Positions 1 through 43,581 of a stretch of DNA of 43,581 bases are shown piece after piece. Both the position numbers and the translations under genes were made by a program. The notes beneath the pieces are model-generated. The model was not told the DNA's origin. It did no database searches and was given only the letters and a program-made list of their open reading frames with translations. Origin of the DNA: Syntrophorhabdales bacterium. Its GTDB lineage: Bacteria > Desulfobacterota > Syntrophorhabdia > Syntrophorhabdales > WCHB1-27. The stretch spans positions 1 to 43,581 of the forward strand of contig DATKNH010000039.1 of NCBI GenBank assembly GCA_035541455.1. The letters are read 5' to 3'. Position 1 is the first letter of the stretch; the number at the start of each line of letters is the position of its first letter.

Positions 1-887
1 GAGAGAGATATGATTTTGTTGCCCAGCTTAAGGGCAAAATTCCGGCCGCTGAGATCGTAATTCTCCTGCACCTTCCCTATCCTCTCGACCCATTCATCAT
101 TCATCTGTTCGATGATCTTTTGATTCTCAGGCGTTATTGAATTCCACGTCTTTTTGTTCATGACCACGAAAAAGATCGTGGTATAGGCGGTACCAAAATT
201 CTCGGTCGTGTACTTGACCACTTCACCCCATTTGAATCCTTCCAGAGATGCAATCGGCGCGGTTGATCCGTCCGCAACGCCCTTACTGAGCGCATCATAC
301 GTGTCACCCATGGGCATGGCCACTGGCGTTGCCCCCAGGGCGGTCACTATCTTGGCGCCGAGTCCCGTGGTCCTGATCTTCATCCCCCTTAAGTCCTCCA
401 GCGTTCTCACCGGCTTCTTTGTGTGAAACAACTGTGGACCCGTCCCATGAAAGAACATGACCTTCACATCGTCCAACTCTTTCGGGTGAAACTTTTTATA
501 GACGGCATTGCTCAGCTTTGTGGCGGACATCGCGCTTTTATAGCCTAATGGCAGATCTGTTACCTCCATCAAAGGAAACCTGCCCCGTGTGTAACTGAGT
601 GCTGAAGACCCCATGGTCGAGATCCCTTTGACCACACCGTCGTAACACTTGTCCGCGGGAGTGAGTGTGGCGCCCGGGAACATGACCACTGTCACTCCTC
701 CCTTAGTTCTTTTCTCTGCCTCTTTTCCCCATTCGGCAAGGTTTTCAGTCACTGGATGACCGACAGGCCAGAAGTGAGAAAAGGTAAGTTTCACAGGTTT
801 TGTTTGAGCTATCGAAGAATGGACTAAAAAAACACACAGAATGCATGTAGCACACAGGACCAAAACTACCCGGCTTCCCGCTTTCAT
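1..887 (-). CDS. TRAP transporter solute-binding protein (DctP family), partial
   Basis: Periplasmic binding protein of a TRAP (sodium-driven) organic-acid importer. It is open at the left window edge, so only about 295 N-terminal residues are visible. The start ATG at 887-885 has a purine-rich AAGGGGG upstream. Translation gives a signal peptide (MKAGSRVVLVLCATCILC, then a hydrophobic stretch ending near SIAQ) followed by KLTFSHFWPVGHPV, typical of the mature DctP start. Further on, RTLEDLRGMKIRT and GVADGSTAPI match the conserved DctP region that includes the arginine which binds the substrate carboxylate. DctQ/DctM membrane subunits are not in the window and may lie further left. It follows the GntR regulator on the same strand, so it may be controlled with the molybdoenzyme operon. 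The family is clear; the ligand is unknown. Confidence 0.88.
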   Translation of the reverse strand, partial: MKAGSRVVLVLCATCILCVFLVHSSIAQTKPVKLTFSHFWPVGHPVTENLAEWGKEAEKRTKGGVTVVMFPGATLTPADKCYDGVVKGISTMGSSALSYTRGRFPLMEVTDLPLGYKSAMSATKLSNAVYKKFHPKELDDVKVMFFHGTGPQLFHTKKPVRTLEDLRGMKIRTTGLGAKIVTALGATPVAMPMGDTYDALSKGVADGSTAPIASLEGFKWGEVVKYTTENFGTAYTTIFFVVMNKKTWNSITPENQKIIEQMNDEWVERIGKVQENYDLSGRNFALKLGNKIISL

Positions 888-911
888 GGCGTACCCCCTT
901 TTTTTTTACGT

Positions 912-929
912 TTTCTTGTTTGCAAGAAA
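912..929. repeat. Perfect 7-bp inverted repeat upstream of the TRAP gene
   Basis: TTTCTTG and CAAGAAA are separated by TTTG, in the 120-bp gap between the GntR regulator and the TRAP binding protein. It lies about 25 bp upstream of the TRAP start codon. It could be an operator or a short mRNA hairpin. No T-run follows on either strand, so a classical terminator is unlikely. No strong promoter was recognised in this gap. Confidence 0.4.
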
Positions 930-1007
930 CCACATTGATGTACGTGAGAACCCTGGGTATATTCACCCCCTCTGTTGTACTGAAAACTCTTTCCTTGCCA
1001 TACCTCC

Positions 1008-1745
1008 CTAAATATTCTTGTCCTTGCGGGCCTGCGCTCTCAAATACTTCTTTCTCAGACGATTGTTCAAATCCTGGATATGCATTTTGTTAACCCGCTT
1101 AGCCTTTTCCAGGTCGCCGAATTCGAGGAGATCCACGATTTCTTTGTGAGCCTTGAATGCATTTTCACTGATTTTTTTATCCGGCGTTATCTTGAGCATC
1201 ATGTACCGCATCAGTTCGTTTATTGAGCGCAAGGTATCAGTCAAAATATAGTTTCCTGCTATTTTCGTGAGCATGACATGAAAGTTCCAGTTCTCGTCAA
1301 TTCTTTTCTTTTCGTCTCCCAGCCGCGAGAACTCCTCTGCCCTTTGTATCGACCCTCGCAGCATTTGGAAGTCCTTTTTTCTTGCTTTCTGCCCGACCAT
1401 TTCGATAATAATCGATTCGATCCAGAACCTTGCTTCCGCAAGTTGATCAATAGTGATGTTTCCGAGCTTCAGGTGATCAGAAAGACATTCCTTCAGTCTC
1501 TGCGGGGCGTCTGCTTTCTTTATAAAAGCCCCTCCCTTGGTTCCCTGTTTTATTACGACGAGACCTGACAGCTCCAATATTCGTAAAGCTTCTCTTACCG
1601 TAACGCGGCTGACCCCCAGCTCTTTTGCCAATCCTATTTCAGCGGGCAACTTGTCGCCCGGCTTTAACTTGTCCGACTCGATGGCTCCTTTAATCTCGTC
1701 GACAACTCTCTCAAAGACTCTTTTTCCTTTGACGTTATTGAACAT
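1008..1745 (-). CDS. GntR-family transcriptional regulator (FadR/FCD subfamily)
   Basis: One-component repressor or activator that responds to a small organic acid or related metabolite. Residues about 8-75 form the winged helix-turn-helix (VFERVVDEIKGAI, LKPGDKLPAE, ELGVSRVTVREALRILE), a textbook GntR head. Residues about 90-225 are the all-helical FCD ligand domain (EARFWIESIIIEM, NFHVMLTKIAGN, AHKEIVDLLEFGD), which usually holds a metal through Asp and His residues. Length 245 fits the family. It starts 43 bp after the NrfD gene on the same strand, so it probably ends the oxidoreductase operon or sits between it and the TRAP genes. The palindrome at 6357-6367 matches the FadR-type operator consensus and is a plausible target. 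Confidence 0.93.
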   Translation of the reverse strand: MFNNVKGKRVFERVVDEIKGAIESDKLKPGDKLPAEIGLAKELGVSRVTVREALRILELSGLVVIKQGTKGGAFIKKADAPQRLKECLSDHLKLGNITIDQLAEARFWIESIIIEMVGQKARKKDFQMLRGSIQRAEEFSRLGDEKKRIDENWNFHVMLTKIAGNYILTDTLRSINELMRYMMLKITPDKKISENAFKAHKEIVDLLEFGDLEKAKRVNKMHIQDLNNRLRKKYLRAQARKDKNI

Positions 1746-1788
1746 GTGTCCGCCCCGTCATATGATTGATAACCTCTCTCATCGAGTT

Positions 1789-2664
1789 CTAGGCTCCAGG
1801 CATCGGCACCAGTGGATTGTAGTAGCCGGCCTTCAGTATGAGGTACCTCAAGATCAGATCGCCAATCAGTTCGAACACCACGGAAAAATATAAGAGGGTG
1901 ACTGGAATTCCACTGATGCCTAAGACAAGGCTCGTGATGATTACCCCTATCGGCAGTACTATGCCAAACAAAATTACCCCTACCCAAAAAAGAGGCCACC
2001 ATTTCCCTTTGACTATTTCACTGACCGAGGTCCTTCCCGCTGCCAAGCCATACCTGGCAGTTATGAGATACGTTGGAAAAATGATAATGAACGCTGCAAG
2101 CAGAATTTTGATGAGATCTTCGAGCATGGCATTCCCCGGCCCACCTCTCTGCAGCTCGACCACCGCACTCAGTTCAGCGCCGCCCCATAGCCCTGCAACC
2201 GTGTAAAGCACCGGCAACAGTGCCGAATTCCAGAGCGGAATGCCGCGAATGTAGCTCATTGCAAATCCGCCATAGATGATTGCCAGGAAAGCCAGAACAT
2301 TGGTCACTACGAGCAGGACAACATTGGAGGCGGCCCAGAGAGACAAAGCCATATGAATGAAGCCTAACGTAAGAAAGCCGGTTACGAAGAGCAAGCCTCG
2401 AGAAATCCAGGACGTCTGTGGCCTGAGAATCATTCGATAGAATCTGAACGGATGCCCTAGGTAGACGAGATGAAACCCACCGCCTAAGACTGCACACATC
2501 AGCCAGCCAATGAATTCCCCGAAAAGATTTCCAAACAATGAAGAAACCAGGAAGGTCGCTGCGCCAAGCTCGATGAAGAAAAAGGCGATCCAGAAGAGGA
2601 TTCCGCGGCCATCTATCCATTCGGTCTGAGGTGTGGGCTTTACCATCCATTCATAGGCCTTCAT
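1789..2664 (-). CDS. NrfD/PsrC-type membrane subunit of molybdoenzyme complex
   Basis: Integral membrane quinone-interacting subunit expected to anchor the Fe-S protein and molybdenum subunit encoded upstream. It is a 291-residue hydrophobic protein with about eight predicted membrane helices, for example GILFWIAFFFIELGAATFLV and LLFVTGFLTLGFIHMALSLW. The early HLVYLGHPFRFYRMI segment, with a His and basic residues, is typical of NrfD-like proteins. No haem-ligand cytochrome b pattern was recognised. The ATG at 2664 is chosen over an upstream ATG at 2688 because AGGAGG lies about 8 bp before it. It is separated from the Fe-S gene by an unusually long 336-bp gap, but gene order (catalytic, Fe-S, NrfD) is standard for this enzyme class. 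Confidence 0.9.
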   Translation of the reverse strand: MKAYEWMVKPTPQTEWIDGRGILFWIAFFFIELGAATFLVSSLFGNLFGEFIGWLMCAVLGGGFHLVYLGHPFRFYRMILRPQTSWISRGLLFVTGFLTLGFIHMALSLWAASNVVLLVVTNVLAFLAIIYGGFAMSYIRGIPLWNSALLPVLYTVAGLWGGAELSAVVELQRGGPGNAMLEDLIKILLAAFIIIFPTYLITARYGLAAGRTSVSEIVKGKWWPLFWVGVILFGIVLPIGVIITSLVLGISGIPVTLLYFSVVFELIGDLILRYLILKAGYYNPLVPMPGA

Positions 2665-3000
2665 AGCTCCGTCCTCCTCTTGAATCATCGGGAACTGTCA
2701 AGATAATCAACTTTGGAACTACTTTTCGATCGCAGATAAAGTCGGATGAAAACCGAGATAAAAGCGGATAGTCATTCTTGGACCGGAGCTGTGATAAAGC
2801 GACATCTCGGGTCAACCTGCACACCTCCGGTGGGGGAAACAGGTCCTCGCCCGCCGCACGGCGGTAGGGTGTGGACAGCATTGGTGCAGTATCACAATGC
2901 TGGACACGAGCAACTCCATCCGTTTTCATCTCTTCTGTTCTTATCTGCGTGCATCTGTGACAAAAATTCTTTGTCCTTTTCATAAGTCTCTTGACGTGCC
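2665..3000. other. 336-bp intra-operon gap with degenerate inverted 'ATCTGCG' repeats
   Basis: No convincing gene is seen on either strand. Near one end (2731-2770, read on the minus strand) is ATCCGCTTTTATCTC followed later by TTATCTGCG. Near the other end (about 2918-2962, plus strand) is ATCCGTTTTCATCTC followed by TTATCTGCG and then ATCTGTG. The two copies face each other across roughly 150 bp. This resembles the degenerate ATCTGCG-unit intergenic repeats I recall from other environmental genomes. The middle is GC-rich with GCCGCACGGCGG near 2850. It may be an insertion that split the oxidoreductase operon. Confidence 0.45.
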
Positions 3001-3654
3001 CTATCGTAGAATGTAGTAAACAGAAGGGTCTGTGCCGAATTCCGGATGAAACTGTGATGCCTTCTTCTCTTTCATCAGGAGAGTAATTTCGCTATTCGGA
3101 TCATTGAGGTCACCGAAGTAACGCGCTTTAGCCGGACAGGCAATAACGCACGCCGGAGTCGCCTCGCGATCCACGCCGGGCACCAAGCCTTTTTTTATCC
3201 CGCTATCAATCCTTTCAATGCAAAAGTTGCACTTGAGCACACTCCCCTCCTGATGAGGGTATAACTCTCTGCCGATTATCTCCAATGGGGTAAGACCCTG
3301 ACCAGGGAAATATTCTCTCTTGTCGTCGGCGTAATAGGTTCTTGCCTGGTAGGGACAGGCCAGTACACAATATCTGCATCCCGCACATTTATCCGAATCA
3401 ACGGTTACTATGCCGTCCTCCCTCTGCACCGTAGCCCCGGTGGGGCATGCCTTCACGCACGCCGCATCTTCGCAGTGATTGCAGAGCACAGGATACGCCA
3501 CCTTTGAGATCGCGGCGTGGTGGCCTGTTTCACCGACCACCACCCTACCCCAGAAGATTCCCGGCGGCAAGAAGTGTTCTTGTTTACAGGCTAGGACGCA
3601 GGCGTAACAGCCTACGCATTTTTGCAGATTTATCACCATCCCCCAGCGAGCCAT
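3001..3654 (-). CDS. 4Fe-4S dicluster electron-transfer subunit (DmsB/PsrB/NrfC-like)
   Basis: Electron-wire subunit linking the molybdopterin catalytic subunit to the NrfD membrane protein. The 217-residue protein has all sixteen cysteines for four [4Fe-4S] clusters: C13/16/19/23 (CVGCYACVLAC), C58/61/66/70 (CNHCEDAACVKAC), C90/93/96/100 (CAGCRYCVLAC) and C142/145/169/173 (CNFC, then CVIAC). There is no signal peptide, which is usual for this family, where export relies on the catalytic partner's Tat signal. That partner also lacks one, so the complex is probably cytoplasmic-facing. The start ATG at 3654 has AAAGGAG upstream and lies 15 bp after the catalytic gene, so the two are co-transcribed. 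Confidence 0.95.
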   Translation of the reverse strand: MARWGMVINLQKCVGCYACVLACKQEHFLPPGIFWGRVVVGETGHHAAISKVAYPVLCNHCEDAACVKACPTGATVQREDGIVTVDSDKCAGCRYCVLACPYQARTYYADDKREYFPGQGLTPLEIIGRELYPHQEGSVLKCNFCIERIDSGIKKGLVPGVDREATPACVIACPAKARYFGDLNDPNSEITLLMKEKKASQFHPEFGTDPSVYYILR

Positions 3655-3669
3655 TGCGCAGACTCCTTT

Positions 3670-6279
3670 CTAATCTATTTTTCTCATTTTGATCCTTACT
3701 GCAGTCTCCATGTTAAAACTGACAGGGTCACAATGTTTCATGTCCAATTCCAGCAGTATGTCGAAATTCACGCCTTTACCCTTGGCGATGGGCATGCCTT
3801 TCGCCCAGTGGCCGGCACATGCCGCAATGCCCACTGCTTTCCTGTGTATGCCGGTCAACACCTTAAGCGGTCCCTCCACTTTGCGGCCTGTTTCGGTTTC
3901 CAATTCCACCAGGTCTCCGTCCTTCAGGCCCTTTTCTTTTGCGGTTTCGCTGTGCATCACGATGTTATAGGTATACGGGTTCATATGGGAGAGTTCGTCC
4001 AACCAGGGCTGCTCCATGGTGTGCGAGCCTGTATGGATGATATCACGATACGAGAAGCAGTACAGGTCATAGGCAGGATCCTTCGCGCGATGGACCGAAC
4101 AGGGTGTCCATGAAATGAACGGGGTGTACTGAGCAGTATCAAGATCGATGCCGAGTTTACCGGTGATCTCCCTTGTCTTCTCACCTATGTCGATCAAGTG
4201 CTCGAAATAGATCGGTGTTCTGCAGTCGGTGAAACACCTCCAGTAGGCTTCTTCTACCCTCTTGGGCCAGGTGATGAATCCATGCTTCTTAAACCATTCC
4301 CAGTCATGCTCAGGACCAAAAAGACTCTTTACCACCCTGTCGCACATCTCCAGTCGCGTGATTTTCTCACCCGGTTTGACCTTGTATTCATCACTGAGAC
4401 TGTACGCCTCATTCATGACCCCCATTAGCTGATCCCGTCTGCCTACCCTGTCCACCAATTCCCATAGAACATCCGGGAAATCTCTGCGTTCGTACATCGG
4501 ATCTACGACAGGTTGGGTAATGTGATACGCCCAGTCATCTTTGGCGAAGGGCAGACTGAACCCCATACCCGAGCCTGCGAAACAATCAGTTTGCTCTAGA
4601 TAACAGGTATCGGGCAGGAGTATATCGGCAAAGCCTTCTGCGAGTTCTGTTGAGAAGAGTTCGGAGACAACAATGAACGGTATCCTTTTGAGCGTTTCGG
4701 CAACGATCTCCCTGTTCGCTATGCTCAAAATGGTATTCGCGCCATAGGAAATCATCATTTCAATGCCACCCTTCAATCCGATCTTCTGCCACATCTCTTC
4801 CTGGTCGGACGAGGCAAGGAATGGTGAATGAAACATGGTCGCGAAGATATCATGGAGCGCCGGATCATCACCCCGAAACTCAGGCATTTTTGGGGGCCAC
4901 GGCGCTCCACCACTCCACGCGAAGGTAGGCCCGAACCGATCAACCGTGAGCATGCCATCTTTGCCCCTGCCGATGTGCATAGCCGGTTTCCCGGTCGTGG
5001 GGAAACCGAATGATTGTGGTGTCCATCCGACTGTGCCGCCCGGCACGTCTGCTGCGCCGACTATCTGATTGAGGAGAGCGACTGCACCACACGTGTGGTA
5101 GGAATTTTCGTGGCCCTCTCCCCCTCGAAAGAGAACCGCTGAAACGGGCCTGTAGGGGAGATTATGACCATCGATGGTTATCGTACTTCCGATGCTGGCC
5201 GCTTGTGCAAACTCAGTAGCGATACGCCGGATGCTTGCTGCAGGAACATCACTCACCTTGGAAGCCATCTCAGGGGTATACTTTTTGAGGTGCTCTTTTA
5301 CCAGTTGAAAAACCGGATGACATTTCTTCCCTTCGACGTCGTATTCCCCCTCCAGGGCAAAGTCGCCAATGGCGGTATCGTCATACTGCTTGGCTTTCGC
5401 CGCAACAGAATCCCACACGAGCGGCTCTCCGCTTGTTACATCCCGTACATACCGGCCATCTTGCCTTACAAGGTAAGGGGCATTTGTTTTCCACTTTAAA
5501 AACGTTTCATCATAGATCCTCAGATCATTCACGATCACGTTGCACATTGCCAATATAACGGCCCCATCCGTACCGGGGACTATGGGGAACCATTCCGTAG
5601 CCTTGCTGCTCGCAAAGTTACGCATCGGATCAAAGGCGACAAATTTCGTGCCCTGTGTTCGCGCCTCCGCAGCAAGCCTGATACATGTCGCTGCCGAGTG
5701 CCCCGAGCCACCACCCTTGTTAGCGCCGAAGTAGATCGCATACTTGCAGTACTTGAAATCAGGAACGATCGACCACGATCCGTGCACCATGCCTGCAACC
5801 AGATGCGCCCCTGCGCCGCAATGCAGGCCTCCGCCGCCCACAAAGCTGACCGGAGGGCCGAGGGTCCTCATAATGGGACGACTGTTGCCCCTCAGGTACG
5901 GTGCGCGGCAGGTGGTGGTCTGGTAGAAAAGCCTCTTCGGGTCTTTTTCTATGACGGCCTTAAGTTTGGTCGCAATCTCATCGAGGGCCTCATCCCACGT
6001 GATCTCTTTCCATTCGGGGTCAGCAAAGAGGCCTTTCTCAGGATTTGTCCTTTTCAGCGGAACGTTTAGACGATTAGGATCATACAGGACGTGGAGTCCG
6101 GACAGACCTTTGGCGCACGTTCCACCACGGCTGCCCTGTGTGGAGAGTGGCTGTCCCTCTATCTTGACTGCTACCCCGTTCACGCGGCGCACGCGTATTC
6201 CACAGGAACCGTAGCACCTGCCGCAGACCGTGGGTATCCAGGTATCTTCGTGCACTTGTTTTTGGCGCAATCCGTCCAT
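3670..6279 (-). CDS. Molybdopterin (bis-MGD) oxidoreductase catalytic subunit
   Basis: Large subunit of a DMSO-reductase-superfamily enzyme. At 869 residues it has the usual size. C19, C22, C26 and C55 (CGRCYGSC, then TCAKG) form the N-terminal [4Fe-4S] site. The region after it carries the usual domain pattern: EITWDEALDEIA, the GANKGGG dinucleotide-binding stretch, VAFDPM, and FADILLPDTCYLEQ. C154 in LHCGAGAHLVAG sits where thiosulfate/polysulfide reductases place their cysteine metal ligand (inference from motif position). The start at ATG 6279 has AAAGGAGGAAC upstream; an in-frame ATG at 6375 lies within the promoter. From 6279 no twin-arginine signal is present. Substrate is unknown: thiosulfate/polysulfide, an organic sulfur or nitrogen compound, or a hydroxylated organic acid are open options. 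The partner genes follow on the same strand. Confidence 0.92.
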   Translation of the reverse strand: MDGLRQKQVHEDTWIPTVCGRCYGSCGIRVRRVNGVAVKIEGQPLSTQGSRGGTCAKGLSGLHVLYDPNRLNVPLKRTNPEKGLFADPEWKEITWDEALDEIATKLKAVIEKDPKRLFYQTTTCRAPYLRGNSRPIMRTLGPPVSFVGGGGLHCGAGAHLVAGMVHGSWSIVPDFKYCKYAIYFGANKGGGSGHSAATCIRLAAEARTQGTKFVAFDPMRNFASSKATEWFPIVPGTDGAVILAMCNVIVNDLRIYDETFLKWKTNAPYLVRQDGRYVRDVTSGEPLVWDSVAAKAKQYDDTAIGDFALEGEYDVEGKKCHPVFQLVKEHLKKYTPEMASKVSDVPAASIRRIATEFAQAASIGSTITIDGHNLPYRPVSAVLFRGGEGHENSYHTCGAVALLNQIVGAADVPGGTVGWTPQSFGFPTTGKPAMHIGRGKDGMLTVDRFGPTFAWSGGAPWPPKMPEFRGDDPALHDIFATMFHSPFLASSDQEEMWQKIGLKGGIEMMISYGANTILSIANREIVAETLKRIPFIVVSELFSTELAEGFADILLPDTCYLEQTDCFAGSGMGFSLPFAKDDWAYHITQPVVDPMYERRDFPDVLWELVDRVGRRDQLMGVMNEAYSLSDEYKVKPGEKITRLEMCDRVVKSLFGPEHDWEWFKKHGFITWPKRVEEAYWRCFTDCRTPIYFEHLIDIGEKTREITGKLGIDLDTAQYTPFISWTPCSVHRAKDPAYDLYCFSYRDIIHTGSHTMEQPWLDELSHMNPYTYNIVMHSETAKEKGLKDGDLVELETETGRKVEGPLKVLTGIHRKAVGIAACAGHWAKGMPIAKGKGVNFDILLELDMKHCDPVSFNMETAVRIKMRKID

Positions 6280-6356
6280 TGTTCCTCCTTTCAACTTCTG
6301 CTCTCTCTTTGCAACGATAATAAGGTTAGGCGTCCTGCAATCCCCTTTTCGCCTAT

Positions 6357-6367
6357 ATGTCTGACAT
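6357..6367. promoter_or_regulatory. Candidate GntR/FadR-type operator overlapping the molybdoenzyme -10
   Basis: ATGTC-T-GACAT is a perfect palindrome that fits the FadR-subfamily pattern yGTM-N0-1-KACr (TGTC-T-GACA). It abuts and overlaps by one base the -10 box of the minus-strand promoter, a position suited to repression. A second ATGTC...GACAT pair, with a 6-nt centre, lies at 6396-6411 just upstream of the -35. The likely binder is the GntR protein encoded at 1008-1745. Confidence 0.55.
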
Positions 6368-6394
6368 TTATACATTAGTGTGCTCAGCTGTCAA
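6367..6394 (-). promoter_or_regulatory. Sigma-70-type promoter of the molybdoenzyme operon
   Basis: Read on the minus strand: TTGACA (6394-6389), a 16-bp spacer, then TATAAA (6372-6367). It is followed by the ATGTCTGACAT palindrome and then, about 80 bp on, the strong ribosome site of the catalytic subunit gene. A full -35 hexamer and five of six -10 bases make this a good candidate. Confidence 0.6.
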
Positions 6395-6446
6395 GATGTC
6401 TTTATTGACATAATCGGCGTAGCTCTGCACCTTAGAGTTAAGCATC

Positions 6447-6475
6447 CGTCCCTCATTTTCACGTCCCTCATTTTC
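6447..6475 (+). repeat. 14-nt direct repeat next to the M24-gene promoter
   Basis: CGTCCCTCATTTTC occurs twice (6447-6460 and 6462-6475), a period of 15 bp, and ends 1 bp before the -35 box at 6477. Direct repeats touching a -35 hexamer are a common arrangement for an activator site. The binding protein is unknown. Confidence 0.5.
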
Positions 6476-6476
6476 C

Positions 6477-6504
6477 TTGACAACTATTCGACCCAAAGTA
6501 TAGA
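6477..6504 (+). promoter_or_regulatory. Sigma-70-type promoter of the M24/DUF364 pair
   Basis: TTGACA (6477-6482), a 16-bp spacer and TATAGA (6499-6504). It lies about 70 bp upstream of the M24-family start codon. It is divergent from the molybdoenzyme promoter, and the two -35 boxes are about 80 bp apart, so both units could share regulators. Confidence 0.5.
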
Positions 6505-6576
6505 AATGAGCAACCAGGTAAAGACGTTTTCGACGTGCGGGAACAATATCTGCGTGCATAATAAGGAGGAGCTATC

Positions 6577-7770
6577 ATGGAAAACCCAAGAGAGCGGCTG
6601 ACACCGACGGTGTCCGATGCCGAACTTGAGCGAAGATGGAAAGCGGCCCGTGACGTTATGCGTGAGCACAAGATCGACTATCTCCTCATGCGGCAGGATG
6701 AGGAGTTCCTGGGCGGGTACATACGATGGTTCAGCGATTTTCCGGCAAGAGAAAGTTATCCGTTCACGGTAATTTTTCCCCTCGACGACGGGATGACCAC
6801 GATCGCCTGCGGCAACTATCCCCCGAGCGAGTACTTTCCTCCGCAATGGGCTGCGCGTGGCATTAAACAGAGATTGGGCGCGCCTTATTTCCCGTCGATG
6901 TATTACACAGGCACCATGGATGCGGAACTGGCCGTCGGCGTTTTAAAGGCAAAAAAACGCGCCACAATAGGCCTCGTCGGCAGAACGTCTATCCCCATTA
7001 CATTTTATGAATATGTAAGAAAACACCTGCCGGGCTATAAGTTCGTCGATGCAACCGACTACATCGATAATCTCAAAGCGGTCAAGAGTCCGGAGGAGAT
7101 CGGATTTATCAAAGAGACAGCCAGACTGCAGGATGAGGCTATGGAGCACGTCCGAAAATCTATCCGCCCGGGACTCAGGGATTGGGAGGTATTCGTCGAA
7201 GCGCAGTATGCGATGGCGAAACGAGGCAGCACGCGACAATTGATTCTTGTCGGCTCGAACCCCAAGGGCGTTGTCATCAGATGGCAGGTTCGCCACTTCC
7301 AGAACAGGATTATCAGGGAGGGGGACCAGATTAACGTGCTGATCGAAACCAACGGCCCTGGTGGTTTTTATACTGAGATAGGCAGAGTCTTTTCTCTAGG
7401 CAAGCCGGCGCAGGCGCTCGTAGATGCGATGGGATGCTGCATAGAAGCGCAGCAAGCGTCCTTAAGCGTTCTGAAGCCGGGGGCAGATCCAGGGGAGCTG
7501 TGGGAAATGAACAACGAATTTCTTCAGAAGAGAGGTTATCTTCCCGAGCGCCGGCTTTACGCCCACGGCCAGGGTTACGATCTCGTGGAAAGACCGGCCA
7601 TCAGACCTGACGAACCGATGAAGATCAAGGCCGGGATGAATTTGACCGTCCACCCGTGGGCTATTAACAGTGAGGCGTGGGCCGTTGTCACGGACAATTA
7701 TCTCGTTACCGAAACCGGTGTCAGCGAATGCCTGCACAAAACCCAAAAAGAGGTTATTGTTATTGATTAG
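6577..7770 (+). CDS. M24-family 'pita-bread' protein, creatinase-like, metal ligands lost
   Basis: 397 residues, the length of Xaa-Pro peptidase/creatinase proteins: an N-terminal creatinase_N domain (about 1-165) and a C-terminal pita-bread domain (about 175-390). KSPEEIGFIKETARLQDEAM is the classic entry to the second domain. The five metal-ligand positions of M24 peptidases (Asp, Asp, His, Glu, Glu) appear here as E257, E267, H330 (AHGQG), H359 (LTVHP) and T372, so a normal dimetal site cannot form. H240 in VRHFQNR aligns with the catalytic His of creatinase (HNPVTNR). It may therefore be a metal-independent C-N hydrolase or lyase on a small molecule rather than a peptidase (inference). 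AAGGAGG precedes the ATG. DUF364 follows after 23 bp. Fold is secure; function is not. Confidence 0.88.
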   Translation: MENPRERLTPTVSDAELERRWKAARDVMREHKIDYLLMRQDEEFLGGYIRWFSDFPARESYPFTVIFPLDDGMTTIACGNYPPSEYFPPQWAARGIKQRLGAPYFPSMYYTGTMDAELAVGVLKAKKRATIGLVGRTSIPITFYEYVRKHLPGYKFVDATDYIDNLKAVKSPEEIGFIKETARLQDEAMEHVRKSIRPGLRDWEVFVEAQYAMAKRGSTRQLILVGSNPKGVVIRWQVRHFQNRIIREGDQINVLIETNGPGGFYTEIGRVFSLGKPAQALVDAMGCCIEAQQASLSVLKPGADPGELWEMNNEFLQKRGYLPERRLYAHGQGYDLVERPAIRPDEPMKIKAGMNLTVHPWAINSEAWAVVTDNYLVTETGVSECLHKTQKEVIVID

Positions 7771-7793
7771 CGGATATGGGCGGGATGTGAGAG

Positions 7794-8618
7794 ATGACCA
7801 TTATCGAAGAGCTCATCAGGACGATGAAATCAACATTCCGGAGGAGAGATATTGTCGTTGAGGATATCCGCATGGGAGTCTTTTATACGGCAGTCAAACT
7901 TTGCACGGGAGATGCCGGCGTTGCGTTCACCCCTAGAGACCTGGCAGACACGGTCTGCTGCCCCCGCTCTGCAGCCAAAATGCCTGCTTCCGGAAGGCTA
8001 AAAGGAAAGAAAGCACTGGAGTTGATCAACCTTGCCGAGAGTGATAACAGTCTGCAACGCTCAATCGGCATAGCGGTCGTCAATGCGCTTTCGGCCGCAC
8101 TGATAAAGGAACAAGGCATAAGGGGCGCCCGCGTAAAGAAGGGTGCCGACGCACTGGACGTGGTGGAAATCGAAGACCGTGACAGACTCGTCATGATAGG
8201 AGCGTTCGTTCCTTTCATCAAAAAACTGAAGGGTAGGACGAATGCACTGTGTATCATAGATAAACATCCTCAGGCACTGAAAGAGGATGAGCGTCACTTC
8301 TGGCGCAGCCCCGCATCCATGAAAGGCGTAGTGAGAAAGGCTGACGTCGTGATCATAACAGGTTCCTCGATGGTCGAGGGCGGCCTGGATGAGATTCTTG
8401 CTGCGTGCACAATCGCAAGAGAGATTATACTGGCCGGTCCCACGGCCAGCATGTGGCCGGATCCCTTCTTTAAAAGAGGCGTCACTGTGATGGCCGGAAT
8501 CTCCATCAACGATGCGGACAAGCTGCTGCAGGTCGTGAGTGAGGGCGGGTCGGGTTATTTTTTCACCGGTTTCGCCCGAAAGATAGCCGTCGTCCGGGAC
8601 AAGCGGTCGGACGTGTAG
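7794..8618 (+). CDS. DUF364 (putative heavy-metal chelation) protein
   Basis: 274 residues with the DUF364 layout. The N-terminal part (about 1-90, DIRMGVFYTAVKL, LADTVCCPRS, RLKGKKALELINLA) resembles the DUF4213 half. The C-terminal Rossmann-like half (about 120-260) shows DRLVMIGAFVPFIKKL, ADVVIITGSSMVEGGLDEIL and IILAGPTASMWPDPFF. Family members have been proposed to bind metals or metal-cofactor intermediates, but the biochemical role is not established. It lies 23 bp after the M24 gene on the same strand and is presumably co-transcribed. Its position opposite a molybdenum enzyme operon makes a metal- or cofactor-related job conceivable, but that is a guess. Confidence 0.82.
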   Translation: MTIIEELIRTMKSTFRRRDIVVEDIRMGVFYTAVKLCTGDAGVAFTPRDLADTVCCPRSAAKMPASGRLKGKKALELINLAESDNSLQRSIGIAVVNALSAALIKEQGIRGARVKKGADALDVVEIEDRDRLVMIGAFVPFIKKLKGRTNALCIIDKHPQALKEDERHFWRSPASMKGVVRKADVVIITGSSMVEGGLDEILAACTIAREIILAGPTASMWPDPFFKRGVTVMAGISINDADKLLQVVSEGGSGYFFTGFARKIAVVRDKRSDV

Positions 8619-8818
8619 GTTACCGATAAATCCCAATTCCTCGCCCTCTTCTTCCTTACCCTCCGCACGAAACACTATCTGGAGAGGAGGCCATGCAATA
8701 ATCTATCTTATTGTGATACATTAATGCACTATAATATAGCAATATATAATATTTCAGTGTTTTACAGATGTTTTTGGATTAGCAGGGTATGTCTTTGCAG
8801 GATACGGTTGCCCGGAAG

Positions 8819-8846
8819 GCAGAGAGGGCTTCTGGGCCCCCTCTGC
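8819..8846. terminator. Hairpin between convergent DUF364 and Hsp20 genes
   Basis: GCAGAGAGGG (8819-8828) pairs with CCCCCTCTGC (8837-8846) in nine of ten positions across an 8-nt loop. It lies between the convergent stop codons at 8618 and 8858. There is no U-run on either strand, so it may be a weak or factor-assisted bidirectional terminator. The rest of the 8619-8857 gap is AT-rich around 8700-8770 and holds no gene that I can support. Confidence 0.45.
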
Positions 8847-8857
8847 TGTATCTTGCG

Positions 8858-9370
8858 CTACTTTGAGTTTACAGAGATCTTTTTCGTCTCTTCAATCGCC
8901 TTGGCCGTTTTTGGCAGCGTGATGTCGAGCACGCCCTTCTTAAACGTAGCCTCTGCCTTGTCCGTATCCACCTCTACGGGCAAAGGGATCGTACGCGTAA
9001 ATGAGCCATAGGTGCGTTCCATCCGGTAAAAATCTTTCCCTTTCTCTTCTGCCTCTCCCTTCTTTTCGCCTTTAATGGTCAGCGCCTCCCGGGTGAGGGA
9101 GAGATCTATATCCTTTTCTTCCATGCCCGGTAATTCAGCCGATACCTTAATCTCCTTTTCGGTTTCAGACACATCAACGCGGGGAGTGAACGCCGGGACA
9201 GAACTACCCTCCAGCGGTGCCCATGACGAAAGGCCAAATCCGCCGAAAAAGTTATCAAAGAGCCTATTCATCTCCCGCTGAAAGGACGCAAAAGGATGCT
9301 CCGACTCACGCCTCATATCAACCTGCGTTCCCGGTGTGCCTTTGTTTGCGACTTCCTTCTTTGTTGCCAT
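8858..9370 (-). CDS. Small heat-shock protein (Hsp20/alpha-crystallin), third of three
   Basis: ATP-independent holdase that binds unfolding proteins. Of 170 residues, about 1-50 form a variable N-terminal arm with FASFQREMNRLFDNFFGGFG, typical of bacterial Hsp20. Residues about 55-160 form the alpha-crystallin domain (TPRVDVSETEKEIKVSAELPG, KGVLDITLPKT). GGGAGGTGC precedes the ATG. It is the last gene of a three-gene Hsp20 run, 19 bp after the previous one. The C-terminal IXI-type anchor is not obvious; the protein ends EETKKISVNSK. Confidence 0.95.
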   Translation of the reverse strand: MATKKEVANKGTPGTQVDMRRESEHPFASFQREMNRLFDNFFGGFGLSSWAPLEGSSVPAFTPRVDVSETEKEIKVSAELPGMEEKDIDLSLTREALTIKGEKKGEAEEKGKDFYRMERTYGSFTRTIPLPVEVDTDKAEATFKKGVLDITLPKTAKAIEETKKISVNSK

Positions 9371-9389
9371 ACTGCACCTCCCTTACCTT

Positions 9390-9785
9390 CTAGCCGGCCT
9401 TTACGGTTATCTTCCTGGTTTGCGCTACTTTTGCCTTGGGCAGAACGAGTCTCAACACGCCCGTTTTGACCTTCGCCTCTATCTTTTCCCGATCGATCTC
9501 GTTGGAGATTGTAAAGCTGCGCTGGTAATCACCGATCCCGTACTCCGCATGCAGCAACTCGTGCTTCTCCGGGACCTCCGGCTCCACCCTTGCGTAGATG
9601 GTCAGCACGTCCTTCTCGAGGGTTATATCCACGTTAGACTCATCCGCCCCCGGGATATCGGCAAAAACAATAATCGCATCCTCCTTCTCCAGTATATCAA
9701 CGTCCGGCGTGTAGACGGTCGTCGAACGGGTACGCTCTACCTGAGCCTGCTCCTTATCCTGTATCTCTTTTGCCCCTTCTGCCAT
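9390..9785 (-). CDS. Small heat-shock protein (Hsp20), second of three
   Basis: 131 residues with a short N-terminal arm and an alpha-crystallin domain from about residue 28 (TPDVDILEKEDAIIVFADIPG) to the end (TGVLRLVLPKAKVAQTRKITV). The arm lacks the FxxFxxEMNRLF pattern seen in both neighbours, so it may form hetero-oligomers with them rather than a large assembly on its own (inference). The ribosome site GGAGGTG lies just before the ATG. Only 12 bp separate it from the upstream Hsp20 gene. Confidence 0.95.
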   Translation of the reverse strand: MAEGAKEIQDKEQAQVERTRSTTVYTPDVDILEKEDAIIVFADIPGADESNVDITLEKDVLTIYARVEPEVPEKHELLHAEYGIGDYQRSFTISNEIDREKIEAKVKTGVLRLVLPKAKVAQTRKITVKAG

Positions 9786-9797
9786 GAAAACACCTCC

Positions 9798-10244
9798 TTA
9801 CGCCGATTTTACCGTTATTTTCCTGGGTTTCTCTGCCTCCGATCTGGGCAGCCTTATTGTAAGGATGCCTTTGGCAAACCGCGCCTCGACCTTGCCTGCC
9901 TCGATCGTGAAGGGCAGTTCAATCGCCTTGCTGAATTTCCCGTACCAGCGTTCCCTCCGGTGGTATGACTCGCCTTCTTTGGCGCTCTCCGGCTCCCTGG
10001 AGCCGCGCACCGTGAGCGTGGATCCCGACACTGCTATGTCGATCGACTCAGGCTCGATACCCGGTATCTCGGTCGTCACAACTGCCTGGTCGGGCGTACC
10101 CCAAATGTTGAACGCGGGAAACTCGCTTGATGAGGGGTAAGCATATCGGGACAGCATCCGATTCATTTCCTTCTCCATGCGCTCCAGGTCCGTCCACGGA
10201 GAAGGCGCTCCTCCAAATCTCCCAAGGCCTGTGGTCCACAACAT
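9798..10244 (-). CDS. Small heat-shock protein (Hsp20), first of three
   Basis: 148 residues. The N-terminal arm WTDLERMEKEMNRMLSRYAY is followed by an alpha-crystallin domain at about 42-135 (FNIWGTPDQAVVTTEIPG, RRERWYGKFSKAIELP, KGILTIRLPRSE). AAGGAGG precedes the ATG. It is the promoter-proximal member of the run. The three proteins are clearly diverged in sequence, so this is an old duplication rather than a recent amplification. The trio probably buffers proteotoxic stress. Confidence 0.95.
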   Translation of the reverse strand: MLWTTGLGRFGGAPSPWTDLERMEKEMNRMLSRYAYPSSSEFPAFNIWGTPDQAVVTTEIPGIEPESIDIAVSGSTLTVRGSREPESAKEGESYHRRERWYGKFSKAIELPFTIEAGKVEARFAKGILTIRLPRSEAEKPRKITVKSA

Positions 10245-10334
10245 GTTTCTGTTCCTCCTTCAACCGATCGTCTTATTCTACCGCACGAAGCGGCTGGATC
10301 CTGATCTTCTGTTCAGATCAGCCCCACATGTAAA

Positions 10335-10363
10335 AATATTGTCATCGTGAAAAATAGAGTCAA
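10335..10363 (-). promoter_or_regulatory. Candidate promoter with palindrome for the Hsp20 operon
   Basis: Read on the minus strand: TTGACT (10363-10358), a 17-bp spacer and AATATT (10340-10335). The -35 overlaps a short palindrome, TCAAGG-CC-CCTTGA (10360-10373), which could be a regulator site. No CIRCE element and no convincing sigma-32 -10 (CCCCATNT) were found, so heat control is not shown by sequence. Confidence 0.4.
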
Positions 10364-10453
10364 GGCCCCTTGACCGTAGAGACGAGCGGAAGGGGAGAGA
10401 TTCCGGTCTCGGACCGCCGGAGTCTCTCCCAAGGCGAAGGAGTGTGCCTGTTA

Positions 10454-11914
10454 CTACTTTATGTAACTGAAGGAAGTCTGCTTGACTACCATGTCCACTA
10501 CGGGCAGGGCAGGTACCGCGGTGAGACCGTACACCTCCTTGAGATTGATATCCTCGGGTACGGACGCGAGCAGCGCCTCTGCAATGCCCTGGTCCGCCTG
10601 GCGGTAGCGAAGCTTCGCATCAAGGGTGATTTTCTTGCTCCCCCGCGGAACGCCTATGGCGTAGAACACATCTTTGTAGCCTTTCGGGGGGATGGTGTCG
10701 TGCCGGGAGAATGAAGTCACAACCCACGGGTCAACGGCGAAGTGGAAATCCTTCCCCATCCCGTCGGAGTTTAGTACGCGGGTATTTTCCACCAGATGCC
10801 CTTTTGCGTCAATGGTTCCGCTGGTTGCAATGACTTTGCCTTTTTCATCTTTGGCAGTTATTTCCAGCCACATCTGGCGGACATTGGTGAGAGACGTAGG
10901 GAGGTTATGGCCAGCGCGAAGGTTCTTAACCCGGACTTTGACCTCTGTCAACTTTCCATTCTGATAGACGGGAGAAACTTCCAGGTCAGCCGCGGCCTGA
11001 AGACGCTTCACCGCCATCTCGTACTTTTCCTTGAGCAGGGCCGCCTTCTTTTCGTCCCCGGCTTTTTTTGCCGCCCCTGATGCCAGGTAGTAGAGGAGAT
11101 AGTTGGCACCATTGAAGTAGTGACGGTATTCCTTGCGGTCAGGCTTACGGAACTCATCCGCAGCGCGCATAAAAGCCGCCAGATCTACCATGTGGCAATC
11201 CTGGCAAAGAATCTCTTTCTGAGCGTACGCGCCGTGCTTCCATTCCAGATAGGTTGCCTCCAGGGGGAAGTGGTCCTCATAGTGGTAGACCTGGTGGCAT
11301 CCGGCGCAGAGATCTGCACGCAGATGCAATGAGCTTTCAGCACATTCGTGGAAACCCCCACCGCAGTCAGCCGAAGGTTTGGCCGGACCGCGCTTGACGA
11401 GTTTCGGCCCGCTGGCGGTGTCAACACCCGGCGTCAGAATCAGCGATCCGTTTTCGGGCTCGTGCGAAGGCGTCAGCCAATGCGTGACACCGCTCACAGA
11501 GTGGCAGATGTCACAGGAGACACCAGCTAGGGCCAAGGGACTGAGGCCTGAGAGGCCCGGCTTTTTAATCTCCCCGGTGACCATCCCGGCCGGGGAGTGG
11601 CAGCCTTCGCACTGACGGGTAACATCCTTCCCCACAGCCTTGACGGCCCGGTTCAACTCTCCCTGGTAGACAGGATCCTGAAAAGACAGCGCATGCATCG
11701 ATCCGCTCCACTCTTCGTACTGCCTGGCATGGCAGCCGGCACATTCTTCCGGTGCAGTGAAGTTGGCTGTCGATTTATTCCACGTAAACAGAGACGGATA
11801 GTAAGGGTAGAGGTCCCTGTCCACATCAAACACTTTGGATGCGGCAAAAGCAGTCCCGGCCAACAGCAGCAAACCCGGAAGGATAGACCAGATAATCATT
11901 CTCCTCTGTTTCAT
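10454..11914 (-). CDS. Pentaheme c-type cytochrome (cytochrome c554-like)
   Basis: Exported multiheme cytochrome of 486 residues. It has a signal peptide of about 24 residues (IIWSILPGLLLLAGTAFA) and five CXXCH haem sites at C58 (CAGCH), C102 (CEGCH), C134 (CDICH), C203 (CAGCH) and C237 (CQDCH). The arrangement resembles the cytochrome c554/multihaem family. Residues about 250-486 carry no haem motif and include a beta-rich stretch with VKVRVKNLRAGHNLPTS, as in the C-terminal domains of related periplasmic or surface cytochromes. Start ATG 11914 is chosen because GGAGAG lies just upstream; the longer reading to 12001 would bury the signal peptide. It lies 25 bp after the Rrf2 regulator and is probably under its control. 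Role: extracytoplasmic electron transfer or reductase; substrate unknown. Confidence 0.88.
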   Translation of the reverse strand: MKQRRMIIWSILPGLLLLAGTAFAASKVFDVDRDLYPYYPSLFTWNKSTANFTAPEECAGCHARQYEEWSGSMHALSFQDPVYQGELNRAVKAVGKDVTRQCEGCHSPAGMVTGEIKKPGLSGLSPLALAGVSCDICHSVSGVTHWLTPSHEPENGSLILTPGVDTASGPKLVKRGPAKPSADCGGGFHECAESSLHLRADLCAGCHQVYHYEDHFPLEATYLEWKHGAYAQKEILCQDCHMVDLAAFMRAADEFRKPDRKEYRHYFNGANYLLYYLASGAAKKAGDEKKAALLKEKYEMAVKRLQAAADLEVSPVYQNGKLTEVKVRVKNLRAGHNLPTSLTNVRQMWLEITAKDEKGKVIATSGTIDAKGHLVENTRVLNSDGMGKDFHFAVDPWVVTSFSRHDTIPPKGYKDVFYAIGVPRGSKKITLDAKLRYRQADQGIAEALLASVPEDINLKEVYGLTAVPALPVVDMVVKQTSFSYIK

Positions 11915-11939
11915 GGGGCTCTCCTCGATCGCGTTAATA

Positions 11940-12377
11940 TCACTTGAGGCGACCGCCCCTCTTAGGGGTCGAATCGCGTCGCTTTCTTGCCAGTTTGGCA
12001 AACGTCTCGCTCTTTAATCTCTTCTCTACCTGCCTCTTCAGGTCTACCCAGACCGGGTGAACGACGCACGTGCTGCTCAGGCTGCATCTCCGCTTATCGA
12101 CGGCGCATTCGTTCGCCGCCGAAACCCCCTGCACGGCTTCTATCACCTCGAGAAGGTTAATCTGGTCCGGCTTCCTGGCGAGCTCATACCCCCCGCTGAT
12201 CCCCTGCGTCGATCTCACAATTCCCTTCCTCGAAAGAGCCTGCAGAATTTTCGAAAGGAAGCTCACCGGTATGGCCATGGATTTCGAAACTTCCTTTACG
12301 TTGACAACACGTCCCTCCTCCCTCGACAGCAGGAGGACGCATCTCACGGCATAATCCGCCTTTCGCGTGATGTACAT
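11940..12377 (-). CDS. Rrf2-family transcriptional regulator with three-cysteine cluster site
   Basis: 145 residues. The winged helix (about 1-75, MYITRKADYAVRCVLLL, SFLSKILQALSRKGIVRSTQG, GGYELAR) is the Rrf2 signature. C91, C98 and C104 (ECAVDKRRC then SLSSTC) form a C-x6-C-x5-C site, close to the C-x5-C-x5-C of IscR/NsrR, so a [2Fe-2S] or [4Fe-4S] sensor is likely. It starts 5 bp after the rubrerythrin stop and is followed by the cytochrome, making one operon. A near-perfect IscR type-1-like core lies in the operon promoter, which suggests autoregulation. The signal could be oxidative stress, nitric oxide or Fe-S status. The C-terminal tail is unusually basic (RKRRDSTPKRGGRLK). Confidence 0.93.
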   Translation of the reverse strand: MYITRKADYAVRCVLLLSREEGRVVNVKEVSKSMAIPVSFLSKILQALSRKGIVRSTQGISGGYELARKPDQINLLEVIEAVQGVSAANECAVDKRRCSLSSTCVVHPVWVDLKRQVEKRLKSETFAKLARKRRDSTPKRGGRLK

Positions 12378-12382
12378 GTCGC

Positions 12383-12802
12383 TTACTTGAAGAATCTCCC
12401 AAGGAAGCCCTTTAACATCATTGCGTGGCGCGCTTCATCCCTGGATGATTCATTGAAAAGGTCCTGCGCTTCATCAACCTTTACCTCTCGCGCCTTGATG
12501 GCCGATTCGTGCTTTCCCTTGTTCGCCCCCATCTCTCCGTTGAGCATCTTCTCCAGATTCTCTTTTGTATTCCCCGATATGAGGCCGTTCAGCTCCGCAT
12601 ACCGTGCCGCATGTTCAGCCTCCTCCCAGGCAATCCTCTTGAGACCCTCCGCGATCTCCGCATAACCTTCGCGCTGGGCCTGCCGCGCCATCGCGAGATA
12701 CAGACCTACTTCCTGGGTCTCCCCACGAAAATTTGCCATAACAGCCTCTTCAACGGCCGTCCCTTTAGCCACGCCAAGCTTGTTCACATTTGTCAGCTCC
12801 AT
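12383..12802 (-). CDS. Rubrerythrin-like di-iron protein without rubredoxin domain
   Basis: 139-residue four-helix ferritin-like protein. E28 (FRGETQE), E61 and H64 (WEEAEH), and E123 and H126 (RDEARH) match the paired carboxylate-His ligands of rubrerythrins. The C-terminal rubredoxin domain (CXXC pairs) is absent, so electrons must come from another carrier. Likely role: peroxide removal or oxygen protection in an anaerobe. It is the first gene of the rubrerythrin-Rrf2-cytochrome operon and has AAAGGAGG directly upstream. A strong promoter and palindromic operator lie 20-65 bp before it. Confidence 0.9.
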
Positions 12803-12822
12803 AGTCTTTCCTCCTTTAAATA

Positions 12823-12837
12823 GGACTATTTTAGTCC
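12823..12837. promoter_or_regulatory. Rrf2/IscR-type operator
   Basis: GGACTA-TTT-TAGTCC is a perfect palindrome. On the minus strand it reads GGACTAAAATAGTCC, and its core GACT-A-AAA-T-AGTC matches the central GACTRWWWYAGTC of the IscR type-1 consensus at every position. It lies immediately downstream of the -10 of the operon that encodes an Rrf2 protein, the position expected for autorepression. Confidence 0.72.
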
Positions 12838-12838
12838 A

Positions 12839-12867
12839 ATTTTACCTTTGGGACAGAACCTTGTCAA
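12839..12867 (-). promoter_or_regulatory. Strong sigma-70 promoter of the rubrerythrin-Rrf2-cytochrome operon
   Basis: Read on the minus strand: TTGACA (12867-12862), a 17-bp spacer and TAAAAT (12844-12839), eleven of twelve consensus bases. The Rrf2 operator begins 1 bp after the -10, so a bound regulator would block initiation. Confidence 0.75.
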
Positions 12868-13195
12868 GGGATTTTTGCTTTTAGGGTGTCGACGGAGCTG
12901 TCGATGCAGGAAATCGAAAACGGGTTCCCGAGCAGCTTGCAGCTTTTTTAGTATTAATTAGGCGCTACTATATACTTTTTAGCATACATTATATGATACT
13001 AATGGCTTTACTAACACACAGATAGGTGTCAGAAGGGCGCGCCCCGCACTATCTTTCGGGCCTGACGCAACTGTTGCTGTTAGCTTACATTTGCTATATT
13101 TCGTATTATATATGTATTGTATCGACGCTTCTCCTTGCACTTCGACTGACGCCGTGAGAAAATGTGCGAATGACGAATGGAGAGCAAAACCTTAC
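12868..13195 (+). other. AT-rich leader between divergent rubrerythrin and PfkB genes
   Basis: No gene is supported here. Positions 12945-13010 are strongly AT-rich and hold an inverted pair, TTAGTAT (12948-12954) and ATACTAA (12996-13002), with further TACTA/TAGTA copies between them. A GC-palindrome GGGCGCGCCC lies near 13035-13044. A second AT-rich patch (13088-13125) precedes the kinase and may contain its promoter, but no clean -35/-10 pair was recognised. The reading frame of the kinase is open back to 13091, but that extension has unlikely composition and no ribosome site. Confidence 0.4.
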
Positions 13196-14083
13196 ATGAA
13201 GCCCTACGATCTGGTGTTTGTCGGCCATGTAACCTTCGATGACATCGAGGCGCATGAAGGATCCTCCAGAGACGTGCCCGGAGGTGCGCCCCTCTTCGGC
13301 GCAATCGCTGCTGCGCCGTCCGGTAAGAGTGTTGCCGTCATTACGCGAATATCGAAAAGCGATGAGCAGATTCTCGGTCCGCTGCGCGCAGCAGGCATAG
13401 ATGTCTTTGTGCAGCCTGCCACCGAGACCACACACATGCGGGTGGTCCATCCTACCGGCAACATGGATGAACGGGTCATGTACCAGACCCGCAACGCCGG
13501 CTTCTTCCTTCTTGACGAGATGCCGCCCCTTGATCCCTGCCTGGTGCACCTGGGCGCCCTGACCGACCAGGAATTCAGTCTGGAGTTTATGCAGGAATTG
13601 AAGCAACGCTCCTTCAGGCTGTCTGTGGATATGCAGAGTTTTGTGCGCCAGGTCGACACAACGACACGGATGATTCGCTTTGCTGATGTACCGGCAAAAA
13701 AAGATATCGTCTGTCTGGTCGATTTTGTCAAGCTCGACGTGGTCGAAGGGGAGATACTCACAGGCACGAATGATTTAGCCAGAGCAGCAACCATTCTCGA
13801 GAACTGGGGAAGCCGCGAGACCCTCATCACCCGTTCTGACGGAGCTCTTGTGCGCCATCATGGGCAGACCCTCTTTGAAAAGTATGTCAACCGGAGCGCT
13901 CACGGGAGAACGGGTCGCGGCGACACCACCATGGGAGCATATCTGGCGTGGAGAATAGATCACGATGTGCACGAATCCCTGAGATTTGCAGTGGCCCTGG
14001 CGTCCATAAAGATGGAAACCCCCGGCCCCTTCAGGGGAGCGCTCGACGACGTCCTCGCCCTAATGGAGCGGTCATCGTCATAG
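13196..14083 (+). CDS. PfkB-family (ribokinase-like) kinase
   Basis: 295 residues. The N-terminal start MKPYDLVFVGHVTFDDIE and the PGGAPLFGAIAAA segment match the substrate-binding half of PfkB sugar/nucleoside kinases. Near residue 240 is GRTGRGDTTMGAYLAW, equivalent to the second PfkB signature (DTTGAGDTF) with the catalytic Asp kept (GRGD) but the leading Asp and the Ala of the GAGD anion hole replaced. It belongs to a divergent subfamily whose substrate is unknown. The ATG at 13196 has GGAGAG about 11 bp upstream; the frame extends to 13091 without support. It stands alone, with a minus-strand metallopeptidase downstream. Confidence 0.82.
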   Translation: MKPYDLVFVGHVTFDDIEAHEGSSRDVPGGAPLFGAIAAAPSGKSVAVITRISKSDEQILGPLRAAGIDVFVQPATETTHMRVVHPTGNMDERVMYQTRNAGFFLLDEMPPLDPCLVHLGALTDQEFSLEFMQELKQRSFRLSVDMQSFVRQVDTTTRMIRFADVPAKKDIVCLVDFVKLDVVEGEILTGTNDLARAATILENWGSRETLITRSDGALVRHHGQTLFEKYVNRSAHGRTGRGDTTMGAYLAWRIDHDVHESLRFAVALASIKMETPGPFRGALDDVLALMERSSS

Positions 14084-14138
14084 TTTGCAATGCCACTCGC
14101 CACAAAAGACCTCATCCGATACATACGCAGAACATCCC

Positions 14139-14663
14139 TCAGGCATTCCTGGCGGCTCTGTTCTTGCCTTTCTTCTGCTTCGCCCTTTTCTCCCTTGCTT
14201 CTTCCTTTTCCTGTTCGTACATATCGGTCACCATTGTGGCCGCCTTCTGGCGCCACTTCGGATCATCTTTATTAAGCTCTATCTCCTCGTAGAAGTCGTT
14301 CACCGTGTGGTCGATCAGCTTATACGGATTGTCCTCCGAATCTATATCATAGTAGGTGTGGCGAAGCTCATGGCGCAGCAGTCTCACTTTGTCTTTGTCG
14401 GCGAGCGCCTCCCATCCTTTTTTGTCGATGGTGATAATGTAATCGTAGCCTTCCGCAGAACCCGCTTCCTCCTTGGTGAGATGCCGGATAAGATGATTGG
14501 TCTTCACGATCCGGCCGAGAACGATCTGTCCTCCCGACATGCGCTTCTTCAAGTCAAAGAGCGCCACAATTTTTGCGTTCTTCAGTTCACCAAAGTGGTC
14601 GGCAAGAACTTTGTGGAGCAGTTTCGTTACTTCACTCGTTACCTCTTCATACCTCAGTGCCAT
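14139..14663 (-). CDS. Putative phage-type HEXXH metallopeptidase
   Basis: 174 residues. RLLRHELRHTYYD near residues 113-125 contains the zinc-binding HELRH motif, with YDIDSEDNPYKLIDHTVNDFYEEIE following. This layout matches the small 'putative phage metallopeptidase' family. The C-terminal 40 residues are a Lys/Glu/Arg-rich tail (EQEKEEAREKRAKQKKGKN), perhaps for nucleic-acid contact. There is no signal peptide. AAGGAGAAGG precedes the ATG. No other phage gene is nearby, so it is either a lone remnant or a domesticated gene. Target unknown. Confidence 0.72.
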   Translation of the reverse strand: MALRYEEVTSEVTKLLHKVLADHFGELKNAKIVALFDLKKRMSGGQIVLGRIVKTNHLIRHLTKEEAGSAEGYDYIITIDKKGWEALADKDKVRLLRHELRHTYYDIDSEDNPYKLIDHTVNDFYEEIELNKDDPKWRQKAATMVTDMYEQEKEEAREKRAKQKKGKNRAARNA

Positions 14664-14813
14664 GCTCTCCCTTCTCCTTTGTCAATGTTATCTGTCTTGT
14701 TTTCCGTGGGTGATTGCGTACCGTGAGACTCTGCAAGTAGCCCGACCGAGGTAATTACTTATCACGACCCACCTCGTAAGTCCAGCCTGTGAACACGAAT
14801 CGGAATAAATCCC

Positions 14814-14842
14814 TTGACACCCGAAAAAGAATTGGGTTTAGT
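14814..14842 (+). promoter_or_regulatory. Candidate promoter for small coiled-coil gene
   Basis: TTGACA (14814-14819), a 17-bp spacer and TTTAGT (14837-14842). The -35 is perfect and the -10 weak. It lies about 30 bp upstream of the GTG start at 14871. Confidence 0.4.
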
Positions 14843-14870
14843 TTAGGAACATTTGCCGGGAGGTGGCATC

Positions 14871-15089
14871 GTGACTGATCTTCATCTGCTCATTGAAAGG
14901 TATAAGAAGAACATAACCCAGCTTGAGGCCCAAATTGCAGATCTCAGGCGCAAGCTGGATGTTGTAACGGAAGCCTCGCGTTTGCTGGAGGAAGAGGGAC
15001 TGCTGGCACCCGCTGCTGACACTTCCGACTATGCATCATGCTGCAACCTGTCGGGTCCGGAAGAGCCGTTTATACGGAACAGGGGATAA
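14871..15089 (+). CDS. Small hypothetical coiled-coil protein
   Basis: 72 residues starting at GTG 14871, chosen because GGGAGGTGG lies 5 bp before it; an upstream TTG at 14853 would overlap that ribosome site. Residues about 5-45 (LLIERYKKNITQLEAQIADL, then RRKLDVVTEASRLLEEEG) form a clear amphipathic coiled coil. The tail holds a Cys pair (SCCN). No family was recognised. A candidate promoter precedes it and no partner gene is adjacent, so function is unknown. A real gene seems likely from start signals and composition. Confidence 0.55.
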   Translation: MTDLHLLIERYKKNITQLEAQIADLRRKLDVVTEASRLLEEEGLLAPAADTSDYASCCNLSGPEEPFIRNRG

Positions 15090-15333
15090 ATTTCAGCATA
15101 ACCACATCTGCTGGTCATTGACGGCAAGGGGCCGGATCTTTCTGTCGTTCCCGCCGTTCCCGCTATCTCTGCACCTTGTGCTTGATTCTTCTTCATTGTG
15201 ACCCACCCGCTAGCCGCATTCTCACTTAATCTATCCCTGGGGCTCGCGTCGCCCCCTCCTGCGGCAAAGCCGCCCGAGCCTCCCCTCCACCCTTCAACCG
15301 CTGCGCGGCTGCGGCTACCCGGTCGCCGTGCTC
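15090..15333. other. GC-rich intergenic stretch before the hydroxylase operon
   Basis: No gene is seen. From about 15230 to 15335 the sequence is very GC-rich with overlapping self-complementary words (for example GCGGCAAAGCCGC and CCGCTGCGCGGCTGCGG), so it could fold or act as a transcription end for the small gene upstream. It runs directly into the perfect inverted repeat at 15334-15378. Confidence 0.35.
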
Positions 15334-15378
15334 GCACGAATAGATTTCCGCAGGTAAGTCCGTGAAATCTATTCGTGC
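15334..15378. repeat. Perfect 15-bp inverted repeat upstream of the hydroxylase promoter
   Basis: GCACGAATAGATTTC (15334-15348) and GAAATCTATTCGTGC (15364-15378) are perfect reverse complements separated by 15 bp. The right arm ends 6 bp before the -35 box at 15385. It could be a two-site activator operator (45 bp overall) or a stable RNA hairpin. No T-run follows, so an intrinsic terminator is less likely. Confidence 0.8.
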
Positions 15379-15384
15379 AAAAGC

Positions 15385-15413
15385 TTGACAATCGGTGCCT
15401 GAAAGCAAACAAT
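15385..15413 (+). promoter_or_regulatory. Promoter of the molybdenum hydroxylase operon
   Basis: TTGACA (15385-15390), a 17-bp spacer and AACAAT (15408-15413, four of six). It is followed 30 bp later by the start codon of the small Fe-S subunit. The adjacent inverted repeat would place a regulator just upstream of RNA polymerase. Confidence 0.5.
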
Positions 15414-15443
15414 GGTTATAGAACTGCTTTTCGGAGGAACAAC

Positions 15444-16082
15444 ATGAAAAAGAAAGACACACCCGACGAGGATATAACAAAGCGGGGCCTGACGCGCAGG
15501 CAGTTTCTCACCACCATGGGTGTGGGCACTGCCGCCGTTGCTGTGTCCGGCTCACGTCCTGGTCACGCCGCGGAAGAAGAGGCTGTCATCAAGGCGGGCG
15601 AGATGACCAGGATCACCCTGAATATTAACGGGCGGCGTCACCGACTTATGGTCGAGCCTCGATGGTCCCTGCTCTTCCTCCTTCGCGAACGACTCGGACT
15701 GACCGGCACTAAAGTGGGCTGCGAGCGGGGCGAGTGCGGCGCCTGCACTGTGCTGATCAACGACGTACCGCGGTACGCCTGTCTGACCCTCGCGGTAGAA
15801 GCCGAGGGCGCAAGAATAACCACCGTCGAAGGTCTCATGAAAGGTGAAGAGTTGGGACCGGTGCAGCAGGCTTTCCTGGAAGAGGATGCCTTCCAGTGCG
15901 GCTACTGCACGCCAGGGCAGATCATGACAATCGAAGGACTTCTTCGCACAAAGCCTGACCCTGCCGTCGACGAGATCAGAACGGCTATGGGCGGCAATCT
16001 CTGCAGGTGCGGCACGTACACGCACATTCTTAACGCAGCGAAACGCGCCGCCGCCTTGAAGCGCAAGGCAGGAGGTGCGTGA
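15444..16082 (+). CDS. Periplasmic molybdenum hydroxylase, 2x[2Fe-2S] subunit (PaoA/YagT-like)
   Basis: Electron-transfer subunit of an aldehyde-oxidoreductase-type enzyme. Residues about 1-43 are a twin-arginine signal (LTRRQFLTTMG followed by a hydrophobic stretch), so the holoenzyme is exported folded. The plant-type [2Fe-2S] site uses C93, C98, C101 and C113 (CERGECGAC then YAC). The second uses C152, C155, C187 and C189 (CGYC, CRC). At 212 residues it is the normal length with a Tat leader, as in E. coli PaoA. CGGAGGAACAAC before ATG 15444 fixes the start; the frame is open to 15375. Its stop overlaps the start of the next gene. Confidence 0.93.
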   Translation: MKKKDTPDEDITKRGLTRRQFLTTMGVGTAAVAVSGSRPGHAAEEEAVIKAGEMTRITLNINGRRHRLMVEPRWSLLFLLRERLGLTGTKVGCERGECGACTVLINDVPRYACLTLAVEAEGARITTVEGLMKGEELGPVQQAFLEEDAFQCGYCTPGQIMTIEGLLRTKPDPAVDEIRTAMGGNLCRCGTYTHILNAAKRAAALKRKAGGA

Positions 16083-18385
16083 TGAGCGAAGAGATGCGCA
16101 AATCAGATCCGCCAAGACCCTGGGGCACCACCACGATCATTGGCAAACGCATACCGCGTGTTGATGCTTACGAACGCGTGAGCGGTTCTGCCGTATATCC
16201 TTCGGATGTCACTTTCCCGGATATGCTTTACGGAGCGGTCCTCCGCTGCCCGTGGCCTAACGCCCGCGTTGTGAGCGTAGACACAAGCGACGCCGAGAAG
16301 GTGGAAGGTGTATACGCAGTGATTTCCGGTCGGACTCCTGAGGCAGATATTCTGTGGCCCTACTCCAAAGAGATATCCATGAAACTCTTTGATCCCGTCT
16401 GTCGTTATGAGGGCGAGCCCGTTGCAGCCGTTGCGGCCGCAACTCCCTACCAGGCCTGGGATGCTGCCCTCGCTGTAAAGGCACAATACGAACGACTGCC
16501 CTTCCTGGCGGATGAGCGCAAAGCGCTCGACGATGGGGCGCCGCGGGTGCATGAGATCGGCAACCGCGTCACCCCGATCCAGACCTACGAGAGGGGAAAT
16601 ATCGAGAGAGGTTTCGCCGAAGCCGATGTCGTGCTGGAAGAGACGTACAGGACAGAGTGCGAGATCCACACGCCCATGGAGTTGCACGGATGCGTGGCCA
16701 AATGGGAACGCGACCGCCTCACTATCTGGGAATCAACGCAGGGTGTGTATGCCGTTCAGTCGAAGGTGGCTGAGGTTCTTGGGCTTCCGCTCTCCAAGGT
16801 CCGGGTCATAGGCCATTACATGGGGGGAGCCTTCGGCAGCAAGCTGCAGCCGGGGAAGTACACCATCATAGCCGCGCTGCTGGCAAAGATCACGGCACGG
16901 CCGGTCAAACTCTTTCTCACAAGGGAAGAAACATTCCTGGCTGTTGGAAATCGTCCTCCTGCGAATATGCGAATCAGGGCTGGAGTAAAGAGGGACGGCC
17001 GGCTCACAGCGCTTCATTTTTCGGACCTCGGGACAGGAGGCGCCTATCCGGCCGGCGGCACAGCATTTGTGGATTGGCTGGCTAAAGACCTTTATGCATG
17101 CCCAAACGTTAAGACAGAATTGAGCGACGTGTATATAAACGCGGGTCCTTCGCGCCCCTTCCGTGCTCCCGGCCATCCGCAGGGCGCCTGGGCTCTCGAG
17201 CAGATGATGGATGCACTGGCCGAGGCGATCAAGATGGACCCTGTGGAAATGCGACTCAAGAACATCCCTCTGCACAGCCAGGCGCGCCAGGGCAATCCAC
17301 CCTACACGACCACAGGATTGAGGGAGTGCCTTGTTGAAGGAGCAAAGGCCTTCAAGTGGCAGGAAGCGCGACAAAGAGCAAAAGAAAGCAGGCACCACAG
17401 TCACCTGTGCAGAGGTGTTGGGGCGGCCAGCGCCTTATGGGTGGTGGGCTCTGGACGGCCGCCTTCTACTGTGCTTGTGAAGCTCTTTGCCGACGGCAGC
17501 GCCAATCTGAACATGGGCGCCAGCGACATCGGCACCGGCACTAAGACGGTTATGGCCATGGTGGTGGCAGAGGAATTGGGTGTGAAACCCGAAGCCATCC
17601 AGATCGAGAATGCGGATACAGGCACCACCCAGTACGCGACGCCAAGCGGCGGAAGCAAGACCGTGCCTACGGAAGCGCCGGCTGTAAGAGCAGCTTCTCT
17701 GTCGGTCAAGGAGCAGCTGCTTGCCTTGGCCGCGCAGGACCTTAAAACAGAGGCCTCTGCGCTCGCGCTGAGAGACGGCGAAATCATCTCTGCTGCAGAT
17801 TCGTCAAAAAGGATAAAGATCAGCGATGTGACCGGGCTCAAGGAACAGGGAGTGCTGGTAGGCATCGGTTACCGTGGGCCGAATCCCGCAGATAAAATAA
17901 CGTGCCCTTTTTCCGCACAGTTCTGCGAAGTGGAGGTAGATACCAAGACTGGAGAGGTGAAGATACTGCGTTTCCTGGGTACCAACGAGAGCGGGAGGGT
18001 GATGGACGCATTGACCTACGATAATCAGGTGTTCGGCGGGATCACCATGGGGATCGGCCTCGCAATGACAGAAGCACGCGTCCTCGACGTCGCGCAGACA
18101 GGAAAGATGCTCAACCGCAACTGGCATGACTACAAGATCCCGACGGCGCTCGACGTGCCGCCGGAGATGGTCTCGGTGCCTCTGAATCTGCCTGATGCCG
18201 AAGCCAACACCACGGGTGCCAAGGGACTGGGTGAACCGGTCACGATCCCCACTGCGGCCGCTGTAGCCAATGCTATTTACAATGCCACCGGCGTGCGTGT
18301 CACCACCTCATGCATGACACCCGTGCACTTGTGTGAACTCTTTGCCAGAACCAAACAGACCGGTAAAGAGAAAAAGGAGGGGTAA
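16082..18385 (+). CDS. Molybdenum hydroxylase large, Mo-cofactor-binding subunit (PaoC/YagR-like)
   Basis: 767 residues, xanthine-oxidase family. Residues about 20-130 are the aldehyde-oxidase a/b hammerhead domain (GSAVYPSDVTFPDMLYGAVL, RCPWPNARVVSVD). The rest binds the molybdenum cofactor: GGAFGSK from residue 248, PFRAPGHPQGAWALEQMMD, ASDIGTGTKT, and near the C-terminus KGLGEPVT with E718, the conserved catalytic Glu. It has no signal and would be exported with its Tat-bearing partner. The start ATG 16082 overlaps the upstream stop; GGAGGT lies 5 bp before it. Physiological substrate is unknown; aromatic aldehydes are the best guess by analogy with PaoABC. Confidence 0.92.
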   Translation: MSEEMRKSDPPRPWGTTTIIGKRIPRVDAYERVSGSAVYPSDVTFPDMLYGAVLRCPWPNARVVSVDTSDAEKVEGVYAVISGRTPEADILWPYSKEISMKLFDPVCRYEGEPVAAVAAATPYQAWDAALAVKAQYERLPFLADERKALDDGAPRVHEIGNRVTPIQTYERGNIERGFAEADVVLEETYRTECEIHTPMELHGCVAKWERDRLTIWESTQGVYAVQSKVAEVLGLPLSKVRVIGHYMGGAFGSKLQPGKYTIIAALLAKITARPVKLFLTREETFLAVGNRPPANMRIRAGVKRDGRLTALHFSDLGTGGAYPAGGTAFVDWLAKDLYACPNVKTELSDVYINAGPSRPFRAPGHPQGAWALEQMMDALAEAIKMDPVEMRLKNIPLHSQARQGNPPYTTTGLRECLVEGAKAFKWQEARQRAKESRHHSHLCRGVGAASALWVVGSGRPPSTVLVKLFADGSANLNMGASDIGTGTKTVMAMVVAEELGVKPEAIQIENADTGTTQYATPSGGSKTVPTEAPAVRAASLSVKEQLLALAAQDLKTEASALALRDGEIISAADSSKRIKISDVTGLKEQGVLVGIGYRGPNPADKITCPFSAQFCEVEVDTKTGEVKILRFLGTNESGRVMDALTYDNQVFGGITMGIGLAMTEARVLDVAQTGKMLNRNWHDYKIPTALDVPPEMVSVPLNLPDAEANTTGAKGLGEPVTIPTAAAVANAIYNATGVRVTTSCMTPVHLCELFARTKQTGKEKKEG

Positions 18386-18389
18386 GAGT

Positions 18390-19361
18390 ATGCTGCCCGC
18401 TTTTGACTATGTCCGTCCGAAATCCTTACCAGATGTTTTCAAGTACCTCAGCCGCGGCGCGAGAGTGCAGGCTGGAGGCACCGACCTTTTGGGGTGCCTC
18501 CGCGACCGCGTCTTTCAAGTGTCTGCGGTCGTGAGCCTGAGCAACGTAAAGGAACTGCGAGGCATAACAGAGACAGGGAGCGGTCTGCGCATCGGCGCGC
18601 TCACAACTATCAGCGAGATTGCTGCGAGCCAGGTCATCCGCAGTCAGTACCCTGCTCTGGCACAGGCAGCCATGGAAGTCGCAAGTCCCCAGTTGAGAAA
18701 TCAGGGAACGGTAGGCGGCAATCTCTGCCAGAAGCCCCGCTGCTGGTATTACCGCGGCGAGTTTCAGTGCCTGCGCAAGGGCGGGCAAACCTGTTTTGCC
18801 GTTGTGGGAGAAAACCAGTATCACTGCATACTCGGCGGCGATGGCTGCTACATCGTGCATCCTTCGGACACTGCGCCGGCGTTGATAGCGCTGGGCGCAA
18901 CACTACGTGTTGCGGGAGCAGCAGGAACAAGGGAAGTGGCGATCGAAGAGTTTTTCGTGCCTCCCGCAAAGGATCCAACGCGTGAGACAATACTGGAGCC
19001 TGGAGAGATCATCACCGACATCCTCCTGGCGCCACCACAAAAAGGTCTGCGCAGTTCTTACCGCAAAGTGAGGGCGCGGCGCTCGTGGGACTTTGCCCTG
19101 GCGAGTCTCGCTCTTGCGGTCTCGCTCACCGGAGGACGGGTAACGACCGCGAGAGTCTTACTGGGAGGCGCCGCACCCGTGCCCTGGCGCTCCAGGGAGA
19201 CCGAGGAACTGATCACCGGCAAACAACTCGATGCCGCTACTATCGAAAAAGCAGCTCGGACAGCAATCAACAAGGCTCAGCCCATGGAGCACAACGAGTA
19301 TAAACTGGCCCTCTTCCGAGGGCTTATCGAGGAACAATTGCAGGCGATACGTGCTACCTAG
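18390..19361 (+). CDS. Molybdenum hydroxylase FAD subunit with extra [4Fe-4S] site (PaoB/YagS-like)
   Basis: 323 residues with a PCMH-type FAD domain (VQAGGTDLLGCLRD, RIGALTTISEIA, NQGTVGGNLCQ) and a CO-dehydrogenase flavoprotein C-terminal domain (about 220-320). Between them a cysteine-rich insert has C118 (KPRCWYYR), C127, C135, C146 and C153 (GGDGCYIVHPSD). This matches the [4Fe-4S]-binding insert of E. coli PaoB rather than the plain CoxM type. GGAGGGG lies before ATG 18390, 4 bp after the large-subunit stop. Order here is Fe-S, Mo, FAD, unlike the Fe-S, FAD, Mo of E. coli. No MocA- or PaoD-like maturation gene is adjacent. It ends convergently with the next gene, overlapping by 4 bp. 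Confidence 0.92.
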   Translation: MLPAFDYVRPKSLPDVFKYLSRGARVQAGGTDLLGCLRDRVFQVSAVVSLSNVKELRGITETGSGLRIGALTTISEIAASQVIRSQYPALAQAAMEVASPQLRNQGTVGGNLCQKPRCWYYRGEFQCLRKGGQTCFAVVGENQYHCILGGDGCYIVHPSDTAPALIALGATLRVAGAAGTREVAIEEFFVPPAKDPTRETILEPGEIITDILLAPPQKGLRSSYRKVRARRSWDFALASLALAVSLTGGRVTTARVLLGGAAPVPWRSRETEELITGKQLDAATIEKAARTAINKAQPMEHNEYKLALFRGLIEEQLQAIRAT

Positions 19362-19882
19362 CCGCCATCAACGTTGAGCCGCTCGGCCTTGCGGAACCAG
19401 GAGGCCGGATCGACGAAGTATTCCTCAACCTCTTTGAGTGAGAGGTAATGCTCCCGCTCGATTTTGGAGAGGAGATCAAAAAAGGCTTTTTCTTTTGCTG
19501 CAGTCACCTGGTTGCGCAGGTCTTCATAAAATTTCGCGCCTTTTTCCTCAAACCCTATGGCTGTCCTGACCGCCTCCAGATCGTCAGCGTCTTTTTCCTC
19601 GCCGGTGTCAACGCTGTTAATGACCTCCACCAGCACATCCTTTATGAGCGTGTCCCCAACAATAAGGGGCAGGTCATCGGGCCACTTGCCAGCCTTTTTC
19701 CACTCAGCAGACAGCCTTTTCAGCCGCTCGTAATGCTCCAGTTCTTCATCGCCGATCTGCTGGAACATGCGTTTGCCGACAGGATTCCTGGTCCGTTGCG
19801 CGTTCTTCAGGTAGAATTCCCGCTCCCGCATCTCGTTGGTAAGAGCGACCTCTATCGCCTCTATCTTTCCCCTGTTATCCAT
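19358..19882 (-). CDS. Ferritin-like/rubrerythrin-type di-iron protein
   Basis: 174 residues forming two helical pairs, each with carboxylate-His ligands: E20/E47/H50 (EMRERE, GDEELEHYERL) and a second set in AIGFEEKGAKFYEDL and KIEREHYLSLKE. No rubredoxin domain is present. It probably removes peroxide or stores iron. AAGGAG precedes the ATG. It is transcribed toward the hydroxylase operon and its stop overlaps the FAD-subunit stop by 4 bp, with no terminator between. It is distinct from the shorter rubrerythrin-like protein at 12383. Confidence 0.88.
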   Translation of the reverse strand: MDNRGKIEAIEVALTNEMREREFYLKNAQRTRNPVGKRMFQQIGDEELEHYERLKRLSAEWKKAGKWPDDLPLIVGDTLIKDVLVEVINSVDTGEEKDADDLEAVRTAIGFEEKGAKFYEDLRNQVTAAKEKAFFDLLSKIEREHYLSLKEVEEYFVDPASWFRKAERLNVDGG

Positions 19883-19936
19883 AGTGTTCTCCTTTTTCGG
19901 TTGCCGGCAAACCTGACGCGGCAGGAATCTAAAAGT

Positions 19937-19965
19937 AGTATATAGCTTGCCTTTTCCTCACGCAA
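19937..19965 (-). promoter_or_regulatory. Candidate promoter of the ferritin-like gene
   Basis: Read on the minus strand: TTGCGT (19965-19960), a 17-bp spacer and TATACT (19942-19937). It lies about 55 bp before the ferritin-like start codon. Confidence 0.42.
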
Positions 19966-20156
19966 GACATTACGTGCTGACACAAAGACACCGATGCAGC
20001 CCAAACAGGGTCCGAGCAGGCTTTCCGTACAAGGATCCACTGTGTGCAAATCACGAAAGAATTGATGGTATACTAAGGTCTGTTGTCTGGGGCCCGGATG
20101 ATGCTGTCGAACTATTGCACGTGCTGTCTCACTGTTCTGCTGCCGGCAGAGGACAC

Positions 20157-23100
20157 ATGAAATCGGATACAAGCGCTACCAAACCTCGCAAACCTTTCCC
20201 TGTCGTGGGCATAGGCGCCTCGGCAGGAGGTATGGAAGCACTCGAGGCATTTCTTAGCGTACTTCCAAAAAAATTCGGCGTTGCAATTATCTTTCTCCAA
20301 CACCTCTCGCCAAAGCATAAGAATCTTATGCCTGAATTGCTTCGCAGGCGAAAGACCGACCTTCAGATCGATGAAATAGAAGACGGAATGGAGATCGCTG
20401 CGGGAAGGCTTTATCTCTGCCCTCCGGCAAAGGAGATCAGGATCCGGGATGGCGTGTTCCGGATAGCCTCCCGCATCCACCAGCACGTGCATCTTCCCAT
20501 CGACGAATTCTTCGTTTCTCTCGCGGAAGACGTGGGCGAGCGCGCCATTGCCGTGATTCTATCCGGCGCCGGAACGGATGGTGCGCGGGGAGTGCAGGCA
20601 GTGAGAAGCGCTGGCGGAAGCGTGTTCGTTCAGGATCCGGCCAGCGCAGAATTCCCGGCAATGCCCCTTGCAGCAATCAACACAGGGCGGACGGATGCGG
20701 TGCTTCCGCCGCAGGACATCGCTCGCGAAATACTGAAGTTTCGAGATTACGGCGTACCCCCTGTTTCTCCGGAGGCCCTGGGCACCCATCTCGACTTTGA
20801 CCTTTTGTACCAACTGATCTACGAAAAAACCGGATACCGCTTCAACTATTATAAACAGGGCGTCGTTGCACGAAGGATCAAGCGGCGCATGTCCTTGCTC
20901 GGCATTTCGTCAGCCAAAGATTACCTGGACGCGCTGGAGCGCAAGGACAGCGAGACAACGGGACTCGCATCAGATCTCATGATCGGCGTCACCTCCTTTT
21001 TCAGGGATAAGCTCGCATGGAAAGCCTTACATCTGGATGTCACACGAAAGCTCGTGGTACAGGAGACTACGGACCCCATCCGCATCTGGACTCCTGCCTG
21101 CGCAACAGGAGAAGAACCCTATTCAATCGCAATGATGCTGCACGATGAACTGGCCCGTGCGGGCAAGAAGAGAGAACTGCAGATCTTCGCCACGGACGTA
21201 AATGACCGGGCACTGGAAGTGGCGCGAGAGGGCATGTACCCGGCAACAATCGCGGCTGACCTTCCTTCCGGTTACGCAAAGAAGTTCTTCATCCCCGCGG
21301 AGAATGGACAATCTCTTACGGTTAACAAGGAGATACGGCAGCACGTGCTTTTTGCCAAGCATGATCTGCTGTCCGATCCTCCTTTCTCCCGTCTCGACCT
21401 CGTTATCTGTCGCAACCTCCTCATTTATCTGGAGACCGAAGCGCAGGAAAGATGTATTTCTCTCTTTCACTATGCTCTAAAGGAAGGAGGAGCTCTCTTT
21501 CTCGGAGGGGCAGAGTCGCCCGGCAGAGAGAACTCCCTCTTCGTAGCCCTTCCGCACAAGAAATGCCGCATCTACCGAAAAGAAGGAGAAAAGCAGTCGG
21601 TGAGGATGCCTATAGCGGTACCTTATGCCGCGGAGCGTCAGCAATCCCGACAGGCGAAACAACCGCTGCCCAAAGACCGCGAAAAATCGGCCACCCAGTC
21701 AATTCAGGAAGCTCTGCTCGAAGAACACGCACCTCCTGCTGTAGCAATCAACCGGCACTATGAAATCATTTACCACAACGGACCGACGCACAGGTACTTG
21801 CATCAGCCCCGTGGGGTGCCAACGCAGAATCTTTTGGAGTTCGTCCCGAGCGGTTTGCGAAACAGGTTACGAAGCGCGATCTACAGGGCGGCCCAAGAAG
21901 AAAAACCAGTGCTGATCAGGGCCGGCATGCAGGTGGAGGAAAAAGAGAAGAAAAAGCGGGTCATTTTTCGCGTCTCGAGAGTACTTGAAGATCTCTTTCT
22001 CATTGTATTCGAGGAGGAAGGGCGGGTCGCGCCGAGGAAAGAGGCAACGCTGCTGGAAGCCGCTGCGATCGAAGAAAGCGCCATGCGGCAACTCGAAAGC
22101 GAGCTTTCTGCAACGCGCGATGACCTGCAGAGCCACATCGAGCAGCTGAAGGGCCTGAACGAAGAACTTCACTCCTCCAACGAGGAACTCCAGGCCGCCA
22201 ACGAAGAGTTTGAGACCTCGCGTGAGGAGCTCCAATCGCTCAACGAAGAGCTGATAACCGTCAATTCGCAGCTCCAGACCAAAATCGAGGAAGAAGAAAC
22301 GACAAACAATGACCTGAATAATTTTCTGGCAAGCGCGAACATCCCCACCATCTTCCTCAACCAGCAGTTCAGGGTCAAGCGCTTCACGCCGGCTATGTCA
22401 AAGCTCGTCAAGCTGATCCCCGGAGATGTAGGACGGCCGATCGTAGATATGTCTCTGGAGAATCTGGGACCCGATCTTATCGCCGACGCGACAGCAGTCC
22501 TTGATCGTCTTACCCCTGTCAAGAAAGAGATGCACATTAACGGCTCCTGGTACATCCGCAGCACCCTCCCCTACCGGACAGCAGACAATCGTATCGAGGG
22601 GGTGGTGATCACCTACGCGGACATCACCGAGCGTAAGCACGCGGAAGAAGCCCTGCGTGAAAATGAGCGCAGATACCGCGAACTGGTACAGAATGCCAAT
22701 AGCGCAATCATTCGATGGAGACGTGACGGTACTATCACCTTCTTTAACGAGTACGCTCAGTCTTTCTTCGGCTACAGCGCCGAAGAGGCACTCGGCAAGA
22801 ACGTGCATATGCTGCTGCCTCAAAAAGAATCCACAGGGGCCGACTTGAGCTCCCTCGTCCGCGACATGGTAATACATCCCGATCGCTATGTTAACAACAT
22901 CAACGAGAACATCCGGCGCGACGGCACGCGGGTCTGGATGGCCTGGACGAACAAGGCAATATTCGATAACAACGGACAGGTCGCGGAAATACTAGCGGTA
23001 GGAACCGACATCACGGAGCGTAAGCGTGCGGAAGAAGCACTGCGTGAAAGCGAGCAACGCGTGAGAGTGAAGCTGGAGAGCATTTTATCCCCCGAAGGGG

Positions 23101-26100
23101 ACATAGGCAACCTGGATCTTGCCGACATCATTGATGTCCCGGAAATCCAGTCGCTTATGGATGATTTCTACAAGCTCGCTCACATCCCCATGGCTATTCT
23201 TGATATCAAAGGCAAGGTCCTGGTGGGCGCGGGATGGCAGGACATCTGCACACACTTTCACCGGGCCCAACCCGAAAGCTGCGCGAATTGCATTGAGAGC
23301 GATACATTGCTCTCTGCAGGCATCCCAACCGGAGAATCAAGACTCTACAAGTGCAAGAATAATATGTGGGACATAGCAACGCCTATCATGGTGGGTGGCC
23401 AGCATGTTGGTAATGTCTTTTCAGGGCAGTTCTTTTTTGAGGACGAGGTGCCGGACCATGAACTTTTCAGGGAACAGGCGAGAAAATACGGCTTCGATGA
23501 AGAAGCGTATGTTGCGGCGCTGGATCGCGTTCCCCGATTGAGTAAGGAGTCGATCAAAACGGGCATGACTTTTTTCGCCAAGCTCTCCCGCATCCTTTCG
23601 CAACTGAGCTACAGCAATATCAAGCTGGCCCGCACGCTGACACAAACCGACTCATTGATGGAAGCTACACGACGCCTCGCACAGTTTCCGGAACAAAACC
23701 CCAATCCCGTGCTCCGTATGACCCTTGATGGCACGCTCCTGTATGCCAACCCACCGGCGCGGGATTTACTGGATGCCATGTCGGAAGACACGGATGGGTC
23801 ACTGCCTCAATCGATCCTTGCCTTCGCGGCAGAGGCAGCCGCGCAGAAACAAGACCTGGAGACAGAACTTCCGGACAGGCGAGGACGGACATTCTGGATC
23901 GGCGCTGCCCAACCCTCGGGCGAAACCTATGTCAATCTTTATGCCACAAATATTACGGAGCGCAAGCAGAAGGAGGAACTGGTGCTCCGGCTTTCACGCG
24001 TTTATGCAGTACTGAGCCGCGTAAACGAAACGATTGTCAGAACGCGAGATACGCAATCGCTCTTTTCCAAGGTGTGCCGGGTTGCTGCAGAAGAGGGAAA
24101 GTTTCCGCTCGTCTGGATCGGGATGGTGGAGGGACAACGGGTGACCCCGGCAGTATGCTTTGGTCCGGCGAGCGACTATCTGAAAGAAATAAAGGTCGAG
24201 ACCGAGGGCGAATTCAGCCAGGGGCCGACCGCTACTTGCATAAGAGAAAAGAGGCCCGTGGTCAATGATGACTTTGCCAGCGAGCCGTCCGTAATGCCAT
24301 GGAGTGAAGCCGCGGAACGTTACGGCTTCCGCTCTTCAGCCTCATTCCCGATATTCCGTGGTGGCATGGCTGTCGGGGCTCTCACCCTCTACGCTTTTGA
24401 GCCCAAAGCCTTTGATGCAGAACAGATCCGCCTGCTTAATGCGCTCAGCGCCGACCTGTCGTACGCTCTCGATGCTCTTGACCAAGAGCAGCTCCGTCTT
24501 CAGGCGGAACAGGCTCTGCGCGAGAGTGAAGAGCGCTTCAGGAACATGTTCGAACGTCATAAAGCAGTCATGGTGCTGGTCGAACCGGAGACTGGCAAGA
24601 TAGTTGACGTGAATGATGCTGCGGTCGCGTTTTACGGATATCCGCATGAGACGCTGCGCACGATGCACATACAGGAAATCAACCAGTTACCACCCGAAGA
24701 GGTGGCTGTCAGGATGAAGAAGGCGGCGGCAGAACAGAGAGGCCATTTCGTCTTCCCGCACCGCCTGGCTGACGGCCGGTTACGCTGGGTGGATGTCTAC
24801 TCCTCGCCTTTTGTGGCCCAGGGCAGCACAATGCTCTTCTCCGTGATCCACGATATTACCGAGCGCAAGCAGGCAGAGGAAGCCCTCGAGAAGAACCTCG
24901 AGCGACTCGACATCATATCGAGTACAGCGGGCCAACTCCTCACGAGCAAGGAACCGCAGAAGATCGTTGAGGCCCTGTGCCGCAGGGTCATGGAGCATCT
25001 CGACTGCCAGGCCTTCTTCAATTTCCTTGTTGACGAGGAGAGAAACTGCCTCAGGCTCAACGCGTATGCCGGCATACCCGAGGAGGCTGCCAGGGAGATT
25101 CATTTCCTCGACTTCGGCGTTGCTGTTTGCGGATGTGCGGCCCGTGATGCCTGTCGCATTGTGGCGGAAAACATCCTCACCACCCCCGATATCCGGACCG
25201 AGCTTGTAAAATCCTTTGGAATACAAGCCTACGCGTGTCACCCACTCCTCGCCCAGGGACAGGTCATAGGAACCCTTTCCTTCGGCACCAAGTCCCGCCT
25301 GACGTTTGCTGAAGACGAGCTTTCCCTGATGAAGACCGTGGCAGACCAGGTTGCGACCGCCATGGAACGGATGCAACTCCTTCAGGCAGCAGAAGAGAAG
25401 GCCGACGAGCTCGAGAAACGAGTCGAGGAGCGGACAGCAGAGGTCATGCAAGCCTGTAAGAACCTTGAAATGGAAATAGCCGTGCGGGCGACGGTTGAGG
25501 ATCAGCTCCGCCAGGCGCACAAAATGGAGGCGATAGGCACCCTCGCAGGAGGCATCGCCCACGATTTCAACAACATTCTCGCCATCATCATCGGCAACGC
25601 GGAGCTGGCTATCGATGATATCCCGGAAACTGTGGGAGCGCACCGCAACCTTCAACAGATCTTCAAGGCGGGAATACGGGGAAGAAATCTCGTGCGGCAG
25701 ATTCTCACGTTCAGCCGAAAGACAGAACATGAACGCAAACCCCTTGCCCTCTTGCTGCTCATCAAAGAGACGTTTGAGCTCTTGCGGGCATCGCTGCCCA
25801 CCACCATTCGCATAACGCTCGATCAGAAGGCCTCAGACGATGTAGTGCTGGCCGATGCAACACAGCTACAACAAGTCCTTATGAACTTGTGCAAGAATGC
25901 AGCCGACGCCATGGAGGGCGGGGAAGGCCGCCTCGATGTGAGCCTGACAGAAACCACATTCACCGATCAGACGCTTATGCCGGAGTCGGAGATGAAGCCC
26001 GGTCGGTATTTGGCCCTTGCCATCAGTGACACTGGACGCGGGATGGACGACGAAGTAAAGAAGAAGCTCTTTGAACCCTTCTTCACCACCAAGGAAAAAG

Positions 26101-26651
26101 GTCAGGGGACCGGGATGGGCCTTGCCGTTGTCTACGGTATTGTAAAAGCTCATTACGGAGCGATCACGGTCTCCAGCGAACCGGGCAAGGGCTCCACGTT
26201 CACGATCTACCTGCCCCGTTATGAATCGCACGAGAGATCGGAACAGACGCAAGGCAGACTCACTCTGGGGGACAACCAAAGAATCCTCTTTGTCGACGAC
26301 GAAGAGGATCTCGTGGAACTGGGGGAGTATATGCTGAAGCGGCTTGGGTACCAAGTCGTCGGCACAACAGACAGCGCCGACGCACTCAACGCCTTCGAAA
26401 AGGATCCACGGGCCTTTGATCTGGTGATTACCGACCAGACCATGCCGAATCTGACCGGCGCGCTGCTCACAAAAAGGATTAAGGCGATCCGTCCGGATAT
26501 TCCGATCATTCTATGCACCGGCCACAATGAAATGATCTCGCCCGAAGAAGCACGTTCGATTGGTATTGCGGCTTATCTTGCAAAGCCGCTATCGAAAGTG
26601 GAGCTGGCAGAGACAGTACGCCGCGCTCTCGACGAAAACGGCGCCGGTTAA
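20157..26651 (+). CDS. Giant CheB-CheR-PAS-PocR-GAF hybrid histidine kinase
   Basis: 2164-residue cytoplasmic signalling protein without membrane helices. CheB methylesterase (about 15-195) keeps S22 (GASAGG), H49 (LQHLS) and D141 (GTDGARG). CheR methyltransferase (about 215-480) has the SAM motif ACATGEEPYSIA. A long coiled coil (about 640-720) of NEEL/SNEELQAANEE type leads into PAS (720-830), PAS (835-957), a PocR sensory domain (about 985-1160, HFHRAQPESCANCIESD), PAS (1178-1270), GAF (1278-1444), PAS (1455-1574) and GAF (1581-1741). Then come HisKA with H1802 (GIAHDFNN), HATPase (GRGMD, GQGTGMGL) and a receiver with D2093 (VITDQTMP) and the KP signature. The start at 20157 has AGAGGA upstream; the frame is open to 19947. 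No separate output regulator is adjacent. It probably integrates a small-molecule signal through PocR with methylation-type chemistry. Confidence 0.93.
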   Translation: MKSDTSATKPRKPFPVVGIGASAGGMEALEAFLSVLPKKFGVAIIFLQHLSPKHKNLMPELLRRRKTDLQIDEIEDGMEIAAGRLYLCPPAKEIRIRDGVFRIASRIHQHVHLPIDEFFVSLAEDVGERAIAVILSGAGTDGARGVQAVRSAGGSVFVQDPASAEFPAMPLAAINTGRTDAVLPPQDIAREILKFRDYGVPPVSPEALGTHLDFDLLYQLIYEKTGYRFNYYKQGVVARRIKRRMSLLGISSAKDYLDALERKDSETTGLASDLMIGVTSFFRDKLAWKALHLDVTRKLVVQETTDPIRIWTPACATGEEPYSIAMMLHDELARAGKKRELQIFATDVNDRALEVAREGMYPATIAADLPSGYAKKFFIPAENGQSLTVNKEIRQHVLFAKHDLLSDPPFSRLDLVICRNLLIYLETEAQERCISLFHYALKEGGALFLGGAESPGRENSLFVALPHKKCRIYRKEGEKQSVRMPIAVPYAAERQQSRQAKQPLPKDREKSATQSIQEALLEEHAPPAVAINRHYEIIYHNGPTHRYLHQPRGVPTQNLLEFVPSGLRNRLRSAIYRAAQEEKPVLIRAGMQVEEKEKKKRVIFRVSRVLEDLFLIVFEEEGRVAPRKEATLLEAAAIEESAMRQLESELSATRDDLQSHIEQLKGLNEELHSSNEELQAANEEFETSREELQSLNEELITVNSQLQTKIEEEETTNNDLNNFLASANIPTIFLNQQFRVKRFTPAMSKLVKLIPGDVGRPIVDMSLENLGPDLIADATAVLDRLTPVKKEMHINGSWYIRSTLPYRTADNRIEGVVITYADITERKHAEEALRENERRYRELVQNANSAIIRWRRDGTITFFNEYAQSFFGYSAEEALGKNVHMLLPQKESTGADLSSLVRDMVIHPDRYVNNINENIRRDGTRVWMAWTNKAIFDNNGQVAEILAVGTDITERKRAEEALRESEQRVRVKLESILSPEGDIGNLDLADIIDVPEIQSLMDDFYKLAHIPMAILDIKGKVLVGAGWQDICTHFHRAQPESCANCIESDTLLSAGIPTGESRLYKCKNNMWDIATPIMVGGQHVGNVFSGQFFFEDEVPDHELFREQARKYGFDEEAYVAALDRVPRLSKESIKTGMTFFAKLSRILSQLSYSNIKLARTLTQTDSLMEATRRLAQFPEQNPNPVLRMTLDGTLLYANPPARDLLDAMSEDTDGSLPQSILAFAAEAAAQKQDLETELPDRRGRTFWIGAAQPSGETYVNLYATNITERKQKEELVLRLSRVYAVLSRVNETIVRTRDTQSLFSKVCRVAAEEGKFPLVWIGMVEGQRVTPAVCFGPASDYLKEIKVETEGEFSQGPTATCIREKRPVVNDDFASEPSVMPWSEAAERYGFRSSASFPIFRGGMAVGALTLYAFEPKAFDAEQIRLLNALSADLSYALDALDQEQLRLQAEQALRESEERFRNMFERHKAVMVLVEPETGKIVDVNDAAVAFYGYPHETLRTMHIQEINQLPPEEVAVRMKKAAAEQRGHFVFPHRLADGRLRWVDVYSSPFVAQGSTMLFSVIHDITERKQAEEALEKNLERLDIISSTAGQLLTSKEPQKIVEALCRRVMEHLDCQAFFNFLVDEERNCLRLNAYAGIPEEAAREIHFLDFGVAVCGCAARDACRIVAENILTTPDIRTELVKSFGIQAYACHPLLAQGQVIGTLSFGTKSRLTFAEDELSLMKTVADQVATAMERMQLLQAAEEKADELEKRVEERTAEVMQACKNLEMEIAVRATVEDQLRQAHKMEAIGTLAGGIAHDFNNILAIIIGNAELAIDDIPETVGAHRNLQQIFKAGIRGRNLVRQILTFSRKTEHERKPLALLLLIKETFELLRASLPTTIRITLDQKASDDVVLADATQLQQVLMNLCKNAADAMEGGEGRLDVSLTETTFTDQTLMPESEMKPGRYLALAISDTGRGMDDEVKKKLFEPFFTTKEKGQGTGMGLAVVYGIVKAHYGAITVSSEPGKGSTFTIYLPRYESHERSEQTQGRLTLGDNQRILFVDDEEDLVELGEYMLKRLGYQVVGTTDSADALNAFEKDPRAFDLVITDQTMPNLTGALLTKRIKAIRPDIPIILCTGHNEMISPEEARSIGIAAYLAKPLSKVELAETVRRALDENGAG

Positions 26652-26683
26652 ACATTCACTTGCCGACAAGGCAGGCAGCACCT

Positions 26684-28057
26684 ATGTTAAAAGACACAAT
26701 GAAAACATTCGGAGTCAAAGGTTCAATCTTCGGAAGGTCGACAGGACTGATATGGTGTCTCGTCATTGCCACGGTCATTATGACAGCGCCTGTTCGCACA
26801 CTCGCGCAGGCGGACAGGATTTACGCGGAGAACAGCAAGGCTGTCGTTGTAGTTATTGCCGTCAACGCTCAAGCAGGGGTGATCAGCCAGGGGAGCGGCT
26901 TTATAGTTCGTGAGGATGGGGCTGTGGTCACCAACTATCATGTGGTCAACGCAGCCTCCAAGATAAAGGTGAAGTCAGGCGAGCGCGTCTTTGACGTGGA
27001 GGGCCTGCTCTACGCGGACATAGAAAATGACGTGGCTATTCTGAAGATCGATGGGAGCCATCTCCCCACGGTCCGGCTGGGAGAGCCTGATAGGGTTCAG
27101 GTGGGAGAGAAGGTATTTGTCATAAGCAGCCCGCAGGGCCTGGAAAACACTGTATCTGAGGGAATACTTAGTGGAGTCAGAAAAGTCGATGAAACCAGAA
27201 AGGTCCTTCAAATCACCGCTGCAATTTCCCCGGGTTCAAGCGGTGCTCCGGTATTCAACAGCAGGGGCGAAGCTATAGGCATCGCCACCTTCCTTGTCGC
27301 CGAAGCACAGAACATCAATTTCGCCATGCCTGTGAGTCTCGTGAAAGATAAACTCGCCTCCACAAAAGTCGTGGGAGCGGGCGAGGCGTGCAGTGCCGAC
27401 TTCACGAAGACTGCAGAGTGCTGGTTTTATCAAGGTGTCGCCTATGGCAGCAATGGTATGTATGAAAGATCGGTCGAGGCTTTCGTCAGGGCGATACAGA
27501 TCAAAGAAGACTTCTCAGAAGCCTATTTTAACCTTGGTGTCAGCTACATCGGCCTCGGCAAATACAGCGAGGCGCGTGATGCGCTTGAGAAGGCTATCCG
27601 GATCAAGCCGGACAGCGCAGAGGCATATGAAAATCTGGGTGCTGTTTTCGCCAAGTTGGGCATGTACGATGATGCGGTACGCACTCTGAAGAAAGCGATA
27701 GCCATAAACGCCGAGGACTCTCAGGCATATTACAACCTTGGTGTCACGTATGCGAGTGTGAAGGATTACAAGGCCGCGGTGGAGGCTCTGAAACAGGCTG
27801 TCCGATTCCGCCCCGACTTTGCGGCCGCCCACGGCTTTCTCGGCGCAACGTATGCGAGGATGAAGGAATACAGGATGGCAGCCGATGCATTGAAGCAATC
27901 CATACGCCTCAACCCGGACGATCCGAGAACACACTACACCCTTGGCGAAACATACCTCGCCCTCAAAGATCGGCCTTCTGCGCTGGACGAGTACAAGATA
28001 CTGCAAAAGATGGACGCAACAATGGCCGACAGGCTGTTCAAACAGATATACAAGTAA
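26684..28057 (+). CDS. S1C-type serine protease fused to TPR repeats
   Basis: 457 residues. After an N-terminal hydrophobic segment (about 20-42, signal peptide or anchor ending TLAQA) comes a trypsin-like DegP/HtrA catalytic domain (about 45-230) with H86 (TNYHVV), D116 (ENDVAIL) and S186 (SPGSSGAPV). Instead of PDZ domains the C-terminal half (about 250-455) has roughly six TPR units (for example EAYFNLGVSYIGLGKYSEA). The catalytic loop GSSG differs from the usual GNSG. Likely periplasmic and active on, or docking to, a protein partner through the TPRs. ATG 26684 is chosen, but the ribosome site is weak and 26699 is also possible. It follows the giant kinase by 32 bp. Confidence 0.88.
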   Translation: MLKDTMKTFGVKGSIFGRSTGLIWCLVIATVIMTAPVRTLAQADRIYAENSKAVVVVIAVNAQAGVISQGSGFIVREDGAVVTNYHVVNAASKIKVKSGERVFDVEGLLYADIENDVAILKIDGSHLPTVRLGEPDRVQVGEKVFVISSPQGLENTVSEGILSGVRKVDETRKVLQITAAISPGSSGAPVFNSRGEAIGIATFLVAEAQNINFAMPVSLVKDKLASTKVVGAGEACSADFTKTAECWFYQGVAYGSNGMYERSVEAFVRAIQIKEDFSEAYFNLGVSYIGLGKYSEARDALEKAIRIKPDSAEAYENLGAVFAKLGMYDDAVRTLKKAIAINAEDSQAYYNLGVTYASVKDYKAAVEALKQAVRFRPDFAAAHGFLGATYARMKEYRMAADALKQSIRLNPDDPRTHYTLGETYLALKDRPSALDEYKILQKMDATMADRLFKQIYK

Positions 28058-28139
28058 CAAACCACGTGTGAATGCTGAATAGTGAGTAGTGAGCAGCAAT
28101 AAAACCAGGAAGAGGCAAAACAAACGGGGAGGATCCAAC

Positions 28140-28448
28140 ATGAAGGACCTGCACAAAATTTACACGGTTTTCAAGAAAGACTTTCCCGGCATCAACACTG
28201 CCCACGAGGCGCTGGGGGAGAAGATCCACGGCGAATCCGGACCGCTGCCGGAAAAGGTACGCTGGCTTATCAAGATCGCAGTTTCAGGAGCATCAGGACA
28301 TCATCTCGCGTTGGAGACCCACATCAAGAAAGCCCGCGAAGCCGGAGCGACCGATGCGGAAATCAAGCATGCTCTTCTTCTCCTCATTCAGACCGTAGGG
28401 TTCCCGACATTCATGGAAGCCTACCAGGTCTACAAAAACTTGAAGTAA
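28140..28448 (+). CDS. Carboxymuconolactone decarboxylase-like (AhpD fold) protein
   Basis: 102 residues. LPEKVRWLIKIAVSGASGHH, then LALETHIKKAREAGATDAEI and ALLLLIQTVGFPTFMEAY, follow the CMD/AhpD helical pattern. The redox CXXC of AhpD is missing (ASGHHLALETH keeps only the terminal His), so it is not a peroxidase partner of the AhpD type. Enzyme activity is unknown; many such small CMD proteins sit beside degradation genes. GGGAGGATC precedes ATG 28140. It lies 82 bp after the protease, so co-transcription is possible but not shown. Confidence 0.82.
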   Translation: MKDLHKIYTVFKKDFPGINTAHEALGEKIHGESGPLPEKVRWLIKIAVSGASGHHLALETHIKKAREAGATDAEIKHALLLLIQTVGFPTFMEAYQVYKNLK

Positions 28449-28607
28449 CCAATCACAGGGCGCCGCTCGGACCGTTTTCTCCGCGTCCGGAAATTAATTA
28501 GTGTGCTGGCAAACCAAGAAACCTGGCTGGGGCGCGGGCACTACTTTGAATTCGTGCAGAGAACGACGCAGCGACAACGAAGCTATACGCGCCAAGGCGA
28601 AGTAATG

Positions 28608-29135
28608 CTACTCGACGAGCACGAGTGCGTAAGAGTTTCGCACATCATTGTGGTCTTTAACTACCTTGATCGGGAGTTTGTAACCTCTGGCCGTAGCAAA
28701 TACATCAATGCCACAGCCTTCCATTGAAGGCCTCGCCTCATCGGAGTGAACGCATGCCTTCATGTTGCAGGTCTTGCATCCACCACAGGGCCCGCTGCCA
28801 AGAGCCCATGCCTTGTAATATCCGTCGAGGAACAAGGTACGCTCGAGAGTAACCGCAGTTTCGGTGAGACGTTCGCTAAGCCTGTCCCCTCTTTTGATCT
28901 GCCGGTGGAGCAGGATGCCGGACGCGTAGGAATCGAGAATCTTTCGCATCTCATCAGGCGTTGGCGTCTTCGGCGGACAACAAAGGCTTGCGCCATAGCC
29001 CGCGCAACCATACTGGCACTTCATCCGTACCCATGGTGCGGTAAAAACGCGTGAAGTCTCAACGACAACCGCGTGATCAATTCCTTTCTCCAGAGCAATT
29101 TTTGTATAAGGCGCAAATCGTTTAGCTGTAGTCAT
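28608..29135 (-). CDS. DUF2284 predicted metal-binding protein
   Basis: 175 residues, rich in cysteine: MKCQYGCAGYGASLCCPP (about 38-55) and GSGPCGGCKTCNMKACVHSD (about 113-132), plus a later MEGCGIDVFATA. This is the DUF2284 pattern, common in anaerobes and presumed to bind metal or an Fe-S cluster. No enzymatic role is known to me. GGAGGTG lies upstream of the ATG. It stands alone between a plus-strand CMD gene and a plus-strand Bug gene. Confidence 0.85.
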   Translation of the reverse strand: MTTAKRFAPYTKIALEKGIDHAVVVETSRVFTAPWVRMKCQYGCAGYGASLCCPPKTPTPDEMRKILDSYASGILLHRQIKRGDRLSERLTETAVTLERTLFLDGYYKAWALGSGPCGGCKTCNMKACVHSDEARPSMEGCGIDVFATARGYKLPIKVVKDHNDVRNSYALVLVE

Positions 29136-29214
29136 TCAACACCTCCGGATGGAACCTCAGCACTCTTTCATTCTACCCTATGTGGATGGCCCTTGCCAAA
29201 GGAACCTAAAAGGC

Positions 29215-29243
29215 TTGACAAGCTTCCTGGCTTTGGCTAACGT
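29215..29243 (+). promoter_or_regulatory. Promoter of the Bug binding-protein gene
   Basis: TTGACA (29215-29220), a 17-bp spacer and TAACGT (29238-29243), about 33 bp before the start codon. The promoter before the decayed UbiD/Bug locus (40656-40684) has the same -35, spacer and -10. Confidence 0.5.
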
Positions 29244-29276
29244 GTACAAACCGGACCGATAGGTGAGGAGGCGTTT

Positions 29277-30257
29277 ATGAGAAGCCCGGCTGTGAGGACA
29301 ACAGTTTTGTTTGTTTGCCTTTCCCTCTTGATTCTTCTTCCGCTCGCGGCGCACGCACAACCGGCGGACCCGAAGTTCCCGAGCCATCCCATTACGTTCA
29401 TCAATCCTGTACCGGCAGGTGCCGCAAGTGATCTTTGCTTCCGCATGGCTTCAAAAGAAGCGGAGAAGTTTCTCGGCCAGCCGATCGTCGTGATCAATAA
29501 GACCGGCGGCTCGTTCACGGTAGGCATCGCTGCCATTGCCAGCGCGAAGCCTGACGGCTACACCATTGGTTACGCAGGCCATCCAGGCATGTTCGTTCCC
29601 CCCTTAACCGAAAAGGTGCCCTACCATCCTGTCAACGATCTCAGAGAGATCATGCAGTTCGGCATCATCAACATTGCCGTTACTGTCAAAGGAGACTCGC
29701 CATTCAAGACATGGAAGGACATCGTCGCTTACGCGCGACAGAACCCCAAGAAGCTGACCTATGGCAGTGCGGGCGTAGGGAGCTTCGGTCATCTGGCGCT
29801 GGAGCAGATCTCACGGAGAGAGAAAGTTCAGTTCACACACATTCCCTTCAAGGGCTCTCCAGAAACACAAGCTGCGCTTCTGGGAGGCCACATCATGGTG
29901 GGAACCGGCGACTTCAATTATCCGTTGATCGAATCCGGAGAGATACGCCTGATTTTGCTGGTTGCCGAAAAACGCTCGCCCTATTACCCCGATGTTCCGA
30001 TCATGAAGGATCTCGGGTATGACATACCAGCGCCCACATTTCTCAACGTTGCAGGCCCCAAAGCCATGCCTGACGAGATCGTGAAGAAACTGGACGATGC
30101 GTACAGCAAAGCAATGAAGGAACCGGGCTTCATCAAAGGGATGAAAGATCTACGCTTCACCATCTTTTACAGAAACGGCAAAGAACTGGACGAGTACGTG
30201 GCGTCCAACTACGAAGCTTTTGCCAAGCTGCTAAAAGAGCAGGGGCTTCTGAAGTGA
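29277..30257 (+). CDS. Bug/TctC-family periplasmic binding protein
   Basis: 326 residues, the normal length for tripartite tricarboxylate transporter receptors. It has a signal peptide (about 1-26, ending AAHAQ), then FPSHPITFINPVPAGAASD, INKTGGSFTVGIAAIASAKP and LTYGSAGVGSFGHLALEQIS, all standard Bug motifs around the carboxylate-binding loops. TctA/TctB membrane partners are not in the window. GAGGAGG precedes the ATG. The protein is clearly related to the broken copy at 41176-41766: both have a TGDFNY...SGE..RL segment and similar C-termini. Ligand unknown, probably a carboxylate. Confidence 0.92.
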   Translation: MRSPAVRTTVLFVCLSLLILLPLAAHAQPADPKFPSHPITFINPVPAGAASDLCFRMASKEAEKFLGQPIVVINKTGGSFTVGIAAIASAKPDGYTIGYAGHPGMFVPPLTEKVPYHPVNDLREIMQFGIINIAVTVKGDSPFKTWKDIVAYARQNPKKLTYGSAGVGSFGHLALEQISRREKVQFTHIPFKGSPETQAALLGGHIMVGTGDFNYPLIESGEIRLILLVAEKRSPYYPDVPIMKDLGYDIPAPTFLNVAGPKAMPDEIVKKLDDAYSKAMKEPGFIKGMKDLRFTIFYRNGKELDEYVASNYEAFAKLLKEQGLLK

Positions 30258-30432
30258 CCGATCACCACAGCTTCAAGTTCACGTTCTCTTGGAGGCGTGT
30301 CTGTTTCGTCCGATAGAAATTCTAATATCGAATATCTAACTCCTAAACAAATCCAAATCTCAAATGTTCCAAACCCAAAGCGTGTGATTCAGTTTTGGAT
30401 CTTGGTCTTTTCTTTACGTCTGTGTTCATACG
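30258..30432. other. AT-rich intergenic repeat-like stretch
   Basis: Between the Bug gene and the CoA-ligase stop (on opposite strands), 30310-30400 is AT-rich with reiterated AATATCGAATATC, CAAATCCAAATC and CAAATGTTCCAAA words. It looks like a degraded interspersed repeat. No hairpin terminator was seen although the flanking genes are convergent. Confidence 0.35.
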
Positions 30433-32013
30433 TCACGGCGTGCCTTTCAGCAGTTGTTTCTTGTCGATCTTCCCCTGGCCGGTCTTGGGAAGCTCCCTCA
30501 AGAATTGTATAAAACGGGGAGCCTTGAAGGGCGCCATCTTCTTGCGGCAATGCTCCTTCAGTTGCTCGGCCAGATCATCCGTCGGCTGGAATGCTTCATT
30601 CAGCGCGATGAATGCTTTGGTTTTGGTGAGACCATCAGCGTCCTTCACCCCCAGCACGGTGCATTCTCTCACTGCTTCGTGCTCATCGAGACATTTCTCT
30701 ATTTCGAGCGGGGCGACATAGACGCCGCTCACCTTTATCAAATCATCCGCCCTTCCCTCGTACCAGAAATAGCCGTCAGCGTCTTCCTTGAAAAGGTCGT
30801 TTGTGTTCACCCAGTCGTTGCCGACAAATGTTCTTTTCGTCTTGTCGTGTTCCAGGTGGTAGTAGGTACCCGAAGCTTCAGAGCGCACATAGAGAATTCC
30901 TGACTCCCCTTTTGGCACCTCTTTGCCCTCTGCATCGACGAGTTTTACGTCCACGCCAGGCTGCACCTTGCCCGAACTCCCCGGCTTCACTTTGCCCGGC
31001 GCGTCCATGAAATAGCCAAGGTAGGTCTCGGCTGAACCAACGGAATTAAGAATCTCGACGCCAAACTTCTCTTTAAACTCATTATAAAGCTGACCGGACA
31101 GAAGCTCGCCGGACGAGATACAGAGTCTCAGGAAGCTCAGGTCCGCATCTTTCGCGAGCGGGCTTTGAAGCATGGCCCTCATCATGGTGGGTACGTTGAG
31201 AAGCACTGTCGGTTTGTACTTGTACAGGCACTCAAACACAGACTCGACCGTGCTCCTGTCGGGGTAGAGCGCAACCGCCGCCCCTGCCTTGATGGGCCAG
31301 TTCATGCCCAGGTCGCGCGCGTAGTGGAAGAAGAGCTTGGGAACACGGAAGACAATGTCGTCCGGCGTGTAATGGATGGTGTACTGAAAAGATTCGAAGC
31401 CGATGACGCCGTCGTGGTGCATGTGGGGCACACCCTTCGACTTGCCTGTCGTTCCGCCGGAAAAATTCCACAGCGCGAGATCGTTCTTCGTTGTCCGGGC
31501 CATCTCGAGAACCGATGATGCTTCAGCCAGCATCTCATTCAGCGCATACTCCCCCTGCTCAAGCGTGGGAAGGTTCTCGCCGGCCACAAGGATCGCCCTG
31601 TGGAAGCTCGAACCACGCATGCCCTGGCGCACCCGCTCCAGCGTCGTATTGTCCACGATGACAACTTTAGGCCTCACATAACTGACGAAGTACTCGTAGT
31701 CTGACGGCAGAAGATAGGTGTACGCATGCGTTGCGATCCCCCCTATCTTCATGGCAGCATACCATCCGGCAAGCCATTCAGGCGTGTCCTGAAGGATAAG
31801 CAGCACCCGATCCTCGAAACCCACGCCGAATTCTTTGAGCAGATTTCCAACCTGGTTCGTCAGTTTGCACATATCGTTGAAGGTATAGGTTGCGTCACGA
31901 CAGTAGACGGCAATCTTTTCGCCTCTGCCTGCTGCAACATTATCTTCCAGGTAATAACGGGTCAGGTTGAGTTGTTCAGGTATCTCTATCTTAAGTTCCG
32001 GACCACGTGTCAT
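30433..32013 (-). CDS. Benzoate-CoA ligase-like acyl-CoA synthetase
   Basis: 526-residue adenylate-forming enzyme that activates a carboxylate with ATP and CoA. SGGTTGKSKGVPHMHHD (near 190) is the phosphate loop. SSGELLSGQLYNEFKEKFG and NSVGSAETYLGYF are of the benzoate/4-hydroxybenzoate-CoA ligase type. YEGRADDLIKVSGVYVAPLE is the hinge motif, and the catalytic Lys lies in GQGKIDKKQLL. ATG 32013 is chosen because AGGAGGT lies 7 bp upstream; the GTG at 32022 overlaps it. It is the last gene of the operon that also encodes UbiD and Liv transport, so an aromatic acid is a likely substrate, but specificity cannot be read from sequence. Confidence 0.9.
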   Translation of the reverse strand: MTRGPELKIEIPEQLNLTRYYLEDNVAAGRGEKIAVYCRDATYTFNDMCKLTNQVGNLLKEFGVGFEDRVLLILQDTPEWLAGWYAAMKIGGIATHAYTYLLPSDYEYFVSYVRPKVVIVDNTTLERVRQGMRGSSFHRAILVAGENLPTLEQGEYALNEMLAEASSVLEMARTTKNDLALWNFSGGTTGKSKGVPHMHHDGVIGFESFQYTIHYTPDDIVFRVPKLFFHYARDLGMNWPIKAGAAVALYPDRSTVESVFECLYKYKPTVLLNVPTMMRAMLQSPLAKDADLSFLRLCISSGELLSGQLYNEFKEKFGVEILNSVGSAETYLGYFMDAPGKVKPGSSGKVQPGVDVKLVDAEGKEVPKGESGILYVRSEASGTYYHLEHDKTKRTFVGNDWVNTNDLFKEDADGYFWYEGRADDLIKVSGVYVAPLEIEKCLDEHEAVRECTVLGVKDADGLTKTKAFIALNEAFQPTDDLAEQLKEHCRKKMAPFKAPRFIQFLRELPKTGQGKIDKKQLLKGTP

Positions 32014-32043
32014 AAAGAACACCTCCTCAATCGCGCAAAGATT

Positions 32044-33243
32044 CTATCGCCCTGCAATCGCCTTATTACGGCCGCTCGCAGGATACGAAACCATCAAGAG
32101 CGGTAAAAGCCCCACAGCCGGCATAATCAGGATGAGCCGAAGCACTGTGAGTATTCCCCACGCATCTGCAACCAAGCCCAGCAGTCCCGCGCCTATGCCG
32201 CCGATGCCGATCACAAAACCGAGCATGAGACCCGAGGCCATGCCCAGGCGGTCCCGCAAAATAGTCTGCCCCATGACCACCGTGACCGAAAAGCTCGAGA
32301 TAAGCACAAAACCCACAAAGAAGAGCATGATGAACACCCATATGCCGGTTGCCTCAAGGAAAAGGAAGAGCAGCGGGACGGAACAGATCAGGGAGAGGCA
32401 AACAAAAGGCTTGTGGCCGAGTCTGTCTGCAACCAGGCCGCCGGCAATAGTCCCCAAGGCCCCACCGATCAGGAAAGCAAACACAAGTCTCCCGGCGCTG
32501 ATCGGATCACCCTTCAAAATTGTAATATAGTAAAAAGGGGCGAAGGTAATCAAGCCCATATGTGCCGAGGAGCGCAGCGCCACGGCGCATACGAGCAGCC
32601 CCATGGATCGCCAGGGATGCTTCGATGGCGCAGAAGGAGCAGTTGCCGTTTTCGACTCTGCGACCTTGCCTGCCTTGAACGGCATCGTCAGTTCGCTGTT
32701 AAACCATGACAGCAGCGCGAGTATCATTGCTCCCGGCACAAAAAAGAGCAACGTGCCCCGGAGATCGGCCATTTGCATGGCGTATGTGACCAGCAAAGGC
32801 CCGAAAGCCATGCCGAAGTTTCCTCCTGCCTGAAACATGGACATGCCCGTCGCCATGCGGCTGCCAGTGAAATGATGCGTGATCTTGAAGCTCTCAGGAT
32901 GGTACATAGCTATCCCCACACCGTTGAGCATGACAAAAACCAGTAATATGCCGTAAGAAGGAGAAATGCCTGTCAGGGAAAAACCGGCATAGGTTAACAC
33001 CACAGAAAGAGGCAACAGCCAGTTGATCTGCACGCGATCGGAAAAATAGCCAAAACAAGGCTGAATAATGGATGAGGTGAGATTCGACACCATGATGACA
33101 GCGCCGATTTGTGTGTAGTTAAGGGAGAGCGCCGACTTGAAGAAGGGCATAATTGCGGGAAGAGCAGAGCCGTTGATGTCTATGAAAAGATGACTGGCGC
33201 TCAAGATAAGAATGAGCTTGAGATTCATTTTTGCGCTGCTCAT
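32044..33243 (-). CDS. MFS transporter, Fsr (fosmidomycin-resistance)-like
   Basis: 399-residue, about 12-helix transporter. SHLFIDINGSALPAIMPFF and YHPESFKITHHFTGSRMATG resemble the Fsr family, as does GRLVFAFLIGGALGTIAGG before the second half. The central loop (about 195-215, FKAGKVAESKTATAPSAPSK) separates the halves. It may export a pathway by-product or import substrate. The start is taken at ATG 33243 after GAAGAG; a GTG at 33255 overlapping the LivF stop is possible. It lies between livF and the CoA ligase. Confidence 0.88.
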   Translation of the reverse strand: MSSAKMNLKLILILSASHLFIDINGSALPAIMPFFKSALSLNYTQIGAVIMVSNLTSSIIQPCFGYFSDRVQINWLLPLSVVLTYAGFSLTGISPSYGILLVFVMLNGVGIAMYHPESFKITHHFTGSRMATGMSMFQAGGNFGMAFGPLLVTYAMQMADLRGTLLFFVPGAMILALLSWFNSELTMPFKAGKVAESKTATAPSAPSKHPWRSMGLLVCAVALRSSAHMGLITFAPFYYITILKGDPISAGRLVFAFLIGGALGTIAGGLVADRLGHKPFVCLSLICSVPLLFLFLEATGIWVFIMLFFVGFVLISSFSVTVVMGQTILRDRLGMASGLMLGFVIGIGGIGAGLLGLVADAWGILTVLRLILIMPAVGLLPLLMVSYPASGRNKAIAGR

Positions 33244-33251
33244 TCGACTCT

Positions 33252-33959
33252 TCACACCGCCAGGTATTCCTGCTCTATCTCAGGTCTCGCCTGCAGTTCT
33301 GCAGGAGTGCCCTCAAATACCATCGCGCCCTTGTTAATCACGTACATGTAATCGGCGACGTCCATCGCCAGCGGCAGGTTCTGCTCGGCCAGCAATATGG
33401 AAGCGCCCTCTTTTCTCAGCTGTTTTATAACGCCACCGACCTCCTGGATGACCATGGGCGCTAATCCTTCCGATGGCTCGTCCATAAGGATGAGCTCAGG
33501 GTTGGAAACCAAGGCCCGCGCGATAGCAAGCATCTGCTGCTCGCCACCGCTTAATTGATTGCCCTTGTTGGACAGCCTCTTGCCCAGCACCGGAAAAAGG
33601 GAAAGAACACGCTCAATGTTCCAGGCTCCCTTCCTGCCGCGCTCTCCTGCTGCTATTGCAAGATTCTCCCTGACTGTCAGCGATGGAAATATCCGGCGGC
33701 CCTGTGGCACTAAGGCCAGTCCCCTTCGGGCTATCTCAAACGCCGTGAGTCCCCTGATCTCCTCGCCCCGGAAAAGAATCTTGCCCCGGCGCGCAGGCGT
33801 GAACCCCATTACCGAACGTATCGCGGTCGTCTTGCCCATACCATTACGGCCGACGACAGAGACTACGGATGACGAGGCAACCTTCAAGGAAAGGCCCTGC
33901 AGAACGTAGCTTTCCCCGTAGTAGGTATGGATATCTTCGACAGTAAGAATATCGCTCAT
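33252..33959 (-). CDS. livF: Branched-chain-type ABC importer ATPase (LivF)
   Basis: 235 residues, the LivF length. It has Walker A GRNGMGKTT, the signature LSGGEQQMLAIARAL, Walker B LILMDEPSEGLAP and the switch His region, with the LivF-typical VPQGRRIFPSLTV. It pairs with the LivG ATPase, whose stop overlaps its start by 4 bp (ATGA). The importer may carry an aromatic or other carboxylate rather than amino acids, given the operon. Confidence 0.94.
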   Translation of the reverse strand: MSDILTVEDIHTYYGESYVLQGLSLKVASSSVVSVVGRNGMGKTTAIRSVMGFTPARRGKILFRGEEIRGLTAFEIARRGLALVPQGRRIFPSLTVRENLAIAAGERGRKGAWNIERVLSLFPVLGKRLSNKGNQLSGGEQQMLAIARALVSNPELILMDEPSEGLAPMVIQEVGGVIKQLRKEGASILLAEQNLPLAMDVADYMYVINKGAMVFEGTPAELQARPEIEQEYLAV

Positions 33960-34705
33960 GCCATGGTGCCCAGGTAGATTTCCTTTACGCGCGCATTGCC
34001 CCTTATTTCATCCGGCCTGCCGTCAGCCACGATAGCCCCTTGGTGGAGAACGATAATCCTTTCGGCCAGTGTGAAGGCGATCTGCATATCATGTTCGATG
34101 ATAAGGAGCGTAACGTCTTTCAGCAAATGCTGAATCATGTTGACGAGCCAGACTGCCTCCGAGCGGGTCAACCCGGCGGTCGGTTCATCCAGGAGCAGAA
34201 TTTTCGGTCCGCCTGCTATACCCAGCATCAGTTCGACCAGGCGCATCTCACCATGCGATAACGCCGTGATGGAAAAATCTCTTTTCTCCCACAGCTTCAT
34301 TTCCTTCAGGAGCTTTTCAGCCTTTTTATAGAGGTGAGTATAGGAACGAAGCGGCCGCAGCATCTGGTAGGCGCAAGCGTCGTGCGCCTGAAGCGCAAGC
34401 AGCAGGTTCTCCATAAGGGTAAAAAAAGGAAAGAGATCTGTTACCTGGAATGTACGGGCCAGGCCAAGCCTCGTTCTGCGGTAACAGGGCATCCTGGTCA
34501 CATCGCGTCCGAAGAGATGTACGGCACCTTCCGACACGGGCAGCTCCCCGCTGATGAGGTTAAAGAGCGTCGTCTTTCCGGCGCCGTTCGGGCCTATGAT
34601 GACCACGCGCCGTTCCACGGCAGAGATGCTCAACGTGACATCTCTCGCAACCTGGAGCGCACCGAAATTCTTATAGACCTTATCCAGCTTCAGCGCTTCT
34701 GCCAC
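33956..34705 (-). CDS. livG: Branched-chain-type ABC importer ATPase (LivG)
   Basis: 249 residues from a GTG start at 34705. The open frame extends to 34921, but that part is the other-frame reading of livM. It has Walker A GPNGAGKTT, Walker B ILLLDEPTAGL and the LivG-typical RTRLGLARTFQVTDLFP. The signature is LSHGEMRLVELML, a variant of the usual LSYGQQRxLEIA. It overlaps livM by 16 bp and livF by 4 bp, so translation is coupled. Confidence 0.92.
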   Translation of the reverse strand: MAEALKLDKVYKNFGALQVARDVTLSISAVERRVVIIGPNGAGKTTLFNLISGELPVSEGAVHLFGRDVTRMPCYRRTRLGLARTFQVTDLFPFFTLMENLLLALQAHDACAYQMLRPLRSYTHLYKKAEKLLKEMKLWEKRDFSITALSHGEMRLVELMLGIAGGPKILLLDEPTAGLTRSEAVWLVNMIQHLLKDVTLLIIEHDMQIAFTLAERIIVLHQGAIVADGRPDEIRGNARVKEIYLGTMA

Positions 34706-35655
34706 GTGAGCCTCGCCTGCAGACCGGAAACAAAACCGGCGATTCCGCCTCTGAAAAAGAGCACAACGCAGATAAAGATAATACCCTCGATACCGAACCA
34801 ATACATCGTGTAGCTGCTGATCCAGTATCTCAGTCCTGTGTACGCGAGCGAACCCCACAGTGGACCCCAGAACGAGCCCACACCGCCGATGAACATGATC
34901 ATCAACGCGTCTCCGGACCAAAGCCAGTGCAGCTCGGCAGGATTGACGTAGCCATTGAAGTAGGCGAAAAGAGCACCCGCCACACCGGAAAAGACTGCGG
35001 AAAGCATGTAAGAGATATACTTGTAGAGAAAGGTGTTGTAACCGAGCGCCGTCATGCGGTGCTCGTTGTCCCTTATGCCCACGAGCGCATGGCCAAACGG
35101 CGAGTTGATAAGGAAGCGCATGCCACAGAAACAGATGGCAGCGACAGCGACGACAAAGTAGTAAAAGCCGGCGCTGCTGGTCGTTGACAGGGACGGGGCA
35201 AGGGAGGGACGGGCAATATCCTTTATGCCGTCATACCCGTACGTGATGGACTGCATCGGGTACATGGCTATGCACCATACCACGTGTCCGAAGGCAAAGG
35301 TCACGATCATAAAATAAAGACGTTTCACCCGGAGCGCTAATGCTCCGAAAAAGGCACTCAGCACAAGCACTGTGACAAGGCAGATGAGCCCGATCAGGTA
35401 GACATTTGTCACAAGCCCACGCGTGGTCAAGATTGCGACCACGTAGGCTGCCGAGCCCCAAAACATGCCCTGGCCCAGCGAGACGAGCCCTGTGTAGCCG
35501 GTGAGGAGGTTTGCGCTCGTTACGTAGACACTGTAAATCACGATGGAGGTTGCCAGAGTGACCGCGTAGTCCGGAAGCAGCGGGACCGCCAGCACAATCG
35601 CGGCGAAGATGACAGCGGCAAGGATCGATTTCCAACCGTACGACGCTCGCTCCAT
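34690..35655 (-). CDS. livM: Branched-chain-type ABC importer permease (LivM)
   Basis: 321-residue permease with about eight to ten membrane helices. NLLTGYTGLVSLGQGMFWGSAAY and RDNEHRMTALGYNTFLYKYI (the EAA-like coupling region), followed by GGVGSFWGPLWGS, are standard LivM signatures. Its ATG follows the livH stop directly (TAA then ATG). The function is translocation together with LivH. Confidence 0.94.
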   Translation of the reverse strand: MERASYGWKSILAAVIFAAIVLAVPLLPDYAVTLATSIVIYSVYVTSANLLTGYTGLVSLGQGMFWGSAAYVVAILTTRGLVTNVYLIGLICLVTVLVLSAFFGALALRVKRLYFMIVTFAFGHVVWCIAMYPMQSITYGYDGIKDIARPSLAPSLSTTSSAGFYYFVVAVAAICFCGMRFLINSPFGHALVGIRDNEHRMTALGYNTFLYKYISYMLSAVFSGVAGALFAYFNGYVNPAELHWLWSGDALMIMFIGGVGSFWGPLWGSLAYTGLRYWISSYTMYWFGIEGIIFICVVLFFRGGIAGFVSGLQARLTWQKR

Positions 35656-36522
35656 TTAACCCCTTTTCCCGAAGAGACCTTCGGGCTTTACCAGAAGCAC
35701 TATCACAACCACGAGGTAGATTGTGAGCGACGCATAGCTCGGCCACAGCACCTTACCCAGGGTATCACTCAACCCCATCAGGAGGCAGGTGACCAGGCAT
35801 CCGGTCAGGCTGCCTATACCACCGACGATGACTACGGCGAGAGCCAGCATGATAACTTCGATATCGAGACCGATGTGCAATCCCAGGATTGGTGATCCCA
35901 CAAATCCTCCGAACCCTGCCAGGAAGGCTCCTAAACAGAAGACCATGGTGAAGACGAGTGGAATATTGATTCCCAAGCCGGTTGCCATTTCTTTGTCGTC
36001 CACTCCGGCACGTACGGTTGCCCCCCACAGCGTCCGCTCCTGAAACCAGTAGAGGCCTGCAAAAACAATCGCACCGATCACAATGATCGCCAGGCGGTAT
36101 GCAGGATAGGGGTTACCGAGAATTCTGAACGACATGTCCAGGAAAGGTGGCGCCTGGACCCAGCGCGGCGTGCCTGTCCAGAGGAACAGGGAGAAGTCGC
36201 TGAGAATCAGGCTGAGGGCAAAGGTGAGCAGGATTGACTCGTGACCATGCAAGCCGTATACGCGGCGCATGAAGAAGCGCTCCGTGAGAAACCCGAGGAG
36301 GGCTCCGGCTGCAGCACCGGCCGCGATTCCCAAAAGAAAACTGTCAGTCGCTTCAAGTACGGTTAGGCCGACATAGCCTCCCACCATGAAATAAGCCCCG
36401 TGGGCGAGATTCACAATGCCCATCAGACCGAACATGAGGCTCAAGCCTGCGGCAAGGAGAAAGAGCAGCATACCGAAGGCGATTCCATTGAGAATCTGAG
36501 CAAAAGCTACGGGCAGTTCCAC
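35656..36522 (-). CDS. livH: Branched-chain-type ABC importer permease (LivH)
   Basis: 288 residues, all-helical. LMFGLMGIVNLAHGAYFMVG near the start and DDKEMATGLGIN with GGIGSLTGC near the end are classic LivH motifs. It starts 42 bp after the UbiD stop, consistent with a single transcript. The UbiD gene lies between the binding-protein genes and the permeases, which is unusual. Confidence 0.94.
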   Translation of the reverse strand: MELPVAFAQILNGIAFGMLLFLLAAGLSLMFGLMGIVNLAHGAYFMVGGYVGLTVLEATDSFLLGIAAGAAAGALLGFLTERFFMRRVYGLHGHESILLTFALSLILSDFSLFLWTGTPRWVQAPPFLDMSFRILGNPYPAYRLAIIVIGAIVFAGLYWFQERTLWGATVRAGVDDKEMATGLGINIPLVFTMVFCLGAFLAGFGGFVGSPILGLHIGLDIEVIMLALAVVIVGGIGSLTGCLVTCLLMGLSDTLGKVLWPSYASLTIYLVVVIVLLVKPEGLFGKRG

Positions 36523-36564
36523 GGATTCCCGTCACCTGATCTTAATGTTCTGTGACACCGTTCA

Positions 36565-38007
36565 TTAGAATCCATACTCCTTCCATCGCGACACCACGAG
36601 CTTGCGTATCTCCTCAGGCCAGGCGTGATCAAAATCAGCGATCCTCGGCGTATTCTCTTTCCATTCGAAGGGGAAGGTCGCGTCGTAGCAGACAGCAGCA
36701 CCCGTATGAGCAGCTCTTTCTTCCGGTGAGAGAAAAGGAAAAAGAGCGTGGCTGGGAGCGCGCTTCTTTATATGAATATCCCTGACCGGGTGCACCCTCG
36801 TGGTGAGGGCCCACATTACCTCATCCATATTGGTCACATCCACATCCTCGCCCACCACGATAACAACCGGCCGGTACACACCGACCTTGCTTCCCCAGAT
36901 TGCCGAAGAAAGGGTGTGCACATAACCAGGGTAGGTTTCCCTTGCGGATATGATAACTGCCATCATCGACGGCGTCAGATAGACGGACTTGAAGGGGAAT
37001 CCCATTTTTCTGAGCTCCATCGTCAGGGCCGCACTCCCGTATAACGAATAGACAAACGTGGTATCGTCGAACGGCTTACCCGGCGTTGAGACCGGAAGAA
37101 TGGGCTGATTGCGGTGCGTTACGCAGTTGATCCTGAATACAGGCTGCACTCCTTTGTCGCTCGCAAAATAACCCGCATACTCTCCGAAAGGGCCCTCCGG
37201 TCTTCGCTCTCCCGGCAGGACTTCTCCTTCCAGCACTATCTCTGCTGTTGCCGGCACTTCAAGATCAACCGTTTCGCACTTTACGAGTTCAACGGGGCTT
37301 CCTCTTAAGCCTCCGGCAAGGTCAACCTCGTTTATACCAGAGGCCACAAGAGACATGGATGCTGAAGCACAGGCAGGGTCTGTCCCTATGGCTATTGCCA
37401 TAGGCATTGGTTTTCCTCTTGCTTCGTATTTCCGGTAGTAGTGCCCCGGCCCGTGCTGTCCCGGGTTTGCGAGCCAGCCTATCGAGCGTCCATCGTGGAC
37501 CATGTGCCTGTACATGCCCCAGTTAACCCACCCTGTTTCGGGGTCGCGAGTGATATCAGTGTGCCACGTGCCGATAAACCGGCCTCCATCGTACCCGCGG
37601 AAATGAGGAACCGGCCACTTCAGCACATTGATCTCCTCACCCTTCAGGATATTCTCCTTACAAGGAGCTTGAGATGTATTCACAAGAACCGGCTTTACAG
37701 GGGCCTCAAACCTGCGGACGATCTCTTCGATGATCTCAGGTGCGGGCGTACCGGTCGGAAGTTGCAACGAAAGACAGACCCTGCCGAACACATTCGGCTT
37801 TGCAGCGCCGACCAGGTTTGCAAGGATTCTGCAGTCTGATGAATAGCCTTTAATCTTTTCGAAGAGGAGAGCCGGTTCTCGCAAATCATTCGCCCGCCGC
37901 ATGATTGCGCCCAGCTCAAGGTTCCAGTCGACCTCCGCCTCTATTTTTTTCAGGTGACCTTCCTCGTCCAGCCGCCTGATATAAGCCCTCAAATCAGCGT
38001 AAGGCAT
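36565..38007 (-). CDS. UbiD-family prFMN-dependent (de)carboxylase
   Basis: 480 residues, full length for UbiD-type enzymes that use prenylated FMN to remove or add CO2 on aromatic or unsaturated acids. PYADLRAYIRRLDEEGHLKK is the standard N-terminus. WHTDITRDPETGWVNWGMYR contains the cofactor/metal-binding asparagine and arginine region, and PEGPFGEYAGYFA carries the conserved catalytic Glu pair. VALTTRVHPVRDI-like text is read here as WALTTRVHPVRDI. ATG 38007 is preceded by AGAAGGGGG; the frame is open to 38061. No UbiX prenyltransferase gene is in the window, so prFMN must be made elsewhere. With the CoA ligase in the same operon it may act on an aromatic acid or its CoA thioester. Confidence 0.93.
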   Translation of the reverse strand: MPYADLRAYIRRLDEEGHLKKIEAEVDWNLELGAIMRRANDLREPALLFEKIKGYSSDCRILANLVGAAKPNVFGRVCLSLQLPTGTPAPEIIEEIVRRFEAPVKPVLVNTSQAPCKENILKGEEINVLKWPVPHFRGYDGGRFIGTWHTDITRDPETGWVNWGMYRHMVHDGRSIGWLANPGQHGPGHYYRKYEARGKPMPMAIAIGTDPACASASMSLVASGINEVDLAGGLRGSPVELVKCETVDLEVPATAEIVLEGEVLPGERRPEGPFGEYAGYFASDKGVQPVFRINCVTHRNQPILPVSTPGKPFDDTTFVYSLYGSAALTMELRKMGFPFKSVYLTPSMMAVIISARETYPGYVHTLSSAIWGSKVGVYRPVVIVVGEDVDVTNMDEVMWALTTRVHPVRDIHIKKRAPSHALFPFLSPEERAAHTGAAVCYDATFPFEWKENTPRIADFDHAWPEEIRKLVVSRWKEYGF

Positions 38008-38177
38008 TTTGTTTTCCCCCTTCTCTTTGAGACAGACCTTGAGCTTGCCACACCCCCGCAATCATTGCATTCGCTGCCTTTCTCGCAATTGATGCGGGCT
38101 CAAGCAATGAGCAAGGCGGCGCGCGCAGGGCCTAAGCGTGCGGAGAACAGCTACCGGGATTCACGCTCAGCGCAGTT

Positions 38178-39149
38178 TCATTTCATGATGATGTTTGCGT
38201 GCTTAACCACCGAGGACCATTTCTTTGTTTCAGTCTCCAGGAATGCCTGGGTATTCTTGCCATTCATGAAGTCTATCCTGTAGCCCATCTTCTCGAGCTT
38301 ATCACGCGTCTCCTTGTCGCGCAGAGTTCTCTCCAGCGCCTCTTCCAGTTTCTTCACGACAGGCGCGGGTGTCTTCGCAGGAACAAAGAGAATGTTATAG
38401 ATCGACGCCATCAGATCCGGATAGCCCTGCTCCAACGATGTGAGCACTTGCGGCAACACAGGGTCACGCTTGGAGGAGAGCACTGCAAGAGCCTTGATAG
38501 CGTTGGAGCGGATATGAGGATCGCTGATGGTCAAGGTTAAGACGCTGACCTGCACGTGGTTGCCTGCCAGGGCAGTAACAGCCTGCAGCTCAGAGTTGTA
38601 CGGGATGTGTTGGATATCTATCTGGCCGACGGCATTGAGCTGCTCCACGACCAGGTGGGGGAGCGTTCCTACGCCCGCGGTGCCGGCGGACAAGGTTTTC
38701 GGATGCTGCTTTGCGTAGGCAATCAGCTCGGCAATATTCTTTACCGGCACGTCCTTGCTGACCAGTAAAAGCTGGTCCACGCTGAGTGCTTTTCCGATAG
38801 GTGTGAGGTCGCTCATTTTATAGGGCAGGTTGGGCGTGATGAGAGGAACAAGAACAGCCACGCCTGTCCACGTGGTGAGAAATGTATAGCCGTCAGGTTT
38901 TGAAGCTGCCACAAAACCCGTGCCCAGAGCTGCTCCGGCTCCGGGCTTGTTGACAACGATCACGGGTTGGCCCAGATACTCGCCCATCTTCTCTGCAAGT
39001 ATCCGTGCGCTGAGATCAGTGATACCCCCCACAGCATAGGGGCAGATGAGCTGGATCTGCTTGGTGGGATACTCGTCTTTCGCCCAGCCCGACGGTGTAA
39101 CAACCGCGAGCATGAAAGCGAGGCTGAAAATCGTCACAATTGTTTTCAT
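38178..39149 (-). CDS. Bug/TctC-family periplasmic binding protein (operon copy)
   Basis: 323 residues with a signal peptide (about 1-22, ending GWAK). YPTKQIQLICPYAVGGITDL, VNKPGAGAALGTGFVAASKP and LSAGTAGVGTLPHLVVEQL are Bug family motifs. It lies 22 bp after the LivK-like gene and 170 bp before the UbiD gene, all on one strand. Bug proteins normally serve TctAB permeases, which are absent here, so it may feed a distant permease or act as a sensor or scavenger. ATG 39149 is preceded by AGGGGG; the longer frame is not supported. Confidence 0.92.
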   Translation of the reverse strand: MKTIVTIFSLAFMLAVVTPSGWAKDEYPTKQIQLICPYAVGGITDLSARILAEKMGEYLGQPVIVVNKPGAGAALGTGFVAASKPDGYTFLTTWTGVAVLVPLITPNLPYKMSDLTPIGKALSVDQLLLVSKDVPVKNIAELIAYAKQHPKTLSAGTAGVGTLPHLVVEQLNAVGQIDIQHIPYNSELQAVTALAGNHVQVSVLTLTISDPHIRSNAIKALAVLSSKRDPVLPQVLTSLEQGYPDLMASIYNILFVPAKTPAPVVKKLEEALERTLRDKETRDKLEKMGYRIDFMNGKNTQAFLETETKKWSSVVKHANIIMK

Positions 39150-39171
39150 GAGGCCCCCTCGCGCCATGCTC

Positions 39172-40398
39172 CTATTTGCCTGGCATCACCGTGTAACCCT
39201 CGGGCGGTTGCTGTACCTGTGGGATCACGTCAAGCACAACATTCTTCACCACGCCATCCTTCTTCTGTACCTGGCGGATGAAGAAGTCACGGATCACGTT
39301 TCCATTGGCGTCGACACTCAATGAAGTGCTCTCCACACCTTTTATCTTTGTGGTATGCATCGCCTTCAGAAAGGCCTCGGTGTCCTCCACGTTCCCCTTG
39401 ATAGACCCAAGAGCGGCAACGATGAATTTCATCGATTCATAGCCGATTGCGACATCCGAATTCATCAGCTTCTTCCTGCCATACTTCTTATAGTAGGCGT
39501 CGGTGAGACGCTTGTTCTCCGGCGTGTCATAGCTGGGGACATAATGTGCCCCGCTCACCATCCCTATCATCTTGTCCTTGAAGGTCTGGATGGTGAAGTA
39601 ATCCTCCGTGAAGGTCCAGTGGGTGCAGAGTTTTATCTTTTTGTCGAGCCCCAGTTCAAAGTACTGACTGATGAAGCGCTGGATAGATACATCGCCGGGC
39701 TCGAAGACGAAGATTGCCTCAACATCAGGCTGCAGGCGCGCGAAATAAGGGGCAAGATCCATGGTTCCCAGAGGCCACAGAATAGTCTGCACTATTTTCC
39801 CGCCTGCTTTCTCGTAACCCTGCTGGAAGGCCCAGATCTTTCCCGTACCGCCGGCGTAGTCAGGTGCCATCAAGGCCATCTTCTTGTAGCCCAGCTTCTC
39901 GGATGCGTACTTGCCCAACGGCAGTTCCATCTGTCCGTCAGCATAGGTGATCCTGAACACGTATTTGCTGGGAGGAAGCGTGACTCTTTCGGTACCGGCC
40001 ATTGCGACTACCACCATCGGTACCTTTGCTTTATCAGCGTAGCCCCTCACAGCTATTGCAGCCGCGCTGTTGGTGCCGAAGCAGAGCATATGCACCTTAT
40101 CCTTTTCGACCAGCTTCTGAGCCACTTCCACGGAGAGCTTCGGGTCCGTCTTGTTGTCATACTCAATGATCTTAATGGGTCTGCCTGCGACCTTGTACCC
40201 TATTTCCTCCAGGTATATGTCATAACCCTGCTTTGCGTTCATGGATGTCTCAGACATCACTCCCGTCATTTCTGTGTCGATGCCGATCCTGATCGGCTCT
40301 TTAGAGCCCTGGGCACTTGCAGGAGAGCACAGGCAAAAAGAAAACAGCATGACAAACAGTGTGAAACAACCAAACACCGCGGACTTGCGAGTTACCAT
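39172..40398 (-). CDS. LivK-like ABC importer binding protein
   Basis: 408-residue type-I periplasmic binding protein. The signal peptide (about 1-29) ends CLCSPASAQ. IRIGIDTEMTGVMSETSMNA, KIIEYDNKTDPKLSVEVAQK and MLCFGTNSAAAIAVRGYAD give the LivJ/LivK fold. It is the first gene of the nine-gene minus-strand operon and is presumed to deliver ligand to LivHMGF. AGGAGGGG lies before ATG 40398; the frame is open to 40533. The operon ligand is probably a carboxylate, not an amino acid, by context. Confidence 0.92.
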   Translation of the reverse strand: MVTRKSAVFGCFTLFVMLFSFCLCSPASAQGSKEPIRIGIDTEMTGVMSETSMNAKQGYDIYLEEIGYKVAGRPIKIIEYDNKTDPKLSVEVAQKLVEKDKVHMLCFGTNSAAAIAVRGYADKAKVPMVVVAMAGTERVTLPPSKYVFRITYADGQMELPLGKYASEKLGYKKMALMAPDYAGGTGKIWAFQQGYEKAGGKIVQTILWPLGTMDLAPYFARLQPDVEAIFVFEPGDVSIQRFISQYFELGLDKKIKLCTHWTFTEDYFTIQTFKDKMIGMVSGAHYVPSYDTPENKRLTDAYYKKYGRKKLMNSDVAIGYESMKFIVAALGSIKGNVEDTEAFLKAMHTTKIKGVESTSLSVDANGNVIRDFFIRQVQKKDGVVKNVVLDVIPQVQQPPEGYTVMPGK

Positions 40399-40591
40399 CT
40401 TACCCCTCCTTTTTTGGACCGTGTACAACATACGGCCCTGATAAACTCTCGTTCTCTTCAACGAGCCCTTCGCACAAAGACGCATACAAAAAGAGGTGCA
40501 CAGATCGCGAAGCGTGTACGTATCAGCACGCAATCTGCGCCGCCCCTCCAGGGAGACTTATACTGACCGGTACATAACTTCGTCGACTAAA

Positions 40592-40620
40592 TCAGTACAA
40601 GAACGGCCTTGAATTGTCAA
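40592..40620 (-). promoter_or_regulatory. Weak candidate promoter of the Liv/UbiD/ligase operon
   Basis: TTGACA on the minus strand (40620-40615) and, after 17 bp, TACTGA (40597-40592), a poor -10. TACTGA (40561-40566) and TCAGTA (40592-40597) form an inverted pair 25 bp apart that could be an operator. The 40399-40720 region between the divergent units holds no gene. Confidence 0.3.
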
Positions 40621-40655
40621 GTGCTTTTTCCCCGCGAACTCTTCCAGGAAAATAC

Positions 40656-40684
40656 TTGACAACCATTCTGGGGGCTTATAACGT
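40656..40684 (+). promoter_or_regulatory. Promoter of the decayed UbiD/Bug locus
   Basis: TTGACA (40656-40661), a 17-bp spacer and TAACGT (40679-40684). The -35, spacer length and -10 match the promoter at 29215-29243, and both continue GT after the -10. It still looks functional, so the truncated UbiD reading frame may be transcribed. Confidence 0.5.
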
Positions 40685-40720
40685 GTTGCAATACAATGTC
40701 TCATGAAGAGAGGAGGTCTC

Positions 40721-41191
40721 ATGGCGTACTACAAGGATCTGCGGGAATATATCGCAGTGCTGCGCGCACAAGGCACGCTCTACACAATTGAGAGAGAGAT
40801 AAACAAGGACACGGAACTCCAGCCGTTGGTCCGACGGCAGTTCAGAGGATTACCGGAAAAGGAGCGAAAACCCTTCCTCTTTCAGAATGTGACTGACGTC
40901 AAGGGCAGAAAATACAACGGCTCAGTGCTCGTCGGCGCTCACGCTGCCTCACGGCAGATTTATGCCCTCGCCATGGGGTGCAAGCCCGAAGAGATCATGG
41001 CGCGCTGGACCGAAGCGCAGATCAATCCCGTAAAGCCACGTCTTGTTGCGCAGAGTCCCTGCCAGGAGGAGATCCACATGGGCGAAACTCTTCTTCAGCA
41101 CGGCGGCCTGGAAGAATTCCCAATACCCATATCAACACCGGGTTTTGATAATGCTCCTTACTTTACAGCGGCTAATTGGGTTTCGTCGTGA
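40721..41191 (+). pseudogene. Truncated UbiD-family (de)carboxylase, N-terminal third only
   Basis: 156 codons from ATG 40721 (AGAGGAGG upstream) to a TGA at 41189-41191. KDLREYIAVLRAQGTLYTIE and FLFQNVTDVKG are the UbiD N-terminus, and PISTPGFDNAPYFTAANWVS runs up to where intact enzymes continue with a KDPETG-type motif. About 330 C-terminal residues, including the catalytic Glu region, are missing, so it cannot be an active decarboxylase. The sequence passes directly into a Bug-type gene in a different frame. It belongs to a different subfamily from the intact UbiD at 36565. Confidence 0.9.
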
Positions 41192-41766
41192 AGGGAGACG
41201 CACCGTTCAAGAGTCTCAAAGATCTGCTGGAATACGGACGTCATAACCCGGGCAAGATGACCTACGGTACGAATGCTCCAAACAGTATCTCGAACCTGAT
41301 CGTGGAGCAGGTCGCAAAGAAAGAGAAGATCCAGACCAAACATATTCCTTTCAAGGCAAGCCCCGAATATCAGGCAGCGGTGCTGGGAGGGCACGTGCTC
41401 TTTGCGACGGGTGACTTCAATTACTCGCTCATCGATTCAGGAGAGCTCAGGCTTCTCGCCTACCTTTCAGAAAAACGCGCTGCCGCGTATCCACAGGTCC
41501 CGACGTTGAAAGAACTGGGCTACGACTTTCCATGCCCGGTATTCATAGCGATAATGGCTCCGAAGGCGACACCTGAAGAAATCGTTAGAAAGCTGGAGGA
41601 TGCGTTTGCCCAGGCCATGCGCCAGCCGGCATTCACGAACGGAATCAAGGAGCTCAGACTGACGGCGAGTTTCCGGAGCAGCAAAGAAATGACCGAATAT
41701 GTCTCTTACAATTATGATACGTTCGGCAAGCTATTGAAAGAGACGGGGCTGAGTAAAGATTCCTGA
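41176..41766 (+). pseudogene. Truncated Bug/TctC binding protein, C-terminal part
   Basis: About 195 codons from TTG 41176, which is only the first possible start, not a true one. GFVVKGDAPFKSLKDLL, IEQV-like IVEQVAKKEKIQTKHIPFKA, then TGDFNYSLIDSGELRLLAYL are Bug C-terminal motifs, close to the intact protein at 29277. The signal peptide and about 130 N-terminal residues are missing. The last two sense codons and stop (Asp-Ser-TGA) lie in the inverted repeat of the adjacent insertion sequence. The natural end was probably just after GLSK, as the intact relative ends GLLK. Confidence 0.9.
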
Positions 41767-41773
41767 GAAGTAA
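41758..41773 (+). repeat. IS left terminal inverted repeat
   Basis: GATTCCTGAGAAGTAA; identical, in inverted orientation, to the right end for 16 bp. It carries the TGA stop codon used by the flanking Bug fragment. Confidence 0.92.
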
Positions 41774-41804
41774 GTGCCTTTTTTTCGACCACCCAACCGT
41801 TACG

Positions 41805-43514
41805 TCAATTGAAGCACATAACGTCTGCGCTCGATGGTAGCGTCATCAATTCAGCGTAAACAATTCTCAAACGAATAGAGATCAACGACAAGGCGCCGTA
41901 TGAGGGGCTGTGTAGAGGCAAATGGGCCTTGGCCCATCTCTTGATGTTGCAGGCGATTACTTTACATGCTACAGCAAAACATACTCTTGCAGCTCGACGC
42001 ACGCGAAGCTTGCCGATGCCGTGCGCTCGTTTCAGTTCCGAGTGCGTTGCCTCAATGCCTGCGCGGATCTTGTAGCGGTCTTTCCATGCGGTTGTCTGCT
42101 GAAGGGCATACATATGATCCCGCAGGCGGATCTCTGGCGTGATCTCCAGACGAAAATCTCCCACCGTGTCACGGGCCCGGCATCCTTTGGCGCGATGGTT
42201 GGGAGCGCGCACCGGACAGCGATCGAGCATCGTACAGGCCCGACAGAGTTTGCCGTCAAAGAGTGCATGGAGAGAGTGACGGGCAGTGTTGTTGCTGAGC
42301 ACACGATGATCGAGAGGCTTGTGCCTCATAGGACAGTGGCTCACTAAGCCGTCTGCAGTGAAGTGCAATGCATCTCTCCCTATGACCTCGTCGGCAAGTC
42401 TGCTGCGGTTCACCGGCGTCATGAATTCAATGCGTTGTTCCTGTACCTTTAATGCTGAAGGAACAGACGGGTATCCGCCATCGGCGAAGAGTACCTCAGG
42501 TTTGCACCCGGCAGCGTCTAGCCGTTCGATCACGGGAAGGGCTTTGCCCATATCAGACCGAGCAGCGCCGTGGACTTCATAGTCGGTGATGATCTCCATG
42601 TTCTTGGCATTGTTGCAGGTCTCGGTACTATGTAAGCTGTAGCCGGGACCTTTATGTCCGGCCGATGCATCAGGATCATAGGGAGATTGCAGCGTCGGTC
42701 CTTCGGTCTTTTTCTTTACCTGCACCCTAGAGGATTGCGCATCAGCGGAACAGTCGCACTGTTCCGCAAAGAGGCGTTTTAGCAGTTCGTAGGGTTCACT
42801 CTCGGTGATCTCATCATCGTGCTCGAAGAGAAGAATGAGATCGTAGACATAGTGTGCGAGTTCTTCCACTTTCGTTTTCTGTTCGGCCGGACCTAATCCG
42901 AACCATCCTTCCGGTTCTTGTGCATGCCACTGTCGAATTGGTTCCGGGACCCTTGCAAGGGGCTCTTCATCCAGGCTCTTGAGAAAAAGACTCAGGGTGT
43001 TGGTGAATAGGGCTACTCTGCCGCGCAGGCGTATATTGGAGATGCTATGCGTGGCATCAAGCCGCTGGTTACTCACCGAGAGGCCGAGCCTTGCTATGGC
43101 TTGATCTCTGATGGAATCGAATACCGCGCGAACGAGCTTCATCTCGGGGTCGGCGGCGGCCATGCGTCGGCGGAACTCAACGAGAGAGCGGCGAGAGAGG
43201 TAGTCCACTTCTTCGTCGACATCCAAGGCATAGCGCCACCGGATGTCGAAGCTGAAGGTGTCTAACGCCTCCTGATCGCTCAGGTCGTTCCACTCTTGCA
43301 GAAGACACAGACCCAAAAGACGGGCGACGCTGAAGTTGGGTCGACCCGTGGCGCCATAGAGCATCGCGTAGTCATCTTCCTTCCTGAACAGGATGGGAAG
43401 CACTTCGCGCCGGAACAGGTGAGCCCACGAAGACTCCAGACGGCTGCGCAATGAGGGTGAAATCTGTGTCTCTACACCGAAGAGCTTTTGTTGGGGTGAG
43501 GTTGGTTTATACAT
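41805..43514 (-). CDS. IS1182-family DDE transposase
   Basis: 569 residues. The N-terminal part (PNFSVARLLGLCLLQEWNDL, RYALDVDEEVDYLSRRSLVE) is the DUF772-type DNA-binding domain of IS5/IS1182-like transposases. The catalytic residues are likely in RLDATHSISN (first Asp), EVLFADGGYPS (second Asp) and RAGIEATHSELKRAHG (Glu). A cysteine-rich insert (HCPMRHKPL, CRACTMLDRCPVR) is typical of the IS1182 group. The frame is intact. On the minus strand a perfect TATAAT (43533-43528) lies 14 bp before the ATG and could serve as the transposase -10. Confidence 0.93.
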   Translation of the reverse strand: MYKPTSPQQKLFGVETQISPSLRSRLESSWAHLFRREVLPILFRKEDDYAMLYGATGRPNFSVARLLGLCLLQEWNDLSDQEALDTFSFDIRWRYALDVDEEVDYLSRRSLVEFRRRMAAADPEMKLVRAVFDSIRDQAIARLGLSVSNQRLDATHSISNIRLRGRVALFTNTLSLFLKSLDEEPLARVPEPIRQWHAQEPEGWFGLGPAEQKTKVEELAHYVYDLILLFEHDDEITESEPYELLKRLFAEQCDCSADAQSSRVQVKKKTEGPTLQSPYDPDASAGHKGPGYSLHSTETCNNAKNMEIITDYEVHGAARSDMGKALPVIERLDAAGCKPEVLFADGGYPSVPSALKVQEQRIEFMTPVNRSRLADEVIGRDALHFTADGLVSHCPMRHKPLDHRVLSNNTARHSLHALFDGKLCRACTMLDRCPVRAPNHRAKGCRARDTVGDFRLEITPEIRLRDHMYALQQTTAWKDRYKIRAGIEATHSELKRAHGIGKLRVRRAARVCFAVACKVIACNIKRWAKAHLPLHSPSYGALSLISIRLRIVYAELMTLPSSADVMCFN

Positions 43515-43564
43515 GCACTACTCTAGCATTATATACGAACGAATACAACGATTATTTTGGGGAG

Positions 43565-43580
43565 TTACTTCTCAGGAATC
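43565..43580 (-). repeat. IS right terminal inverted repeat
   Basis: TTACTTCTCAGGAATC on the plus strand, the exact reverse complement of the left end. Only one base of flanking DNA remains in the window. Confidence 0.92.
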
Positions 43581-43581
43581 A

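Follow-up and report, generated by a model that had tools for sequence, protein, structure and literature searches.

To our knowledge, alpha-oxidation by PadBCD, the phenylacetyl-CoA:acceptor oxidoreductase of Thauera and Aromatoleum, has been characterised mainly for phenylacetate and in denitrifiers. The enzyme joins a molybdenum subunit to an iron-sulfur (FeS) subunit and an NrfD-type membrane anchor, has no export signal, and stands second in the Pad pathway, where a CoA ligase precedes it and decarboxylation by PadEFGHI follows (PMC5109826). Creatinase and the ectoine hydrolase DoeA are proteins of M24 fold with a creatinase-like N-terminal domain and a broken dinuclear metal site; in the phloroglucinol pathway of Clostridium scatologenes, the ring is opened by a protein of the 'cyclase' family (PMC10470551).

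The stretch of DNA that was analysed (the window; 43,581 nucleotides) is an entire contig, C39, of a draft Syntrophorhabdales genome of 3.9 Mb in 173 contigs. Domain matches placed there every component that the original prediction had listed: a three-subunit molybdoenzyme, a creatinase-like M24 protein, a DUF364 protein, an FCD-family regulator and a TRAP binding protein. The minus strand carries, in this order, the catalytic molybdenum (Mo) subunit of the DMSO reductase family (3670-6279), a PadC-like 4Fe-4S electron-transfer subunit (3001-3654), a non-coding gap, an NrfD/PsrC-type, PadD-like membrane anchor (1789-2688; PF03916), a GntR regulator of the FCD family (1008-1745; PF00392 and PF07729) and the TRAP transporter solute-binding protein DctP (3-887; PF03480, E 3.6e-46). 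Because window and contig coincide, the contig end truncates the TRAP gene at position 3, and the remaining transporter lies beyond view. On the plus strand, the M24 gene (6577-7770; PF00557 and PF01321) is probably co-transcribed with the gene of the DUF4213-DUF364 protein (7794-8618; PF04016, E 9e-40), which starts 23 bp 3' of it in the same direction. The longest Mo frame reaches 6375; the likely start is 6279, where there is a good ribosome site, AAAGGAGGAACAATG, and this start leaves a divergent region of 297 bp between the Mo complex and M24 (6280-6576). The first 9 kb hold neither a CoA ligase nor a 2-oxoacid oxidoreductase, the locus being truncated at the contig end, and an Rfam scan of positions 1-9000 gave no match. 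The gap between the FeS and NrfD genes measures 312 bp (2689-3000), as against 3-20 bp in relatives; by blastn among the loci it is partly a dispersed intergenic repeat, with pieces 70-76% identical to non-coding DNA near the genome's other two PadB-type Mo genes, on contigs C69 and C71 (L052, L053). Downstream of the locus, three mutually homologous small heat-shock-like genes lie in tandem (8858-10244).

A palindrome between dctP and gntR (912-929; TTTCTTGTTTGCAAGAAA) is a possible GntR operator, and the FCD-GntR regulator probably senses the imported acid. The matching regulatory sites once described around the divergent promoter did not withstand comparison: nothing in the divergent region between Mo and M24 matches the palindrome, palindrome-like sites occur in the window at chance level (25 found, 19 expected), and the eight 14-mers common to intergenic stretches are near chance, five shuffles having given 0-7.

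The molybdenum complex and its relatives

Against NCBIfam, the Mo subunit has distant matches only, the top one being PhsA (237 bits, cut-off 694). In a tree with PhsA-like, ArrA-like, ArxA, DmsA, TorA and NapA outgroup rows (a further row, L136, was ignored for its very long branch, probably a wrong-strand frame), the window Mo falls into a 14-row clade with support of 99/99, together with the two other PadB-type enzymes that are paired with M24 and the enzymes in the PadB position of two PadEFGHI clusters; PhsA, ArrA, DmsA, TorA and NapA lie outside. The PadB position was assigned by context, not by assay, as the Mo-FeS-NrfD set that follows a PadEFGHI cluster whose PadI exceeds the curated NCBIfam cut-off (genome G212, L113). 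The node uniting the window group with PadB alone has support of 92/87. On these two nodes, the Mo-FeS-NrfD set is best called a PadBCD-type complex, and the view that no pathway combines such genes had overlooked PadBCD, which likewise consists of Mo, FeS and membrane-anchor subunits and has a CoA ester as substrate. Identity between the window Mo and PadB of the G212 Pad cluster is only ~32% (44% for the FeS subunits), so that phenylacetyl-CoA itself need not be the substrate here. The window further differs from the Pad system in having M24 and GntR/TRAP genes, and PadEFGHI is not adjacent.

Homologues of the Mo subunit at E<1e-150 occur in 8 of 345 genomes of the phylum, the host included. 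The closest relative, in a genome of the same order (G036), shares 59% identity in Mo, 69% in FeS and 52% in NrfD. Its operon (G036:C63, L066) runs from TAXI/TRAP parts through Mo, FeS and NrfD to the gamma, delta, alpha and PadI-like subunits of a 2-oxoacid:acceptor oxidoreductase resembling PadEFGI, with gaps of 1-63 bp and a CoA ligase upstream. This content follows the same logic as the Pad pathway, and the combination of acid transporter, four-gene 2-oxoacid oxidoreductase and CoA ligase suggests that an acyl-CoA is oxidised in the cytoplasm, at its alpha position, to a 2-oxoacid, with quinone as electron acceptor. In a second genome (G136, L071), TRAP QMP genes run directly into Mo-FeS-NrfD, and a gene of the CoA ligase family lies ~5 kb upstream. 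PadEFGHI linkage was seen in G212, where a Mo-FeS-NrfD set comes after the PadEFGHI genes, and in G289; the host's own PadEFGHI-like genes are on a separate contig, C13 (PadI 408 bits, cut-off 700), in one row with GntR and a TRAP DctP (L122, 5281-11938). A related Mo-FeS-NrfD-TorD set, also cytoplasmic, is found on a plasmid of Sporomusa termitida together with genes for a sodium:solute symporter and a GntR regulator (L086, 10157-15365).

The direction in which the complex runs was also considered. It might work reductively, as a quinol-fed reductase (such as a reductive dehydroxylase or a PhsA/PsrA-like sulfur reductase) respiring a phenolic acid that is imported and freed from a conjugate by M24. 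NrfD complexes are able to work in both directions, gut catechol dehydroxylases include membrane-bound Mo-FeS-anchor enzymes (PMC7028382), and PhsA is, for all its low score, the best NCBIfam match. We nevertheless consider this reading improbable: the tree sets the window Mo apart from PhsA, DmsA and TorA, the homologues' operons with 2-oxoacid oxidoreductase and nearby CoA ligases suit oxidation, and the Tat motif, which the membrane-bound dehydroxylases of E. lenta have, is absent from the N-termini of both the Mo and the FeS proteins. The same absence lets the cytoplasmic-facing orientation of the original prediction stand, as a prediction. A thiosulfate reductase in particular is not indicated, the protein lying below the curated PhsA score and outside the group of DmsA and the PhsA-like reference L130, a row that is itself below the PhsA cut-off (625 bits). 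Transhydroxylase and acetylene hydratase were rejected as identities of the Mo enzyme, the former not being among the PDB matches and the latter a weak match.

The M24 protein and its pairing with molybdenum enzymes

At the columns of the E. coli methionine aminopeptidase (MetAP) metal ligands, which we take to be D97, D108, H171, E204 and E235, the window M24 has L255, E267, H330, H359 and T372, so that the canonical D-D-H-E-E set of M24 metallopeptidases is not present. Nearly all members of its subfamily share the pattern L or M, E, H, H and then C, T or W; at the column of MetAP His79, the histidine is replaced by Q, D, M, L or others. The description of the protein as metal-free thus captures the loss of the canonical site (L255, T372), but is not established as such, since E267, H330 and H359 are retained and, to judge from the alignment, could still hold a single metal. 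The resemblance to DoeA extends to the M24 fold, the creatinase-like N-terminal domain and the broken dinuclear site; in contrast to DoeA, the window protein retains E267/H330/H359, and it lacks the histidine at the His79 column, is 25% identical, lies distant in the tree and scores 66 bits with the DoeA NCBIfam model (cut-off 613). An AlphaFold model from three sequences reached a mean pLDDT of 52, with the active site not resolved, and was of no use for interpretation. These genomes also encode a second M24 group, distant from the first, in which Q-H-H stands in place of E-H-H at the kept metal positions (L050, 6432-7565; L054, 1295-2386; L067, 7293-8384).

Members of the subfamily at E<1e-70 were found in only 5 of 395 genomes of the phylum, and the M24 search of genome contigs returned two relatives only. 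The host encodes seven close copies (44-100% identical) plus one distant copy, and a same-genus genome has a comparable number. By our own count, an oxidoreductase lies at most two genes away in ~15 of the 20 Desulfobacterota copies; the partners comprise D-2-hydroxyacid dehydrogenases, lactate/malate-type, isocitrate-type and SDR enzymes and Mo complexes, and the transporters nearby vary likewise (TRAP, TTT, Liv ABC, NMT1-type ABC). Relatives on alphaproteobacterial plasmids have similarly varied oxidoreductase and transporter neighbours. Some copies, on the host's contig C24 and on Aminobacter and Pacificitalea plasmids, resemble the C. scatologenes phloroglucinol pathway in lying near BKACE, SDR and Liv transporter genes, the C24 BKACE being triacetate-lyase-like (385 bits, cut-off 430). 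At two loci (L048, 13148-14089, with the 385-bit copy; L057, 6335-7270), a BKACE close to the 3,5-dioxohexanoate cleavage enzyme stands beside an M24 copy, SDR, ALDH and Liv transporters, a possible phloroglucinol-type pathway in which the known cyclohydrolase is not nearby. A role of M24 as dihydrophloroglucinol cyclohydrolase was rejected because the known enzyme is of the 'cyclase' family and Aminobacter has both; the first 9 kb of the window contain no genes of the C. scatologenes pathway.

The five genes had been taken as one possible module of M24, DUF364, Mo enzyme, GntR and TRAP, and the five-part set does not recur: DUF364 adjoins M24 in none of the relatives, whose DUF364 homologues are all at other sites, the 85% identical M24 orthologue of the same genus adjoins a TctC (TTT receptor) gene with no Mo gene alongside, and other relatives of the window Mo complex in the phylum occur without M24. 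What does recur, when neighbourhoods are compared for a conserved M24-DUF364-molybdoenzyme block, is the M24-Mo part, in places with a transporter, at two further loci. In genome G022 (contig C15, L064), the genes DctP-DctQ-DctM-M24-Mo-FeS-NrfD-TorD form an operon with gaps of -4 to 111 bp; on the host's contig C69 (L052), ABC genes, M24 and a binding protein share an operon with Mo-FeS-NrfD-TorD. Between these two loci, the Mo proteins are 83% identical, as against 31% in comparison with the window Mo, and the accompanying M24 proteins fall into a clade separate from that of the window M24, from which the pairing of M24 with PadB-type enzymes seems to have arisen at least twice. A DMSO-reductase-family gene of any kind lies within ~8.5 kb of 7 of the 20 M24 loci, where roughly 2 would be expected from density by our own arithmetic.

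These counts bear on the possibility that the window joins mere neighbours, with a PadBCD-type operon under joint regulation with GntR/TRAP lying by chance next to an M24-DUF364 operon to which it is unrelated, and the two having only a divergent intergenic region in common. In the window, M24 points away from the Mo genes and is joined to DUF364, the two units have no regulatory motif in common, and the same-genus orthologue does without a Mo neighbour. In the phylum sample, most PadB-type loci are without M24 and most M24 loci without a PadB-type enzyme. Against chance proximity stands the second locus type, where M24 and a PadB-type Mo enzyme are paired independently and within the same operon. 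Two such pairings in one genome would have a chance probability of ~1e-4 to 1e-3, a rough figure (three PadB-type copies, six M24 loci, 3.9 Mb) that is optimistic because both families cluster in catabolic regions. Chance proximity is, in our estimate, a real but minority possibility. The Mo-M24 pairing looks like an undescribed route for dismantling organic acids; the open-access literature held no relevant reports that combine M24 with TRAP, molybdopterin or aromatics.

Proposed pathway and host

Gene content, membership of the PadB-type clade, operon linkage in homologues and the host's Oah form the observed basis of the reading that we favour, with rather better than even confidence: that the locus serves carboxylic-acid catabolism, by PadBCD-type alpha-oxidation and a separate M24 hydrolase, in an aromatic-degrading anaerobe. 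TRAP would import an acid, and a ligase encoded elsewhere would activate it with CoA. The cytoplasmic PadBCD-type complex would then oxidise the alpha-carbon of an (aryl)acetyl-CoA-like thioester to give a 2-oxoacid, with electrons passing via NrfD to quinone; the C13 2-oxoacid oxidoreductase would decarboxylate the 2-oxoacid to an acyl-CoA shorter by one carbon, which could enter the benzoyl-CoA route. M24 would act as a separate hydrolase before or after alpha-oxidation, releasing or cleaving the acid; it belongs to a subfamily that pairs with interchangeable oxidoreductases (D-2-hydroxyacid, lactate/malate-type, isocitrate-type, SDR, Mo) and acid transporters. DUF364 is assigned no role. 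We infer the redox direction, the M24 reaction, the substrate and the role of GntR, while gene linkage in relatives argues for the joining of transporter with Mo complex, of Mo complex with 2-oxoacid oxidoreductase and of M24 with Mo complex. The broader reading first offered for these genes, acid import followed by bond cleavage and a redox step, gains support from the two further M24-Mo loci and from Oah.

The candidate activating enzyme is an AMP-dependent CoA ligase on the same contig (30433-32022, minus strand; PF00501, E 8e-63), with a putative link to the Mo locus. It belongs to a group of genes (30433-38061) with an MFS transporter, Liv ABC parts and a UbiD-family decarboxylase, likely a second aromatic-acid module on the contig, which also carries a three-gene set for a xanthine-oxidase-family molybdenum hydroxylase (15375-19361). 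The genome encodes Oah, a hydrolase of the benzoyl-CoA pathway, above its cut-off. Such gene content fits anaerobic degradation of aromatic acids, and the host is probably an anaerobe that degrades aromatic compounds; a sister genome bears the annotation Syntrophobacterales MAG, isolate Chersky.21_67.

A bolder and more tentative extension, to which we give well under even chances, takes the M24 subfamily for a new class of hydrolases that open or deconjugate aromatic or alicyclic acids at a mononuclear Glu-His-His metal site. Cleavage by M24 and then quinone-linked alpha-oxidation by the PadBCD-type complex would make up an undescribed anaerobic pathway, and a single genome would reuse its M24 hub with several transporters and dehydrogenases. 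If the proposals made here are true, the diversification of the PadBCD clade among uncultured Desulfobacterota, in company with acid importers and sometimes with M24, would widen the anaerobic routes for aromatic and polyphenol-derived acids in soils and sediments, and an M24 family misannotated as 'metallopeptidase' would gain a testable function.
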